From positions 1 through 64,000 of the forward strand of contig CAJQUW010011519.1 in assembly GCA_907163375.1 (NCBI GenBank): a DNA stretch of 64,000 nt, in the 5' to 3' direction. Shown piece by piece: positions 1 to 64,000 of the stretch; the first letter of the stretch is position 1; every line of letters begins with the position of its first letter. A program made the translations under genes and the position numbers. The notes under the pieces were generated by a model. It worked only from the letters and a program-made list of their open reading frames with translations, had not been told where the DNA came from and ran no database searches. Source of the DNA: Prostheceraeus crozeri (lineage: Eukaryota > Platyhelminthes > Polycladida > Euryleptidae).

Positions 1-2379
1 TTATACACTGGGTGACATGCCACGCGTAATTACGGAGCACCCCAAGCATCCGTGGTTAAAGACATTCTATTCTTCTACGTGCGTACACACGCTTAAGAGT
101 CAGAAATCACTTGATCTGATGCTGTTGAAACATGGGAAATGTTTATGAATACGCGCGGGCGAGTGTTTATAGTTTGCGCGTCGTCTACGGTTGTCTGCGT
201 TGCCGCTTGAACCACGGATGAACCGCTAAGCATGTTCTGTCTTAAAAAACATTGAGTAGGTCCACATAGTAATTAACTGCTTTGTCGCAAGTCGTCATAA
301 AATCCACTTACAGTGATTACAATGAATCGACACAGTGACATAGTATTGTGCATGATCGATATTGCGCTATCATGAATTCATTATTGCAAAAGGCTACTGT
401 GCAATGATTTTTTTCATTTTTCGGCAAATTCCAAGAGAAACACTATGACACAGATAGCTTATAGGCTATCACATGGCTGTGACTTTTTCAATTTCTCAAA
501 TAGTCACACACATTCTTCTGCTGTGCTATGAAATGCTTTAAAGTTGATCGCATGTTTTCTGTCAGATCGATCAACCCTTCTACTGCGCACTTAGAAAAGT
601 TCCATGTGCACTGCTTTGGCCTCGCCATTTAGAATTGCATTTTATCAACTAAATTATTACGCTCTCAACTTGCTATGCACCCGCTCTCCGAACCATAACG
701 TTAGTCGACAGTTCCGACCTGCCTGACACTACTCAACCTGACTATAAATGTCGCACAGCAAAAGACCTCAGCTGTCTGCGGCTTGTCTTTATATCATTAT
801 AACAACATGGGCATGTTGGCAATTTGATTTGATTCTTTACTTTCGTAGGGCGTTTTTTAGCATGAAGGCCATGAGACTAACTATTTTATACGTGTTGCAC
901 ATAATGAGACTGAGAAATGTCTTTCACAGTGAATCACGCGTGAATCACAATTCTACTGAGAGCAGTTATTGCAGAGATGCTGTGAATGGTTCTAGTAGAC
1001 TAATATACTGCACCGAAAACATCGTGCTTTCACAAGTGAAAGCATGTAACTTGAAGCGATGCACTATTTTTGCGTCCGATCAGAATTTATTAACCAGTTG
1101 AGCTTCAAATTGCATGTTTGCCGTCGCACACAGCCAGTCAGATATGCGATGTATCGCAAATCTGGATGCTGCCTCGAGATTTGAAATGACGATCGATGCC
1201 AGCAGATACACACTGTGATGAAATTTCGAATTTATGAAGTCGCTGCCAACGAGTAGCTGCATGCTTACGGCGAATCCTCACTCGTTAGACGTTATTGCTT
1301 TACAGTCTTGAGCCCATCGAAATACCGACCACTTCTGAGCGCGGAAAAATTTCTCTGTTAAAGATGGAAGAAAGTCATTCAAAGCCAAAGAAAAAAAGGT
1401 TTCCGATACATGAATAAGATGAAAATAGGATAAACGACCTTATGCTGAAATAAAATCCTAATTTTCATTCTCGATTTCAGATGGCGTTGTTTTTAGCAAA
1501 AATTACACACGTCATTGACATTTCTAGATCAATGTCATGTGGTTATCTAAAAAAACAACGACAAAAAACAGTGTCTCTTATAGATTAAGACTTAGATTTA
1601 GCTGGTGATAGTGATAACGGCGACATATAGTAGTTATATTTAGATTCGCTATTTGGTTGATTTCATCTCCTACTAATCACTCAACTGATTATTTTAGAAC
1701 TGTCACATGCTCAACATGAAGAGGTGTCACATACTCAAAAGTGAAAAGTACGGAAAATCGCATGTATTTGCTCTTCCTCTGACTGACAACAAAAAAATAG
1801 GTGTGAACGGAAAGCATCAAAGTCTAAAAAAGCAAAACATAATTCATATCATTCGTCCATCCCATGAAGAAAGTAGAACCTGTAGGTAAAGCAACAACGC
1901 GCATCTCACATACTGCAACATATCAAAAAGTGTTCATTTCGTTAATTTAATCAATGAAGTCAGTCTGTCATCACATTGAAGACTAATGCAATCACTAAGA
2001 CTTTGCAAAAAATGCAAACTAACTCAAAAATTGAGCCAAAAGTATATAAACAATTTTTCACTTGGAAACTTAATTCTATTGATGAAATTTCCTTGATAAT
2101 AAGCTATATTTTCATTGCGGTCACGACACTGCAGTCAACTGAACAACGATGATCTCTGGATCCTGAAACATTGGGCAGGTGGCATATTATTAGAAAATGT
2201 AGACAAATTATTCGAAAAGAGGCAATTGGCACAATTAGAAATCTCAGCACCTCGAAGGATATATAGGCCTACTTTCTCCCGAGCGCGTGAAACTAAGCGA
2301 TGGGCATCCTCCCACTTACTTCGGTGAACAACAGCTTGTCTATCGTTGAATCTTGAAATCAACGGTAGACTGCAATGAG
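1..2379. other. Host DNA, no supported gene
   Basis: AT-rich intergenic sequence. The open frames here are all under 120 codons, lack recognisable motifs and have no consistent start or splice context. I see no RNA gene or clear transposon end. Confidence 0.6.
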
Positions 2380-2790
2380 GTGACCACATCAAGACCCCTC
2401 TCCTGTGTGGTCTGGGATTCCTCAGATTGACCTTATTAAACGTCTAGACCAGATCCAACCTCGAGTTCTGCCATTGCAAAGTCGGATTGCTGTCAACAAC
2501 TCCTTTCCTGAGAGTCAGGGACTTCAGTCACTCCATGAGAGCATCGAGCGTCTTTTTCTAGTACCTCTTTTACCAAGCAGTCACTGGTACAATCATTCCC
2601 TCCACCTGTGATTGATATCCTTCCAGTTTTGCGGAACTGCAGCGATAAACGAGCGCTGTAGAGAAGACCATCATTCCAACAGCTTTCTCCCTAGACTCAT
2701 TCATCAATGGAACTCAATATCTTCGGCATAATTAAATCGCGGACTTGATTACTTTATAAAGGATATAATGCGAAACCCAATGTCAAAACC
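2380..2790 (+). pseudogene. LINE reverse-transcriptase C-terminal remnant
   Basis: Conceptual translation in shifting frames gives pieces that resemble the C-terminal end of a CR1/L2/Jockey-type LINE ORF2. One piece has VWSGIPQIDLIKRLDQIQ (about 2405-2460). Another, near 2665-2705, has SNSFLPRLIHQWNSI, which matches the common tail pattern NSFxPRxxxxWNSLP. The frames are broken by several indels, there is no YxDD core and no upstream ORF, so this is a decayed 5'-truncated copy. The family assignment rests on these short motifs only. Confidence 0.45.
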
Positions 2791-4428
2791 TCGTCTTTTT
2801 GTGAAATGTGCGCGATTCTCCCTTAAAATTGTGATAGTCCAATTACCATTTGTCAAAACAAATAAATAGAATAATAAAATTTGAACATGATCCGGTCCTG
2901 ATAAAATCGGATCGCTGGTCCTTCAGGAATATTCCAGATCTATCATTGTAAAATCCCGTTATTGAATAATGCATGCAACGCACATGCACATTTGGTCGTA
3001 GAATATAAATATTCGGCTGTAGCAACAAGCATTTCTGACAAACAATCGTATCTGCCCCTGGTAATGTAGACGCAAAATACCCTGCACGGGTACCAGGTGT
3101 AGGCCTGGAAATAGTAGAGTAAGATATGACAGACAGAACTATGAAATAGAAACTTCATTCCCATGAAAATTTGTCTTGCAAAAATGACATGAGTGCACAT
3201 CTGTGCTCCCTGAGATTGATACCGGTTTCAGCTCATCTTATATTGTCTAGCAGATGTTTTCGATAATATTTTGATGTAGGAGAAGTATTGAAAGAATTAT
3301 CAACCAATGTAATTCTCGCCCAGAGCAACATGAATCTATCGAGAGAATCACCATATTGAAGTGATTTTCTTAGTCCACATGCATGCAACAATGTGAATAA
3401 TTGCGTTATTTAGTCGCAAAGACAATACTTCGGTGTTCTGCCAGGAATGTCCGAATTTTGGTGGGAGATGTTTCTTATGTGTTTCATCCAATAGTTTCAT
3501 CTAGATGATCAATGTCTTATCTTTACTCACCGTGCTGAATAACTGATTTTACTTCAAATACATGTATATGGGCAGCCAATGAATTTATAAATCTGTTGGT
3601 AGATGTCGAACAATACGTATTAACTCATGATTCCGCAGATATAGAATGCAAAGACCATTTATTTCAATAATTACCCTTCGGAGGCGCCTGCCTACATGAC
3701 AGCACAGTGTCAGTGCCAACCACTCTGAATAATTCAAGGTGCATACAATTAAATATTCAGATAATTCATTAACTAATGTTTATGGAATGCGTATATATTC
3801 CAATTTTCAAATTCAAATGGCTATTCATTTTGCAATCTCATATTTTAAATAGATCTTCATAATGTTCTGGATATGCAATCCATACTTGTATGTCAACTTT
3901 CAAAAATTATCTTAATTATCAAATTATAAAAAATTCATTACAATTTGACAAATGGCTTAGTGGACGCCGATTCTAATTAAATAGCTTTCTGCTGATCGGC
4001 GACATCAAAGGGATAGTATACTATATGCAATCTTATGATGAACTAGTTATGTGTTAGTGATGTAGTAATTCTAAAACTATCATCGAAACTTAGTGACCAG
4101 ATGCCAATTAGTGACGAGCGATAATAACGCTATGCGCCAATGATGCACTAAAAAATCCCTCCATTAGTACGGAGTTACGACTTACAAATGCCTTTCTTTA
4201 TAATTCAGTGTCGCCGCATTTCAAGTAGACCCACTGCGAATCATGAACGAGTTATGCAGATTATCTACATTATCATCCGTTTAGAATTAAAATGTATGAA
4301 TAATTAGAAAAAGTGTGGTAATGCATGGTTAAGGTATGGTATTAATTAAGTACGGTATGGATAATTTACTATTGAATGAAAGATAATAAAAATAAATCTT
4401 TGGTTTAAAGAAGCATAAACCTCATACT
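2791..4428. other. Host DNA, no supported gene
   Basis: AT-rich sequence with only short frames lacking motifs. No TIR pair or tandem repeat was recognised. Confidence 0.55.
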
Positions 4429-5298
4429 CATAGAGTAAGGATATATAGGTAGAGTGTCGACTCAAAAAAGTATCTTTATACCGTGAAAATTTTTATATTA
4501 AGAGATTCAGTTTTTGCGGAGATTACGTTCCCGTGGTGCAAAAAATTATTTGAGAATTTTTAATAGATATTAAATTTTTCCAATTTATATACTACCGAGT
4601 TGACTCCCCGTTGTAAGTAGTATAAAACAAATTGGATATCAAATGAACGAATATTTGTAATAAGCAGCCTAACTAAGCGGAAATCAAGCTGATTTGCATG
4701 GAAATTTCATAAACCGCATTATAATGGGAGTCTTCATGAAAAAGTCGCGATATTATTTTTGCTTTCTTGGCTGAAATTTGAAGCCAAGAAATTTTAATTT
4801 TTAATTAAATTTCACCGGCATTTTTTGATTCACTAAATTCATGTTTCATTTCTAGAATCTGGAATAGTGATGTGGAACCATTTACATCTTTCAAAGTCAA
4901 TTGAAATCATCGTCTTTGATTAGGTGATTTTGCTCTGTCAGTGGCACGTTGCTTGTGATACGATCACGCTTAAAAAAATACTCTTGAAAATACTCTTCAG
5001 CATGAAAGTAATAGGAACATATCGAATTGCTAATTTAACAAACATTAAATCTCCAAGGCTGTCATGACACACTGAGAATCTGTAAAATACCATCATTCCT
5101 TCTGCATTACTATCATGATCACTCAATTCCGTGGCAATTTCTTCAGAGCTGCAAAAAATTGCATATCTCACATTTGGCAACAATTGTCAATTACTAACTA
5201 CATCCCCATCGAGTTCATTTATTAAAATCGAAAGTGTATACACATCGGGGATTTAATAAATGCGGAGTTACTACTCTACCAAATATACTTACTCTATG
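4429..5298. mobile_element. MITE-like TIR element, family A, copy 1
   Basis: The left end CATAGAGTAAGG...GGTAGAGT and the right end ACTCTACC...TTACTCTATG form an imperfect terminal inverted repeat of about 27 bp around an ~870-bp non-coding core. A diverged second copy in the same orientation lies at 11380-13175, with matching internal blocks such as GTCGACTCAAAAAAGTATC and GGAGATTACGTTCC. No transposase is present, so it is non-autonomous. Superfamily not assigned; I could not settle the target duplication. Confidence 0.65.
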
Positions 5299-5366
5299 CT
5301 ATTATTTATAATGAATAAGCGAAGGCATAATTAAAATCGTAATAATTGGTGTTATCGATTGCTAAG

Positions 5367-5861
5367 CACAGGTGGCTCAAATCGAAAATAACTCAAAAAA
5401 ATATACCAAGCTTGAAACTTTGGGGATAGTATGCACCCATGATAAGTATTTGATGGTTAAAATATGAGCAAATTCTGTCGTGTATTTCTAGAAAACAATG
5501 CAAAAAACCGGTTTTTTACATACTACTCATTAAAGCCGTCATTATAATGCAAAAAATATACCACGCTTGAATCAAATTTTCTTTTTATTGGCATGCTTCA
5601 CACACTATATATTTAAAATTTCACTGAAATCTGTCGTGTAGTTGCTCCACAAATTGTCCTTTTTGATTGAATTTTTAATAATATATACCCGACACCTGAT
5701 TGATGCGTTATGGACGTTATTTTTGCATGCATTTTTTCTAGAAATACACGACAGAATTTGCTCATATTTTAACCATCAAATACTCATCATGGTGCATACT
5801 ATCCCCAAAGTTTCAAGCTTGGTATATTTTTTTGAGTTATTTTCGATTTGAGCCACCTGTG
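5367..5861. mobile_element. Foldback MITE with ~125-bp inverted ends
   Basis: Starts CACAGGTGGCTCAAATCG and ends with its reverse complement CGATTTGAGCCACCTGTG. The arms match for about 125 bp (5367-5492 and 5735-5861) with a few mismatches. The possible 4-bp direct duplication TAAG flanks both ends. There is no coding capacity. Superfamily not assigned. Confidence 0.7.
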
Positions 5862-7345
5862 TAAGGTGAACTTATCCACGATAGTTATTTAAATCTTGAT
5901 TTGCTTTAAATGTAACTAAAAATTCTAGGTTGTTATGGTTTTCTGGATCCCTTCCAGCTAAACTCCATTTGCATTTTATAAATATAGGACTATTTAATTG
6001 CAAATTGGATTCATATACAGCCTACGGGAAACTAGTTGTACGAGTATAAGGTGTCAATGCAAGCGATTCTAGCTCGCTTAATAAATGGATGCATTGAGAC
6101 GAATTAGCTTGTATTGTTAGGTCGGGTGAAATCGGGTGAATGACATGAAAATCGGGAGAAATCACTGTGTGTAAGCGAAATTTTGAAATGTGTGTTCTTT
6201 TTCTTTTGTTTTTTTCGTTGGCTATCAATGAATTATAACATTGTAGAATTATATCTTGTAGAAATTTTTGATTTTCATGCGGTGTATAGTTCTTTACGGT
6301 ATTAACAGTCCACTAAGCATCCGGTAATCGCTCATAATTATATTCTTAACTTGCAATGCACCGATAAAACACAATACATCGACGCCTGATTTCGGAATTT
6401 CACTTGGAGTAGACAAGCATCGCTTTTATGAGGTTTCATTTATCAATCCTTGCATTGGCAAAATGTCTTATTAGCATTAAAGCTCCCCTTGTTTCATTAA
6501 TTAAACAAATGTTATTTAAACAAAGAAACGCATTTCCGCTCGTGTTTCATTTTCTTCTACGCCTTTCTCAACCTAGCTGTTGATAAAGAAAACAAAGAGG
6601 GGTACCGCATGTGCTCGAAGTCATGATAATATACCTGTCGGTTCGTCCATTGTAAATATCATTCGAAATATCATTCTTCAACAATGTGTATAGCAGAGTC
6701 AATCCATTATCGACATCATAGATTTACCTTTCCTTCACATGATCTGAAATGCCATTTCCTCAAGGCAATAAGTGTACTGGCGCAAACTGAGCAGTCTTAA
6801 ATGATAGAATTACTCGCGAAAGCCTTTCAACCGAAGTAGCAAAATGAATGACATGCGCAGTACATGACTTGATTCTCCATCAAGATAATCGTGAGATTGT
6901 GAGGTGGAAAAAGAAAAACTATTTTCATAAATGGTTCTCCTCGTGTCCTTTTATCTGTACCGATTTCGATCAAATCAGATGAGTTTCGTGAACAATTAGG
7001 ACAATCGTGTTGACTGCGATGATAAGATGTTGAGCATGGAAAAGTTGAGAATCACTGCGAAATATGAGGTGACCTAAATTGTCATTGAAGCCAACAATCG
7101 TGAGTGACTTAGGTTAAAAGCTGTCCAAAGATTTTTAAATAAGGAGACCGAAAACCACAGGAGATGCCATAATTAAGACATTCATCCGCGTCGTCAAAAA
7201 AATATACAAAAACCTAGATATAGGCAAATTTCTTCTGAGAATGTATTGGAATCAGGATGCCGAATAGCATTCTTTACGGAAGGTGTATAAGCCTTAAATA
7301 AGTCAGCATGTGTGACGCTACTCAGCCCAGTCATTTTTTAATATA
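5862..7345. other. Host DNA, no supported gene
   Basis: AT-rich intergenic sequence with no frame that carries a recognisable motif. Confidence 0.55.
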
Positions 7346-9144
7346 CAGACTGTCCCAGATGTCTTTACGAATTTCATTTTTATTTTACAAGAAAACTAAT
7401 AATGATACAGACATAAATCAAGTTTTATTTTGAAAAGCAGACATGAGAGATTTGTTTGATATATGCCCGGCTGCTTCAATGGTTTATTTTTCTTTTTTTC
7501 ATTGCGGCAAAGTTATCACTGTTTTTCGATAGATTCTGTAATAATAATGATTGTTTTGTTATCCAATCGAGGGATGCGAGTGATGTTCTTCATTGATCAA
7601 CGCCTGAAATATCTATGGTAATCTCTATCACACAACATTTGAAAGTTATTTTCTACTTATTAGCTTATTATTCAGCTGTCGAGTCTTTGTCCGATATCTT
7701 CATTTTGAAAAATCTCTACAAAATTTTCGAATGACTGTTCTTCTACTGGATTCACTCTGGTTCTTACTGTGCTCTGACGAGATGGATAACTCTGTACGCG
7801 CTCGCATTATTCGACTGTATTACTCATCTGGTTGCTTTCCAACTTCTACCTTGCGTGCGTATAAGAAGGAAACTGGTGAACGGCATCCTCCCTGTACTGA
7901 AGGCAGAATTCGAAATCTCGTCAAGAAATTTGAAACTTCTTCGAAAATTCAAGACCTCCCCAAATCAGGGCGACATTCATTAAGTGGTGATCGTGCTCTG
8001 ACTGCTTATGGAGCAGTGGAAGAACGAAAATCAAAGAACAATTTTGGAATCTGCCCTGTGCGCGAGGTTGCTGAGGTATCCGAGATTTCCAAAAGCTCTG
8101 TGCACAGAATAATGAGAAACGATTTGCATTTGAAACCTCACCGTCCTCAATTTGTTCAAGAACTGTTTCCAGCTGATTTTCAGAAGCGCTTGGAATTTGT
8201 CGACTTAATGATCGAAAAGTTCGGAAGTGACTTTAGTGACATTCTGTTTACAGATGAAGCTCACTTTCATCTTTCCGAAGAAACGTCTTCGTTGACTGGT
8301 GCTGTTTGGGTTGATAGCCAATCCTCAAATTCGCATGCCCAAACCTTTACACAGTTCAAGGTTGACGGTTTGGGTAGGTCTCAACAGGCGATATGTTATA
8401 CCGCCTTATTTCTTCGATGGAAGTGTCACTTCTGCTTCGTATCTTGAAATGTTGGAGTCTCACTGCATTCCCCTCTTGAAATCAAAAAGAATTATGTCTC
8501 GGACTGTATTCCAACAATATGGTGCGCCCCCGCATATTGGAAAAAAGGTGAAATTGTTTTTGCAAGAGAATTTCAAAGATCGAGTCATAAGTCGTCACTT
8601 TGATTTCCACTGGCCAGCACGCTCTCCTGACATCACCCCTTGGATTATTGGTTTTGGGGTCATGTCAAGAATCAGGTATACAAGAAAAAGATGACAAGTT
8701 TGGTTGAATTAAAAGGAAGGATTACTGATGTGTGTTCGACAATTGATCAAGAGATGTTGGCAATAGTTATCGATTCTTTGCCCGGCAGACTTTACCAACT
8801 GAAATTGAACAAAGGTCATCAACTTACTTGAAACTGCTCGTAAGTGTTGAAATATAGTTTTATTCATGTTGGTATTATGTTTGTTTTTTCATACAGGATA
8901 TAATTTGAAAGGAAAACGCAATTGTATTAGAAAATTATTATCAGAAAAACAATTATTATAAAAATACAGTGATAACTTTGCCGCAATGAAAAAAAGAAAA
9001 ATAAACCATTGAAGCAGCCGGGCATATATCTAACAAATCTCTCATGTCTGCTTTTCAAAATAAAACTTGATTCATGTCTGTATCATTATTAGTTTTCTTG
9101 AAAAATAAAAATGAAATTCGTAGAGACATCTGAGACAGCCTGGG
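7346..9144 (+). mobile_element. Tc1/mariner-superfamily transposon with ~180-bp TIRs
   Basis: Long terminal inverted repeats enclose a transposase pseudogene. The left arm runs from CAGACTGTCCCAGATG (7346) to about 7530 and the right arm from about 8965 to CATCTGAGACAGCCTG (ending 9142). The arms share long blocks, for example GCCCGGCTGCTTCAATGG and its complement. TA lies next to both ends, as expected for Tc1/mariner insertion. Left and right arms differ at scattered sites, so the copy is not new. Confidence 0.85.
7782..8831 (+). pseudogene. Tc1/mariner-type DDE transposase, frameshifted
   Basis: The protein begins at the ATG at 7782 with a helix-turn-helix-like N-terminal half (residues such as GRIRNLVKKFETSS and VREVAEVSEISKSSVHRIM). 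The first catalytic Asp sits in FTDEAHFHL. A +1 shift near 8370 moves to a second frame, which contains FQQYGAPPH; this family normally has Asp where Tyr stands, so the second catalytic residue is lost. A third frame from about 8635 gives the end, including DYWFWGHVKNQVY. Two frameshifts plus the Asp-to-Tyr change make this copy inactive. It sits centrally inside the matching TIRs at 7346-9144. Confidence 0.85.
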
Positions 9145-10320
9145 TACATACACAACTCTTGAAAACCGCTTCCTATTTTTTTAGGTGTGCTAGCATTAGC
9201 CACCATTTCTTTTCGACAAAAAACGTCTTCTTCGTAGAAGAAAATGACGAATGAAGTTAGCCAAGGTCATTATAAGTCATCACCAGGGCAATGTTTTTAT
9301 GACATGTCATATTTTTGTCATATTTTCTGTGTCTGATCATATTAAGTCATATTTTGGTCATTTTTCTGTAGTTTTAGACTGTTAGAGTTGCCGTGAAGAG
9401 GGAATAGAAAATGACCGATGCTTGCAGAATGACGCAATATTGGTCTTCTCAGCAGCGCGATGCAGTCTGAGGACAGTTCCAATGCATGCATTGCATAGAC
9501 ATGTGAATGTTACCGGCGGCGTCAGGATTGGCTCTTTTGGCGTCTGCCTTTCCTTGCCAGTCAAGCGCTGCTTCGGTACAGCATTCTTCTCATTGTTGAA
9601 GAAGATGCTATGCAAAGAAAGGCTTTTTTGCCATCAAATGCAGTAAATTGCATTACTGTTTTGTACAACAAGCTGTAGATACGTATACTGTGGCAAAAGT
9701 TTGAAATAAAACGTTTTGTTTGTCACAAATTAAACTCTTTAACTTTTTGCCCTAAAATGGAAACATAATTTTTGCTACATGTCAAGATTAAATCTTACTA
9801 AATTGCAATTTAAGTTTTTTAGGTCATATCTTTTCGAGCTTTAGGTCATAAAAAATTGCCCAAATCATCACTCGTCAACCAAAACTTGCAATCTTACTAA
9901 ATTTCCTCAAAATGAATGTGCAAGCAATTTATTTCACATGTAGCAAATACTATTTGAAGCGGTCCAATCACCACGATGTGAATCTAGTTTGGTCATTTTC
10001 AAAAAAGTGCCAATCAAACCAATGGTGCAAATGCCAATTTGAAGTGTGGCAGCATGTTCTGTCCCCTCAATTATAGGCAAACCTACATGTTGCATGTAGA
10101 GATGGGAATAAACTTGCATGCATCATTGGTTTGTTTAGCATAACTGATTTTCAAAATGACTGGGCTAACTTCTTAGTCCGGCCACATGACCAACTCTATG
10201 GAACACTATAGACTGACAATGCCTTCAGAAAGACGGAAAATCCTGAAATAATGTAGAATACTGTCTTGCGTAAATGTATGATTAAGTGCTGCAATGTCGT
10301 CACATTTGATTTTACTGCTG
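9145..10320. other. Host DNA, no supported gene
   Basis: AT-rich, with short tracts of repeated TGTCATAT-like words near 9290-9370. Opposed short ORFs around 9380-9650 overlap each other on both strands and show no motif. Confidence 0.5.
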
Positions 10321-10756
10321 TACACTGTAAGCTGTTGACCGACAATCATCCTACAAAATTACTGACAAAATCAACCGACAATTGTCACCTCCCATATCCT
10401 GCGATATCCGACGAATTTGCAGGTTCTCCACGGACATCGAAACAAATGCCTTGTATGCAAATTTACTAAACAAAACCTGTTGAACATTGATTGATTTTTT
10501 CGATTAGTGATTGCTTGACTTTTGGGCAATCTGTATTATTGTGCGACAAAACAATGACTTATTTTGTCATAATCTAATTAGTCACCTACATTTTTGATGA
10601 AATTTAAGCTATAATTCATTGCTATTCACTTTGTCGCTTTTTGTCAGATATTGTAGGTGTTCAGTGGCAATCATCCTACAAGAACTAACAATGACCGACA
10701 GAATAGATTTTGTAGGATAAATATCTGTCAATTGTCAGTCAACGGTTTACAGTGTA
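10321..10756. mobile_element. Short MITE with TACACTGTAA ends
   Basis: TACACTGTAAGCTGTTGACC at 10321 is mirrored by GGTTTACAGTGTA ending at 10756, with about 26 bp of imperfect inverted repeat. Inner blocks such as ATCATCCTACAA also recur on both sides. There is no coding sequence. The size and TACA...TGTA termini fit a Tc1/mariner-derived MITE. Confidence 0.6.
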
Positions 10757-11379
10757 GCTCTTAATGATGACGTGTAGGGGAACCAAATGTCTTAAAAGAT
10801 GTAGATAAATATATTAGTGCTTGATACTTATGAATGATAAAGCAAAAAGCTCTGATGAGCAATCGATCCCCAAAAGCAAACTTTTGATCGTGCAATGTGA
10901 ATGACAGAGTGCTACCAAATTCTGCATCTCTTTCACATGGCTTCAAGTTACCAACGTAATGGAAATTAAATCATCCAAAAACAATCTCAAAAGAGATCCG
11001 TCTGCAGGGGATTTCGACAACACAACTGCCAGCGGGGAAAAGACATTCTGTGCATGCACAGAGCTGATAATGTGAATTTTCTTGCGATCTGGAGCAGTAG
11101 AATTTCGCCTCCTTCACTTCCGAGAAAAAGCATCGATTCCGATCCACTACGAGACTCTTGAAGCTCTCCGCTCCGAGATAAGAATCAGCTCTGCTCTAGA
11201 TTCTCTCTCTAGATTCATGCTGTAGGCCTATTCGATCTGATTACACTTACGCAGCATGAACATGGTGATGCTAGATGTCAGTCAACATCCATTCATAGTC
11301 GCTTTCATTAGAAAGCTTAGCAGTAACTTTGCAGTTGTGCATTAATCTATTAAATGCTCTTTTTTAGATCGGGTTGTAC
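10757..11379. other. Host DNA, no supported gene
   Basis: No motif-bearing frame. The short reverse frame at 10761-10946 has no support. Confidence 0.5.
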
Positions 11380-13175
11380 CGTAGAGTAAGTATCGAGTAC
11401 ATTGTAAATCGATGGATACGAAAATTACATACAAACATATACCAAAATCACATACAATTTGAAACTAACATCTGATATGAAACTCTCGTATGTTTGCAGA
11501 GATCTGGTATGTTTTACATACTACATCTCACTTACTTTCGTATGTAATTGGTATGTAGCGGTAAAAACTAGTCTATCTGTGATTTTCCTGTTTTACACTG
11601 AAATACGAATTGTTGGTATGTTTTATATACGAGACCCGATGCAAATTCATCCTTATTCGTATGCCTCTAGTATGCATTTCGTATGTGCAGCTTTAAGTCA
11701 CATAGCAAAAAAATACATGTATTACATACTACTATCAAATAGCTTTTTCGGTAATACCAGTCGTGAATTTTTTTGTTTGATAGAGTGATATGTAACTAGA
11801 TTAGATTTATTGTGAATTTTATGCTCCACGAAATTGTAGTCGTTGCTACCTGTCCAGCAACATTAACAGGCTTTACTTTATGATTTTATTAGCTCTACTT
11901 TATGAACCAAGTTGATAAACATCAACTTATTCTAACGATATCTTTTGTGACATTTTGTTGACTCATATATCTCAAACATAACTATTTTTGCGTTCATGAA
12001 TTATAATGTGTTTTTATTTTGGATTGATGCTTAATTTCAAAATTACATAGTGCACAATTGTTGATGGTTGAATACCTATTGATTATTCATGAAATGCCTC
12101 AGACTTACGTGTATTAAAATCGAATTCAGTATTGAATGCATGACTTTTGAATGTCATTATCTCACTACTTACAGAACAGTGGTAACATTAGTGTGATCTT
12201 TATTGACAAAAGGCCTTAAATCAACATACTTTGGACATGATTTATGCTTTCTATTAACATTGTGCTGGCATGGCTTTAGTATGTAAAGCATGGCACACTT
12301 GAAATAACATACGAAAAGCTTACAAATATATACCAAGAGAATACAGAAATATACCAAAAAATATTTTGGTATGCATCCTTCGTATGTGATTGTTATTGAG
12401 CGATTTACAGTGTAGATAAAGCGTCGACTCAAAAAAGTATCAGTATACCGTGAAAATTTTTATATGAAAAGATTCAGTTTTTACGGAGATTACGTTCCTG
12501 CGGTCCAAAAAATTATTTGAGCAGTTTTTAAAACGCTAAATTTTTGCAAATTTACATACTACCGACATGAAGCCCTTTATAAGTAGAATGATGTAAGTTG
12601 GATATCAAAAGGAATGAATATTTGCTAAGAAGCATCTTGACTAAGCAAAAATTGTGCTGATGATGAAGGAAATTTTGTGAACCACATTATAATGCAAGTC
12701 CCTGCAAGTCTTCAAGGAAAAGTTGAGATCGTATTGTGCTTTTTGGGTGGGATATCATGCTTCAATTCAATTTTCATCGGTATGATTTTATGATTCACAA
12801 GGCGTCATTTCTTGAATCTGAATGGCAATGTGGACACATTGCACATCTTTTAATGGTAAATATGATCATTTTCTTTCATTGCGATGCTTTGCCCTTTCAG
12901 TGACAGACTTATAGTTTGTAATATGATCGCAAGAAAATAATCCTATTATAATAATGCTGAGCTTTAAAGTGATGGTAACCCATCGAATTGCTAATTTAAC
13001 AAACCATTTCTTTTCCAAGGTTTCATGACAAGGAGGACTTGTGGAATACTATTCTTTATTCTGTATTGCTATCATGATCAGTCAGATTCTTATTAATTTC
13101 TCCAAAATTGTAGAGAATTGCACATTGGAATTATAAATGCTGAGTTGCTACTCTACCTTATATGATTACTCTATG
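11380..13175. mobile_element. MITE-like family A, copy 2, interrupted
   Basis: The right end ACTCTACC...ACTCTATG (to 13175) and the interior from GTCGACTCAAAAAAGTATC (12424) match copy 1 at 4429-5298. The left end CGTAGAGTAAG is at 11380-11390, separated from the body by a ~1-kb element (11398-12414). Removing that insert restores the layout of copy 1, so this is a nested insertion. The two family A copies have diverged noticeably. Confidence 0.6.
11398..12414. mobile_element. TIR element (family B) nested in family A
   Basis: Starts TACATTGTAAATCGAT and ends CGATTTACAGTGTA, an imperfect inverted repeat. Its interior is rich in repeated words such as CATACGAA, CGTATG and ATATACCAAA. TA flanks both ends, consistent with Tc1/mariner-type targeting. 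It carries no transposase; the 109-codon frame at 11459-11788 lacks motifs. Confidence 0.55.
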
Positions 13176-14458
13176 GGTTGTAGCATGTATTTCGCAAGCT
13201 CAAGTGTCACACAAGCATCTTATGCCGTCATGGTGCGCATGGTGTAGATACTCTCAAATTGCGCTACATTTACGTGATGACTACTCGATTGAACATCGTC
13301 AACGGTCGACATGGGTCTAACTGGCGGCCTCAATGAGAAGCCGTTCTGCCCGCCGACCGGTTTTCAAAATTTGTGGCCGGAGCCGGGATCCTACAATTAC
13401 TCCCTAAAATACATCTAAAATTTAAGGGATGCTATGAAAGGTGGCAATATGGTACAAAAATATTTATTCGTTTCTGTAAGAAATAACATCAAAAAAAATT
13501 TAGAAATGAAAATAGGACTACTGTTTTTCAGTCAAGAAGAGGTTTTGAAACATGCTGTGCTATTTGTCCCTTGTAGGATTGGTATTTTCCAAAAGAAAAG
13601 ACAGACTTCAGCATAATCGAAACTGCTCGATCACAAGATCAAATTATATCTATACATCGGAAAAGTGAAAGTTTATCTACAATGCGAAAGTAATAGTCGA
13701 TCAGACTTTATGGAGTAATTGAAAACGACGCATTTTCTCACGATTTCTCATCTTGATTGACATCTAACCATTCAGAATGCAATTGCTTATGCGGTGATTT
13801 AATCAAAAAGAAAACGGCTTATCATATTTTGCAGAAATCATTCTGTGTCTGACAAGCTTTAAAAACGAGAGTTATAACTAAACGGAGATAAACCATAATA
13901 ATGTACTCATATTTTCGAATTTCGATGTCCTTACTTGTCAATTTTTCAATTTGACAAATAATGTGAACATTCTTTGTGAGTTGACAGTAAGGCAGTAATT
14001 GACCATCAGGTGTATTTCTTAAGGGGTTGCGAAGAATCAGTCATTACTAAATTGAATTTAGCAATCAATTTCTTTTAGTTGTAGGTCTACCATTGTTTTT
14101 TTTACAAATGTTACCGTTAATGCTAGCTGCATTTGAAATCAGCTGTCAATTTATCAGATTATTATTTAATTTCCTCAAATGACAATCAATAACGAAATCG
14201 AGTGATAAATGAACGTTGTCTGCTTTGGTAGATGGCATTTTATTGCATTTATTTTTACTCGTTTCAACATATTTATGATTAAACCTAAATCCGTTGCTGT
14301 TTATTCATAAACATGTATCATAGTGCTCATAGAGTCATAAGCTTTGTCTGCATCAGAAAATTGTCATTTGAGAAAATTAAATAAGTTGAAAGTTATGACA
14401 TTTCAGTAACGTTTTCAACTAAACCAGAGAAAAAAAAGAAAAATTATATCATCTAATA
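13176..14458. other. Host DNA, no supported gene
   Basis: AT-rich sequence with only short frames. No repeat ends recognised. Confidence 0.5.
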
Positions 14459-14822
14459 AAGGCAAACCCAAAGAGGAATGCAATTGTAATGTGTGTAGCG
14501 CCAATGGTCCTAAATACAACTGCAAAAGCAGATATCTAGTTTATTGTTTTAATTGCTTTTGGTGCAATGACCTCTATGTTGGACAAAGTTGTCGACCTTT
14601 TAAGTTGCGCTATCAAGAACACGAAGGTAGTATTCGCAACAAATTCCAAAAGTGCTTTGAGCGAGCATTATCTAAAATTCCATGCTGGTGGAGAGATGGA
14701 AATAACTGACTTTGGTTGTGAGATCCTTATTCAACAATTTAATGCGATTACAACTAGAATGGCTGAAGCACGCTTCATAGCGATGAAAATGCAAAAACTT
14801 AATAGACGTCATGAACAAGTTT
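14459..14822 (+). pseudogene. Penelope-like element GIY-YIG endonuclease fragment
   Basis: Two overlapping frames together encode the C-terminal endonuclease domain of a Penelope-like retroelement. A Cys-rich lead-in (CNCNVCSANGP) is followed by YLVYCFNC, then NDLYVGQSCRPFKLRYQEH, which matches the LVY...LYVG core of the GIY-YIG fold with the Arg and His that normally follow. A frameshift near 14650 moves to the second frame (SEHYLKFHAGGEMEITDFG, then MAEARFIAMKMQKLN), which supplies the rest of the domain, including a Glu in the usual position. No reverse transcriptase precedes it, so the copy is 5'-truncated and dead. Confidence 0.75.
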
Positions 14823-14877
14823 AATGAGTTGCCACAACTATGCCTAATCAGTATTTAAGGATCCTTCCACATTTGTA

Positions 14878-14920
14878 CGCCACCCTTGAGACTGTCTTCG
14901 GACGAAACGCGTCTGGTGCC
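14878..14920 (+). ncRNA. Degenerate hammerhead-ribozyme-like motif of a Penelope element
   Basis: Just after the endonuclease fragment lies GGACGAAACGCGTCTGG, preceded by the small hairpin GTC-TTCG-GAC. Hammerhead ribozymes are known in Penelope-like elements, and CGAAAC followed by GTC is part of their conserved core. The CTGATGA box is not intact here (CTTGAGA instead), so activity is doubtful. Confidence 0.35.
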
Positions 14921-15062
14921 TCTTTTTAACTTCTGTAACTTATTGGAATAAAAAGTCGTAAATAGAAGGGAGAGACTTCTATATTTTCAATTATTTGGAA
15001 ATTACTTATCTTGAAATGAACCTCCCGTATCGACGCACAACGAGTGAACTACAAAGAGTGCA

Positions 15063-16041
15063 TACAGTCCGCTTCATAAATAGTTAGAGATTAGTTAAAA
15101 CAACAGCATTATATACACGTAGTAAACAATAATCTTTTAACTATAATTGAATGAATTTGTTTCCTATATCAAATTAAATATTTTTCTTTGTTATATGTTG
15201 ACCCAGCAAGAGCCTAGTCCTTAAAAGGACTAATGGGTGCGTTCATAGTAGCCAGATTCATCTCCTCTGAGTTCTATTACCTAAGTTCGTATTCCTGCCT
15301 GTCCTTTATACAATTGAGTTGCCCTATCTCGATGGCATGGAGCATCCATACGAAGCCAATCAGATGATCATTTAATCGAACAGCTGCCTCATCTGAACAG
15401 ACAACACGTGATCACTGATTTCGCCCGTGGCAACGTTTCATTGACCACTGTAGTCTCAGCTCAATATAGTTTGTGCTCAATAACATAAAACAAATGAAAT
15501 GAATGAATTCGACGTCTTTCGATTACACAGCATTGTTCTCGTCTGCCTAGACAAGCAGTCTAGAGAATGCACAGACACATGTCGACAGCCGCATAGTAAA
15601 GAATCCATTTGTGTGAGAAAATGTGTGGCCTATCAGTTATGCATGCGTGAGAGTGTCACGCTTTCTGGTTAGGGATGGAAATGAGTATTGAATTCCAAAC
15701 AAATTCCAAATGATTGAAACATTATTAAGGCTACTGACTGCTATATTTAGAGTACAGTCATGAAATTTTCACAGGAGCAATTTCATAACATGAGCTTTCT
15801 AAACATCTAGAGATTGTTGACTTCGGAAACGACTTTCTATGCGTAATTTGCGCTTGCTCATTTCAATTCTTAATGAAACGATTTAGTATGCGACTTTTGA
15901 TCACTAAAGTGTAAAAGCATAAGAGCTAGAGCCTCAAAATTAAGTTATGAAAAGCCGCCAGAAGTTCGCGAACATACAGTGGCGTTAAGCACCAATACGA
16001 TTCTGCGATTCGATGCAAACTAACTTTTTCCGACCGCTGTA
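15063..16041 (-). mobile_element. Internally deleted Tc1 element, inverted relative to the 62.5-64 kb copy
   Basis: Reverse-complement blocks match the element at the right edge of the window. The part at 15063-15310 (GTTTCCTATATCAAATTAAA, GAGCCTAGTCCTTAAAAGGA, GTAGCCAGATTC) matches 63730-63975. The part at 15500-15810 (GCATGCGTGAGAGTGTCACG, ATTCCAAACAAATTCC) matches 62560-62750. Between them, 15310-15470 keeps scraps of the transposase in reverse. Most of the coding region is deleted, so this is a non-autonomous relic. Ends TACAG and CTGTA are inferred. Confidence 0.65.
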
Positions 16042-19000
16042 TTTTCTAATCCAAGACTTGGTAGGGTCTCAATTTCATTGCTGGAGTGAAAGCAATTTTC
16101 GATTTTGACACTGACTTCATCTTGCAAGTGATGAAATTGTTACACATTTTTACAATTTTGTGTTTCGTCTGGACAACGAAAGTATTGATGAAATGAAACA
16201 GAATTTGTAATGACCTATGATTTCTTACTAGCATAAACATGATGACAGTTGATATTAATTGCGACATCATGTACTATAATTAGCATTTCTCAGACAGTAT
16301 TGTATTCCTCGAAATATACATTAATAGAAACAACCATAAGAAACACAATTATAAATCATCCTAAAATGTCGCGGATTTAAAATAGTAATGTTTTGAAAAG
16401 TCAAATCCACAGACTGTTTATGTCGAAAATCATTTTTGGTGGTGTACTGTGAAAAAACAATTGCAATGGAATACATGTGTCGAAGCTTTTTGGTAAAAAT
16501 TAATATGAGAAATATAGCAGCAATCTTAGCCCTCGCCCCACTGGGGAGAGGGCGATTTTCGCCCACCCCAAGCGAATTTTCGCAGCATCTTTTAGACCCA
16601 GCAAGCTATGGCCGCCAGATTTCTAGCAGCTTACTTTCTACGCATTATGCAACTTTTGACACAAGGATAATGAATTTGTCACAACACTTTTGGCGTGAGA
16701 GCTGATTTAAAATTTAATTGTTTGGAATATTTTGACTGATTTCGGTATATATTCACTTCTAATGTACATGCATATTGCGGCATCAATTCTTGATGAAATA
16801 AGTTGAGATTACATAAAGGATTCTTCTTATTAATATAGAGATATACACAAATGCAAAATCTTTCAATTTGAAATTATCTGCTTATTATGCATGCATGTTT
16901 GAAATTCAAATTTCAAATATGATTTTTTGCTATTTTTGTATCTTTTAGTTCTGCACCTGATCAGCAATTATTGAAATTTCAGGATCATATTGCTTTTAAC
17001 CTCAGTGTCTCGATAAAAGTCACCGAATTCGGTTGTTTATTTGCCTGCGGAAACCAATTGTAAAGATTGATGTGCTTCGTTATGTTGCTAGGTTTAACAG
17101 ACTCTACGCATTCTACGTTCTCTTGATATCATTGCTCTTTGATATCGTTGTTACATTTTATTGCTTTTCTCGTTGATTGATGTCTATGGCCCAATGGTAA
17201 CGCAAAATTTATAGAATGTACATGTAAATGACTAGGTCCTTTTTTCAAACTGTCGTTATATACTCACTTCACTTGGTAACTTAGTGAAGTACACACGTTT
17301 AGAGTTGTCTTTCGTGACTGGACTGCCAACTAGTCGTTAAGTTATTTGTCATTTTTGTATGCACGTTATTTTTAACTTTTTTGTAATACGCCCATGTATT
17401 TTGCAGAAACCGTCTCAATAAGGCTTTCTTTGGTGAAAATAAATACCTTGTAAAAGCACCTGGATAGTTTTATAGACGCGTTTTACACCAACACTAATAT
17501 GTGCGATTTTAGTGGCATTTAAGTCTATCCATGCGATCAATTTTTGAAGAGATTGAATGAGCGCAGATTTTCTTGATTCAGACCAACTATGATTACCATG
17601 TCGAGCACAGATTAAAAGTAAATGAACATAATTTATATACAGTGATAAATGAGGTCAGATTTTACACGTAAGCATGTTTATATCAAATATCTCAGGATTG
17701 CTGTTGACACTAATGTCCAATATATGTAATGGCAATAATGTGAATGCGCCTTAGATTGATGATAGGTAGAACGACAGGAAGTTCATGTCTGCAACAATAT
17801 TTTCAAAAGTCAAATATCAACATCCCATTGCTGAACATGTATTTGTAGCATCCACGAAATATAATGATTGTAATAAAATCAAGAAAATTCGTTTCAAGTG
17901 AAACTACAGATAAAAATCAAGAGGAGAGAGTTTAAGCATTTGAACCCTTACATTTTCTTGACGTGCTTTTGAAAATTTGTGACTTTGAAAAATTAATCCA
18001 TATCCAATTCGATGAAGAATCTTTTGAGGTAGTCGCCTTTATTAAATATGATAGTCATATAAAATCTTATATTATGCGATGCTACTCATTTTCGGGATAA
18101 CTTGAATAAAACTCAAATGGTTCAGATTTATAGAAGAAAACAAATGCATGGAAGTTGCGTTGGCATTATAAACTATATCTTCTGTGTTATCTTCGAGACA
18201 AATAATTTGATATGAATCACTGTAAAAAGTTCGAGACTTGTCAATCAAATGAACAAAGAACTTTCCCTGTTGAATAGGAAACTATTGAAAATTGAAATAT
18301 TCGTAGCTTTGAATTCAATATGACTTATTTATGAGCAGATCATGAAGATAAAGATGGTGAAAGCACTGATACATTAAAGAGAATTTGTAAACTCAAATTT
18401 GTAGCTTTAGTGTCTGAGATTTTAAGGGGACCATACCCTAGTATTTTGCCTACAAGGGATAACCTGAAACACATGATTAAGGGACAAATAATACGTATGG
18501 AATAGTTTGCATGAACTTGATATGTTAACAAGTTTTGGTAAAAATCCTTTCTCGATGTTTTATTCATTGTTTATTAAGCATTCCTTCTTTTAAAGGTACT
18601 TACACAGAAAGATGAAAGACTGAAATACATGCAAAATGATATTGATTGGTGTTTTAAGATCATAATAAGGTGCAATAAGCTATAGACATTCAAGTAAATG
18701 CGAATTTGCTTAACATGCAGGTGAAAAGACAATACATTGAGGAAATTACATCAACTCATGAAAAGAATAAATAAAGAGATGCGGAAAAAACTAACTTTTA
18801 AGTATTATTCTAAAGCTACGCTTCTCTATATTTGGATAAGGATAGAATTCTTGTTGGATTTTTTCTTTTGTGGCAGATTTCGGAGCGTAAACCCAACATT
18901 GCTCCCATAGCTCAAAAAATTGTAATTTATTGATCGAACATGCTGTTGTCAATGCTAACAATGAGAGGTCGACACTGGATTTGGAACCATCGATGAAATT

Positions 19001-19779
19001 TTGCGACTGGTGAATATCAGTCTGATATGAAAAACAATTTGAACATTGCTATTTCGCAGAGTTGAAGCACATGGCGAAACCATTTTGGTAGAATATCATG
19101 GAGAATTCCCGACTCTTCTTTTCGGAGGTATGTCGCATCTGCGATGGGAGAGTGTGATTCTCAAAAAGATCAAAGGAGCAATGTTGATAATTATCTTCAT
19201 ACATCACCATGCCCACTATTCGATGGCACATGCAGGAACTTACTAAATGGACAAAAAGAAATTTTCAATTGCTTTACAGAGATAGGAAAAATAGTCGTGC
19301 GTCGCTTGCGGATTGCTGTAAATGGCTTGAAAAAAGGTTCGATCGCCACGATTCCTTCAAATTCGGAGAATTCAGATCATTGCGCACAAGTTTTCTCCAT
19401 CATGTTGGCCCTTCCGATCATCATTAAAAAAGTTAGCAGGCGAACGAAAAAAATCACAAACTTCTCTGTAGAACTTGACATCGTCTGTCTATTTGCTGTG
19501 TGATCCAGTTGATAACAGTCACTGAAACTTTGCACAATTTAGAATGTTTAATGTTGAACTGACTGCTTATTGTTCTATTTCTATGTGATTATGTCAACAG
19601 ATTGTGCCATTTCATTAGTGTTACATGTTCCAATGCTTCCTTTCTAGTCAAACAGAAGCAGATACGACCGGTCTAATTCTGTGACACTACACCATTTCCA
19701 ATTTTACACTACTGTCTGGTTTTATTACAATGATTGCCTTCAATGATTTCTAGGAATGTCCATAAGAAGAATTTTACAT
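16042..19779. other. Host DNA, no supported gene
   Basis: A long AT-rich stretch. Frames at 16321-16705, 18340-18567 and 19046-19503 are short, overlap on both strands and show no motif. A small G+C-rich patch occurs near 16535-16620. No RNA gene was recognised. Confidence 0.5.
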
Positions 19780-20335
19780 TCGCAGCTCCATCCCATCCCA
19801 CGGGATTTATCAATTATCAACTTATCGAAATCCTACAGGCTCAATATCTTCAACAATAATTTTCAACAACTTAGTGCGTCACTTTGCATGATTACATGAA
19901 TTTTCAAAGCTGACACTGCGAAGGCAGAAAGTCATCATGCAATTAATATGTACGCTTCATTGTTGTTAAACTGCTGAAAATGTTGTTGATGTCTTATTGT
20001 GACTTCTGATTAAAACATTCACCCTAAATATTAAAGACTCTGAGGACCGTTTAACTGAATCGATGGTCACAAAGTTTGAAATAAACTTGAGGCGGGTGAA
20101 TGAAGATTTCATCTGAGTACATGTATATTACCTGTAAACAGTGGGCGTCCCCGAGGCTTCCGTCTATATTTCAAGTCACATGAAATGTCGCATGACATTG
20201 CAATTTTCGCACTAAAATCGACGAGTGCGCGGCTGCACGCGCGATTGCATATACGTGATGGTCCCCAAACTGGAAGTCCAATGCAAATGAAATTTGGCTT
20301 GCACCTAGAATAGGGCCTTCATTATAAATGGTTGG
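19780..20335. repeat. Interspersed repeat, copy 1
   Basis: Blocks here recur in the same order and strand at 57190-58565. One is the stretch from CCATCCCACGGGATTTATCA at 19792. The others surround ATGACATTGCAATTTTCGC and AAACTGGAAGTCC near 20190-20330. The second copy has extra sequence between blocks. There is no coding capacity and the family is not recognised. Confidence 0.5.
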
Positions 20336-20813
20336 TGAGACTGACGGTTTATGAGATGAATGTCGTAATTTGTGGTGAATAAAGTCCTGTGAATTAAATT
20401 AGCAATTTTCATGTTTTGCCATCTTTGATGCAAAAAGGGACATTATAATAGTTATTGAAATCACCATATATTTACCATTTTCAGTGGATATACTGAAATT
20501 AGCTTAAGTTACTCATGATGAACGATTGACTCAATAAATTTGACGCTTACTTAGTATTTTGGCCAGCTCCTCTAGTCTTCAAGGTTCCATGTCAAAATAG
20601 TCTTTTTACCAAACGGTCCTGAAACTAAGTTTTGATAAAACTGTACCAAGAAAAGTCACAAACTGGAGTTCAAGTAATTGGAACGACTTCATCAACATCA
20701 AAAACCTGGGATTCTGTTACTGTTTCAGCCAGAAAGTCTATAGTTTCTGACAGTTCGTGGAAGTAGGCCTAAAGATGCCTATTTTCAATCAGTCAGACGC
20801 TATGGAGTTTCAG

Positions 20814-21530
20814 CTAAATTTTAACAGAAACATGGGTTTCAGATATTGCGGAAGACGTTCCTGTTATTAAAATTGCAGTTTGTGGCTTTCCCTCGGACGT
20901 CTTTAACAAGAACATTTTGGAGACCATCTTCCACGAAGACAATTTTGACGCCATGATTCTCATTGACATGCTATCCACTAAATTGCTTAGAAAGCTTCTC
21001 TCGATGCAATGATGGCAAACATGAATAATGGACGCCAGCAATTCTGATTTTGTCCTTGGGTTCTTCTTGTTCACCCGTTCTCCATTATTCCCCAACAGTT
21101 TTCAATGAAGCTGAGGTCCGGACTGTTCTCAGGCCAAGGGAGAGACCTTAGTCCCACCTGGTCCTTAGAATTGGATACTGCCTCAGCTCCGTCAGCTGGA
21201 GAGAAATAGTCCTGAAAACCCACTTCATCATTGCAAAAATATGTTAATTTACGTAAAAACACCCTCTTCCGTTTGATTTTCCCTTAAGTCAACCACACAT
21301 GCAGATGCTCGATTCCACGGTTGCTGAAGGAGCCCCAGATCATCACAGATTGCGGAAAGTTGGCAGCTGGAGTTTGCCTTGATCTTTTATCAGATGATAG
21401 AATGCAGTTGATGAAGCGTTCAACCTTTCAGCAATGGCCTTCTGCGCATGCTTTTCTCTGCAAAAGTTTGAAACAGACATTGGTGAATGGACGAAGGTAT
21501 TTTCTTCTGCCCATTGTCTTCTAAATTCTA
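20814..21530 (-). pseudogene. Tc1-like transposase remnant
   Basis: Read on the minus strand in several frames, this holds the C-terminal half of a Tc1 transposase: VMIWGSFSNRGIEHLHV (about 21300-21350), then LPWPENSPDLSFIENCWGIM (about 21075-21135), then a helical tail. The SPDL...IEN block carries the last catalytic position of the DD(34)E family. Frameshifts and missing N-terminal parts show it is dead. No TIRs were located. Confidence 0.7.
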
Positions 21531-21806
21531 AGTTTCACTTCTGCGTCAAAGTAGGTGCATTCAATGACTAAGCTCAATGGCATTGGTATATATTCGCAAG
21601 TAAAAATGCCAGGAAGGTGCCCTAAGTCTGCATTTCGGAACATATATCCGTAATTAGAATCAATTCCTCACTGGTCGACTAAAAATGATGTCAATGATGT
21701 TTCGACTGGCCAAAAATAAGAAATTGCTAATTCAGTTGAGAGGGCTGCATCATAATGCGATCGGTTAGTCTGTCCGATTGACAGGCTTGATGTATTCAAA
21801 AAATGT

Positions 21807-21807
<1 letters not shown>

Positions 21808-21864
<57 letters not shown>
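21808..21864. repeat. (AT)n microsatellite
   Basis: A nearly pure AT dinucleotide run of about 57 bp. Confidence 0.95.
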
Positions 21865-21867
<3 letters not shown>

Positions 21868-24800
21868 AAGATAATATATCGAATGATACATCTTATGCCT
21901 TGACATTTGAGATGCTTATAATTCCTCGGCCAATTGAGGGACCTACCGGTCCATGGGCTCAAGTTCTCGTCCCGGATCCATCCCAGGCTTTCAATCCCAC
22001 GTGAGCCCCCCCGTGGGGTATTGTGACCCTCCAATTCTCAATAGAATTCTATAGATATAATAGAATCCTCAATAGAATTGCAATTGCTTCAGCTGCTTGG
22101 ACAAAGCTTTGGAGCACTTGGTCGCATTAAGAATAGGTCTAGGCAATGTGCATTGCACATTGCAGTATAATCAAGTAGCGCTTGTCTTCTTGAAGCCTTC
22201 TCAAATGTACATGCAAGTGTATCAAAAAAACTTCTAAAATTGAAATGGATGTGTAAGTGCAATCACCACTAGTAGCATGGTCTTAAAGTGTGAAATTCTT
22301 AAAAGTACAGGGACAAGAGATTTCGAGTTAGTCTTTGATTAATTGTATCGAGGACTAGTTTTCCTTAGTCCTAACTTCTCGATTTTTCTCCCAACGAACA
22401 GCTATTTAAAGATTCAACGATGAAACTGAGTCAAATATCATGTTGATGAAGGCAATTTCTTTTTATTATACTTAATGATTGAACTGTGCCATTGAGATTG
22501 TGGCATTCTTCTTGCAATTCATCTTCTATTCTAAGAATAAATATATTCCTTGTCTAATGTAAATTTCTTATCTAATATTACGAGTAACAAGCAATCTTTC
22601 CAGCTTGTATGCATTAGCTAAATTTAGCATCTGCAAACTCAACAGGTATCAGGTGATATTTCTTGATATTTCTTATTTTATATTTATCTATTTATTTCTA
22701 AAATCAGACGTCAGTATTCAGCATAATGCTTTAACTTGCTACGTTAGAATGCATGGAGAAGGTGGCATGCATCACCGCATGTTGTTCACAATAGTTCATT
22801 TTTGCATGCATCTGTCAGTTTACTTTGTCATGGACGCATGCTGGTCAAATTTTATCAGCTGTAAGAGCCAGGGTAAGCCAGAAGGGCGGCTTTAATGTGA
22901 AAAAATCCCTTTTTGCTACATCCGATGCATTTCATGGGGGCAGGTGTACTTTGGCCAACTCACACTGCACAAATGTGGATATATTGGAATACATCAACAC
23001 ATAATTCAGAAGAAGCAACAAATAAAGAAAGAATATGGAAGGAAGAAACCACAGAATCGGCTAAACAATGTGTCATTTAAAGCACAAGTGATGAGCCTCG
23101 CTCACGAAGAAGGAAAGATGATATTATCAACATTAATTGAAAACTTCTGACATTCTTTATTATTCAAAAGAATTTCCAACCTCAGATATTTAGATTACAA
23201 CTTCATTTCATAGTATATCACAGTAATACTCGTAGAGCTCCTAATCTAATTATCTCTCAGGAAATGGAGTTCTTCAAGTCATTAGTACGGTTTTAATTAT
23301 TAGCGCGATTGGTTCAAGGATCAAATTTCTTTGTTTTGGAGGTGCATCATTTGTATAAGAGGGATGACGCATTGCCGAAATGACAGAAAGTGAAAAGATC
23401 CACAAGAAATTACTTCCTAACCAAATCCGGTTAGGTGCTTTGATGCAGAGGAGCTTGATGAGATGTAGTACAAAGACAAAGGATACATGTGGCTTGTCAT
23501 CTCAACTGTATCAAACATAGAGACGAACTTTTCTACCTTCTTTACTGTTGTGACAGTTCTTGAAGTACATTTATGGCATGAATCGTCTGACGACGATGAT
23601 CAACTTCATTTTAAACAGCTCTTCAAGTTCATCCATTAATCAAATACGGCGACATGCTACAGTCTATTACTGTAACCCTATCAATATCCTGTTCTGCAGC
23701 TCAACGAGATCCCGGACTTCTTAAGTTTTTTACACTTCTTAAGCATTGCTCCAAATCATCATGAAATAATCATTCCAATGCTTGAAATGCTATTCTAAAT
23801 TTCTCTTTTTTTCAAAAGTAATTAATAAATGGAAGTGTGCGACTTTCCGATGCCCAAAGAATTCAAATTATTTAGAAAAGACGCGAAGTAACTGCTTAAA
23901 TGTACCATTTATTAATACTAAAAAATGACTAAGTAGTTTTTAGTCTTCAAACACCATTTGAATTTCCAATACTCTATTTAAAGTCCAGTGATTCACAACG
24001 ATGTGATTCATTGACTAGCAATTATAAAATAATGCACTCATAACTGTCTTTCCTGACGAAAACCAGCGAATTTTGGCTTAAATTTGGTTATATCGGCGCG
24101 ATGTAGCTAAAAGCCACAAAAGTCTACAAGATTTTCAAGCAGGATTTGTCGTTGTCATTTTAATGGCATTTAGGGCGACAGTTTGATGGCGCTATGTCAA
24201 TGCAACGCCATTGGCCCGACGTCGAAGAATCAGGAACCATAACTGTATCGGCCCAATGTCGACGCAACGTTGCTAGCCCGACAACTTTTTTTTCACAGGG
24301 TAGGCTTTCGGTGCGGTTAACTGAACCTGGTCAATGGCTGAATCTTCCCCACCTTTATAATGACTGAAATCATTGGTTTCTTTTATTAAAAGTAATTGTG
24401 TTATTTGAAATGATCGCATGCGGATTCCATCAAAATGAACAATAAAAATTCGCTATCGTTCGTGAATATAAGTTTCGAGAGATTTTGAACAGTCTAACTT
24501 CTGAGATCCATGTAAATACATTCGCTGCTCAATTAAAGGTATAACTGGTGCGGATCAATCTGCAGTCACACGATTGAATATTTTCAGACATCTGCAATGT
24601 AAATTGTTATTACCCGCAATTGTTATTCGGAGCTAAACCGTCAAAACCGAAATTCAAAAATCAGTCTGTACAGAAGCATTAACACGCAATACAGGCGTGG
24701 ATTATTGGGACCAAATGGATGGATTATCTCCCACGAATTTATTTTAAGATCCTCACCATTTGCATGACTCAATGCTCTAGATGTCTTAAATAGAAGACTG

Positions 24801-25355
24801 TGTGGAAGTGGATACGACAAGATTTTCATCCAGGCTCGCTCGACACACAAATTTCAAGCCGAGCCGCGGTATACGGTATACTCTCTCAGGAATTGACTTT
24901 CGCGCCGAAAAATCAGATAGGGAATCCTTCATTCTTATTGGGGTTATTTTATTGTGACTTTTTCATTCAGGGTCTATTTTCTGACGACAAATGGAAAGCT
25001 ATTTTTAACTATTGTAAGCGGATCGACATTGCAGGTTTCTTATATTTCAACTGATTTGCATTCCATTATTGAAGTAGAAAATCTTTGAAAAAATCAAGAT
25101 ATTTTATCGGCCGGAATATAATACAACACGGCCAAGCATTTTTGCAATTCTATCAGCTCCAAAATATCGCGCACATGTTCATATACGTGGCTTTGTGTCG
25201 ATTTAAGAAAAGAAAAAATTTGAATAACTTTTATGTTTAGAAAAACTGCACAGAATTTGATTCTGATACAGAACTAAATTGCTTTAGCACATTAAAAGGG
25301 CGAACTGTCATATTCCAAGCTCAATTATCCACTGAGGTGATTAAAATCAGTAATG
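21865..25355. other. Host DNA, no supported gene
   Basis: No frame with a recognisable motif. Near 24160-24300 there is a short repeat-like block with repeated words such as CGACGTCG, CCCGAC and CAACG, which looks like part of a dispersed element, but no partner lies in the window. The last ~35 bp run up to the Polinton target site. Confidence 0.5.
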
Positions 25356-25361
25356 ACAATA
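25356..25361. repeat. Target-site duplication, left (ACAATA)
   Basis: ACAATA directly abuts the left end of the large element and is repeated exactly at 51859-51864 beyond the right end. A 6-bp duplication is what Polinton integrases produce. Confidence 0.95.
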
Positions 25362-25946
25362 AGTAGTAAGCAAAACTCCACTTCTGGACCGCGCAAGATG
25401 GCGGCCATCGCTGCGTCCCCCCCCCCCCTCTGGCACGGCAGAGTGTCGTGGTCGGCCGCCGTGGTGCTTCGTGTCTGAGTCCCCCCCCCTCTGGAACGAC
25501 AGAGGTTGTGGTCTGTCGTGGTGTGCCGGCCGGGTGGGTCCACGTTCACAACATGTTCGCTGACGTCCCCCCCCCCTCTGCAACGACAGAGTGTGAGACT
25601 CGGGTGAGTTGGTCCGACCGCCTGGTTGACGTGGGCGACCGTCTAGGTTGACGTGGGCGACCGCCAGGATTAGTCTTGAGGCTATAGTGTGTGATGTTTT
25701 TGGTGTGTAGCGTCCAAACGAAGCATCGGATGAGAAAACGGAGGCCAGATTCGGAATCTACGTGAAATTTTGGGTTAGGAGGGATGTTTCCAGCGAAATC
25801 GGAGAGAAAAAATTTTCGGCTGACGTCCCCCCCCCCCTGGACAGCTTGCTTCCAGTGGACGGATTTTGTCGTGCGATAGCTCGTTTGAAAGCTAAGAGTG
25901 AGACAAATTCAGTGAAAGAATCGGCTTGTTCCTATCTGTCTTCGTT
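25362..25946 (+). repeat. Left terminal inverted repeat (~585 bp)
   Basis: Matches the reverse complement of 51277-51858. The outer 300 bp holds three modules, each a run of 8-13 C followed by a CTCTG(N6)CAGAG hairpin (about 25419-25452, 25481-25504, 25566-25590). Next come two direct copies of GGTTGACGTGGGCGACCG (about 25622 and 25650), then a fourth C-run at 25827. The inner edge passes into the tandem array. Confidence 0.95.
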
Positions 25947-28900
25947 CAAAAGTTAGAGCGGTTACAAGATTTTAGGTCGGAGCTCGCTCACCTGAAAAAA
26001 TCAGACGTGTCAGAGTGACTTTGTATGGGTAAAATTTTGAAAATTTTCCAAAGTGTGGAATTTCGACCTGGGACCGTCACCAAAACATTTTTCATCAAAT
26101 TTCACTGACCTCCCCCCCCCCGACAACAATCTTCTAACTTTGGTTCTAGTGGACGGATTTTGTCTTACAGCTACTCGTTTGAAAGAGGAGAAAAAACTGC
26201 TCGACAACATTTTTTGTTGCGAGTCAATCGGACCAGCCGTTCACAAGTTAGAGCGGTTACAAGATTTTAGGTCGGAGCTCGCTCACCTGAAAAAATCCTA
26301 AGTGTCAGAGTGACTTTGTATGGGTAAAATTTTGAAAATTTTCCAAAGTGTGGAATTTCGACCTGGGACCGTCACCAAAACATTTTTCATCAAATTTCAC
26401 TGACCTCCCCCCCCCCCCCCGACAACAATCTTCTAACTTTGGTTCTAGTGGACGGATTTTGTCTTACAGCTACTCGTTTGAAAGAGGAGAAAAAACTGCT
26501 CGACAACATTTTTCGTTGCGAGTCAATCGGACCAGCCGTTCACAAGTTAGAGCGGTTACAAGATTTTAGGTCGGAGCTCGCTCACCTGAAAAATCCTAAG
26601 TGTCAGAGTGACTTTGTATGGGTAAAATTTTGAAAATTTTCCAAAGTGTGGAATTTCGACCTGGGACCGTCACCAAAACATTTTTCATCAAATTTCACTG
26701 ACCTCCCCCCCCCCCCCTGGACAGCTAGCTTCTATCTTGGCTTCTAGTGGACGGATTTTCTCGTGCAATAGCTCGTTTGAAAGCTAAGAGTGAGACAAAT
26801 TCAGTGAAAGAATCGGCTTGTTCCTATCTGTCTTCGTTCAAAAGTTAGAGCGGTTACAAGATTTTAGGTCGGAGCTCGCTCACCTGAAAAAATCCTAAGT
26901 GTCAGAGTGACTTTGTATGGGTAAAATTTTGAAAATTTTCCAAAGTGTGGAATTTCGACCTGGGACCGTCACCAAAACATTTTTCATCAAATTTCACTGA
27001 CCTCCCCCCCCCTGGACAGCTAGCTTCTATCTTGGCTTCTAGTGGACGGATTTTCTCGTGCAATAGCTCGTTTGAAAGCTAAGAGTGAGACAAATTCAGT
27101 GAAAGAATCGGCTTGTTCCTATCTGTCTTCGTTCAAAAGTTAGAGCGGTTACAAGATTTTAGGTCGGAGCTCGCTCACCTGAAAAATCCTAAGTGTCAGA
27201 GTGACTTTGTATGGGTAAAATTTTGAAAATTTTCCAAAGTGTGGAATTTCGACCTGGGACCGTCACCAAAACATTTTTCATCAAATTTCACTGACCTCCC
27301 CCCCCCCCGACAACAATCTTCTAACTTTGGTTCTAGTGGACGGATTTTGTCTTACAGCTACTCGTTTGAAAGAGGAGAAAAAACTGCTCGACAACATTTT
27401 TTGTTGCGAGTCAATCGGACCAGCCGTTCACAAGTTAGAGCGGTTACAAGATTTTAGGTCGGAGCTCGCTCACCTGAAAAAATCCTAAGTGTCAGAGTGA
27501 CTTTGTATGGGTAAAATTTTGAAAATTTTCCAAAGTGTGGAATTTCGACCTGGGACCGTCACCAAAACATTTTTCATCAAATTTCACTGACCTCCCCCCC
27601 CCCGACAACAATCTTCTAACTTTGGTTCTAGTGGACGGATTTTGTCTTACAGCTACTCGTTTGAAAGAGGAGAAAAAACTGCTCGACAACATTTTTCGTT
27701 GCGAGTCAATCGGACCAGCCGTTCACAAGTTAGAGCGGTTACAAGATTTTAGGTCGGAGCTCGCTCACCTGAAAAATCCTAAGTGTCAGAGTGACTTTGT
27801 ATGGGTAAAATTTTGAAAATTTTCCAAAGTGTGGAATTTCGACCTGGGACCGTCACCAAAACATTTTTCATCAAATTTCACTGACCTCCCCCCCCCCTGG
27901 ACAGCTAGCTTCTATCTTGGCTTCTAGTGGACGGATTTTCTCGTGCAATAGCTCGTTTGAAAGCTAAGAGTGAGACAAATTCAGTGAAAGAATCGGCTTG
28001 TTCCTATCTGTCTTCGTTCAAAAGTTAGAGCGGTTACAAGATTTTAGGTCGGAGCTCGCTCACCTGAAAAAATCCTAAGTGTCAGAGTGGCTTTGTATGG
28101 GTAAAATTTTGAAAATTTTCCAAAGTGTGGAATTTCGACCTGGGACCGTCACCAAAACATTTTTCATCAAATTTCACTGACCTCCCCCCCCCCTGGACAG
28201 CTAGCTTCTATCTTGGCTTCTAGTGGACGGATTTTCTCGTGCAATAGCTCGTTTGAAAGCTAAGAGTGAGACAAATTCAGTGAAAGAATCGGCTTGTTCC
28301 TATCTGTCTTCGTTCAAAAGTTAGAGCGGTTACAAGATTTTAGGTCGGAGCTCGCTCACCTGAAAAAATCCTAAGTGTCAGAGTGACTTTGTATGGGTAA
28401 AATTTTGAAAATTTTCCAAAGTGTGGAATTTCGACCTGGGACCGTCACCAAAACATTTTTCATCAAATTTCACTGACCTCCCCCCCCCCTGGACAGCTAG
28501 CTTCTATCTTGGCTTCTAGTGGACGGATTTTCTCGTGCAATAGCTCGTTTGAAAGCTAAGAGTGAGACAAATTCAGTGAAAGAATCGGCTTGTTCCTATC
28601 TGTCTTCGTTCAAAAGTTAGAGCGGTTACAAGATTTTAGGTCGGAGCTCGCTCACCTGAAAAAATCCTAAGTGTCAGAGTGACTTTGTATGGGTAAAATT
28701 TTGAAAATTTTCCAAAGTGTGGAATTTCGACCTGGGACCGTCACCAAAACATTTTTCATCAAATTTCACTGACCTCCCCCCCCCCGACAACAATCTTCTA
28801 ACTTTGGTTCTAGTGGACGGATTTTGTCTTACAGCTACTCGTTTGAAAGAGGAGAAAAAACTGCTCGACAACATTTTTTGTTGCGAGTCAATCGGACCAG

Positions 28901-29948
28901 CCGTTCACAAGTTAGAGCGGTTACAAGATTTTAGGTCGGAGCTCGCTCACCTGAAAAATCCTAAGTGTCAGAGTGACTTTGTATGGGTAAAATTTTGAAA
29001 ATTTTCCAAAGTGTGGAATTTCGACCTGGGACCGTCACCAAAACATTTTTCATCAAATTTCACTGACCTCCCCCCCCCCCCCGACAACAATCTTCTAACT
29101 TTGGTTCTAGTGGACGGATTTTGTCTTACAGCTACTCGTTTGAAAGAGGAGAAAAAACTGCTCGACAACATTTTTCGTTGCGAGTCAATCGGACCAGCCG
29201 TTCACAAGTTAGAGCGGTTACAAGATTTTAGGTCGGAGCTCGCTCACCTGAAAAATCCTAAGTGTCAGAGTGACTTTGTATGGGTAAAATTTTGAAAATT
29301 TTCCAAAGTGTGGAATTTCGACCTGGGACCGTCACCAAAACATTTTTCATCAAATTTCACTGACCTCCCCCCCCCTGGACAGCTAGCTTCTATCTTGGCT
29401 TCTAGTGGACGGATTTTCTCGTGCAATAGCTCGTTTGAAAGCTAAGAGTGAGACAAATTCAGTGAAAGAATCGGCTTGTTCCTATCTGTCTTCGTTCAAA
29501 AGTTAGAGCGGTTACAAGATTTTAGGTCGGAGCTCGCTCACCTGAAAAAATCCTAAGTGTCAGAGTGACTTTGTATGGGTAAAATTTTGAAAATTTTCCA
29601 AAGTGTGGAATTTCGACCTGGGACCGTCACCAAAACATTTTTCATCAAATTTCACTGACCTCCCCCCCCCTGGACAGCTAGCTTCTATCTTGGCTTCTAG
29701 TGGACGGATTTTCTCGTGCAATAGCTCGTTTGAAAGCTAAGAGTGAGACAAATTCAGTGAAAGAATCGGCTTGTTCCTATCTGTCTTCGTTCAAAAGTTA
29801 GAGCGGTTACAAGATTTTAGGTCGGAGCTCGCTCACCTGAAAAAATCCTAAGTGTCAGAGTGACTTTGTATGGGTAAAATTTTGAAAATTTTCCAAAGTG
29901 TGGAATTTCGACCTGGGACCGTCACCAAAACATTTTTCATCAAATTTC
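25947..29948 (+). repeat. Tandem array of ~296-bp units with C-tracts
   Basis: Fourteen copies of a constant segment (AGAGCGGTTACAAGATTTTA through CATCAAATTTCACTGACCT) alternate with a C9-C15 run and one of two variable segments. Variant A begins GACAACAATCTTC; variant B begins TGGACAGCTAGC. C-tracts lie near 26109, 26406, 26703, 27002, 27297, 27593, 27888, 28182, 28479, 28776, 29070, 29366 and 29662. The order is A A B B A A B B B A A B B, a higher-order AABB pattern. The TIR itself supplies a B-type unit just before. Short ORFs recurring with this period are by-products of the repeat. Confidence 0.95.
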
Positions 29949-30085
29949 TCTGAACGAGGGGGGGGGAGGTCAGTGAAATTTGATGAAAAATGTTTTGGTT
30001 AAGGTCCCAGGTTGAAATTCGGAAGTTTTAAATTTTTCAAAATTTTCACCACACTGGAGCTCTCACACTTAGGAATTTTTTCACT
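29860..30085. repeat. Inverted junction ending the tandem array
   Basis: The last constant segment (to 29948) is followed after a few bases by an inverted, more diverged copy of it (about 29957-30085), containing GGGGGGGAGGTCAGTGAAA and ACACTTAGGAATTTTTTC. The two arms could fold into a long hairpin. Confidence 0.85.
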
Positions 30086-30256
30086 TGTGGCATGTTACAT
30101 GGACATGTGCTGGCGGACCAACTTCCCGTGGTCATATGAGAATGGTTCAGGTGTCATATTGTAAAGAATGATGAGACAAATCGTTTGCAACAAACCGGAT
30201 GTCGCTACGATGAATACTTTCGGAGATAGAGCCATTTTTAAGTTTTCTTCCGAGCA

Positions 30257-30290
30257 TATATAAACCCCCGACAACGTAAGTCTGATCACT
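30257..30290 (+). promoter_or_regulatory. TATA + initiator for the coiled-coil gene
   Basis: TATATAAA at 30257-30264 is followed by TCACT with its A at 30288, 31 nt from the first T. The same TATA-to-initiator geometry recurs at four other genes of the element. A GT splice donor follows at 30306. Confidence 0.65.
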
Positions 30291-30852
30291 TCATCGAAAG
30301 ACGAGGTAAGCGACGGTCGTCGCTCTGAGCTCCCGATATCGGGTGCAAAGGACTCTATCTTTTGAAGTAGGCAAGCTATCTTGCTACTTCAAAGTTTGTA
30401 TGATAGAGTTTGATAGTGTCTTTACTACTGATAAAATTTTTTAAAAGTAGTATGAGTAGTAAAATGCGGAATTTTTTAAAAATTCTTAATTTTCACTTTT
30501 TTCAAAGTTTTAACATATAGACTAAGGTTTTCAAGTATCCTGAGTTCAAATCTGCTATCAGATTTGAAATTTAACTAAGTCTAAGGCAGCTTTGAGGGGT
30601 TAGATCCCAGCTACTGATCACTACCTTTGACTCGGCGTTCCTGTTACCACTTCGGGGCAGTGACAATGATGTCTTCAGCTGTAAAGAGCGGGTATCGGGG
30701 AAGATCTCTCACTTCCCTAGTGATCGGTACAAGGCCTTCGGGCTGTCGACGGGATCGAGTGCCACTCACTACACTCTTTAGGAATATGACTGTACTACAT
30801 GATTCCAAACTTATACAAATTTCATTATCTTACAGCTAACGATAAATCAGGC

Positions 30853-32043
30853 ATGGCAAACGATAGAAACAGAAAGTATCATATCAAAATGTGTGTGTGC
30901 GGTCGTATAAATCGCAGTGCGGACGCCAAGGCTCACGTCAAGAAGGCGGGCACCGGCCACATGATTGTCTTGAATAGGGTTGCGTGCGTGAAGTGTAGAG
31001 TGCTGAAGGGTGATGAGGATGAGGCGCGTTTCTACAGAGTGCATGCTGACTGTAGTGGTGGTTTAGTGACTGATTTGAGATTTACACAGTTGATTGTGGA
31101 AGAGAGGGAGCGAATGTTGGCGAATGTTGCGAATGTTGTTGAGAATGTTGTTGAGAATGTTGTTGAGAATGTTGTTGAGAATGATGAGTTGGCGAGAGCG
31201 GTTGCGTCGTTGGAGGGTGAGATTGAGCAGCGGAAGAGAGTGCTTGAGAGTGATGATGAGGATGATGTGGATTTAGATAGGGAGCGTGTGAGGAAGCGTG
31301 TGAGGAAGTTGAGCTCTTCGTCATCGGAGGTGTCCAACATCGTCATCACCGACCCCCCGAAGAGCTCATCTTCCCCAAAAGTGAAGAGTGGTGGGATTCG
31401 TGTGCAGTCGGCGAGGTGGTTGAAGGATGAAGAGAAGAGACATGTTTCGCAGCAGATGGCGCATGAGTTGTTAGTGAATAAGTTTGAGAGTTTGAAGAAA
31501 GTGAAGGATGAAGTTGTGAAGGAGTTGGATGAGTTGAAAAAGAAGGATTTGAAGTCGAAGGAGGTGGCGGATGAAAACATTAGAATGAGGCGTTGTGTGA
31601 CTGATTTGAAGAATAAGACGCGAGAGTTGGAAGAGAAGAATGATGCGTGTGAGAAGAGGGCGAGTGCTGCGGAGAGAAGAATGAGAGATGCAGAGGCGAA
31701 GTTTGAGGAGATGATGAAGGAGATGAGTGTGTTGAGAGCGAGGAATGTTGAGTTGGAGAGGACTGTGGCTCGGCGGGGTGATGAGAGGCAGGCGTGTGAG
31801 AAGTTGGAGCGCATGAGGGATGAGTGGGAACGTGTGAATGAGGATCGTTTGTTTGAATTTCACATCCCTATTCGGGACAATCATTTGGCCGGCGAAGTAC
31901 TCGTCAATCAAAGTCTCGACGAGTCCATCCTATGTTACAATGGTCATCCCACGAAAAAGTGTCTCCATGCCAGCCTGAGAATGCGCGGCCATCTACACAA
32001 ATTTTCGATTCGGAAACGCGCGAGACTACCTAAGGATGACTAA
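30853..32043 (+). CDS. Coiled-coil protein with Cys/His-rich N-terminus, left-end gene
   Basis: Function unknown. The frame is open from 30799, but a good acceptor (TTATCTTACAG, ending 30835) with a donor after 30305 suggests a 5'-UTR intron of 530 bp, so the ATG at 30853 is the likely start (396 residues). Residues ~13-52 contain CxCG...H...H...CxxC, a possible zinc site. Next comes a four-fold 12-bp repeat coding ENVV, then acidic and basic stretches with a Ser-rich linker, and a long Lys/Glu-rich coiled coil (about 185-345). Coding bases are strongly G-rich on the plus strand. Another intron (32048-32108) appears to lie just after the stop. The transcript would end at the stem-loop at 32161. 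A role in DNA binding or scaffolding is only a guess. Confidence 0.7.
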   Translation: MANDRNRKYHIKMCVCGRINRSADAKAHVKKAGTGHMIVLNRVACVKCRVLKGDEDEARFYRVHADCSGGLVTDLRFTQLIVEERERMLANVANVVENVVENVVENVVENDELARAVASLEGEIEQRKRVLESDDEDDVDLDRERVRKRVRKLSSSSSEVSNIVITDPPKSSSSPKVKSGGIRVQSARWLKDEEKRHVSQQMAHELLVNKFESLKKVKDEVVKELDELKKKDLKSKEVADENIRMRRCVTDLKNKTRELEEKNDACEKRASAAERRMRDAEAKFEEMMKEMSVLRARNVELERTVARRGDERQACEKLERMRDEWERVNEDRLFEFHIPIRDNHLAGEVLVNQSLDESILCYNGHPTKKCLHASLRMRGHLHKFSIRKRARLPKDD

Positions 32044-32141
32044 CTTGGTAAGTGAAAAAGTAAATAAGATAGTATATCCTATTCTAACACATATCATTTT
32101 CATTGCAGATCTTTGCCCGCCTTCACCACCCCATCACGTCA

Positions 32142-32286
32142 CTCCCGAGAACGAACCATCGGCTCTCTTAAGGGCCACCTAGGGGCAAGACATGATAGAA
32201 CCTCCACGCGGTTTGCCCTGGGCAGTCTTCGGACTGGCGAATACTATCATTAAGTTGAATCTGCTATCAGTCAACTTGAACGTTGC
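32142..32286 (+). terminator. Intergenic module 1: histone-like 3' stem-loop plus hairpins
   Basis: Lies 3' of the coiled-coil gene. GGCTCT-CTTA-AGGGCC (32161-32176) forms a 6-bp stem with a 4-nt loop, one G-T pair, followed by ACC and, 8 nt on, CAAGA. This is the layout of replication-dependent histone mRNA ends (stem-loop, ACCA, purine-rich downstream element). Further hairpins are CAGTC-TTCG-GACTG and AAGTTGA...TCAACTT. The same module recurs at 32615 and 33135. The histone-type function is inferred. Confidence 0.55.
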
Positions 32287-32301
32287 GTCGCGTTAGAGGG
32301 G

Positions 32302-32335
32302 TATATAAACCACTGCCTCTCATTTCATTTCATTT
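32302..32335 (+). promoter_or_regulatory. TATA + initiator for small gene 1
   Basis: TATATAAA at 32302-32309, then a TCATTTCATTTCATTTC run; the last TCATT has its A at 32332, 30 nt from the TATA start and just before the ATG at 32341. An earlier initiator within the run is also possible. Confidence 0.55.
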
Positions 32336-32340
32336 CAATC

Positions 32341-32607
32341 ATGCAGACGCCGAACAGTCAAGTCAGCTCTCCTCGCGGACCGCAGTTAAGGCCGCGAAAT
32401 TTATTTAATGAATTTGCTAGAATAGAGGAGCAAGACAGAGTTTTTAATAATCTTGCTCGGATTGGCAATCCGATGACAGCAACTGCTGTCAATCCAACGG
32501 AATGGCGCTACATTCCACTCTATACTCACATGCCAGTTAGTGTGGAAGTCGACAGTGCTACCAAAGAGAGAGTCTTTGACTCTCTCAGCAGAATTGGTAG
32601 GCTGTAG
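32341..32607 (+). CDS. Small protein, left-end gene 1 (88 aa)
   Basis: Not recognised. Reads MQTPNSQVSS then two similar stretches, RIEEQDRVFNNLARIG (about residues 27-42) and ATKERVFDSLSRIG (about 73-86), so an internal duplicated helix is likely. It has no signal peptide or membrane segment. It is framed by its own TATA box upstream and by the shared stem-loop module (32615) 7 bp after the stop, which argues that it is a real gene. The position among small terminal genes is where virus-like elements often keep host-interaction genes, but no function can be assigned. Confidence 0.6.
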   Translation: MQTPNSQVSSPRGPQLRPRNLFNEFARIEEQDRVFNNLARIGNPMTATAVNPTEWRYIPLYTHMPVSVEVDSATKERVFDSLSRIGRL

Positions 32608-32614
32608 GATGACG

Positions 32615-32756
32615 ACTCCCGAGAACGAACCATCGGCTCTCTTAAGGGCCACCATGGGGCAAGACATGATAGAACCTCCTCGCGGTTTGCCCTGGGCAGT
32701 CTTCGGACTGGCGAATACTATCATTAAGTTGAATCTGCTATCAGTCAACTTGAACA
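32615..32756 (+). terminator. Intergenic module 2: histone-like 3' stem-loop plus hairpins
   Basis: Second copy of the ~143-bp module, almost identical to module 1. GGCTCTCTTAAGGGCC is at 32635-32650, followed by ACCA and CAAGACATGATAGAA. It begins right after the stop of small gene 1, so it probably forms the 3' end of that transcript. Confidence 0.55.
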
Positions 32757-32823
32757 TTATGCAGTCGATTGCTATCCCTGAAGCATTCTGATTCGCTGTT
32801 GAGCAATTCATTGTTGAAAACCC

Positions 32824-32856
32824 TATATAAGCCAGAAGATTGTAGCGCTTCTCATT
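32824..32856 (+). promoter_or_regulatory. TATA + initiator for small gene 2
   Basis: TATATAAG at 32824-32831; TCATT with its A at 32854, 30 nt from the TATA start. Confidence 0.6.
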
Positions 32857-32871
32857 CAATTTGAAGTCACG

Positions 32872-33123
32872 ATGGAAGCGACATCTGCCGACAATATTCC
32901 CGTCTTCACTGATGAAGACAACGGTATTCCCGAGTTCGTCATCCTCGACGAGTGGGATGAGGATGAGAAGAAGGGGAAGATCAAGAGGATCGTTTGGACG
33001 GATGAGGTGTGGACTCCAAATACCACTCGCATCCGAAAGGTGCCAGATGCACCACCACGGCTTAGGCGGTATAGGGTATACGAGAACCTAAGCGTCATAC
33101 CCATTGACTATTCCAGTCAATAG
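32872..33123 (+). CDS. Small acidic protein, left-end gene 2 (83 aa)
   Basis: Not recognised. The N-terminal half is acidic (MEATSADNIPVFTDEDNG, then VILDEWDEDEKKGKIKRIVW) and the C-terminal half is Pro/Arg-rich (APPRLRRYRVYENL). No membrane segment or signal peptide. The ATG at 32872 lies 18 nt after the predicted transcription start. The stop is followed after 11 bp by the third stem-loop module, the same layout as its neighbour. Confidence 0.6.
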   Translation: MEATSADNIPVFTDEDNGIPEFVILDEWDEDEKKGKIKRIVWTDEVWTPNTTRIRKVPDAPPRLRRYRVYENLSVIPIDYSSQ

Positions 33124-33134
33124 TCAAATTCACG

Positions 33135-33278
33135 TCCCCGAGAACGAACCATCGGCTCTCTTAAGGGCCACCATGGGGCAAGACATGATAGAACCTCCTC
33201 GCGGTTTGCCCTGGGCAGTCTTCGGACTGGCGAATACTATCATTAAGTTGAATCTGCTATCAGTCAACTTGAACGTTG
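33135..33278 (+). terminator. Intergenic module 3: histone-like 3' stem-loop plus hairpins
   Basis: Third copy of the module, with GGCTCTCTTAAGGGCC at 33154-33169, ACCA and CAAGACATGATAGAA. No good TATA box follows, so this copy seems to close the small-gene cluster. Confidence 0.55.
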
Positions 33279-33616
33279 CAAATGAAGTTCGGTGTAATAC
33301 TTCCTTTCGACGGGCGTTCCTGTAAAGGGCGGCGGTGAAACCCGTAGCTATGTATACCGCAAGGGACATTCGGCAATGGTCAATCTTGTTAAACCTCTCT
33401 GCGTCATGTTTGCAAGTGATTGCCTCTGTCTCAACGTAGCATGCATTCGCGTCAGGGCGACATTTAGCCAACTGTCGAAGGTTGCCTAAAACTTTCCATT
33501 GCATACGTTATGAGAACCATGAGTTCTACCTGTCTCTATCAATGAGACGAATTGATGAATGGAATGAAATGGGAGGACACTCACGCGCCACACGCAACAT
33601 AACACACTTCTCTCTT
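33279..33616. other. Unassigned spacer in the element
   Basis: Follows module 3. A minus-strand frame covers it (33504 down to ~33285) but then runs on through the repeat module, so I do not accept it as a gene. GCAGTCGATTGCTATCCCTG, which occurs at 32761, recurs just downstream in the 205-bp repeat, suggesting rearrangement here. Confidence 0.4.
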
Positions 33617-34231
33617 CCGTAGTCTAACAAGCTCTTTACACATGGATCGCAGTCGATTGCTATCCCTGTATCAGAAGTGTAAGCTATCTTAATTTATTTG
33701 ACACTATTTTATCTACCATCATCGTCCATATGAAATGTTTTTAGATTTACAAGTTAGACTAAGCGTGCTACTATTTCCAAATGAAAAAGTATACATGGTT
33801 AAATCATCCACTTAAGCCCATCCGTAGTCTAACAAGCTCTTTACACATGGATCGCAGTCGATTGCTATCCCTGTATCAGAAGTGTAAGCTATCTTAATTT
33901 ATTTGACACTATTTTATCTACCATCATCGTCCATATGAAATGTTTTTAGATTTACAAGTTAGACTAAGCGTGCTACTATTTCCAAATGAAAAAGTATACA
34001 TGGTTAAATCATCCACTTAAGCCCATCCGTAGTCTAACAAGCTCTTTACACATGGATCGCAGTCGATTGCTATCCCTGTATCAGAAGTGTAAGCTATCTT
34101 AATTTATTTGACACTATTTCATCTACCATCATCGTCCATATGAAATGTTATAAGATTTACAAGTTAAACTAAGCGTGCTACTATTTCCAAATGAAAAAGT
34201 ATACATGGTTAAATTATTCACTAAAACCCCA
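33617..34231. repeat. Tandem repeat, 3 x 205 bp
   Basis: CCGTAGTCTAACAAGCTC starts units at 33617, 33822 and 34027. The first two units are nearly identical; the third has a few changes (for example GTTATAAG for GTTTTTAG). No long ORF runs through it. Its role is unknown. Confidence 0.95.
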
Positions 34232-34279
34232 TTCAAGTAAGTCAGTATGAAAGCAAAGATAATACGAAATAAACATTTA

Positions 34280-34717
34280 TTATGGCATGTATTTCAAAAG
34301 GTCTTCATCGTCAATATCGTCCCAGAGTCTGGCTTCACATAGATTACAAAAACAGTTGAGCTGCTTTAAACGTTCTTCTGCAGCGTCCCTCACTTTCTCA
34401 ATGTACGCCCACTCCGCCACGGTTCGCGGTTGGGAGTTAGGGGTGTACCACTCCCATATTTGATGCAAGTGCGACTTGCTGGTCATCTCCATCACCCCTT
34501 CGGCATCATATTGTAAATATTTCCACCGTATGCCTGTTAGGTCGGGCAACTCCTCTTCATCCTCCTCCGATAATGATAACTTTCGTATATTGTCGAGATT
34601 GTATGTCTTCTCCACCTTCGCCTTTCTTGGTGCATTTGGTGTAACGAGCACCTTTGCTGATGTATATGGAGAGGAGAACTCCAATGCGGTATTTGGTGTT
34701 GTTGGAGGACTTGTCAT
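34280..34717 (-). CDS. Acidic protein of unknown function (145 aa)
   Basis: Not recognised. Thr/Ser/Pro-rich N-terminus, an acidic stretch at about residues 50-60 (SEEDEEELPDL), aromatic-rich middle (KSHLHQIWEWYTPNS) and a C-terminus with CFCNLCEARLW, where CxCxxC might bind metal. AATAAA in minus orientation lies beside the stop (TTTATT at about 34273). It is divergent from the DNA polymerase gene; the shared upstream region has two CCAAT boxes (34791, 34809). CAAAGACAAC just before the ATG resembles the motif seen ahead of other minus-strand genes. Confidence 0.7.
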   Translation of the reverse strand: MTSPPTTPNTALEFSSPYTSAKVLVTPNAPRKAKVEKTYNLDNIRKLSLSEEDEEELPDLTGIRWKYLQYDAEGVMEMTSKSHLHQIWEWYTPNSQPRTVAEWAYIEKVRDAAEERLKQLNCFCNLCEARLWDDIDDEDLLKYMP

Positions 34718-34830
34718 GTTGTCTTTGAAATGCTGACTTTGAATAATGATAACTTTAACATTTTTCTAATTCTTAAGTATACACAAGCAGCCAATCAGAA
34801 TGAACATCCAATGAATGAAGAGGATGAAAG

Positions 34831-34909
34831 TATATAAGCAAAGTGACATTCAGGTCATTTCATTTAATCTGTGAATCATACAAGTGACGAACGCACGATC
34901 TCTCTCTTT
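34831..34909 (+). promoter_or_regulatory. TATA, initiator and shared leader of the polymerase gene
   Basis: TATATAAG at 34831-34838; TCATT with its A at 34862, 31 nt from the TATA start. At 34872-34895 lies a 24-nt leader beginning GAATCATACAAGTGACG, repeated with three mismatches at the same distance from the TATA box of the gene at the opposite end of the element (51050-51027, minus). Confidence 0.7.
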
Positions 34910-34973
34910 GACTATTATTTGAGTGAAGTCTCTATCTTGTAGAAGTATCAACCTTAAACTTGATTTCGTTGAA

Positions 34974-37900
34974 ATGGTAAGTTGAAAATTTCCTCTCATC
35001 TCCCTCAAACGTGTGACTAATAGCATCTTCCTCAATTTCAGACATCAACTTCATCACCAACGCCCTCTCTTCTCGAGGAAAGTTTAGAGTTATTGAGTCA
35101 AGGTAGGTTGTAACACTACACTGAGGCTTGAACAGAGATGAAAGAATGATTTCTCTTTCAGGTGATGTGAGTTCCAGCTCAGGACTCTCGCGGCAAGGCA
35201 ACGAGTGGGAATGTGCCGACTGCGGACATATGTTTACAAGGAAGCACAGTCTCCTTCGACACATCAAACAACGTGTGTGTCAACGCAAAGCGGCGTCAAT
35301 CTCCGGAGGTGAAGTTGATTCTGACGATGACATCTCCTTTCCTTGCGATTTGTGCCCTCTTTCTTTTGATAGTCACTTTCAGCGATCTTCGCACAGACTT
35401 CAACACACACATGCAAATGATCACTACACCAACGGTACCTCTACCATCTCCCTCATTAATGTTTCACATAATAATTTAGTACGCGACTACTGCATGGAGT
35501 CCAATACTCAAATTGTAGATTTTCCTGAGTGGCTCCTTCAAAATTCTAACATTATCGAAGCGCTCTTCAATAATTTAGACAATTTTAGAATGAAGGCGCT
35601 CATCTACCTTAAACTAAAATATATTAAAATAGATTTTCAAACGGGTCAAGTGACGGAGAGAATACAGTTTCATATTCCTTCCTCTTCCGCAACCGAAGTT
35701 GTAGACTGCGAGTCTTGGCTAAATTTTCACATTCAATGTTTAAAATCAAATGTAGATAAATTCAATCAACGCGACAGCGCTCTCATTTTTGATGGTGTGG
35801 ACTCAGCCATATTCAAAATTTCCCTATTAGAAAGTCATGCAGCTCGAGGCACATTTAAACTTCCAAAAACGTTGTATAATAAGAAAGCTGTCATCAATGT
35901 TGATTGTAAATCACAGTGTTTCAAATATGCAGTCCTATCCATCCTTCACTATAATGATATCAACGCGCATCGAGATCGCACCTATAGCTATAGACAGTGG
36001 GAGGATGAACTAGACTTTGAAGGTTGTGATAGTAACAACATGAAAATCAAAGATGTAGAAACGTTCGAAAAACATAATAAGATTAAAATTGTCGTTCACG
36101 TGTGGGAGAAGGGGTTGAAGGGTGCCCGCTATAATTCACGTTCAACTTGTTATGAACGTGTAGTCAACCTCTTATTAGTAAAACAAGATGATAGCGAGGA
36201 ATGGCACTACTGTGGTATTCCCAAAATCTCTCGCTTGTACACTCACTTGGGGCACTCTAAAAGAGGTGAACATTTTGTATGCGACCGCTGCATCCGCTCA
36301 TTTTGGAGTAAAGATAAATTTGAAACTCACTATGAATGGTGCAAGCGAGGTAAATTACAAATGGAACGCATGCCCAAAGATAAAATATTTTCACATAGGG
36401 ATAATGGTGACGAATTAAGTCCCCTGCGTGTCATTTACGCAGACATAGAATGCTACATTGATGATATCATCCACAAGCCAGCAGCCATATCCTGCTATGA
36501 AGTATGGCATGACCACTTTAGGAATAGACAAAACAAAATGCATACTTGGCAAGGTGAAGATTGCATTTCAAAATTTCTAGAATTTCTCGATAAAGCTGCA
36601 AAATTTCAACAATCATATGATTCCCAATTGCAGCGTAAGTCACTACATATGTCAGATGAAGACAAACAAAAATTTGAAAGTTGCACATCCTGTCCTAAAT
36701 GTCATAAAACGTTTGATGACGATAAAATTAAGAAAGTGCGTGATCATGATCACATCACTGGTAAATTTAGAAACGCACTCTGCTCCAAATGTAACTTTTC
36801 ACTTAGGTTGAGACGTCGTGTACTACCCGTCATTTTTCATAACTTTAAGGGCTATGACAGTCATATGCTCATAAAAGGAGGGTTGAGCCAGATGAAATCG
36901 TGGCAGTTTAATGTAATAGCACAAACGAGAGAAAAATTCATGGCAATGACAGCAAAAGTACCAGTAGATAAAACTAAAGAAAATAAGACAGTCTTCTTCG
37001 AAATAAAATTTTTAGATTCATTTCAATTCATGTCAGCGTCACTAGCTTCTCTCGTTCGTAATCTCAAGTTTCTTCCCCATAGTCAAACTTTAAAGAAACA
37101 CTATCCAAACTTAACGGATGAAATAATCACTCGCAAAGGAGTCTTTCCTTATGCGTATTTTAGCTCAATGTCTAAACTAAATGAAACAACCCTTCCTTCC
37201 ATTGACAAATTCAAAAACGATTTGACGGGTGAAGATTGTCCAGTAGAGGACTATGAACATGCTCAAGAGGCATGGTTAAAATTTAATTGTAAAACGTTTG
37301 GCGATTATATGATCGCTTACTTAGAATTAGATGTCATTTTGCTGGCTGATGTCTTTCAGGAGTTTCGACGAGTGGCATTAGAAGAAGACAAATTAGATCC
37401 TATCCACTTTGTCAGTCTACCAGCCATGTCCTTTAAATCAGCCTTTAAAATGACTGGTGAGACCATTCATCTCTTACAAGACCCGGAGATGTATAATATA
37501 TTTGAGCGCGGAATACGCGGTGGTCTCACATTTGTAAATAAACATCATATAAAATCTGAAACAGTAGGTGATGATCATATCCACCTAAAGTACTATGACC
37601 AAAATAATTTATATGGCAGTTCACTGTCTAAACCACTACCTCATTCCGAGTTTAGTTGGTTAAATCAAAATGAGCTTGAGTATTACTCCAACCCTTCAAA
37701 CATACTGAATATTCCAGATGAAGGTGATTGGGGATATTATTTTGAAGTGGATTTGATTTATCCAAATAGTATTAAAAATAAAACTGCTGATTTCCCACTC
37801 GCACCTGAATCTGGCGAAGTGACTGAAGATATGTTTTCACCATTCATGTCACAATTTCATAATAACTTAACAGAGTGTGGACAGCCAAGGTACAAACCAT

Positions 37901-38946
37901 GCCGCAAACTTTTACTCACCCAATATGATAAGAAAAATTATCTCGTACACTTCTGCATATTAAAATTCTATTTAGAAATGGGCATGCTTCTAAAGTCAGT
38001 TCACCGCATTATCAAATTTAGACAGAAAGCCTTCCTCAAACCCTACATAGATAGTAACAGTCAAAAACGTGCACTCGCCCAAAATAATTTTGAAAAGGAT
38101 TTTTATAAATATAAGAATAATAGTCTATTCGGAAAGACCATGGAGGATGTTAGAAAACGTATGAATTACAAACTAGTCGTTGATGAACAAAAATATCACA
38201 AATTGACCTCATCACCTCTTTTCATTGACAGAGACATCATCGATGAGGATCTTGTAGGTGTTAAAATGATTAAATCAGAAGTTGAGTTGTGCAAACCCAT
38301 CTATATTGGGCAAGCCGTTTTAGATTATTCCAAGCTTGAAATGTATCAACTCTTCTACAAAATATTAAAACCATGCCCTCTCGTAAAAGAGGTTCGCTTG
38401 CTGGGTGGTGATACAGATAGTTTCTTTTTAGGAATTACCACTCAAAAAGATTTAAATTTTAATGAAGTAGGTAAGTCATTAGAAAAATATTTCGATACAT
38501 CTAACTACAATCCCACTCATCCACTCTATTCCATACAGAATAAAGCCAAACTTGGTTGTTTTAAGGATGAAACAGCAGGAAAGGAAATAGATGAAATGAT
38601 TCTCCTCCGTCCTAAAATGTATTCCATGAAACTAAAAGAATGTGCAGATAGTATTAAGCGTGCTAAAGGTATATCAAAATCCATTGTTCATAAAATGAAA
38701 CATCGGTCCTATAAGAAGGCCTATAAAAATAAAACTATAACGTTTGTCAATATGACAATCTTAAAATCTCAAGTTCATACTGTGAAAACGTACACGTTCA
38801 AGAAACGAGCACTTTCGGCATGGGAGGATAAGAGGTGTTGGATAGGACATAACACATCTCTTCCACATGGACATCCTGACACAAACATACCTCCACCCAA
38901 AAGAATAAAACTCACGCTACCACATTCAGGAGATGTATTGACATAA
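34974..38946 (+). CDS. Protein-primed family B DNA polymerase (pPolB), spliced
   Basis: Replicates the linear element from a protein primer. The gene appears to have three exons: the initiator ATG alone at 34974-34976, donor GTAAGT at 34977; exon 2 at 35042-35102; exon 3 from 35162. The frame is kept throughout, giving about 1282 residues. The N-terminus has two C2H2-like fingers (CADCGHMF..., CDLCPLSF...) and a third Cys/His cluster (FVCDRCIRSF). 3'-5' exonuclease motifs are IYADIECY, NFKGYDSHML and YLELDVILLADVF; a Cys/His site (VRDHDHITGKFRNALCSKC) precedes ExoII. Polymerase motifs are YDQNNLYGSSL (A), NNSLFGKTMEDVR (B) and GGDTDSFF (C), all intact. AATAAA follows at 39105. Confidence 0.97.
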
Positions 38947-39125
38947 TCAACTTTAACTCAGTATTTTGATGTTGCTTTTTGTAGATATACATGGTTGTTT
39001 TATGTATCGCATGAGATCGTTTCTTCCTTGTGAATATATGCCTACAGTCAGCCCATTCCCCCTATATCTGTGAAAAGACTTTTTCATATACATATTTTTA
39101 TTTCAATAAACATATCACAATGACT
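38947..39125. terminator. Convergent 3' region with polyadenylation signals
   Basis: Between the polymerase stop and the convergent minus-strand ORF. AATAAA at 39105-39110 serves the plus strand; TTTATT at about 39098 gives AATAAA on the minus strand. Confidence 0.6.
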
Positions 39126-40646
39126 TCACTTTGTTTTCCGAAACACTAAAGTTACGAGGGATTTAGTATCTTTCACATGGATACACTCTTGTAAACCATT
39201 GGTAATTTTGATAGCAATAGAGGGTATAGTTTGTTTGACGACGGGATGATAGAAAATAGATTCAAACATCTTCTCGACTATTCCATATGAAGCGTCTTTA
39301 TCATGAATGAAATCACGTAAAATGTATTCTTTTTTCTCGCCAACAGAAATAGGTAAAATCAAATCACTTTGAATGTAAAGGTGTTGTTCATGTTTATCAA
39401 GTGTCATTGGTGTTTCTATACCAATCGTATGCGCAGCAGCAAACACAGTTTGTAGCATTGAAAAGCCAAAGAGTTTTTTCAAATTTTTACTCAATTGACA
39501 TTGAATGTCATCACCCAGTTTCAGAACAACGCGTTGTTTTTCAATTGAAAACGAAATGTGGTGTGTCTTTACATCATATTTACTTTTCATCACATGCTTC
39601 AACTTCTGTTGTATATAAGGATTTACTACATGAATGAAGCTTTCAACTGTATGATATAGACGCGGCATTATATTGATAGCAACTTTAGATTCTTCATAAG
39701 ACTGGTAAATTTTCTTGATGCGATCGCCATAGATGTCCACCCACCATTCATCATTAACTGAATCAGCTTTAGTGTGATATTCATGAGAACCATACACCAC
39801 ACCGCTTCCAATAATAGGCGTATAATGTCTTACAAAATGACGCAAGGTTGGAGAGAAATAAACTGTAAGTTTGTCATTATATTTCTGAATAACCAACTTA
39901 TTTTTGTCCGCCATAATTTTCTCTCCATACTTCTTACCCACAGTCTCATTCCATCGTTTTACTAACTCAATAAGTGATAAAGGTTGAACACCACGCTTTT
40001 TCAAAATGATGCGTTCTTCACATTCTACAACATCTTCATCAAATATTTTAAATCTATAATGAAATTTGTTGATTCGAGTTGAATAAACTTTTTTAACATT
40101 TGCAGTAGCAATTGACGTTAGATGTAGTCCATGGCCAAAACCGAGATGTGGATAGAATTCATTATCCAACCTCAGCGTAAGACCTTTAGTAAAAGAATGA
40201 AAGCGGAGGAACTGTCTCCCACTCCAATGATAGATAGTAAACTCATAAGCTTTCTGATTTTTATTCTTCATGATGGAAGTATTACCACTGTTGAATGCCT
40301 TAATAATTTTCTCATTCCCAAATGGCTCATAAGAATCTGATTTTATCTGAATCCATTCATAGTTCCACTTTCCATCTGATGTTAAATTGTATGGGAACTG
40401 AAATGCATTATTCATCGTTATTCCATCATGGGTGCGAGGAGTCAATATCATTTCTTCCAAATCATTCACATTCTGAATATTGCTATCATAGCAAATACTA
40501 GAAACGCCAACTTCCCATTCACCTTCTAAATGCAGTGGCCGATTTAATTCTACTCGATAGTCTGATGGTTTATTTTTGGGAAATTTATTCATAGAAGCAT
40601 TACTGGGCAAGTAGATTAGAAACGAGTCCTTATTTTCACTTTCCAT
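39126..40646 (-). CDS. Putative structural protein, paralogue 1 (PSNAS / GEWEVG family)
   Basis: About 506 residues from the ATG at 40646; the frame is open from an ATG at 40676, but a CAAAAG motif lies immediately before that, so the inner start is preferred. The N-terminus reads FLIYLPSNAS...FPKNKPSDYRVEL...LEGEWEVGVS, a layout I associate with proteins carried beside the capsid gene in invertebrate Polintons. The next gene upstream has the same start (YHILLSNAATKRF...LNGNWEVGVTQL) and similar length, so they arose by duplication. Both look like beta-rich soluble proteins with no membrane segment. A virion role (minor capsid, penton or fibre) is inferred, not shown. Confidence 0.75.
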   Translation of the reverse strand: MESENKDSFLIYLPSNASMNKFPKNKPSDYRVELNRPLHLEGEWEVGVSSICYDSNIQNVNDLEEMILTPRTHDGITMNNAFQFPYNLTSDGKWNYEWIQIKSDSYEPFGNEKIIKAFNSGNTSIMKNKNQKAYEFTIYHWSGRQFLRFHSFTKGLTLRLDNEFYPHLGFGHGLHLTSIATANVKKVYSTRINKFHYRFKIFDEDVVECEERIILKKRGVQPLSLIELVKRWNETVGKKYGEKIMADKNKLVIQKYNDKLTVYFSPTLRHFVRHYTPIIGSGVVYGSHEYHTKADSVNDEWWVDIYGDRIKKIYQSYEESKVAINIMPRLYHTVESFIHVVNPYIQQKLKHVMKSKYDVKTHHISFSIEKQRVVLKLGDDIQCQLSKNLKKLFGFSMLQTVFAAAHTIGIETPMTLDKHEQHLYIQSDLILPISVGEKKEYILRDFIHDKDASYGIVEKMFESIFYHPVVKQTIPSIAIKITNGLQECIHVKDTKSLVTLVFRKTK

Positions 40647-40685
40647 ATTATTCACATTGGAAAAATATATTAGCATACTTTTGCA

Positions 40686-42083
40686 TTAACTCTTCATTCG
40701 GAAATGGAGTGTAATACTTGTCACAGCATCTTTATGAAAAGGAATCAACGCACCAGCATCATCATAAATGGCAATATCAATTTGTGGGATGTAGTTTGAT
40801 TTCAGCTTTGTATAATGCACTTTCTTGAAAGTATGCTCAGATAAAATACTGCAGCTTTTTGGCTGGTATGGTATCATTGCTAGCAATGGAGCTTCAACAT
40901 CTCCCACACGTACATCTTCACCAATATTGGAATATATCTGAAAATAGTTAATACGACGCGATAGCGACATGTCTGCGCTAGCTTTGGTTACAGTACCACT
41001 TTTAAAGATATTTTGATCAAAACCCAAAATGTCCATTAGAGTTTTATCCATAATTAGTTCAATACCTTTTCCATTTATAGTGAGAGACAAAGTACCTTCT
41101 TTTTCAGAAAATGAAATATGTTGCTCATTAATCACTTCATTTAAATAATCTACAACCAATTTAACCGAAGTAATAATGCGAGGCATCAACACTCTTGTTT
41201 CATGTAAGAAGCCACCAAAAGGCTCTACACACTTTCTGTATAAAGATACGGCCCATTCTGTATCAAATTGATTTGACCTTTCACATGGTAAATGTTGCAT
41301 ATCAGATTTTCCATGAACAGCTGCAGAACGATGTCGTAAGAACTGATGAAAATCTTTTGAACAAACTAATACTAGATCATCATCATTTAATTTGCTTATT
41401 GCAATATGATTAGATGATTTAATATAAGTCAATGTTGCCACTTGTTTGTCATCAACTCGAAGGAGATAATTAAATTTCTTCAATAATGTTTCAGGAGTCA
41501 TGTTTGTCTTTCTTGGCTTAATCACAATCTTCTTCACCAACGTCTTCTCATTTCTTGGAATAAGATCTACATAATAAGCTTCCTCTCGATATATTAACTG
41601 TTTATGACCACTTATGTGGTAATTAACGTTAAAATTATCATAGCTTGTTAAGGCGCTAGCGAGGTAGCCTAAATCATTTCTTAAACTTGGACTTAAACCA
41701 ACAATCCAATCTTTCTCAACTACATGATGTACATAATTATAATCATCATTGTGCGGAGTAAATTGGACAATATGTTTACACGCTTTATTCAAGAAATCAT
41801 ATATAAACTTTTTACATGATAAGAGATCTTTCTTTGGCCACTGTGGAATGTATACTCGGCACCCCTTTTCACATTGATAAGCAGCTGTACGCCTCATATT
41901 AATAGTCATCACCTCATGATCAAAAGTATAGACACAGTTGCTATAAACAAGTTGAGTGACACCCACTTCCCAATTCCCATTTAGCTGTTGTGCATGATCA
42001 ATGGGAGTAGAAAAGAGTGCGGCTCGATTGCTAGTAAATCTCTTTGTAGCCGCATTGCTAAGCAAAATATGATAAAACGACAT
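40686..42083 (-). CDS. Putative structural protein, paralogue 2 (LSNAA / GNWEVG family)
   Basis: About 465 residues. The first ATG in frame is at 42083; the longer frame starts at a TTG. It shares with its downstream neighbour the N-terminal pattern LSN-A-----F--N------L--P-----G-WEVGV, repeated motifs in the middle (SPSLRNDLGYL versus DNEFYPHLGFG) and the late ILGF / LFGF segments. TGCAAAG lies 25-30 nt before the ATG, and only 35 bp separate it from the divergent PC4-like gene. Same likely virion role as its paralogue; function not proven. Confidence 0.75.
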   Translation of the reverse strand: MSFYHILLSNAATKRFTSNRAALFSTPIDHAQQLNGNWEVGVTQLVYSNCVYTFDHEVMTINMRRTAAYQCEKGCRVYIPQWPKKDLLSCKKFIYDFLNKACKHIVQFTPHNDDYNYVHHVVEKDWIVGLSPSLRNDLGYLASALTSYDNFNVNYHISGHKQLIYREEAYYVDLIPRNEKTLVKKIVIKPRKTNMTPETLLKKFNYLLRVDDKQVATLTYIKSSNHIAISKLNDDDLVLVCSKDFHQFLRHRSAAVHGKSDMQHLPCERSNQFDTEWAVSLYRKCVEPFGGFLHETRVLMPRIITSVKLVVDYLNEVINEQHISFSEKEGTLSLTINGKGIELIMDKTLMDILGFDQNIFKSGTVTKASADMSLSRRINYFQIYSNIGEDVRVGDVEAPLLAMIPYQPKSCSILSEHTFKKVHYTKLKSNYIPQIDIAIYDDAGALIPFHKDAVTSITLHFRMKS

Positions 42084-42118
42084 TTTTATATTGCTAATCT
42101 GCAACTTTGCATAACATC
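42084..42118. promoter_or_regulatory. 35-bp divergent spacer with ATGCAAAGTTG motif
   Basis: The spacer between two divergent start codons contains, on the minus strand, ATGCAAAGTTGCAGATTAGC then AATATAAAA. Similar motifs lie before 45588 (ATGCAAAGTTGTAAC), 40646 (ATGCAAAAGTATGC) and 48592 (GCAAAGACTAAC). I infer a late-type core promoter. Confidence 0.45.
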
Positions 42119-42475
42119 ATGAAGACTTGGATTTTGGACTCTCTACAATATATCAGAGTTGATCGTGATGGAAACGTACATTTCAAAAATTCTCATGGTC
42201 ATACATCAAGAGGAATTACATTAACATGGCGACAATTTGTCAACCTCAATGATATCATGAGGGATTTGGAATATTTTGAAACATTAAGATTCATCTCCTT
42301 GGGTGATCAAGTTTGGCTTCAACATTACAGAAATGAAATTCAAATCTACCATTCTCATTCCGCAAACTGTTTCTCATTTCGCAAATACAATTGGGAGAAG
42401 TATAGAAGATACATACATCGCTCCATCATGACATTTATTCGTCGTGAGTTCATCGCCCTACTATGCAAATCTTAA
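42119..42475 (+). CDS. PC4-like protein 1 (putative ssDNA-binding transcription cofactor)
   Basis: 118 residues from the ATG at 42119 (the open frame begins earlier at TTG). WILDSLQYIRVDRDGNVHF is followed by RGITLTWRQFVNLNDIMRDL, which resembles the PC4/Sub1 fold, where strands lead into a conserved GISLTxxQWxxL helix. A second strand-strand-helix set follows (LGDQVWLQHYRNEIQIYH, then WEKYRRYIHRSI), so two half-units may be fused. PC4 binds single-stranded DNA and promotes transcription; Polinton-type viruses would use it in gene expression or replication. It has a paralogue 22 bp downstream. The family assignment is from pattern only; it may be another small DNA-binding fold. Confidence 0.6.
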   Translation: MKTWILDSLQYIRVDRDGNVHFKNSHGHTSRGITLTWRQFVNLNDIMRDLEYFETLRFISLGDQVWLQHYRNEIQIYHSHSANCFSFRKYNWEKYRRYIHRSIMTFIRREFIALLCKS

Positions 42476-42497
42476 TCAGATATGATTACCACGCACC

Positions 42498-43148
42498 ATG
42501 AGTTGGAAATTAGATTCCCTACAACATATTGAAACGGATCATGATCGAAACGTCTATTTCAAAGATTCAACTGGAAATGTGAGAAGAGAGTTTGTTTTAT
42601 CTTATCGTCATTTTCAATCTCTACATCATATCATGAAGGACTTGAAATACTTCTATATGAAAAGACATTCACGTATTGGAAATCGCATCTGGCTGCGCGT
42701 CAACAATCGGCGAATTCAACTCTATCATTCCCAACTTCATACTAACTTCACATTTCATCAAGGTAGTTGGGAAAAGTATAAAAGGAAGGTACATCGCTCA
42801 ATTTACTCATTCTTTCATCATGAAGCGCCATCGCTACACCATCGTCAACATTCTCCGTCGCTTCAGACTCTACACCAAAATCGATCTCACAACATTACGC
42901 CAACAGCTTCCAAACAGCAAGTATTACCCGGGCCGTCCTCAAATGTTAGTGGTGAAGATGAACAATTCACGGAATCTTCAACTCTTCCCAAATGGGACTG
43001 TACAGATTCTCGGCGCCCTTTCTCATTCATCGGCGCAGTCAATGCGCTTAGAGCTACAGAGACTACTACGTCGGATATGGAAGAGGGAGAGGTGTGTGAT
43101 GTCGAATCTGACTGTGGACAATATGGTGATCTCTACTCAATTGAGTGA
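42498..43148 (+). CDS. PC4-like protein 2 with long polar tail
   Basis: 216 residues. The first ~105 align with the gene just upstream (WKLDSLQHIETDHDRNVYF, REFVLSYRHFQSLHHIM, IGNRIWLRVNNRRIQLYH, WEKYKRKVHRSI), a tandem gene duplication. The remaining ~110 residues are polar, His/Ser/Thr-rich, then acidic (TTTSDMEEGEVCDVESDCG) and are read from DNA that encodes the TBP-like protein in another frame (42820-43148). The tail is probably disordered. It could be a real dual-coding extension or a frame that stays open by chance. Confidence 0.6.
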   Translation: MSWKLDSLQHIETDHDRNVYFKDSTGNVRREFVLSYRHFQSLHHIMKDLKYFYMKRHSRIGNRIWLRVNNRRIQLYHSQLHTNFTFHQGSWEKYKRKVHRSIYSFFHHEAPSLHHRQHSPSLQTLHQNRSHNITPTASKQQVLPGPSSNVSGEDEQFTESSTLPKWDCTDSRRPFSFIGAVNALRATETTTSDMEEGEVCDVESDCGQYGDLYSIE

Positions 43149-43365
43149 CAGTCTATCATTTTTGAAGATTCGTACCAGCAGTTACAGTTTGTGTTATGAA
43201 CCCGAACTTTTTCCTGCAGCTCTCATTAGTTGTTGGTTGCCTGTGCATGTGGCAATCTTTCATAATAGTAAAGTGATCATTACTGGACTAAAATCTCATG
43301 AACAAGCAAATATGATCCTAGACTATCTCATTGAGTATGTACGTACCCAGCGGATTGTAAAATAA
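42820..43365 (+). CDS. TATA-binding-protein-like transcription factor
   Basis: 181 residues from the ATG at 42820, chosen because the domain begins soon after; the frame is open from 42676. Two TBP-type half-repeats are visible. Repeat 1 (about residues 30-80) reads NSKYYPGRPQMLVVKM, then LQLFPNGTVQILGALSHSSAQ and an Arg-rich helix. Repeat 2 (about 95-178) has LTVDNMVIS, then YEPELFPAALIS, VAIFHNSKVIITGLKS and a closing helix. The spacing follows the saddle-shaped TBP core: the Y-P-R/LFP-------I, F-S/G-K/V-TG and helix landmarks are in order in both halves. It would direct transcription from the element's own TATA promoters. AATAAA overlaps the stop codon. The 5' 329 bp overlap the PC4-like ORF in another frame. 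Confidence 0.88.
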   Translation: MKRHRYTIVNILRRFRLYTKIDLTTLRQQLPNSKYYPGRPQMLVVKMNNSRNLQLFPNGTVQILGALSHSSAQSMRLELQRLLRRIWKRERCVMSNLTVDNMVISTQLSDSLSFLKIRTSSYSLCYEPELFPAALISCWLPVHVAIFHNSKVIITGLKSHEQANMILDYLIEYVRTQRIVK

Positions 43366-43391
43366 AAAACAATTTTTCCAACATGATGTTT

Positions 43392-43853
43392 TTATTTCAA
43401 ATCATGATAGAACTTACAAATCATTTTTTCATTAGAGGATGGATTACATGAAAAGTTTTGAATAACAGATGCAAATCGAGATACATGTAAACGTTTTAAG
43501 ATGAAGTACAGTACAAAAGCACCACACGTTGATGAAAGTGGATGTTGTAGTATGCGTTCATTTCGCTGATATTGACGCGTATGTTTTCTCAACCACTGCT
43601 GTGTTGGTATATTTGGAGGTTGAGCAAGAGAGTCAAATAGTTCACCACGTCGGTCTTCTCCAATAAAGATCGCTTTCCAATGCTCACCGCCTAAATTCTG
43701 TGAATGAGTGTTTAGCACAATAAAGATGGGATAGTGATTTACTGCAGGTGGTAAGGTATCGAGTGAATAGACATTATCGAAAGCTTTCAACGTCGCTTCG
43801 TCTGCATTACGCTGCACTTTAGTCTTAATATCGTCAGCAGTCAACCAACTCAT
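43392..43853 (-). CDS. Adenain-like cysteine protease (virion maturation)
   Basis: 153 residues. Catalytic landmarks of the adenovirus/Ulp1-type protease are in order: His in GEHWKAIFIG (about residue 57), Asp in GELFDSLA (about 73), and Cys in SSTCGAFVLYFI (about 110), with a Gln-rich stretch between that may hold the oxyanion Gln. It would cleave precursor capsid and core proteins. Its ATG overlaps the capsid stop in TAATG, so the two are probably expressed from one transcript. AATAAA (minus) lies just past its stop, 27 bp from the convergent TBP-like gene. Confidence 0.92.
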   Translation of the reverse strand: MSWLTADDIKTKVQRNADEATLKAFDNVYSLDTLPPAVNHYPIFIVLNTHSQNLGGEHWKAIFIGEDRRGELFDSLAQPPNIPTQQWLRKHTRQYQRNERILQHPLSSTCGAFVLYFILKRLHVSRFASVIQNFSCNPSSNEKMICKFYHDLK

Positions 43854-45130
43854 TAACGATTATACTGAAGAATCACGTCACGATACTTTGTAATTTCAAT
43901 ATTTGAATCGAAGACTGCATAAATTAATACATTGATCGTCTCAGGTAGTGTTCTTTTGAACGTCAAATCCAAACGAATATTATGAGGCACGTTCGCTTGA
44001 CGATAGGGTGCACTAATATCGCTGTCAGCAGTCAAATCAAATGCATAAATAGTATATCCACTCTTAAACTCTTTCATAGTCAGTCCGTTGGTATCATCCG
44101 TATTGTAAAAGCCAAAGACATCCATAAAATCAACATAACTGCGCATAAATTGATCCGAAGCAAAATCTGGTTTGTAGGGTGGACCAGGATGACTCACACC
44201 ATTAACACGTAAAGCAATTTCACTTAACTGATTGTGTTTAAAATTGAAAGGATTCTTCTTTATATTACCATTAAATGCATCATTTTCAACCATTGCCACC
44301 ATGAGGAGCTTTGGTGCTTCCGATGGAAAGAGGCCATCTTTCATGAAACTCTTTTGATCTTTCGGAATTGTAAAGGTGAGAAGCTTTGTATGCTGAACGG
44401 GGTAAATGGCATTTTGGCGGTTAAGACCTTCAGCATGCCCTCTAATGACACTTGGATTCGGTACTACTCGACGAATGTAAAGTGCAATATCTTCCACATG
44501 AATTCTAAAATTGTCAACTTTAGCAAATGCATTCAGCGCAAATTCAGGCTTATTCAATGTCAGCTTGAGTCGCATGCTGGTATTACAGAGTAAAAACTTT
44601 GACTGTCTAAAGAAGTCTAAATTCAGCGGACCATATAGCTGACATACTCTACTATCTTTAATCATAGCAGATCGCTTTACAAAGCCACTGTTTGTTTCAA
44701 CATCAAATTTTCCTGCTTCATCTCTGTACCATCCCATGGCTTCCATATGACTTTTTTGTGCTGCTGGATGAAACTGTGATACATGATTGAAATATGATTT
44801 ATAGGGATAATCGCTTTGACCACCTTCCACCTGCTGCTCTCCAATCGTTAGAGAAACATCGCGAAGTAATGTAGTCAATGGTAAATTGTTCAGTCCAACT
44901 TTATGTGCATCGTCAATAGCAGTTCCATCTGCTTGCTGAATTCTAAACCTCAAATCAAGCATCGCATAACTCAAATCTATGTAGTCATCACTACCACCAG
45001 GAATAACAAATTCAATGGGGCCAGCATTCTCAGCTGTTCGAGGATGATAATCTACAATACTTGAACTAAGAATATCTGTCTGTATGGCTTGTTGATCGAA
45101 CAAACAAAAACCGGAAGTTTTACACTCCAT
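43853..45130 (-). CDS. Putative major capsid (hexon-like) protein
   Basis: 425 residues. Matches the widespread invertebrate Polinton protein often annotated F54H12.2-like: an N-terminal FDQQAIQTDI segment, then FVIPGGSDDYIDLSYAMLDL, the LNNLPLTTLLRDVSLTIGEQ block and QSDYPYKSYFNHVSQ, later KLTLNKPEFAL and YAVFDSNIEITK at the C-terminus. The strand-rich pattern and the position between the protease and a basic core protein fit a jelly-roll capsid protein. It is shorter than the ~600-residue capsid proteins of many Polintons, so penton versus hexon assignment needs structure prediction. No indels seen. Confidence 0.8.
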   Translation of the reverse strand: MECKTSGFCLFDQQAIQTDILSSSIVDYHPRTAENAGPIEFVIPGGSDDYIDLSYAMLDLRFRIQQADGTAIDDAHKVGLNNLPLTTLLRDVSLTIGEQQVEGGQSDYPYKSYFNHVSQFHPAAQKSHMEAMGWYRDEAGKFDVETNSGFVKRSAMIKDSRVCQLYGPLNLDFFRQSKFLLCNTSMRLKLTLNKPEFALNAFAKVDNFRIHVEDIALYIRRVVPNPSVIRGHAEGLNRQNAIYPVQHTKLLTFTIPKDQKSFMKDGLFPSEAPKLLMVAMVENDAFNGNIKKNPFNFKHNQLSEIALRVNGVSHPGPPYKPDFASDQFMRSYVDFMDVFGFYNTDDTNGLTMKEFKSGYTIYAFDLTADSDISAPYRQANVPHNIRLDLTFKRTLPETINVLIYAVFDSNIEITKYRDVILQYNR

Positions 45131-45132
45131 GA

Positions 45133-45588
45133 TTAGAAGTTATAGCAGCGTCGTCGTTTAGCGCCTGATGAATGATTAGAGCCTCTGCGACGTTTGCGTG
45201 AATGCCTTTTGACTGAAGATCGCACCTTACCAGCTCCGCGATGTTTCCTCCTTCCTTTTCTCATTCGTTTAGGTGATTTCTTTCCTTGAGTAACACCAGC
45301 AATGGTCTGCTTCAATGTTTTTAAACCGCGTTCCTTCCCACGATTCAACAAACTGCTCTTAAAACTTCTACCTCTGGAAAGATCACTAGCAACATCACCA
45401 GCAAAGCCAACGGCATTACTTAAAACATTTCGTTTTAAAGATCTACCGACATTGGATATGAGAGGTGCTACAACAGATTTCAGTGCACCAAGTATGCTAC
45501 CTCCACGTTGGCGGCGAGCACCGATGTAAATTTGTCCTCCACCACTTACGTAGGAGGGTCGTGAATAAAATGAGGCAGTTGGATTCAT
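45133..45588 (-). CDS. Basic core / pX- or pVI-like virion protein
   Basis: 151 residues, very basic. A Gly-rich start (SGGGQIYIGARRQRGGSILG) is followed by a short amphipathic or hydrophobic segment (ALKSVVAPLISNVG) and a C-terminus packed with Arg and Lys (KSPKRMRKGRRKHRGAGK... KRHSRKRRRGSN). This resembles the condensing or membrane-active core proteins of adenoviruses and adintoviruses. RGGS and GAGK-type sites may be cleaved by the adenain-like protease. Stop and capsid ATG are only 2 bp apart. ATGCAAAGTTGTAAC lies upstream of its ATG, so it probably heads the core-capsid-protease transcript. Confidence 0.75.
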   Translation of the reverse strand: MNPTASFYSRPSYVSGGGQIYIGARRQRGGSILGALKSVVAPLISNVGRSLKRNVLSNAVGFAGDVASDLSRGRSFKSSLLNRGKERGLKTLKQTIAGVTQGKKSPKRMRKGRRKHRGAGKVRSSVKRHSRKRRRGSNHSSGAKRRRCYNF

Positions 45589-45629
45589 AGCTCAAACCCT
45601 AAACATTGTTAGTTACAACTTTGCATGAA

Positions 45630-46718
45630 TCACTGTCGATCACTTAGATGAAAGATGTCGGCACGACGCATCCAAGAGTTCATACTTGAAGGATAACCAG
45701 TCCATTTAACAAGACACCATTCTTCACCTTGCCGTTTTTTACATCGAATGATTTTCTCTACCAAATATGTTTCACTTTCAGTGACTACCTCAATCTCATC
45801 GCGGTAAAAGCTACCCTCAATTTCTTCATTATCGTAATCTTTCAACTTGTAGGTGGTCGGAGAGTCTTTTTGATTAATCCTTGATACTGTAAATACCTCC
45901 TCTGTCCAATTCGGGAGGTACCCTTTAGCAAAAACACTTTTCACTTTTGAGATACGAACTTTATCGCCAATTTTCACATCACTTTTCACATGAGTGCGTT
46001 TACGTTGGAATGATTCGCGCACTTTATCTACATTGTCAGCATTTACATCTACTGGTCTGAGTCCAATAGAACGATGGATAGAGTGATTGTAGGCATGGAG
46101 TGTATCTTGTAGAACCTTTGTCCAATTTTGTGTCAAGTTGGCAGTAAAATGTCGCCACAAACGATTTTTTAATGTGCGATTAAAACGTTCAACGAGTGCA
46201 GCTTTATAAGCGCTCTTTACACTAAACAACTCAATGTCATGCCTCTCAAATAATCTTGTCACATGCTGATTTTCAAACTCTTTTCCTTGATCACTCTGAA
46301 TTCTTTTTGGAATGCGACCTTCTCGAAAAATTGTTTGGAATGCTTTTGCTACTCCTTTCCCTTCTTTAGTTTTTAAAGGTTGAGCCCACGCATAACGCGA
46401 GAAAATATCAATGACGGTTAAAATAAAATTATTGCCCGAGTTATGTTTTGAAATGGAGGCAACATCGCACAAATCTGCTTGCCACTGTTCATCGATGTCA
46501 TGAACAATATAATGGCGGGTGCGGTACTTCTTTTTCGCTTGTTTGTGGAGTGTATAGGTAGCCTGACCCTTTAACCATCGTTTCACTTGTGATTGTGGAA
46601 GACCACTCGCTTTTGATAATTTCTTGATAGATGCAAATCCTGCCGGATGTTTTACATCATAATAGATTGACTTCAAACGTTCAGTCGATGACGGCTGACT
46701 CTTTTTCCTCCTTCTCAT
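45630..46718 (-). CDS. Retrovirus-like integrase with chromodomain
   Basis: About 362 residues from the ATG at 46718; the frame is open to 46850, but that part overlaps a Cys-rich ORF and has odd composition. An N-terminal helix-turn-helix-like part (KSIYYDVKHPAGFASIKKL, QVKRWLKGQ) is followed by the DDE core: Asp in DEQWQADLCDV, Asp in RIQSDQGKEFEN and Glu in ALVERFNRTLKNR. A C-terminal SH3-like region (VKIGDKVRISKV...FAKGYLPNW) leads to a chromodomain (YLVEKIIRCKK..., EWCLVKWTGY, NSWMRRADI). It inserts the element and leaves the 6-bp duplication seen at the ends. The chromodomain may guide insertion to certain chromatin. Catalytic residues are intact. Confidence 0.95.
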   Translation of the reverse strand: MRRRKKSQPSSTERLKSIYYDVKHPAGFASIKKLSKASGLPQSQVKRWLKGQATYTLHKQAKKKYRTRHYIVHDIDEQWQADLCDVASISKHNSGNNFILTVIDIFSRYAWAQPLKTKEGKGVAKAFQTIFREGRIPKRIQSDQGKEFENQHVTRLFERHDIELFSVKSAYKAALVERFNRTLKNRLWRHFTANLTQNWTKVLQDTLHAYNHSIHRSIGLRPVDVNADNVDKVRESFQRKRTHVKSDVKIGDKVRISKVKSVFAKGYLPNWTEEVFTVSRINQKDSPTTYKLKDYDNEEIEGSFYRDEIEVVTESETYLVEKIIRCKKRQGEEWCLVKWTGYPSSMNSWMRRADIFHLSDRQ

Positions 46719-46896
46719 CTTTTTTCTTTCTTGCCTTTCTACATTTACAACAACTGCAGCATTTAGCTTTAGCGGTTTTGCGATCGTGTTCACATTGCTT
46801 AGGGGTTTCATTATGAGAGCTGGCGCAGCAAGTGCAAGTGACAACGACATTCACCTCTGGCGGCTCATTACATGGCAAGCAACACATCTGCTTCAT
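46681..46896 (-). CDS. Small Cys-rich protein overlapping the integrase start
   Basis: 71 residues with 12 Cys, mostly in pairs (MKQMCCLPC, VVVTCTCCASSH, AKCCSCCKCRKARKKKDEKE). It starts 1 bp after the stop of the upstream gene and its end overlaps the integrase start by about 38 bp, the same tight packing as its neighbours, which supports it as a gene. It may bind zinc. It could act alone, or, if a frameshift or splice joined it to the integrase, provide an N-terminal zinc domain; nothing in the sequence proves that. Confidence 0.55.
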   Translation of the reverse strand: MKQMCCLPCNEPPEVNVVVTCTCCASSHNETPKQCEHDRKTAKAKCCSCCKCRKARKKKDEKEEKESAVID

Positions 46897-46897
46897 A

Positions 46898-47590
46898 TTA
46901 ATAGTCTGAGAACATGTATTTCCTAGGAGGAGCTGTTTTACGTTTTCCTTTTACCAGTTTTAGTGGCGATACAGATCTACGTCGAGTTCTTCCCCTTGTT
47001 TGCTTAGTGAGTGTGGGAGGGGATGTAGCAGGTGACGTCTTAAACCAATTTGTTGGCATTTTCATCGCCTGAAGCATTGGAGTAGTAGCCACTGTTGAAT
47101 CAAGTTCTTTCAATGTCTCATTATTTAAAGCAAATTTTGGCACATTATGCTTTTTCAATAGTTTAAGAAAGTATGACCAACCAGGTGGAACATAGCCCTG
47201 ACGGCGCTTTCTACGTGTCGCATACTGAATCAAGTCTTCATAACGTGAAGCATCAATCACTTTATTTTCATCTGTAATGATTTCTCCTCTATCATTTACA
47301 TTGAGATGGGGTTCAATACTGTTGAAAAGAGATATGGCATGTGCGCGAGATGCTAAAGGTGTAGCAGTCGATACAGAGTCACGCATCTTATTCTTCAAGT
47401 TTTTCAATTGCTCAACAGTTTCCGATTGTAATAATACAGCACGATGTGGATCTTTGATGTGAACATTTTGCTGATAATCTATTTCTTTCCTATACATTTG
47501 ATTTGCAAGAGGTTGCTTTACTTGCTGCATGGCAGTCAATTGTACATATTCATCCTGAGGAATAACAATCATGCGAGAATAAGAACTCAT
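46898..47590 (-). CDS. Conserved basic protein of the Polinton morphogenesis block
   Basis: 230 residues, function not known. MSSYSRMIVIPQDEYVQL at the N-terminus, a helical middle (EQLKNLKNKMRDSVS), a segment DASRYEDLIQYATRRKRRQ followed by VPPGWSYFLKLLKKHNVPKF, and a basic tail (TRGRTRRRSVSPLKLVKG). I recall similar ORFs next to the packaging ATPase in other invertebrate Polintons, but none has an established role. Its ATG overlaps the ATPase stop in ATGA, so it is likely translated from the same transcript. The basic tail could contact DNA. Confidence 0.7.
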   Translation of the reverse strand: MSSYSRMIVIPQDEYVQLTAMQQVKQPLANQMYRKEIDYQQNVHIKDPHRAVLLQSETVEQLKNLKNKMRDSVSTATPLASRAHAISLFNSIEPHLNVNDRGEIITDENKVIDASRYEDLIQYATRRKRRQGYVPPGWSYFLKLLKKHNVPKFALNNETLKELDSTVATTPMLQAMKMPTNWFKTSPATSPPTLTKQTRGRTRRRSVSPLKLVKGKRKTAPPRKYMFSDY

Positions 47591-48204
47591 AGTTTGTAGA
47601 TAATCATGGGAGTTTTCAAAATATCACTTCGAAATCTAAATTCTTCCGGACACTCTTGCGTAAAGTCAATGAATAAGTAACCGTATGGTTTTTCAGTAGC
47701 TGCTTGAAAAATTTCAATTAAGGCTTTTGATCCTCTGGGTGCAACTTGTCGCGCTAAAATTTCAAATTGACTTTTATCTCGCGGATTCTTGAAAATAGCA
47801 TAATAGTGTGTATTCAGGTTTCGTGTACGAGCTTCTTTTCCATCAGGAAACAAATTTTGTGTAATATAGATGATAAAACACCTTTTATGGTGTGCTGCGC
47901 GAGTGAACATATCTGTAACATCTTTTGAATTCTTACTTTCTTTTAATAAATCATCCAATACAACAACATCATTAGACTGAAGTTTATCCACTGGAATAAT
48001 TCCTTCATGTCGAATAAAGTTGCGACTTTGCAATTCCTGAAACAGCGACGGTTGATAAATACCATAACACCAAATCACTCGATTGATAGGTTCCTTAAAC
48101 AACTCCCTTCTTTTATCCAATAAATTCAGCGTGAAAACAGTTTTACCTGCATGAGATGGACCTGATACAGTCAGAACTTTATCACATTGAAGTCTGAAAT
48201 CCAT
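47587..48204 (-). CDS. FtsK/HerA-type genome-packaging ATPase
   Basis: 205 residues from the ATG at 48204; the frame extends to 48252 but only to a TTG. Walker A is GPSHAGKTVF (about residue 15), Walker B is DVVVLDDLL (about 82), followed by a sensor-like FIIYITQNLF. The C-terminal LFIDFTQECPEEFRFRSDI is typical of Polinton A32/FtsK-like ATPases. It would pump DNA into preformed capsids. The start lies about 30 bp after the upstream stop; its stop overlaps the next ATG. All motifs intact. Confidence 0.93.
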   Translation of the reverse strand: MDFRLQCDKVLTVSGPSHAGKTVFTLNLLDKRRELFKEPINRVIWCYGIYQPSLFQELQSRNFIRHEGIIPVDKLQSNDVVVLDDLLKESKNSKDVTDMFTRAAHHKRCFIIYITQNLFPDGKEARTRNLNTHYYAIFKNPRDKSQFEILARQVAPRGSKALIEIFQAATEKPYGYLFIDFTQECPEEFRFRSDILKTPMIIYKL

Positions 48205-48235
48205 TTTATTACTTTGAGACTCAACATTTGCATAA

Positions 48236-48592
48236 TTAACGCTTAGAGCCAAAGATATTTCCCAATAGGTTGCCCACGGCAGGAGCTATCATTGGAAGTA
48301 TTGCTGAAAGGAAACCGCCCTTTTGTGTTAGAGTTTTCCTCTTTCTTTGAAGGGCGACTTTAGGATTGGAGATGAAACGCAATTTCGTAGCATATCGCTT
48401 AAGTAACTTTCGTTGTTTTCGCGCTAATTTCTTCGTCCTCAACTTCCTCACATGAGAAATAATTTCACAAATGAATTTATCGTTAGCATGTCGTATAGCA
48501 TTGTATCGCTGATTTGCTTTCATTCGTCGGAGAGCTTGAATGGCTGAAGAAAACTTTTGACTTTTACGTTTCGTCATTTTACGTTTCGCCAT
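48236..48592 (-). CDS. Small basic protein with hydrophobic C-terminus
   Basis: 118 residues. The first ~95 are strongly basic and helical (MAKRKMTKRKSQKF, KKLARKQRKLLKRYATKLRF). The end is KGGFLSAILPMIAPAVGNLL, a short hydrophobic stretch followed by a Lys/Arg tail. A basic helix with a GGFLxxLLP-type tail is common beside the ATPase in invertebrate Polintons; it may be a minor virion or membrane-lytic protein, but no function is established. GCAAAGACTAAC precedes its ATG by about 20 bp. Confidence 0.75.
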   Translation of the reverse strand: MAKRKMTKRKSQKFSSAIQALRRMKANQRYNAIRHANDKFICEIISHVRKLRTKKLARKQRKLLKRYATKLRFISNPKVALQRKRKTLTQKGGFLSAILPMIAPAVGNLLGNIFGSKR

Positions 48593-48643
48593 TTTCCGTG
48601 TTAGTCTTTGCTAAAACCTATCTTTACCACATTTGCATAGGTA

Positions 48644-48967
48644 CTAACTATTGCGACATAAGTGACACTCGAAATGAGCAATGTCACAGTGGTTACATTG
48701 GCAAAGTTGAATGCAATTACGTATGAAACAGCGTTGACAAAAAGCATGCTTACATCTCTTGAAGATGCGCTTTTCATTTCCATCCTTTCGCTTACATACA
48801 TCGCAACACATAGTTTCACCGTTACTGATGTCTATAGCAAGTCTTTTTGAAGATATGAATTTGCTAGCCTTTTCTAAATAATAGACGCATGTACAGAAGG
48901 AATATACTTCGAGAGTGAGCAGACATAGCTCGAAAACCAGTTGTGCTACAATCAAGTACCACTGCAT
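48644..48967 (-). CDS. Membrane-anchored RING-like zinc-finger protein
   Basis: 107 residues from the ATG at 48967, 2 bp after the upstream stop; the longer frame starts at TTG. A hydrophobic N-terminus (WYLIVAQLVFELCLLTLEVY) should span or enter a membrane. The C-terminal half has CCDVCKRKDG, FKRCKHAFCQRCFIRNC and CNHC...CHLC, the Cys/His spacing of a RING-type finger (CxxC, CxHxxCxxC, CxxC). RING proteins usually act as ubiquitin ligases, so a host-modifying role is possible. This is inferred from cysteine spacing only. Confidence 0.6.
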   Translation of the reverse strand: MQWYLIVAQLVFELCLLTLEVYSFCTCVYYLEKASKFISSKRLAIDISNGETMCCDVCKRKDGNEKRIFKRCKHAFCQRCFIRNCIQLCQCNHCDIAHFECHLCRNS

Positions 48968-48969
48968 TT

Positions 48970-49380
48970 TCAATTTTTCTTTATGGAAAGTTGAATGTGA
49001 ATATCTGAAATCGCTTCAATCACTAGACTGCTACCATGATGGTTAAATGCGTTAAGACGTTCAGCAATTTTTATCATATGTCTTTTAAAAAATTCTTGGG
49101 GGTGATCTACCACTTCCATTGAATAAGAAGCAAAATGGAAAGAGCGACTTTCCACCTCTTCCTTTCCAAAATGACTAAACTTAATTTTCGCAACTAATCG
49201 CGCCATGATAATGCTATCAGAGAATGTATTCATTAACTCTAGAAATAGAGTGCTAGCATCATCGACCACTGCTTCGATGTCGGTCTCATCTTTATGAAAT
49301 TTTATCACATAATCTTGAACAGCTCCTTTTAAACTTTGCCTATGAAAACGTAATGTTCCGCAGTCGTTTGAGAAAGACAT
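48970..49380 (-). CDS. Conserved-looking ORF of unknown function (136 aa)
   Basis: Not recognised with confidence. MSFSNDCGTLRFHRQSLKG leads to a segment with QDYVIKFHKDETDIE, then IMARLVAKIKFSHFG, FHFASYSMEVV and a closing HIQLSI. The pattern (strand-rich, F-K-H-F-S phrases) recalls the N-terminal part that precedes polymerase-linked ORFs in some Polintons, but the match is weak. Its stop is followed by the next ATG after 2 bp, so it shares a transcript with the RING-like gene. Confidence 0.6.
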   Translation of the reverse strand: MSFSNDCGTLRFHRQSLKGAVQDYVIKFHKDETDIEAVVDDASTLFLELMNTFSDSIIMARLVAKIKFSHFGKEEVESRSFHFASYSMEVVDHPQEFFKRHMIKIAERLNAFNHHGSSLVIEAISDIHIQLSIKKN

Positions 49381-49467
49381 GATCGCCCTTTATCTAACCC
49401 ATCCATTGCATGAAAACAACAACTCTTCTCATAGTAACATTTATTGAATAATGGTAACAAGCATGCA

Positions 49468-49998
49468 TTATAAATCAATGGTTTGAAAGAGATAAAATAG
49501 ATACAGCTGGTAACTATCATATAGCGAGCAATGATAACCATACAGGACTTTGGCAGTGTTGAGGTAAGGAGGAAAGAAGCATTGGTTATGAACGTAGCTA
49601 CTACAACGAACAGACAAAATAGGAACACACAAATCCTTAAAACGTTTTGTGACTTCATGATAATGTTGATTCACTCTACTATCCCAAGGTGGGAGCAAAA
49701 TATCATCAATGATTAGATTGGGAAATACTTTCCTCTCCTTACCAGGATTATTACAAAAGATGCGTATAACATTGAAAGCAGCTAACCATCGTTTAAAGTC
49801 AATAAGAAGAGCACTCTCACAAGAAAAGCCATAGTCTTGCAAATATTTCAGATTAAGTCCATGAATGTGTTTTCTCGCCCATTGATCAACATTGGGATCG
49901 CAGTTGGCATGTTGATGATAGACACTAACAATCTGATATGTCCAATTGTTCATAGCAATAGCACTGAGCTCCTGTACAGGTTCACCCTCACAATCCAT
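49468..49998 (-). CDS. Putative DEDDh-type exonuclease-like protein (176 aa)
   Basis: MDCEGEPVQELSAIAMN at the very start matches an ExoI motif (DxE followed by ...EL..IA). A middle stretch RIFCNNPGKERKVF is a possible ExoII region, though the usual Asp is not clear. YHCSLYDSYQLY near the C-terminus has the HxxxxD spacing of a DEDDh ExoIII motif. Similar ORFs with an RxHIHGLN-type segment (here ARKHIHGLNLKYL) occur in other invertebrate Polintons. It could proofread or process DNA ends, or act on RNA. The unclear ExoII residue leaves activity open. Confidence 0.6.
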   Translation of the reverse strand: MDCEGEPVQELSAIAMNNWTYQIVSVYHQHANCDPNVDQWARKHIHGLNLKYLQDYGFSCESALLIDFKRWLAAFNVIRIFCNNPGKERKVFPNLIIDDILLPPWDSRVNQHYHEVTKRFKDLCVPILSVRCSSYVHNQCFFPPYLNTAKVLYGYHCSLYDSYQLYLFYLFQTIDL

Positions 49999-50050
49999 AA
50001 AAATGATGATAGAAGCCTAAAACGGAAATTTACACATCTAAGGAAACGTT

Positions 50051-50251
50051 CTATAACATATTACAAAATGAAGAATTACATCGATGCTTTTCACGACAAA
50101 ATACACAAATGATATGATGGCAACGAAGAAGTAAAATGTATCTAATAAGACCACGTCTACGACACTCAAAGCACATAAGCGAATTGTCATAGGGTAGAGT
50201 TAGGAAAGGACTAGCAATTCTCCTTCTTTGATTTGCGTTTTGATGTAGCAT
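50051..50251 (-). CDS. Small Cys/His-rich (RING-like) protein
   Basis: 66 residues from the ATG at 50251. The frame holds LMCFECRRRG, LLRCHHIICVFC and HRCNSSFCN, i.e. CxxC, CxHxxCxxC and a final C...C pair, a compact RING or zinc-ribbon pattern. It overlaps the end of the upstream gene by about 40 bp in another frame. Short length and overlap make it uncertain, but the Cys spacing is like that of the RING-like gene 1.1 kb downstream. Confidence 0.45.
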   Translation of the reverse strand: MLHQNANQRRRIASPFLTLPYDNSLMCFECRRRGLIRYILLLRCHHIICVFCREKHRCNSSFCNML

Positions 50252-50986
50252 TCTTCTCCGACTTGCGCTTCGTACCACTGCTGTTAAGGATTTGATCAAT
50301 TATGTCGTCCACGTTCGGTGGTTTCGGAATATATAGGATGGATTCCATATGCATGGAGAGAGAGGCTATTTTATTATCCTTGTGTCGACCATAATATAGC
50401 CCATTCACTTTGAAAAGGATATCCCAAGTACCTTCTCCGAGCTCATCACATCTGATGGGTATTGAATGATCTCCCTCCTTCTTATAGTAAGTACACCAAT
50501 GTGATACCGGTAGGCAAATGTGATTACCATCCCAAATCTTTCTATAGGGAGTATCCTTGTCATCTCTAGCCTTCCACTCTTGAGCAAGAGGAGTAGGAAT
50601 GTCCATATTTAATGTCACGTACTCCTCAATAATATCAAGTTGGTGGCGAATGTACGGACTCACGGGGATCAGTATGTAGCCCCCATACTGATTGTGCATT
50701 ATCTTGACATCCGTGGAAGGGAGCATTCCCGTTTGGAGTACTACGCTATGATCATCATAACGCAAGGCTTGTTTAAATTTACGCTGTAGCGGTGTAGGAT
50801 TATGTACCTTGGATGTTTCTTCCACTGGCCTCAGTTGTAGATGATCTGACCGTAGCGAACCTTGTAACGTTTGACCGCCATTTTGTCCTACTAGTGCAGC
50901 AGATGGAGTAGATGCCTGAAAATGAAAAAAGATTGTATTAAGTTTACGTTCAAGGGAGGAGAGGGAGGGAAGCAGCGACTTACCAT
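50211..50986 (-). CDS. Spliced right-end gene of unknown function
   Basis: About 235 residues. The initiator ATG (50986-50984) lies directly before a donor GTAAGT; the intron runs 50983-50916 and the coding exon 50915-50211. The frame is preserved. No ATG suits the unspliced frame, which supports the splice. The body is soluble, with an aromatic-rich middle (YRKIWDGNHICLPVSHWCTY) and a very basic tail (KRKSEKNATSKRKSKKENC), probably a nuclear-localisation signal. Its TATA/initiator, leader and ATG-then-intron layout copy those of the DNA polymerase gene, so the two are likely co-regulated. No family recognised. Confidence 0.75.
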
Positions 50987-51011
50987 TTTAGTTGGATAAT
51001 AGAACAGGGAA

Positions 51012-51092
51012 CTAGAGAGAGAAAATGTGCGTCCGTCACTCGTGTGATTCAACGATGGAATGATTCTCACTGTGGAAGGCTCGCTATTTATA
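51012..51092 (-). promoter_or_regulatory. TATA, initiator and shared leader of the right-end gene
   Basis: TATAAATA on the minus strand at 51092-51085, TCATT with its A at 51061 (31 nt on). A leader starting GAATCACACGAGTGACGG at 51050 is nearly the same as that of the polymerase gene. Two ATTGG (inverted CCAAT) boxes lie upstream near 51112 and 51128. Confidence 0.7.
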
Positions 51093-51148
51093 AAGAAATG
51101 CTTGATTCTCATTGGATGATGATCCTCATTGGACAATAACATCAAGTT

Positions 51149-51230
51149 GATTCCAAATCTGGCATCCGTTTACCAATCCGATAGTTCGTTTTGAAGCTAC
51201 AGCCCAAAACGTCCCAAATTCTAACTCTGT
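51149..51230. repeat. Degenerate duplicate of a TIR segment
   Basis: CCAAATCTGGCATCCGTTTACC...GATAGTTCGTTTTG is a diverged direct copy of the TIR stretch near 51467-51530 (CCGAATCTGGCCTCCGTTTTC...GATGCTTCGTTTGG). It marks an older TIR or array remnant inside the present TIR. Confidence 0.65.
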
Positions 51231-51276
51231 CGTTTTTCACCAATGTCCCAAAATCTTAAATGGCGTCTCACATGTA

Positions 51277-51858
51277 AACGAAGGCAGATACGAACAAGTC
51301 GATTCTTTCACTGAATTTGTCTCACTCTTAGCTTTCAAACGAGCTATCGCACGACAAAATCCGTCCACTGGAAGCAAGCTGTCCAGGGGGGGGGGACGTC
51401 AGCCGAAAATTTTTTCTCTCCGATTTCGCTGGAAACATCCCTCCTAACCCAAAATTTCACGTAGATTCCGAATCTGGCCTCCGTTTTCTCATCCGATGCT
51501 TCGTTTGGACGCTACACACCAAAAACATCACACACTATAGCCTCAAGACTAATCCTGGCGGTCGCCCACGTCAACCTAGACGGTCGCCCACGTCAACCAG
51601 GCGGTCGGACCAACTCACCCGAGTCTCACACTCTGTCGTTGCAGAGGGGGGGGGGACGTCAGCGAACATGTTGTGAACGTGGACCCACCCGGCCGGCACA
51701 CCACGACAGACCACAACCTCTGTCGTTCCAGAGGGGGGGGGGACTCAGACACGAAGCACCACGGCGGCCGACCACGACACTCTGCCGTGCCAGAGGGGGG
51801 GGGACGCAGCGATGGCCGCCATCTTGCGCGGTCCAGAAGTGGAGTTTTGCTTACTACT
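51277..51858 (-). repeat. Right terminal inverted repeat (~582 bp)
   Basis: Reverse complement of 25362-25946. Differences seen are mainly in G-run lengths. It holds a single B-type unit and none of the tandem array, so the array grew only at the left end. Confidence 0.95.
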
Positions 51859-51864
51859 ACAATA
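51859..51864. repeat. Target-site duplication, right (ACAATA)
   Basis: Exact copy of the left ACAATA. Confidence 0.95.
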
Positions 51865-53519
51865 TAATACGTACTACTTTCTTTTTTGCATGAAGCACAC
51901 AGAATTGTCAAATCATCACGCATCTTTTAGAAGATTGAAAACGATGATCTCTCTTTGTTATCGTTTTAACTGGGATGCAATAAAGTCTCTTCAACCAGCC
52001 CGCAGCCCTTACTGCTCTGCCAGGCCGCATAATCAGAGATGCTGTCTTGAGCTTTATTTCCTTAGACTAGGCCCTGTTACTGCTTGTGATAAAACATGCT
52101 TAATACGCCTTTAAACTATAATTCACTAATATTGCTTCGTGCACCAGATCACACATAATATCAAAGAGTAACAATTTTTATTCTTCTTTGTAATAGGAAT
52201 CAGTTCAAATATTTCATATTTCCTGCAAAGACGATTGAAATGTCCTCTTATGAGCAGGTGAATCTATTGAAAATTATGCCTTCCTTATGTTTTACAGATG
52301 ATAGAAATTCATTTATTCATGTTATATAAGTTCTACTAAGATAAATTTTAATGAAATTGCTTCACTTTGAATTCGCGTGTGTGTGTCTTTAGAATCTAGA
52401 ATATCATATTTAAAGATGATGCATGATAGTAAGGATGTGATTTAACTAGCATTGTCAATATGTTGAATAAATTTGAGGGGTCGGCTCAGATTTCAACTGC
52501 TTAGTAATGCAAGTTGAATCTGTTGTTTCCAGCAAGATAAATATTTAATACTCGTTGCACTGTGGGAACAAAGTAATACGCAAGATTGTATGGTTGGTCA
52601 AACAAAATTAGGTTTTTATCCTTTTGATGAGCTACGACAGTCTGTTGTGATGTGCAGACACGGAAATCGTTTACTACGTTAATTGTTCCGGCGCCAAGGG
52701 ATTGTAAGTTGTTACAGGCTCCGAAAGAAAGCATCATTTATCAATAAAACAGTTTTGAATTTCGATACAGTCAATTGTGATTAATTCTATTGATAGTATA
52801 GCAAAATAGAAATAGCCGAAATTTTCATTCAGATAAAAATTTCAATTCAAATTATTATACAATATTATTACAATATCAAGTTTCTCATCACCATAGCATC
52901 GTCTTCTTCTGCAGCTGATATATTGAATGCAATGCTAATTGCTGTGTCAACAGCCTGTATGTGCATTGTAGGAAACCTTGTATATGTATAAGAATAACAT
53001 TATTCATGAGAATAAATTCAAACAGAATAGCAGAAAGCACAGGATCAAATACTAACATGGAATTGTTTTTTAATTTATGCAATAGAGTTAATGCAAATGA
53101 TTTCAATTTGATTGATCTTTTGATTTTTGTGAGTGCATTTTATAACTGGGTCTTCTCTCCCTCAATTTCTAAGATGTCTGTGGCTTCAGTATGAAGTTAT
53201 ACTGGATGCGATCTAGCACGTTTGAGTTCCCATGCGTCTTTATGGCACGCGTGCTTTAATGCTCTTTAATTTCAAATTTGAATTAAATTCCATGCGAGCA
53301 TAGGGAGTTGTAATGCCGACATCAATATATTTTTCTAGACCTATATCAAGTGGATCCCATATTATTTGGATGAAAGCATCCGTTGTGGTAAGTTAGAATG
53401 GTAGCATATTTCCTAGAAGCGATAACCAACCTCTTTTTGAAGAAAAAAGGAAACATGGAAGCCAACTATGTATAGGTCTATAAGCAGTGGCTCTCCGCAT
53501 CGATAAAGTTATGGATAAC
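51865..53519. other. Host DNA, no supported gene
   Basis: AT-rich with short motif-less frames, for example 52501-52737 (minus) and 52961-53194. No repeat ends recognised. Confidence 0.5.
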
Positions 53520-53529
53520 ATTACAAAAG

Positions 53530-54842
53530 CTTACAGATTGCTGACAACATCTCCTTACCACTTTCACTAATTTTCCGAACCTGTCTCAAATTTGCTGATC
53601 TTCCGAAGAGCTGGTAAATAGCAGATGTAGTTCCCCTTCCAAAATCCACACCACCAAGTGTTAACAACATCAGACCAATTTCCCTTCTGCCAATACCAGA
53701 AAGGATATTTGAGAAAATTCTTGTAAAGAACATGGGCAAAGGTCTCTCGCTTCGACGATGGACAATTTGGTTACAAGAAAAAATCGTCTACAGCATGTGC
53801 CCTGATTGAAATAGAAAATTTCATAATTGCGAAGCTTGAAAGCACCTCAGTTAAGGCTTGTCATTTGATTGCAGTGGATATTATGAGGGGTTTTGACAGG
53901 ATTCCTCACGACCTTTTAATGACGAAAATGGTACGAGAGGGATTTAGTGAGTTCTTGATTGCATTCATTGCTAATTATCTTTTCGAAAGAGAGGCGAGGC
54001 TGCGCTGGAACGGGAATTACACTTCTCCTGTCAGTTTGAATTGCGGAATCCCTCAGAGATCAACATTAGGTCCCCTGATATTCGCATACTTCGTCTCAGA
54101 CTTACAGTGTCAATCAAGGTCAAGTACATTGATGGTGAAATACGCAGACGATATATTTCTAATGGGAACAATACATAAAGACGCTATCTCTTCGAATGTA
54201 CACAATGGTTATAACGACATCATCAAATGGACAACAGACAACAAGTTAACTGTTAAAAAAGAAAAATGTCAGCAAATGTTCTTATCACTAAATAACTCGT
54301 TCGATGGATCGTCGTTTGAAATTCCTGATATTCCAATTAGAACGGAAATGAGGATTTTGGGAGTGAAGTTTTGCTCTAACATGCAATGGAAGCCTCATAT
54401 TCGTATTGTCTGCAAGAGGTCATCTTCACGACTATTTGCACTGCGACAAATGAAAGAATTCGTAACCAGGGAAGAGTTGATTGCAGTATACCAGAACTGC
54501 ATACGGAGCCTTCTGGAGCACTGTGCACCTCTCTTCACTGAGCTAGGCAGAGCATCAGAATGTCTCATAGAACAGATTCAAAGAAGATCCCATGCTATCG
54601 TGTGTCAATCAAAACACTGTGAATGTGCGAATTTCGTCCCACTTCATTATCGCCGTAAGGTGCCTGGTTTTCGACTTTTTGAGAAAATTTATGGTGATAG
54701 TGATCATCCTCTCCATCATCTCATTCCGCCCATGATGACCCACTCACGAAATTTCATGCTTCCGGTAATACGATCAGCTCGCCGAGAAAAAACTTTTGTG
54801 ATATCTATGTGTAAGCTTTTCAACAATGGCTTCACCATTTAA
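53530..54842 (+). pseudogene. 5'-truncated non-LTR retrotransposon reverse transcriptase
   Basis: The frame at 53865-54842 begins within the RT domain: AVDIMRGFDRIPHDLL (motif A), NCGIPQRSTLGPLIFAYF (motif B) and VKYADDIFL with the YADD active site, then a C-terminal part with RILGVKFCSNMQWKPHI. Upstream DNA extends the RT in other frames (PLSLIFRTCLKFADLPKSW, then NNIRPISLLPIPERIFEKIL), broken by a stop near 53612 and a frameshift near 53760. There is no endonuclease domain, so the copy is 5'-truncated. The C-terminus appears complete, followed by AATAAA and a TTA repeat. It resembles Jockey/CR1/RTE-type LINEs; the clade is not fixed. Confidence 0.88.
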
Positions 54843-54968
54843 ATTGACTATTTATGTTCGATATCACTTTATTCGCTTCATTGTGGTTTGTTAAGTTTGC
54901 TTACTTCAAATGACTTTTTGACTACTTTGTAACGTCCCACGATTTTCAGTGTTGGGGTTCTATTTCAA

Positions 54969-54996
54969 ATAAACGATTATTATTATTATTATTAAT
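54969..54996. repeat. AATAAA and (TTA)n tail of the LINE
   Basis: AATAAA at about 54969 is followed by a run of ATT/TTA triplets, a typical 3' terminus for a CR1/Jockey-like LINE. Confidence 0.75.
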
Positions 54997-57184
54997 CAGA
55001 CTATACTTAATAGTAGGTTATTGAGCTTCTTTGTAACATGCACAATCCACTTTCCGAGTGCTGAAGTTTAAAACTATAGTCTGCAAATAGTTGACAAAAT
55101 ATTCATATAATAACTCAAGAAACATCCATCGTTAATTTAATGATAGTTCACAGGAAAGACAACTTTTGAAACCTAAATTCGATGATAATTTGGTGACAAA
55201 TGTTAATTCAATGACCAAAACTGGGTAACTTGGAAGCGAATAAGTGTTTTTCATTGAAAGAAATCAAGAAATAAAATTTGATCTTTCCATTCTCCTTTTG
55301 AGATTACCAAATTATGTATCGAGTAGAAATTGGCAATTTATTGACATGGCTTGAATGACTATAGTTTAAACATATAGATATGTTTCTATAAGACTACAAT
55401 TTAAGGTTTGCCCATTGATGTCCAAGCCATTTTTTCAAACTTAATTATTGGAAACTATTTTTTCTCAAATCTAATTTGCGGATGTTCAAGGCTGGGAATA
55501 ACACCAGCAGGATTGCGTTGATTTACTCTCTTTCTCTTTTGGTCACAAATTTTCACGTTGTGGTCAAAGGGGCACCTAGCAACGTTGACCCAAAACTTCG
55601 TGACAAAATGTGCTAAAAATAAGCGCGCGGGCTATTATCCATGCCTGTGTAGTGTATGGAATGAATGGATTAATACATGCAAGATAAGCAGTCAATCAGA
55701 CAACTTCTCTATCATTGCAAATTAGGCAATCAATTAACTGTTATTCTTCTATCACAACAATCACTTAGTTGCAATGCAAAAGCCTTTGATGACTCCCTCT
55801 TGCATTGATGTGCTTCTGCATTTCGCTAGCTTCTTGTAGGAGCCTCTCACACTAAAATTTTAATCTAATATTGATTTGGCACAGCTTCCTGGACTTGCAC
55901 CAGCTGACAGTTCATTTCACCGTTTTGTTGATTGAATATCAATATCATTCACATGGTGGGAAGCCGCAATTTTTCCGTATTCAGATGAAATTGAGCAACA
56001 TTGATTGACAAAATCTGACAACAATTAATTGCATTTACAATTGGCATTGACAGTAATCAACAAACTGTATTTCTCATGAATAATTTAATTTTGTTATTGA
56101 ATATGGCAAATTGGTAAATGCTTCGTTATTTCTCATAATTGAAAATGAATAGCAATTGCTTTGTGAAATGAAATTATGGCGTATTTCAGAAGGAGAAACC
56201 GCAACAGTTTTTCATAAAACAATTAAGACCTTTCAGTCAACTTTGAAGCAGTGTATGGACAGAAAGCAGAAGTTCACTAGAATTGAGAATGCTTATCATA
56301 GGGTTTAATCAGCGACTTCTTCATTGATTTTTTTCAACAAGTGTAGCGAGAATCACTTGCATTTGGCGGTCATGGTTGTATATTTCAACAGACTTTTAGA
56401 GCCTAGCAGCAGCGGTTAAGTTCATCTAACTTTACTCCGACTCCGGGTGGCAAGTATATAAAGCCTAGTTTTGAAAAATTAACCGGCAACCTACATCATA
56501 GATCACTGTAGGTCTACCTGAACCCATATTTAGTAATCATTGCTGTATCAGTTATCAATCATTTTCGATGAAAGTTGATCAAATGTCGCTTTCAGTTGGA
56601 TGCATACGACTCGGCTGCTTCCATCTTCTTGATGTGTGCTCCAGTCTCTACCAGGCAGAAAAATCTCCAACCTTCTCCAAAAAATATGAGTACACTTTTG
56701 ATATTAATATGCGCTTTTAGAGGAGCCATCACACTCGATTACGTGAGGGTAAGAGTAAATGTTCTCAAACAAACTGGAATTTCATTTTTGTTAATGATGT
56801 GACCTTTGGCAAGTAGTTGTGATCGAGGCTAGGAAGGCTTGTATTCTCTACTAAATCAACGAGTGAAAAGATTGAAAAGACAATCCTTTTTTCACTATCA
56901 CGGTTCATTCCCTCAACTATTACGAGCTTTGCATGCACTGCTGTCTTGACTGTACTTTTGTTTGATGAAGAAAGTTGACATCAAGACAGTGACAGCTATG
57001 CACGAGAATAAATAATTTGTTTGTATTATATTTCGGGTCTAGTTATAGGCCGGAGTCCGGGGTCTTATCATTTGATAGGACTCCGACTCCCTGATTTGCA
57101 AAATACATATTAATGCCGTAAGCTGCAGTGACTTAGATGTAACATAGGCATAGTTTCAGGGATGTCTATGAGACGAGTTTTTAT
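54997..57184. other. Host DNA, no supported gene
   Basis: AT-rich. A small inverted repeat (CTGTCTTGAC and CATCAAGACAG) lies around 56940-56990. The frame at 56575-56802 has no motif. Confidence 0.5.
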
Positions 57185-58565
57185 TCCCAGACCCATCCCA
57201 CAGGATTAATTAATTTATCAACCCATTGGAAGCCCACTGACTGATAAATATCATTTTCAGCAGCTTTGAGTGTTAGTTTGATGCATGTTCACTTCCGCTA
57301 ACTGCGGTATAGGGCAAATCCAATTCATATAACAGCATTTGTCAAAAAACGTGTTATTTTGCTTATGTAACTAAAGCAAAATCTTTAGTTCTGGACCAAT
57401 TTTCATGTCTTATTTTCAACTTGATCCCTAGGATCTCCTCTTTTTGATCATGATTAATTCAAATTAATACAAAAAGGTTTTCTTTATGAAAAATTAACTC
57501 AAGGCAGAAAAAGTGCCGAAAATGCCTGTCCCAAGCATAGATACTCAATCGTCGGGAATTTCGTTGTGAAAGCGCATGAACCGTACTTTCAACCAGACTA
57601 TAATTCATGATTGCATTTACATTGATTTGGGACATTTTTTCAATTAGCTTTTGTTCTCCAAAAATTGTCTTCTGAACGGTGCACATTTCACAACTTCCTT
57701 ATGCGACAAAATACATCATTTGTCAGTCTAGTTGTCGCTTCAAAAAGAAAAAAATCAACTATGGATCATCACAATTGAGCAATTGTGAATTGAAAACACC
57801 TTTCGACCGGACTTTTTGATTTTTCTGAAAAAAATTTCAAATTGTTGCTGAAACCACATATCTTATGCGGATCTCATGAAAACTCACAAAATTATCAAGA
57901 CCTATAATGTAATCATACATACAAAATTTTATTTGAAAAAACAATGGTTATCATTTTCAAAATCTCTTAAAACTGCAGAAAATGTTCATCTGACCGAGAC
58001 CACAAAATGATCGGTCAGAAGACACTTGGTAATATGTACGTAGTACGAATACAAAACTTGTAAAAGTACTCATTTGGTGTGGTCGCCACTATGATTTTCA
58101 TAAATGCAAATTTTCGACGAAAACAAAGTTGCAAAGTTGAAAAGACAAAAATTACAGAAAATGTTGCTATATAAAATGGATTTACCCAATATTAAATGTC
58201 ATGCAACAATGAAATTACATAGCAACATTGTTATAAAAATGCTACCAAAAATGCACATACCGATGTGTACGGCATTTAATCTATTAACTTGAGAAAACGT
58301 CTGTCTTGACTTAGACTGCTGTAACAAAGCTTGAGAAATAGGTAAATGGGGATTTTGTCTGAGCATGTAGATGCCCACTAAACATTTCGCCGCGTGTGTG
58401 TCAACCATTCATGTTTCCAAGTCCCTTGAAATGCTGCGCGTGACATTGTAATTTCTCCCTCTAGACTCGATATACGAGTACATGGTCACATTTACGCATT
58501 TATCTCTCGCATGCAAACTGGAAGTCCTATTCAAACGAAGTTTAGCTTGCAGCTGGAATATATTT
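57185..58565. repeat. Interspersed repeat, copy 2
   Basis: Contains blocks similar in order and strand to 19780-20335, at 57190-57240 (CCCATCCCACAGGATTAA) and 58400-58560 (GTGACATTGTAATTTCTCC, CAAACTGGAAGTCC). It has extra sequence between the blocks. Confidence 0.45.
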
Positions 58566-60945
58566 TCATCACCTTATGGGAAAGTGGTTAGAGTCGGTTA
58601 AACTTGACAGTTCCAAGATGGACTTCAGTTTTAGACTTCGATTGACAAGCTTGCTAGACCGATGTTTTAAAATATTCAAATGTCTTTTCAAACGTAAGGA
58701 TGGGTCCACAAGATGCCAAAACTTCCCCGATAAAAATGCAGTTTTCATATGCAGTGAACGACATAAATTTTGCAGAAAAAACATTTTTTTTTAGCCCTAT
58801 CAGTACTGAGAGGGGGCTATCAAGTTCTTTTTATATCTCTTAAATTAAGTCAGATAAAAGTTTTTTGAATTAGCTTTCATTTAGAGTAGCATTGACTATT
58901 GATATAATGTTTCTGTATCATATTTACATGATATTTATGCATGTGCAACTCAAGATTGTTGAGATACACATTAATCTTATCTCCCAAAATGAGTGCTTGT
59001 ACATTGTACATAATTGTACATGTGATGCATACATGTACATGTAAATGTAAAATGTGACAATATGAAGTTTTAATCTGAATTTTTAGTTATGGAATCCAGA
59101 GAATAATGCGAAATACATATCACCATTCGAAAGATTGCATTCGAAATGTATAATACTCTTGTCATTATGGCGAATAAGTCATTAGAACAAGACATTCGTA
59201 AAGATGGAAAAATGCAATAATACATGGAAATTCCCATATACGATGATGAAAATCATCCCAGCAGCCATTTATAATAGAAGATAATGCTTACTTATTTAAA
59301 TTATTAATCAAAGTATTCCTAATGAGGACTGATGGCGTTCTCCAATCCGCAAGTGTACAAAGGCAATGCTACTGTAGCCAATGGATTAATCAGTTCTTAA
59401 AAGAACTCAATGGAGCTTTCTCGTGGCAACGAATTAAAATTGATCAGCTTTGGCCCAATATCTGGTAAAGGTGGAAATCTTAAGACTTGTAGCACTACTC
59501 ATTCTTACTGTTAATATACTAATACCATAGATGCAATAATACATTTTTTGACGTTCGAATTTCAAATTGCTATTTATTGTACTCAAATTAACGTAGAATA
59601 TTATACTTATAACACCATATAGATATACTTGAGTAAGAGTTTGCATAAATGCTTTAGTTGTAATGAGCCATTTTTGAAGAGTCAAAAAGATACATAGACT
59701 CTTGAAAAATGAAAATACAAATTTTAAATTTCAATTTTGGCATGAATGTCTTCGAATCATGCAAAATAGGCACTACTATTCGAAAGAGGAAAATCGAAAT
59801 ATTTGGAAATTCTATTTTCATTCAGTTTTATTCTTCGGAACATGGAAAATTTAAGGAGTCCGACGACGCTAAAAATCAGCCGGTCCTGATAAGGTTAAGA
59901 AAGACCCTGTCTTACAGTCTGTTTCATCCTCCATCGCGAGGTCAAGAATTTAAAGTGTCGTCTGGGTTAATTAAAATTTAAATAAGCTACTCCCTTAAAG
60001 AGATAAATTATCAAAAACTGCGACTTTGCTCAAAAGGTCAGGAATTCAACCGATTATCCAAAATAAAAAACTTAAACTTTTCACATCCTCACCATCGAAA
60101 CTAAACGATTGCACTCCGCCACTCAAATCCTGTATTGATCACATCATCTGAAATACCAAACTTGAACTCTTAGTCTCTACATTATTCCGTACCTGCACCT
60201 ATCGAAATTTCTCTTTCACCCACTGAAAGCCACTACACACTGCCCTATTTTTCGTTACTGTGCAGATCATCCAAAAGTGTCAAACTTACATATATTTATG
60301 GGATGGTTTCCACAAATGGTAGGAGTTGTAGTTTTATTAAGCTCGTCTTCTTTTGACGATCTGCTCAGTAGCGGAATTGTCTCGGCCACTCCGCATTTCA
60401 TGGTGAGGGTATATTACGTTAGTTTGAGTTATATTGCATCATTCTGGAATAATGGCTTAACTTAACCGCTTTGTTCAACCGCACGCATGTTGACTTCTTT
60501 CATTCCTTACATGTCCTCAGTATACAATTCGTTGTATTTTTCCAGACAATAATTTTCTCACGCCATACCTTCATTCCACTTTACCCTTACTGTCTCTTGT
60601 ATAATTATGTGCAATGCTCTATTTTCTGTGTCACCCTTATCTTGTACTTTCTGATTTTAAATTGATGGAAGTATACTCTTTATTACTATTATCAACTGTC
60701 GATGTTACCCGACTGTTGATATTACCGGATTTTGTCCTGTATATAAGTTGATTTGAATAGATTCAATTATTTTCAAAAAATCACAGTATTACGCAACAAA
60801 GTCCTAAGTTCATGGCTTCATTCAATTAGGAAGAGTCTGTAAACGTAAGAAATACAAATAGCTTTAAAAAACACAGTCAACGATGACTAAATAGAACGTT
60901 AATTAGTAGTAGTATGTGTTTATTCATTTGAAATGGAAATAATTA
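58566..60945. other. Host DNA, no supported gene
   Basis: Short frames without motifs (58576-58794, 59434-59685, 59709-59981, 60277-60665). A short ACATGTACATGT-like patch lies near 59010-59045. Confidence 0.5.
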
Positions 60946-61152
60946 TTATAATTATTATATTATTTATATTATATTATTATTATATTATATTATTATTATA
61001 TTAGATTTGAGTCATAAATGACTCCAAGATTATTATATTATATTACCAATTATTATCACGAGGCACTATATTTATTTTAGCGATAAAATTCATTATTATA
61101 TTATATTATTATTATATTATATTAATATTATTATTATAATTATTATATTATT
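60946..61152. repeat. AT-rich ATTATT low-complexity tract
   Basis: Imperfect TTATTA/TATATT arrays split by a unique stretch near 61004-61095. Confidence 0.9.
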
Positions 61153-62390
61153 CTCGAATTTGGATTAATAATCAATTGAAACGGAAGGCAGGTGAACAAA
61201 TACATGTCGTCGTGCATATTTAGATGTCAAGGCATGTGGTGGGTGTAGCTTTTTGTGATCTCATATGGTGGCAGAAAAAAAAAAGAAAAGAAAGTTTTCC
61301 TCCTTGCGTTACCTGTAGTAACCTGGGGGGGGAGGGGGTAGCAATAATAGCTAATTAAGTGATGAATATGACATCTGGAAATTTGTTTATGTTCGCTATC
61401 CACTCCTTCTTGATCGGAATGCATATCTTTTTTCAATGGAACCGATCGCACGCTTTTTTCTCCGAATAAGTTGTGTTTTGACGCATATACATGCATGATC
61501 CTGCTTTCTAATGTTCTTGGATATAAATATTTTGACTTTTAACCTAGCTCTATGATCAGTTGTTTGCAATATTCTTTTATTTCTGAAAAAATATTGGTGC
61601 GATTATGTCTCGCTGGTCAAAACTCCTGCCAGTTCAAACCTTGCCACAAGCAGTGTTTTTTTATACTTGTGTAGATCGAAATACACATGGCGAATGGTGA
61701 AATATACTTTGATGATTATTAATTAGCTTTAATCATGATATTGCGCACTTAAGGAGACGAATTTACAATTTTCATATTTTAGGAACATTTTGAAGTCCAA
61801 AATGCGCTATTTTGAAAACAGGAAATTGTTCAGATTTGCAAAGATAATTTCAAATTGTTTATGAAAAATGTTGATGAAGACGATGCATTCTAGCATGTGT
61901 GTAATGAACGCAGAAGTAAAGACAACTATAGAGACATGTACTAATTCATTATTCCATTAATCATCGATGCTTTTGTCTAGTTAATTTGCGAAGTAGCCCT
62001 TATACATAACGGTAAAAGAAACAAAGCTCGAGTTTCATGTAAATGTGATACCGAAGAAGGCAAACATCTTTGATTTGGCGTATTACACGATAATTACATT
62101 GTGCTGTAGTTGCAAATTTGCCTTCTACTTTGACTTATTGTTTGGCTAAACACTGAAATTCCTCTGCTAATGCAAAACGTGAAAGATTTCCCGAAGTTAA
62201 TGTAATCTACAGTACAGAGAACTAAACGCAAAGAAAGTGCATGGATGACAAAATGTTTAACTCATCGGATCTCATCAAAAGTTTCTCATCATCATTTCTC
62301 AATAATTATTTAAAGGATTAATGGTGCGTATTTAGACTGCTGAGAATAAAAAAATAAAATGACACGTTTCAGTGATGATTCATAGGCACG
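61153..62390. other. Host DNA, no supported gene
   Basis: No frame with a motif. A short G-run (GGGGGGGGAGGGGG) lies at about 61326. Confidence 0.5.
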
Positions 62391-62539
62391 GTCATGCATG
62401 TAAGCCGGTGAATGGCCGCCTGAAGCCGGTGACTGAGCGGTTCGGCCAAGATCTGTCTACCGATAACTATGTACAGATTGTTTCATACAGAAATGAAATG
62501 GGTAAACGTATATTACGTATAGACAGTCGTTTCCAAATT

Positions 62540-63975
62540 CAACAAATTTTGTATGTTTAGAAAGCTCATGCTATGAAACTGCTCCTGTGAAAATTTCCAT
62601 GACTATGCTATATATATTGGAATTTGTTTGGAATTCAAAACTCATTTTCATCGCTAACCAAAAAGCGTGACTCATCACTCTCACGCATGCATAAGGCATA
62701 GGCATACGAGAGCAATGTGTAATCAAAAGACATCGAATTCATTTATTTCTTTTGTTGTGTGTCTCTCAGTAACATGCCAACTGCTGCACTGAAAGCTTAC
62801 CACAATGCCTATCTTAGGAGTCAAGCTGAGACTTTGATCCGAAGTGGCCGGCCAGTGGCCACTGTGTTGCAACAATTAAAGATCCCCAAAAGTACTTTTT
62901 ACTATTGGTTGCGAAAAAGCTGTCAGCGGCCTTCTGGTCTTCTGGTAGACCAAGGCTGACCTCTCGCAGGTCAAATCGCTACATCACCACTGTGGTCGAT
63001 AGTGATCCCTCTACCTCTTTATCTGAGATTTCAGCAGGTTCAAATCTCTCCAGGAGAACTGTTTGGGGACGCAAGGAGTTGAACTACTCCAGTCGTAAGA
63101 GACCATCGAAGCTGAATCTGTCCGAGAGACACAAGAAACTGAGACTGCAGTGTTCAACGAAGCGTTGCCACGGGTGGAATCAGTGATGACTTGTCGTTTG
63201 GTCGGATTAGGCAGCTGTCCGATAAAATTCAAATATGGACCTGTACGCCTTTGATTGAAGTCTGGGCAAGACATTCCTAATCGTATTTTACATCGAGGAG
63301 TCAAGACAATTGCAGGAAATTATTCATCTGGGGAGCCATTTGTAGTGATGGTTGCAGTTCACTTCATGTTCTGAGGGAAAACATGAACTCCGAACGCTCC
63401 GAGTTCGAGTGCTCGAAGAACAATTTCTTTTCTTTAGCATTCAGTTTATGTGATCTATCATCTGATTGGATTCGTATGGATGACAATGCTCCATGTCATC
63501 GAGTTAGGGCAACTCAGGTGTATAAACGACAGCCAGGAATACGAACCCTAGACTGGCCGACAAGATCTACTGACTTGAATCCAATCAAGCATGTCTGGTC
63601 TACCTTGAGACGTCGAGTCCGTCGACGAATTGTTCCTGGAAAATGATTTGAATCAGTTGGAATCTTTAGTGAGGCAGGGGTGGAATCAGATTGATCAACA
63701 GAATGATGATCAGAAATTTGATCGGCAGCATGCCTAATCGCATCCGAAAGTTAATAGAACGTAGAGGAGACGAATCTGGCTACTAGGGAACGCACCCATC
63801 GGTCCTTTTAAGGACTAGGCTCTTACTGGGCTGACATATAACAAAATTAAATATTTGATATGATGTAGGAAACAAATTCATTCATTTATAGCTAAAAGCT
63901 TACATTACTGTTTGCTATAAAATCTTGCTTCTTTAACTAATTTCTAACTATTTATAAAACGGACTGTGCATGTAA
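62540..63975 (+). mobile_element. Tc1-type transposon, decayed
   Basis: Carries a transposase pseudogene and shares both flanks with the inverted deletion copy at 15063-16041. The right flank has GAACGCACCCATCGGTCC, the TTTTAAGGACTAGGCTC block and AAACGGACTGTG near 63975. The left edge is not clearly defined; matching starts by about 62560. Confidence 0.7.
62774..63785 (+). pseudogene. Tc1-type transposase, frameshifted
   Basis: From the ATG at 62774 the N-terminus has an HTH (SGRPVATVLQQLKIPKSTFY). The frame is lost near 62950; a second frame carries GRPRLTSRRSNRYITTVV and SLSEISAGSNLSRRTVWGR, a Tc1-like paired HTH. After a damaged region the third part has IRMDDNAPCHRVRATQVY (second catalytic Asp) and LDWPTRSTDLNPIKHVWSTL, where Lys replaces the family's final catalytic Glu (IEH/IEN), then MPNRIRKLIERRGD to a stop at about 63785. 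Multiple frameshifts and the Glu-to-Lys change make it inactive. Confidence 0.8.
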
Positions 63976-64000
63976 TTCTTTTTGTAAATTACTGTACTTT

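Follow-up and report, generated by a model that had tools for sequence, protein, structure and literature searches.

Why would a Polinton carry a gene for a TATA-binding protein (TBP), and which promoters might that protein read? The question is raised by a 64,000-nt stretch of the Prostheceraeus crozeri genome (positions 1 to 64,000 of contig CAJQUW010011519.1; hereafter, the window), in which a first-pass annotation, made from the letters alone, noticed a TBP-like gene inside a Polinton and suggested that the element supplies its own promoter-recognition factor.

A TBP homologue within a complete Polinton

The element is bounded by terminal inverted repeats (TIRs; 25362-25976 and 51247-51858) that are 97% identical over 617 alignment columns, and direct reading of its flanks gives a 6-bp target site duplication (TSD), ACAATA, at 25356-25361 and 51859-51864.

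25362..51858, no strand: complete Polinton/Maverick, 26.5 kb, delimited by TIRs and TSD
42820..43365, + strand: viral TBP gene, 181 aa (ATG at 42820, stop at 43365), matching Pfam TBP PF00352

A search against the Pfam TBP profile, proposed as a check by the first-pass annotation, matched the 181-aa ORF in two stretches (PF00352.27; E 7.6e-21, 74.2 bits against a cut-off of 22.9). Using phmmer against PDB sequences, with E up to 10, we obtained 37 distinct sequences: TBPs or TBP fusions account for 35 (E 2.8e-14 to 3.9e-8), and TonB for the other two (E 1.6-1.7). A profile of 36 family members matched the TBP of 2z8u, which we take to be the archaeal TBP of M. jannaschii, at 2.3e-23; since this alignment covers positions 1-177 of 181, both half-repeats are present, and both align with cellular TBP by sequence. 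We conclude from these alignments that the ORF is a two-repeat TBP homologue within a complete Polinton. The first-pass annotation had thus correctly placed the gene, read its two half-repeats and recognised the element around it.

The Polinton is abundant in the 2.05-Gb host genome. An identical 181-aa TBP with no stop was found in 150 of 150 scored copies, which are the best 150 of 11886 first-look candidates and so biased towards intact copies. Eight of these 150 copies are 99.3-99.7% identical to the window across 3.5 kb, and older subfamilies in the same genome have approximately 84-87% identity across the TBP gene and virion block and 66-79% in several stretches outside it. Given these near-identical intact copies besides older subfamilies, we conclude that the Polinton is young, recently active and high-copy.

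The TBP gene sits amid the other genes of the Polinton, which lie on both sides of it:

35146..38946, + strand: PolB-like protein, 1266 aa, with an Endonuclease VII domain (PF02945, 7.5e-7)
39126..40676, - strand: 516-aa protein, probable virion protein from its position and its likeness by eye to the 465-aa protein; no Pfam match
40686..42083, - strand: 465-aa protein, probable virion protein from its likeness by eye to the 516-aa protein; no Pfam match above cut-off
42119..42475, + strand: 118-aa ORF, no assigned function, from ORF reading
42498..43148, + strand: 216-aa ORF, like the 118-aa ORF by eye; no Pfam match above cut-off
43392..43853, - strand: adenain/Ulp1-type protease (PF02902, 0.0012, just below cut-off)
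43853..45130, - strand: 425-aa conserved virion-type protein (263 proteins at E <= 0.001, best 120 of 263 listed)
45133..45588, - strand: 151-aa basic protein; no Pfam match above cut-off
45630..46850, - strand: integrase (retroviral type) with chromodomain (PF00665, 1.2e-10; PF00385, 6.5e-7)
46898..47590, - strand: 230-aa ORF; no Pfam match above cut-off
47587..48204, - strand: packaging ATPase, A32 type, weak (AAA_14, 0.017; Pox_A32, 0.026; both below cut-off)
48236..48592, - strand: 118-aa basic protein, weakly adenovirus core protein pX-like (PF05829, 0.0024, below cut-off)

The PolB-like protein has the motifs GDTDS, NNSLFGK and DQNNLYG by eye, and a Pfam search of it with E up to 1 gave no PolB match. 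The Pfam search of the Polinton proteins recognised no capsid protein, and the protease and ATPase by sub-cut-off matches alone. Polintons reside in nuclear genomes, and we saw no RNA polymerase among the genes of this one. The 216-aa ORF shares 329 nt with the TBP gene in a different frame. The 425-aa protein is presumably F54H12.2-like, a name also used in the first-pass annotation. One protein that is 86% identical to it (P0141) is filed under a ‘Pseudomonadota bacterium’ MAG, probably because DNA of a eukaryotic element was binned with a bacterial genome.

Outside this gene block, a 295-bp unit is repeated in tandem about 14 times at 25848-29953, beginning within the left TIR; part of one such unit, inverted, is found in the right TIR. 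A 205-bp unit is present three times in tandem at 33616-34229, with copies that match at 98%. GC skew is strong (0.293) at 30001-32000 over a 414-aa ORF, where several antisense ORFs are Ser-, Pro-, His- or Thr-rich. Two ORFs on the - strand (32401-32811 and 33130-33504) have about 45 identical residues in common, a duplication within the small-ORF region.

With its TIRs, 6-bp TSD, PolB-like protein, chromodomain integrase and, weakly, protease and ATPase, the element resembles known Polintons/Mavericks and adintoviruses, from which it differs in having a TBP gene aboard. Consistent with the impression recorded at first pass that TBP was not a described Polinton or adintovirus gene, the accessible portions of the open literature on TBP with Polinton, Maverick, adintovirus or virophage describe no such gene; a mention in the adintovirus founding paper is possible. 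The accessible text of a Drosophila adintovirus paper (PMC8363768) has no occurrence of ‘TATA’ or ‘transcription factor’, and the matches listed for Polinton with ‘late promoter’, as far as their accessible text goes, concern mostly virophages and giant viruses.

Relatives, descent and DNA-contact residues of the viral TBP

A protein search gave 60 TBP relatives among 99 candidates; with a profile, 486 of 3448 candidate proteins matched at E <= 0.001, the best 120 of 486 being listed. Both listings combined yield 139 distinct relatives, nearly all of them metagenome or assembly proteins. We gave up counting all 486 profile matches as members of the viral family, since those beyond the 120 listed may include ordinary TBPs.

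We compared the family with cellular TBPs by phylogeny, another check suggested at first pass. The host has a TBP of its own on contig C9306, with contact residues that are canonical by eye, and a TLF/TRF2-like gene (G000:C3829:151573-151923; L032) that is 41% identical to yeast TBP. In a tree of 69 rows, 54 family members fall on one side of a branch with SH-aLRT support of 100; in a tree of 42 rows that includes both host genes, 27 of 27 family members group together with support of 100/100 (the window TBP is counted in both; L020 and L029 were omitted from the smaller tree for their long branches, and the near-copies L025 and L026 from both). The AU test rejected a clade joining host TBP to the window TBP and to P0001, the nearest relative of the window TBP (p 8e-97), and we therefore abandoned recent capture of host TBP as an origin. 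Topologies that place the family with TLF (p 0.19), or with eukaryotic TBP and TLF on one side (p 0.25), were not rejected. Against six of the nine diverged copies in the same genome (those without stops), the TBP gene has a dN/dS of 0.21-0.28; this value and the copy number rule out a chance or degenerate ORF. On these comparisons the viral TBP is an old viral gene under purifying selection.

A genome search with the distant relative P0049 found nothing above 42% identity among the 150 matches scored, and thus no other TBP family was seen in the host genome. Scans of viral contig and genome contig collections gave no confirmed relative of either the TBP or the 425-aa protein. Drawing on the 139 listed TBP relatives and 120 listed relatives of the 425-aa protein, we counted four pairs whose longest contigs are equally long (at least 2500 bases), where 0.49 were expected and none of 400 shifted controls was as high; removing the 2500-base limit gave five pairs, with 1.37 expected and 6 of 400 controls as high. 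These pair counts are indirect evidence that the two sets of relatives come from common contigs.

To describe the DNA-contact face, we mapped the yeast TBP residues that touch DNA, as given in Table 1 of PMC12529657, on the alignment of the 139 relatives, excluding gap rows. The second repeat is largely kept: N159, V161 and F207 in 139/139 and 139/139 and 139/139 relatives, respectively, F190 in 138/139 and T215 in 137/139, with V213 replaced by Ile in 116/139. The first repeat keeps N69 (117/117 non-gap rows) and F116 (139/139), and is otherwise changed at F99 (Pro in 133/136), L114 (Gln in 135/139), V122 (Gln in 139/139) and T124 (Leu, Met or Phe in 139/139); V71 is Met in 104/127 relatives and Leu in the window TBP. 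Both base-contacting Asn residues are present in the window TBP (N10 and N101), as are three of the four kinking Phe residues. The F99 position is Pro, and for this reason we file the protein as a TBP homologue rather than a canonical TBP. The family is one residue shorter before F207, which makes the pairing of V203 and L205 unsafe; ungapped alignment back from F207 puts His and Ala at these positions in the window TBP.

The centre of the box is where N69, N159, T124 and T215 of cellular TBP are positioned, and the 3′ half of the box is covered by the first repeat, including L114 and V122. Judged by the alignment, the viral TBP is without the first-repeat hydrophobic contacts used by cellular TBP. 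Residues E186 and E188, which we take to be on the TFIIB side of TBP, are kept in 136/139 and 138/139 relatives, and the K138 position, presumably TFIIA-facing, is acidic in 118/139. Thus, the Polinton protein shares with yeast, archaeal and host TBP the two repeats, both Asn, three of four Phe and the EPELFP motif, but differs from them in the replacement of F99, L114, V122 and T124, in its separate clade and in its overall identity (22-28% to five cellular TBPs).

Virus-encoded TBPs are known elsewhere: according to the accessible parts of the respective papers, 59% of mirusviruses encode TBP (PMC10132985), and the protein is also encoded by megavirus (PMC11464507) and CpV-BQ1 (PMC12085832). 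We found 12 viral TBP loci in IMG/VR, including two near-identical pairs. Unlike the Polinton TBP, none of the 12 has Gln at position 114 or 122, and 10 have Phe at the F99 position. None of the 10 placed in the 69-row tree falls within the Polinton family, and nine join archaeal TBPs (support 88).

Two promoter classes in the Polinton

The pattern TATAWA-N20-25-TCAKTY has 10 matches in the window against 1.4 expected, and none of 100 shuffles had as many. Six of these make up five promoters in the Polinton (those of ORF88, ORF83, PolB, TBP and the 171-aa ORF), in agreement with the five TATA-bearing genes counted at first pass. The pattern is not Polinton-specific, as the other four matches fall beyond the element. 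We take the initiator to be of the arthropod type, judging by its consensus, with the TATA box at about -30.

32302..32335, + strand: TATA-initiator promoter of ORF88 (32341-32607); TATA kept in 2/2 aligned diverged copies
32824..32857, + strand: TATA-initiator promoter of ORF83 (32872-33123), from the pattern match
34831..34865, + strand: TATA-initiator promoter upstream of PolB; TATA kept in 3/3 aligned diverged copies, TCATT initiator in 1/3
42777..42812, + strand: TATA box TATAAAAG and initiator TCATTC of the TBP gene; TATA kept in 8/9 diverged copies, initiator in 9/9
51058..51092, - strand: TATA-initiator promoter upstream of the 171-aa ORF; TATA kept in 4/5 rows, the fifth (L052) being misaligned

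The ORF83 promoter had no counterpart among the diverged copies; in the promoter alignments, the L050 row for ORF83 is misaligned, as is the L052 row for the 171-aa ORF. The PolB leader below the TATA box (34825-35160) contains an ATG followed by GTAAGT and, later, TTTCAG, resembling a first exon and short intron.

Read-through of the TBP promoter can be looked for in relatives that are extended at the N-terminus. In 27 of the 139, the first conserved Asn is preceded by 22 or more residues; xI[KN]-(11-13 aa)-Met is present in 17 of these and absent in 10 (for P0072, the match as printed is a chance one further upstream, and the regular match is present too). At this fixed spacing, xI[KN] is what a TATAAA box would encode, and the FxHFF that often lies beyond it would fit TCATT. 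We conclude that the five promoters are ordinary TATA-initiator promoters, which host TBP can serve.

A second sequence, ATGCAAA, precedes genes of the virion block. It occurs nine times in the Polinton interior against 6.65 expected, and is rarer there than outside (0.42 versus 0.83 per kb); we therefore gave up the idea that it is over-represented as such, and its placement alone stands out. Six of the nine interior occurrences are in sense orientation and no more than 60 nt upstream of a start codon. These are six of 22 gene starts, a number that no 7-mer reached in 1000 random-position or 1000 Markov sets; the box had been spotted on this Polinton's own promoters, and the gene list and upstream length for the test were set afterwards.

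40680..40686, - strand: ATGCAAA box of the 516-aa gene; kept in 4/4 aligned diverged copies
42106..42112, - strand: TATGCAAA box of the 465-aa gene; kept in 3/4 copies in one alignment and 7/9 in another
45620..45626, - strand: ATGCAAA box before the 151-aa gene (then the 425-aa gene and protease); kept in 4/4
48227..48233, - strand: TATGCAAA box before the ATPase gene (then the 230-aa ORF and integrase); kept in 4/4 correctly aligned rows
48632..48638, - strand: TATGCAAA box of the 118-aa pX-like gene; kept in 3/4
42463..42469, + strand: TATGCAAA upstream of the 216-aa ORF, a doubtful promoter that shares sequence with the end of the 118-aa ORF; retained by only 5/9 diverged copies

Four of the six boxes read TATGCAAA, which equals TATATAAA with its central AT changed to GC. 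The box of the 516-aa gene lies 10 nt before the first ATG and 40 nt before the second, and two diverged copies are without the first ATG; the sequences suggest that this gene starts at the second ATG. Taking that start codon, box-to-start distances are 29-46 nt.

We followed the boxes of the five leftward genes through five diverged elements, all from one genome, and found them intact in 18 of 20 gene-by-copy cells. Box columns are identical at 138/140 positions compared with 306/445 (69%) for the leaders, in which intact seven-column blocks number 20/312. The 20 cells come from a possible 25: nothing was returned for L043 (516-aa gene), L046 (465-aa gene) and L045 (118-aa gene), L047 was all gaps for the 151-aa gene, and a misaligned L045 row was dropped for the ATPase gene. 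The leader alignment of the 425-aa gene has a misaligned L046 row. The 20-cell count excludes the box of the 216-aa ORF, which would add 3/5 for the same elements; with that box overlapping coding sequence and kept in 5/9 copies, we gave up treating the ORF as a late gene. Two non-promoter occurrences behave differently from each other: ATGCAAA at 43469 is lost in 4/4 aligned copies, and that at 46631, within the integrase gene, is kept in 5/5.

Neither box was found in the 60 nt preceding 136aa, 176aa and RING107, nor in the 60 nt preceding the protease gene, the 425-aa gene, the 230-aa ORF and the integrase gene. The last four would be read from the box of the preceding gene. Box-less genes lie -4 to 47 nt from their upstream neighbour, and box-bearing genes 9 to 51 nt, except for the 465-aa gene (1308 nt). 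These ranges do not differ, and we gave up telling the two groups of virion genes apart by this gap; because box-bearing genes are equally near their upstream neighbours, the assignment of the last four genes to box-headed units is a prediction.

A candidate promoter-recognition factor for late genes

The computed results (homology, family, selection, residue changes, two promoter classes and conservation of the box) are compatible with the following working. In an early phase, host TBP and Pol II would read the TATA-initiator promoters, including those of PolB and the viral TBP. In a late phase, the viral TBP would bind the ATGCAAA/TATGCAAA box approximately 29-46 nt upstream of virion and packaging start codons, recruiting host TFIIB and Pol II to these sites. 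The protein has kept most DNA-bending and TFIIB-facing residues, and has changed residues at the places where cellular TBP holds one half of the TATA box. We put forward tentatively, at slightly less than an even chance, that the viral TBP is a Polinton-specific factor that recognises late promoters through the ATGCAAA box, leaving early genes to host TBP. Both the binding to this box and the early/late timing are predictions that we infer from sequence. The changes at T124, L114 and V122 may be linked to recognition of TATGCAAA; a point against this link is that T124 to Leu is not a change to a polar residue.

The two chief rivals to this proposal are that ATGCAAA is a site for a host octamer factor, and that the viral TBP reads the TATA boxes. 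The POU/octamer motif is ATGCAAAT; three of the six window boxes match it in full, and so does the 465-aa gene's box in all three copies that retain it in the four-copy alignment. On this account the box would be unrelated to the viral TBP. However, the other three boxes in the window have G or A at position 8, likewise the diverged boxes of the 151-aa and 516-aa genes; moreover, all six are on the sense strand at a narrow place before the start codon, with no properly placed TATA box. This strand bias and narrow placement without TATA are more in keeping with a core promoter element than with an enhancer site, and we consider a host octamer site rather unlikely, at about one chance in four.

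The first-pass annotation tied the viral TBP to the TATA boxes; on that reading, the protein would free the element from host TBP. The five TATA-initiator promoters, and the retention of both base-contacting Asn and three of the four kinking Phe, are in keeping with this. However, host TBP is able to read TATA boxes, the viral TBP gene itself needs a TATA promoter for its first expression, and almost all of the 139 relatives have other residues in place of L114, V122, T124 and F99. The part of the suggestion that stands is that the Polinton encodes a TBP homologue; its tie to the TATA boxes is weakened by promoters that host TBP can serve, by the loss of first-repeat hydrophobic contacts and by virion genes that carry a different box. 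We consider it unlikely, at about one chance in five, that TATA boxes are what the protein reads. With host TBP able to serve the TATA promoters, the viral TBP changed and the virion genes carrying ATGCAAA, the likelier job of the viral TBP would be reading ATGCAAA.

A protein with no promoter of its own might instead act as a decoy, titrating host factors such as TFIIB and so shutting down host transcription. The TFIIB-facing residues are indeed kept, and the presumed TFIIA-facing position is mostly acidic, but the DNA face, with its near-invariant Asn and Phe residues and two newly gained Gln, points to selection for DNA binding, and we regard a decoy as improbable. That the gene is a functionless copy of host TBP, recently picked up by this one Polinton, has next to nothing in its favour beyond the presence of TBP and TLF-like genes in the host, given the same residue changes in the 139 listed relatives, their single fully supported clade, the rejected grouping with host TBP and the low dN/dS.

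Late-promoter recognition by the viral TBP would have a parallel in beta- and gammaherpesviruses, whose TBP mimics (KSHV ORF24, EBV BcRF1 and HCMV UL87) are likewise viral TBP-like factors. As described in the accessible part of PMC12529657, KSHV ORF24 replaces TBP at TATTWAA late promoters and acts within a set of six viral proteins; it has Ser, Asn and Asn at positions 114, 122 and 124, of which the two Asn are needed for activity and the Ser is contributory. The Polinton TBP has Gln, Gln and Leu at these positions, and Pro where ORF24 has Phe at the F99 position. With Gln in one and Ser and Asn in the other, two viral TBP-like proteins have thus turned polar at 114 and 122, a comparison that we make here by way of the published Table 1. 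Both systems would use a non-TATA late box, the Polinton box (TATGCAAA, as opposed to herpesviral TATTWAA) being a candidate binding site. The Polinton protein is a TBP core alone, whereas the herpesviral mimic has a partner set, none of which was recognised in the Polinton. The likeness between the Polinton TBP and ORF24/UL87 would be one of working, not of family membership.

Taken as a whole, we suggest, with a little more reserve than for box recognition itself, that Polintons of this lineage may have their own early-to-late switch, reached independently of herpesviruses, in which host TBP would serve the TATA genes and a re-tuned viral TBP would read the TATA-derived, G-C-centred TATGCAAA. 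A TBP family with an altered DNA face, together with a second promoter class retained in diverged copies, opens the timing of Polinton genes to direct test by one protein and a pair of short DNA probes. If the proposal is true, Polintons and herpesviruses arrived independently at a polar-saddle TBP for late genes, making this the second, independent case of a viral TBP devoted to such genes. The protein would then be a natural altered-specificity TBP, and its gene would be a marker for finding active Polintons in animals.
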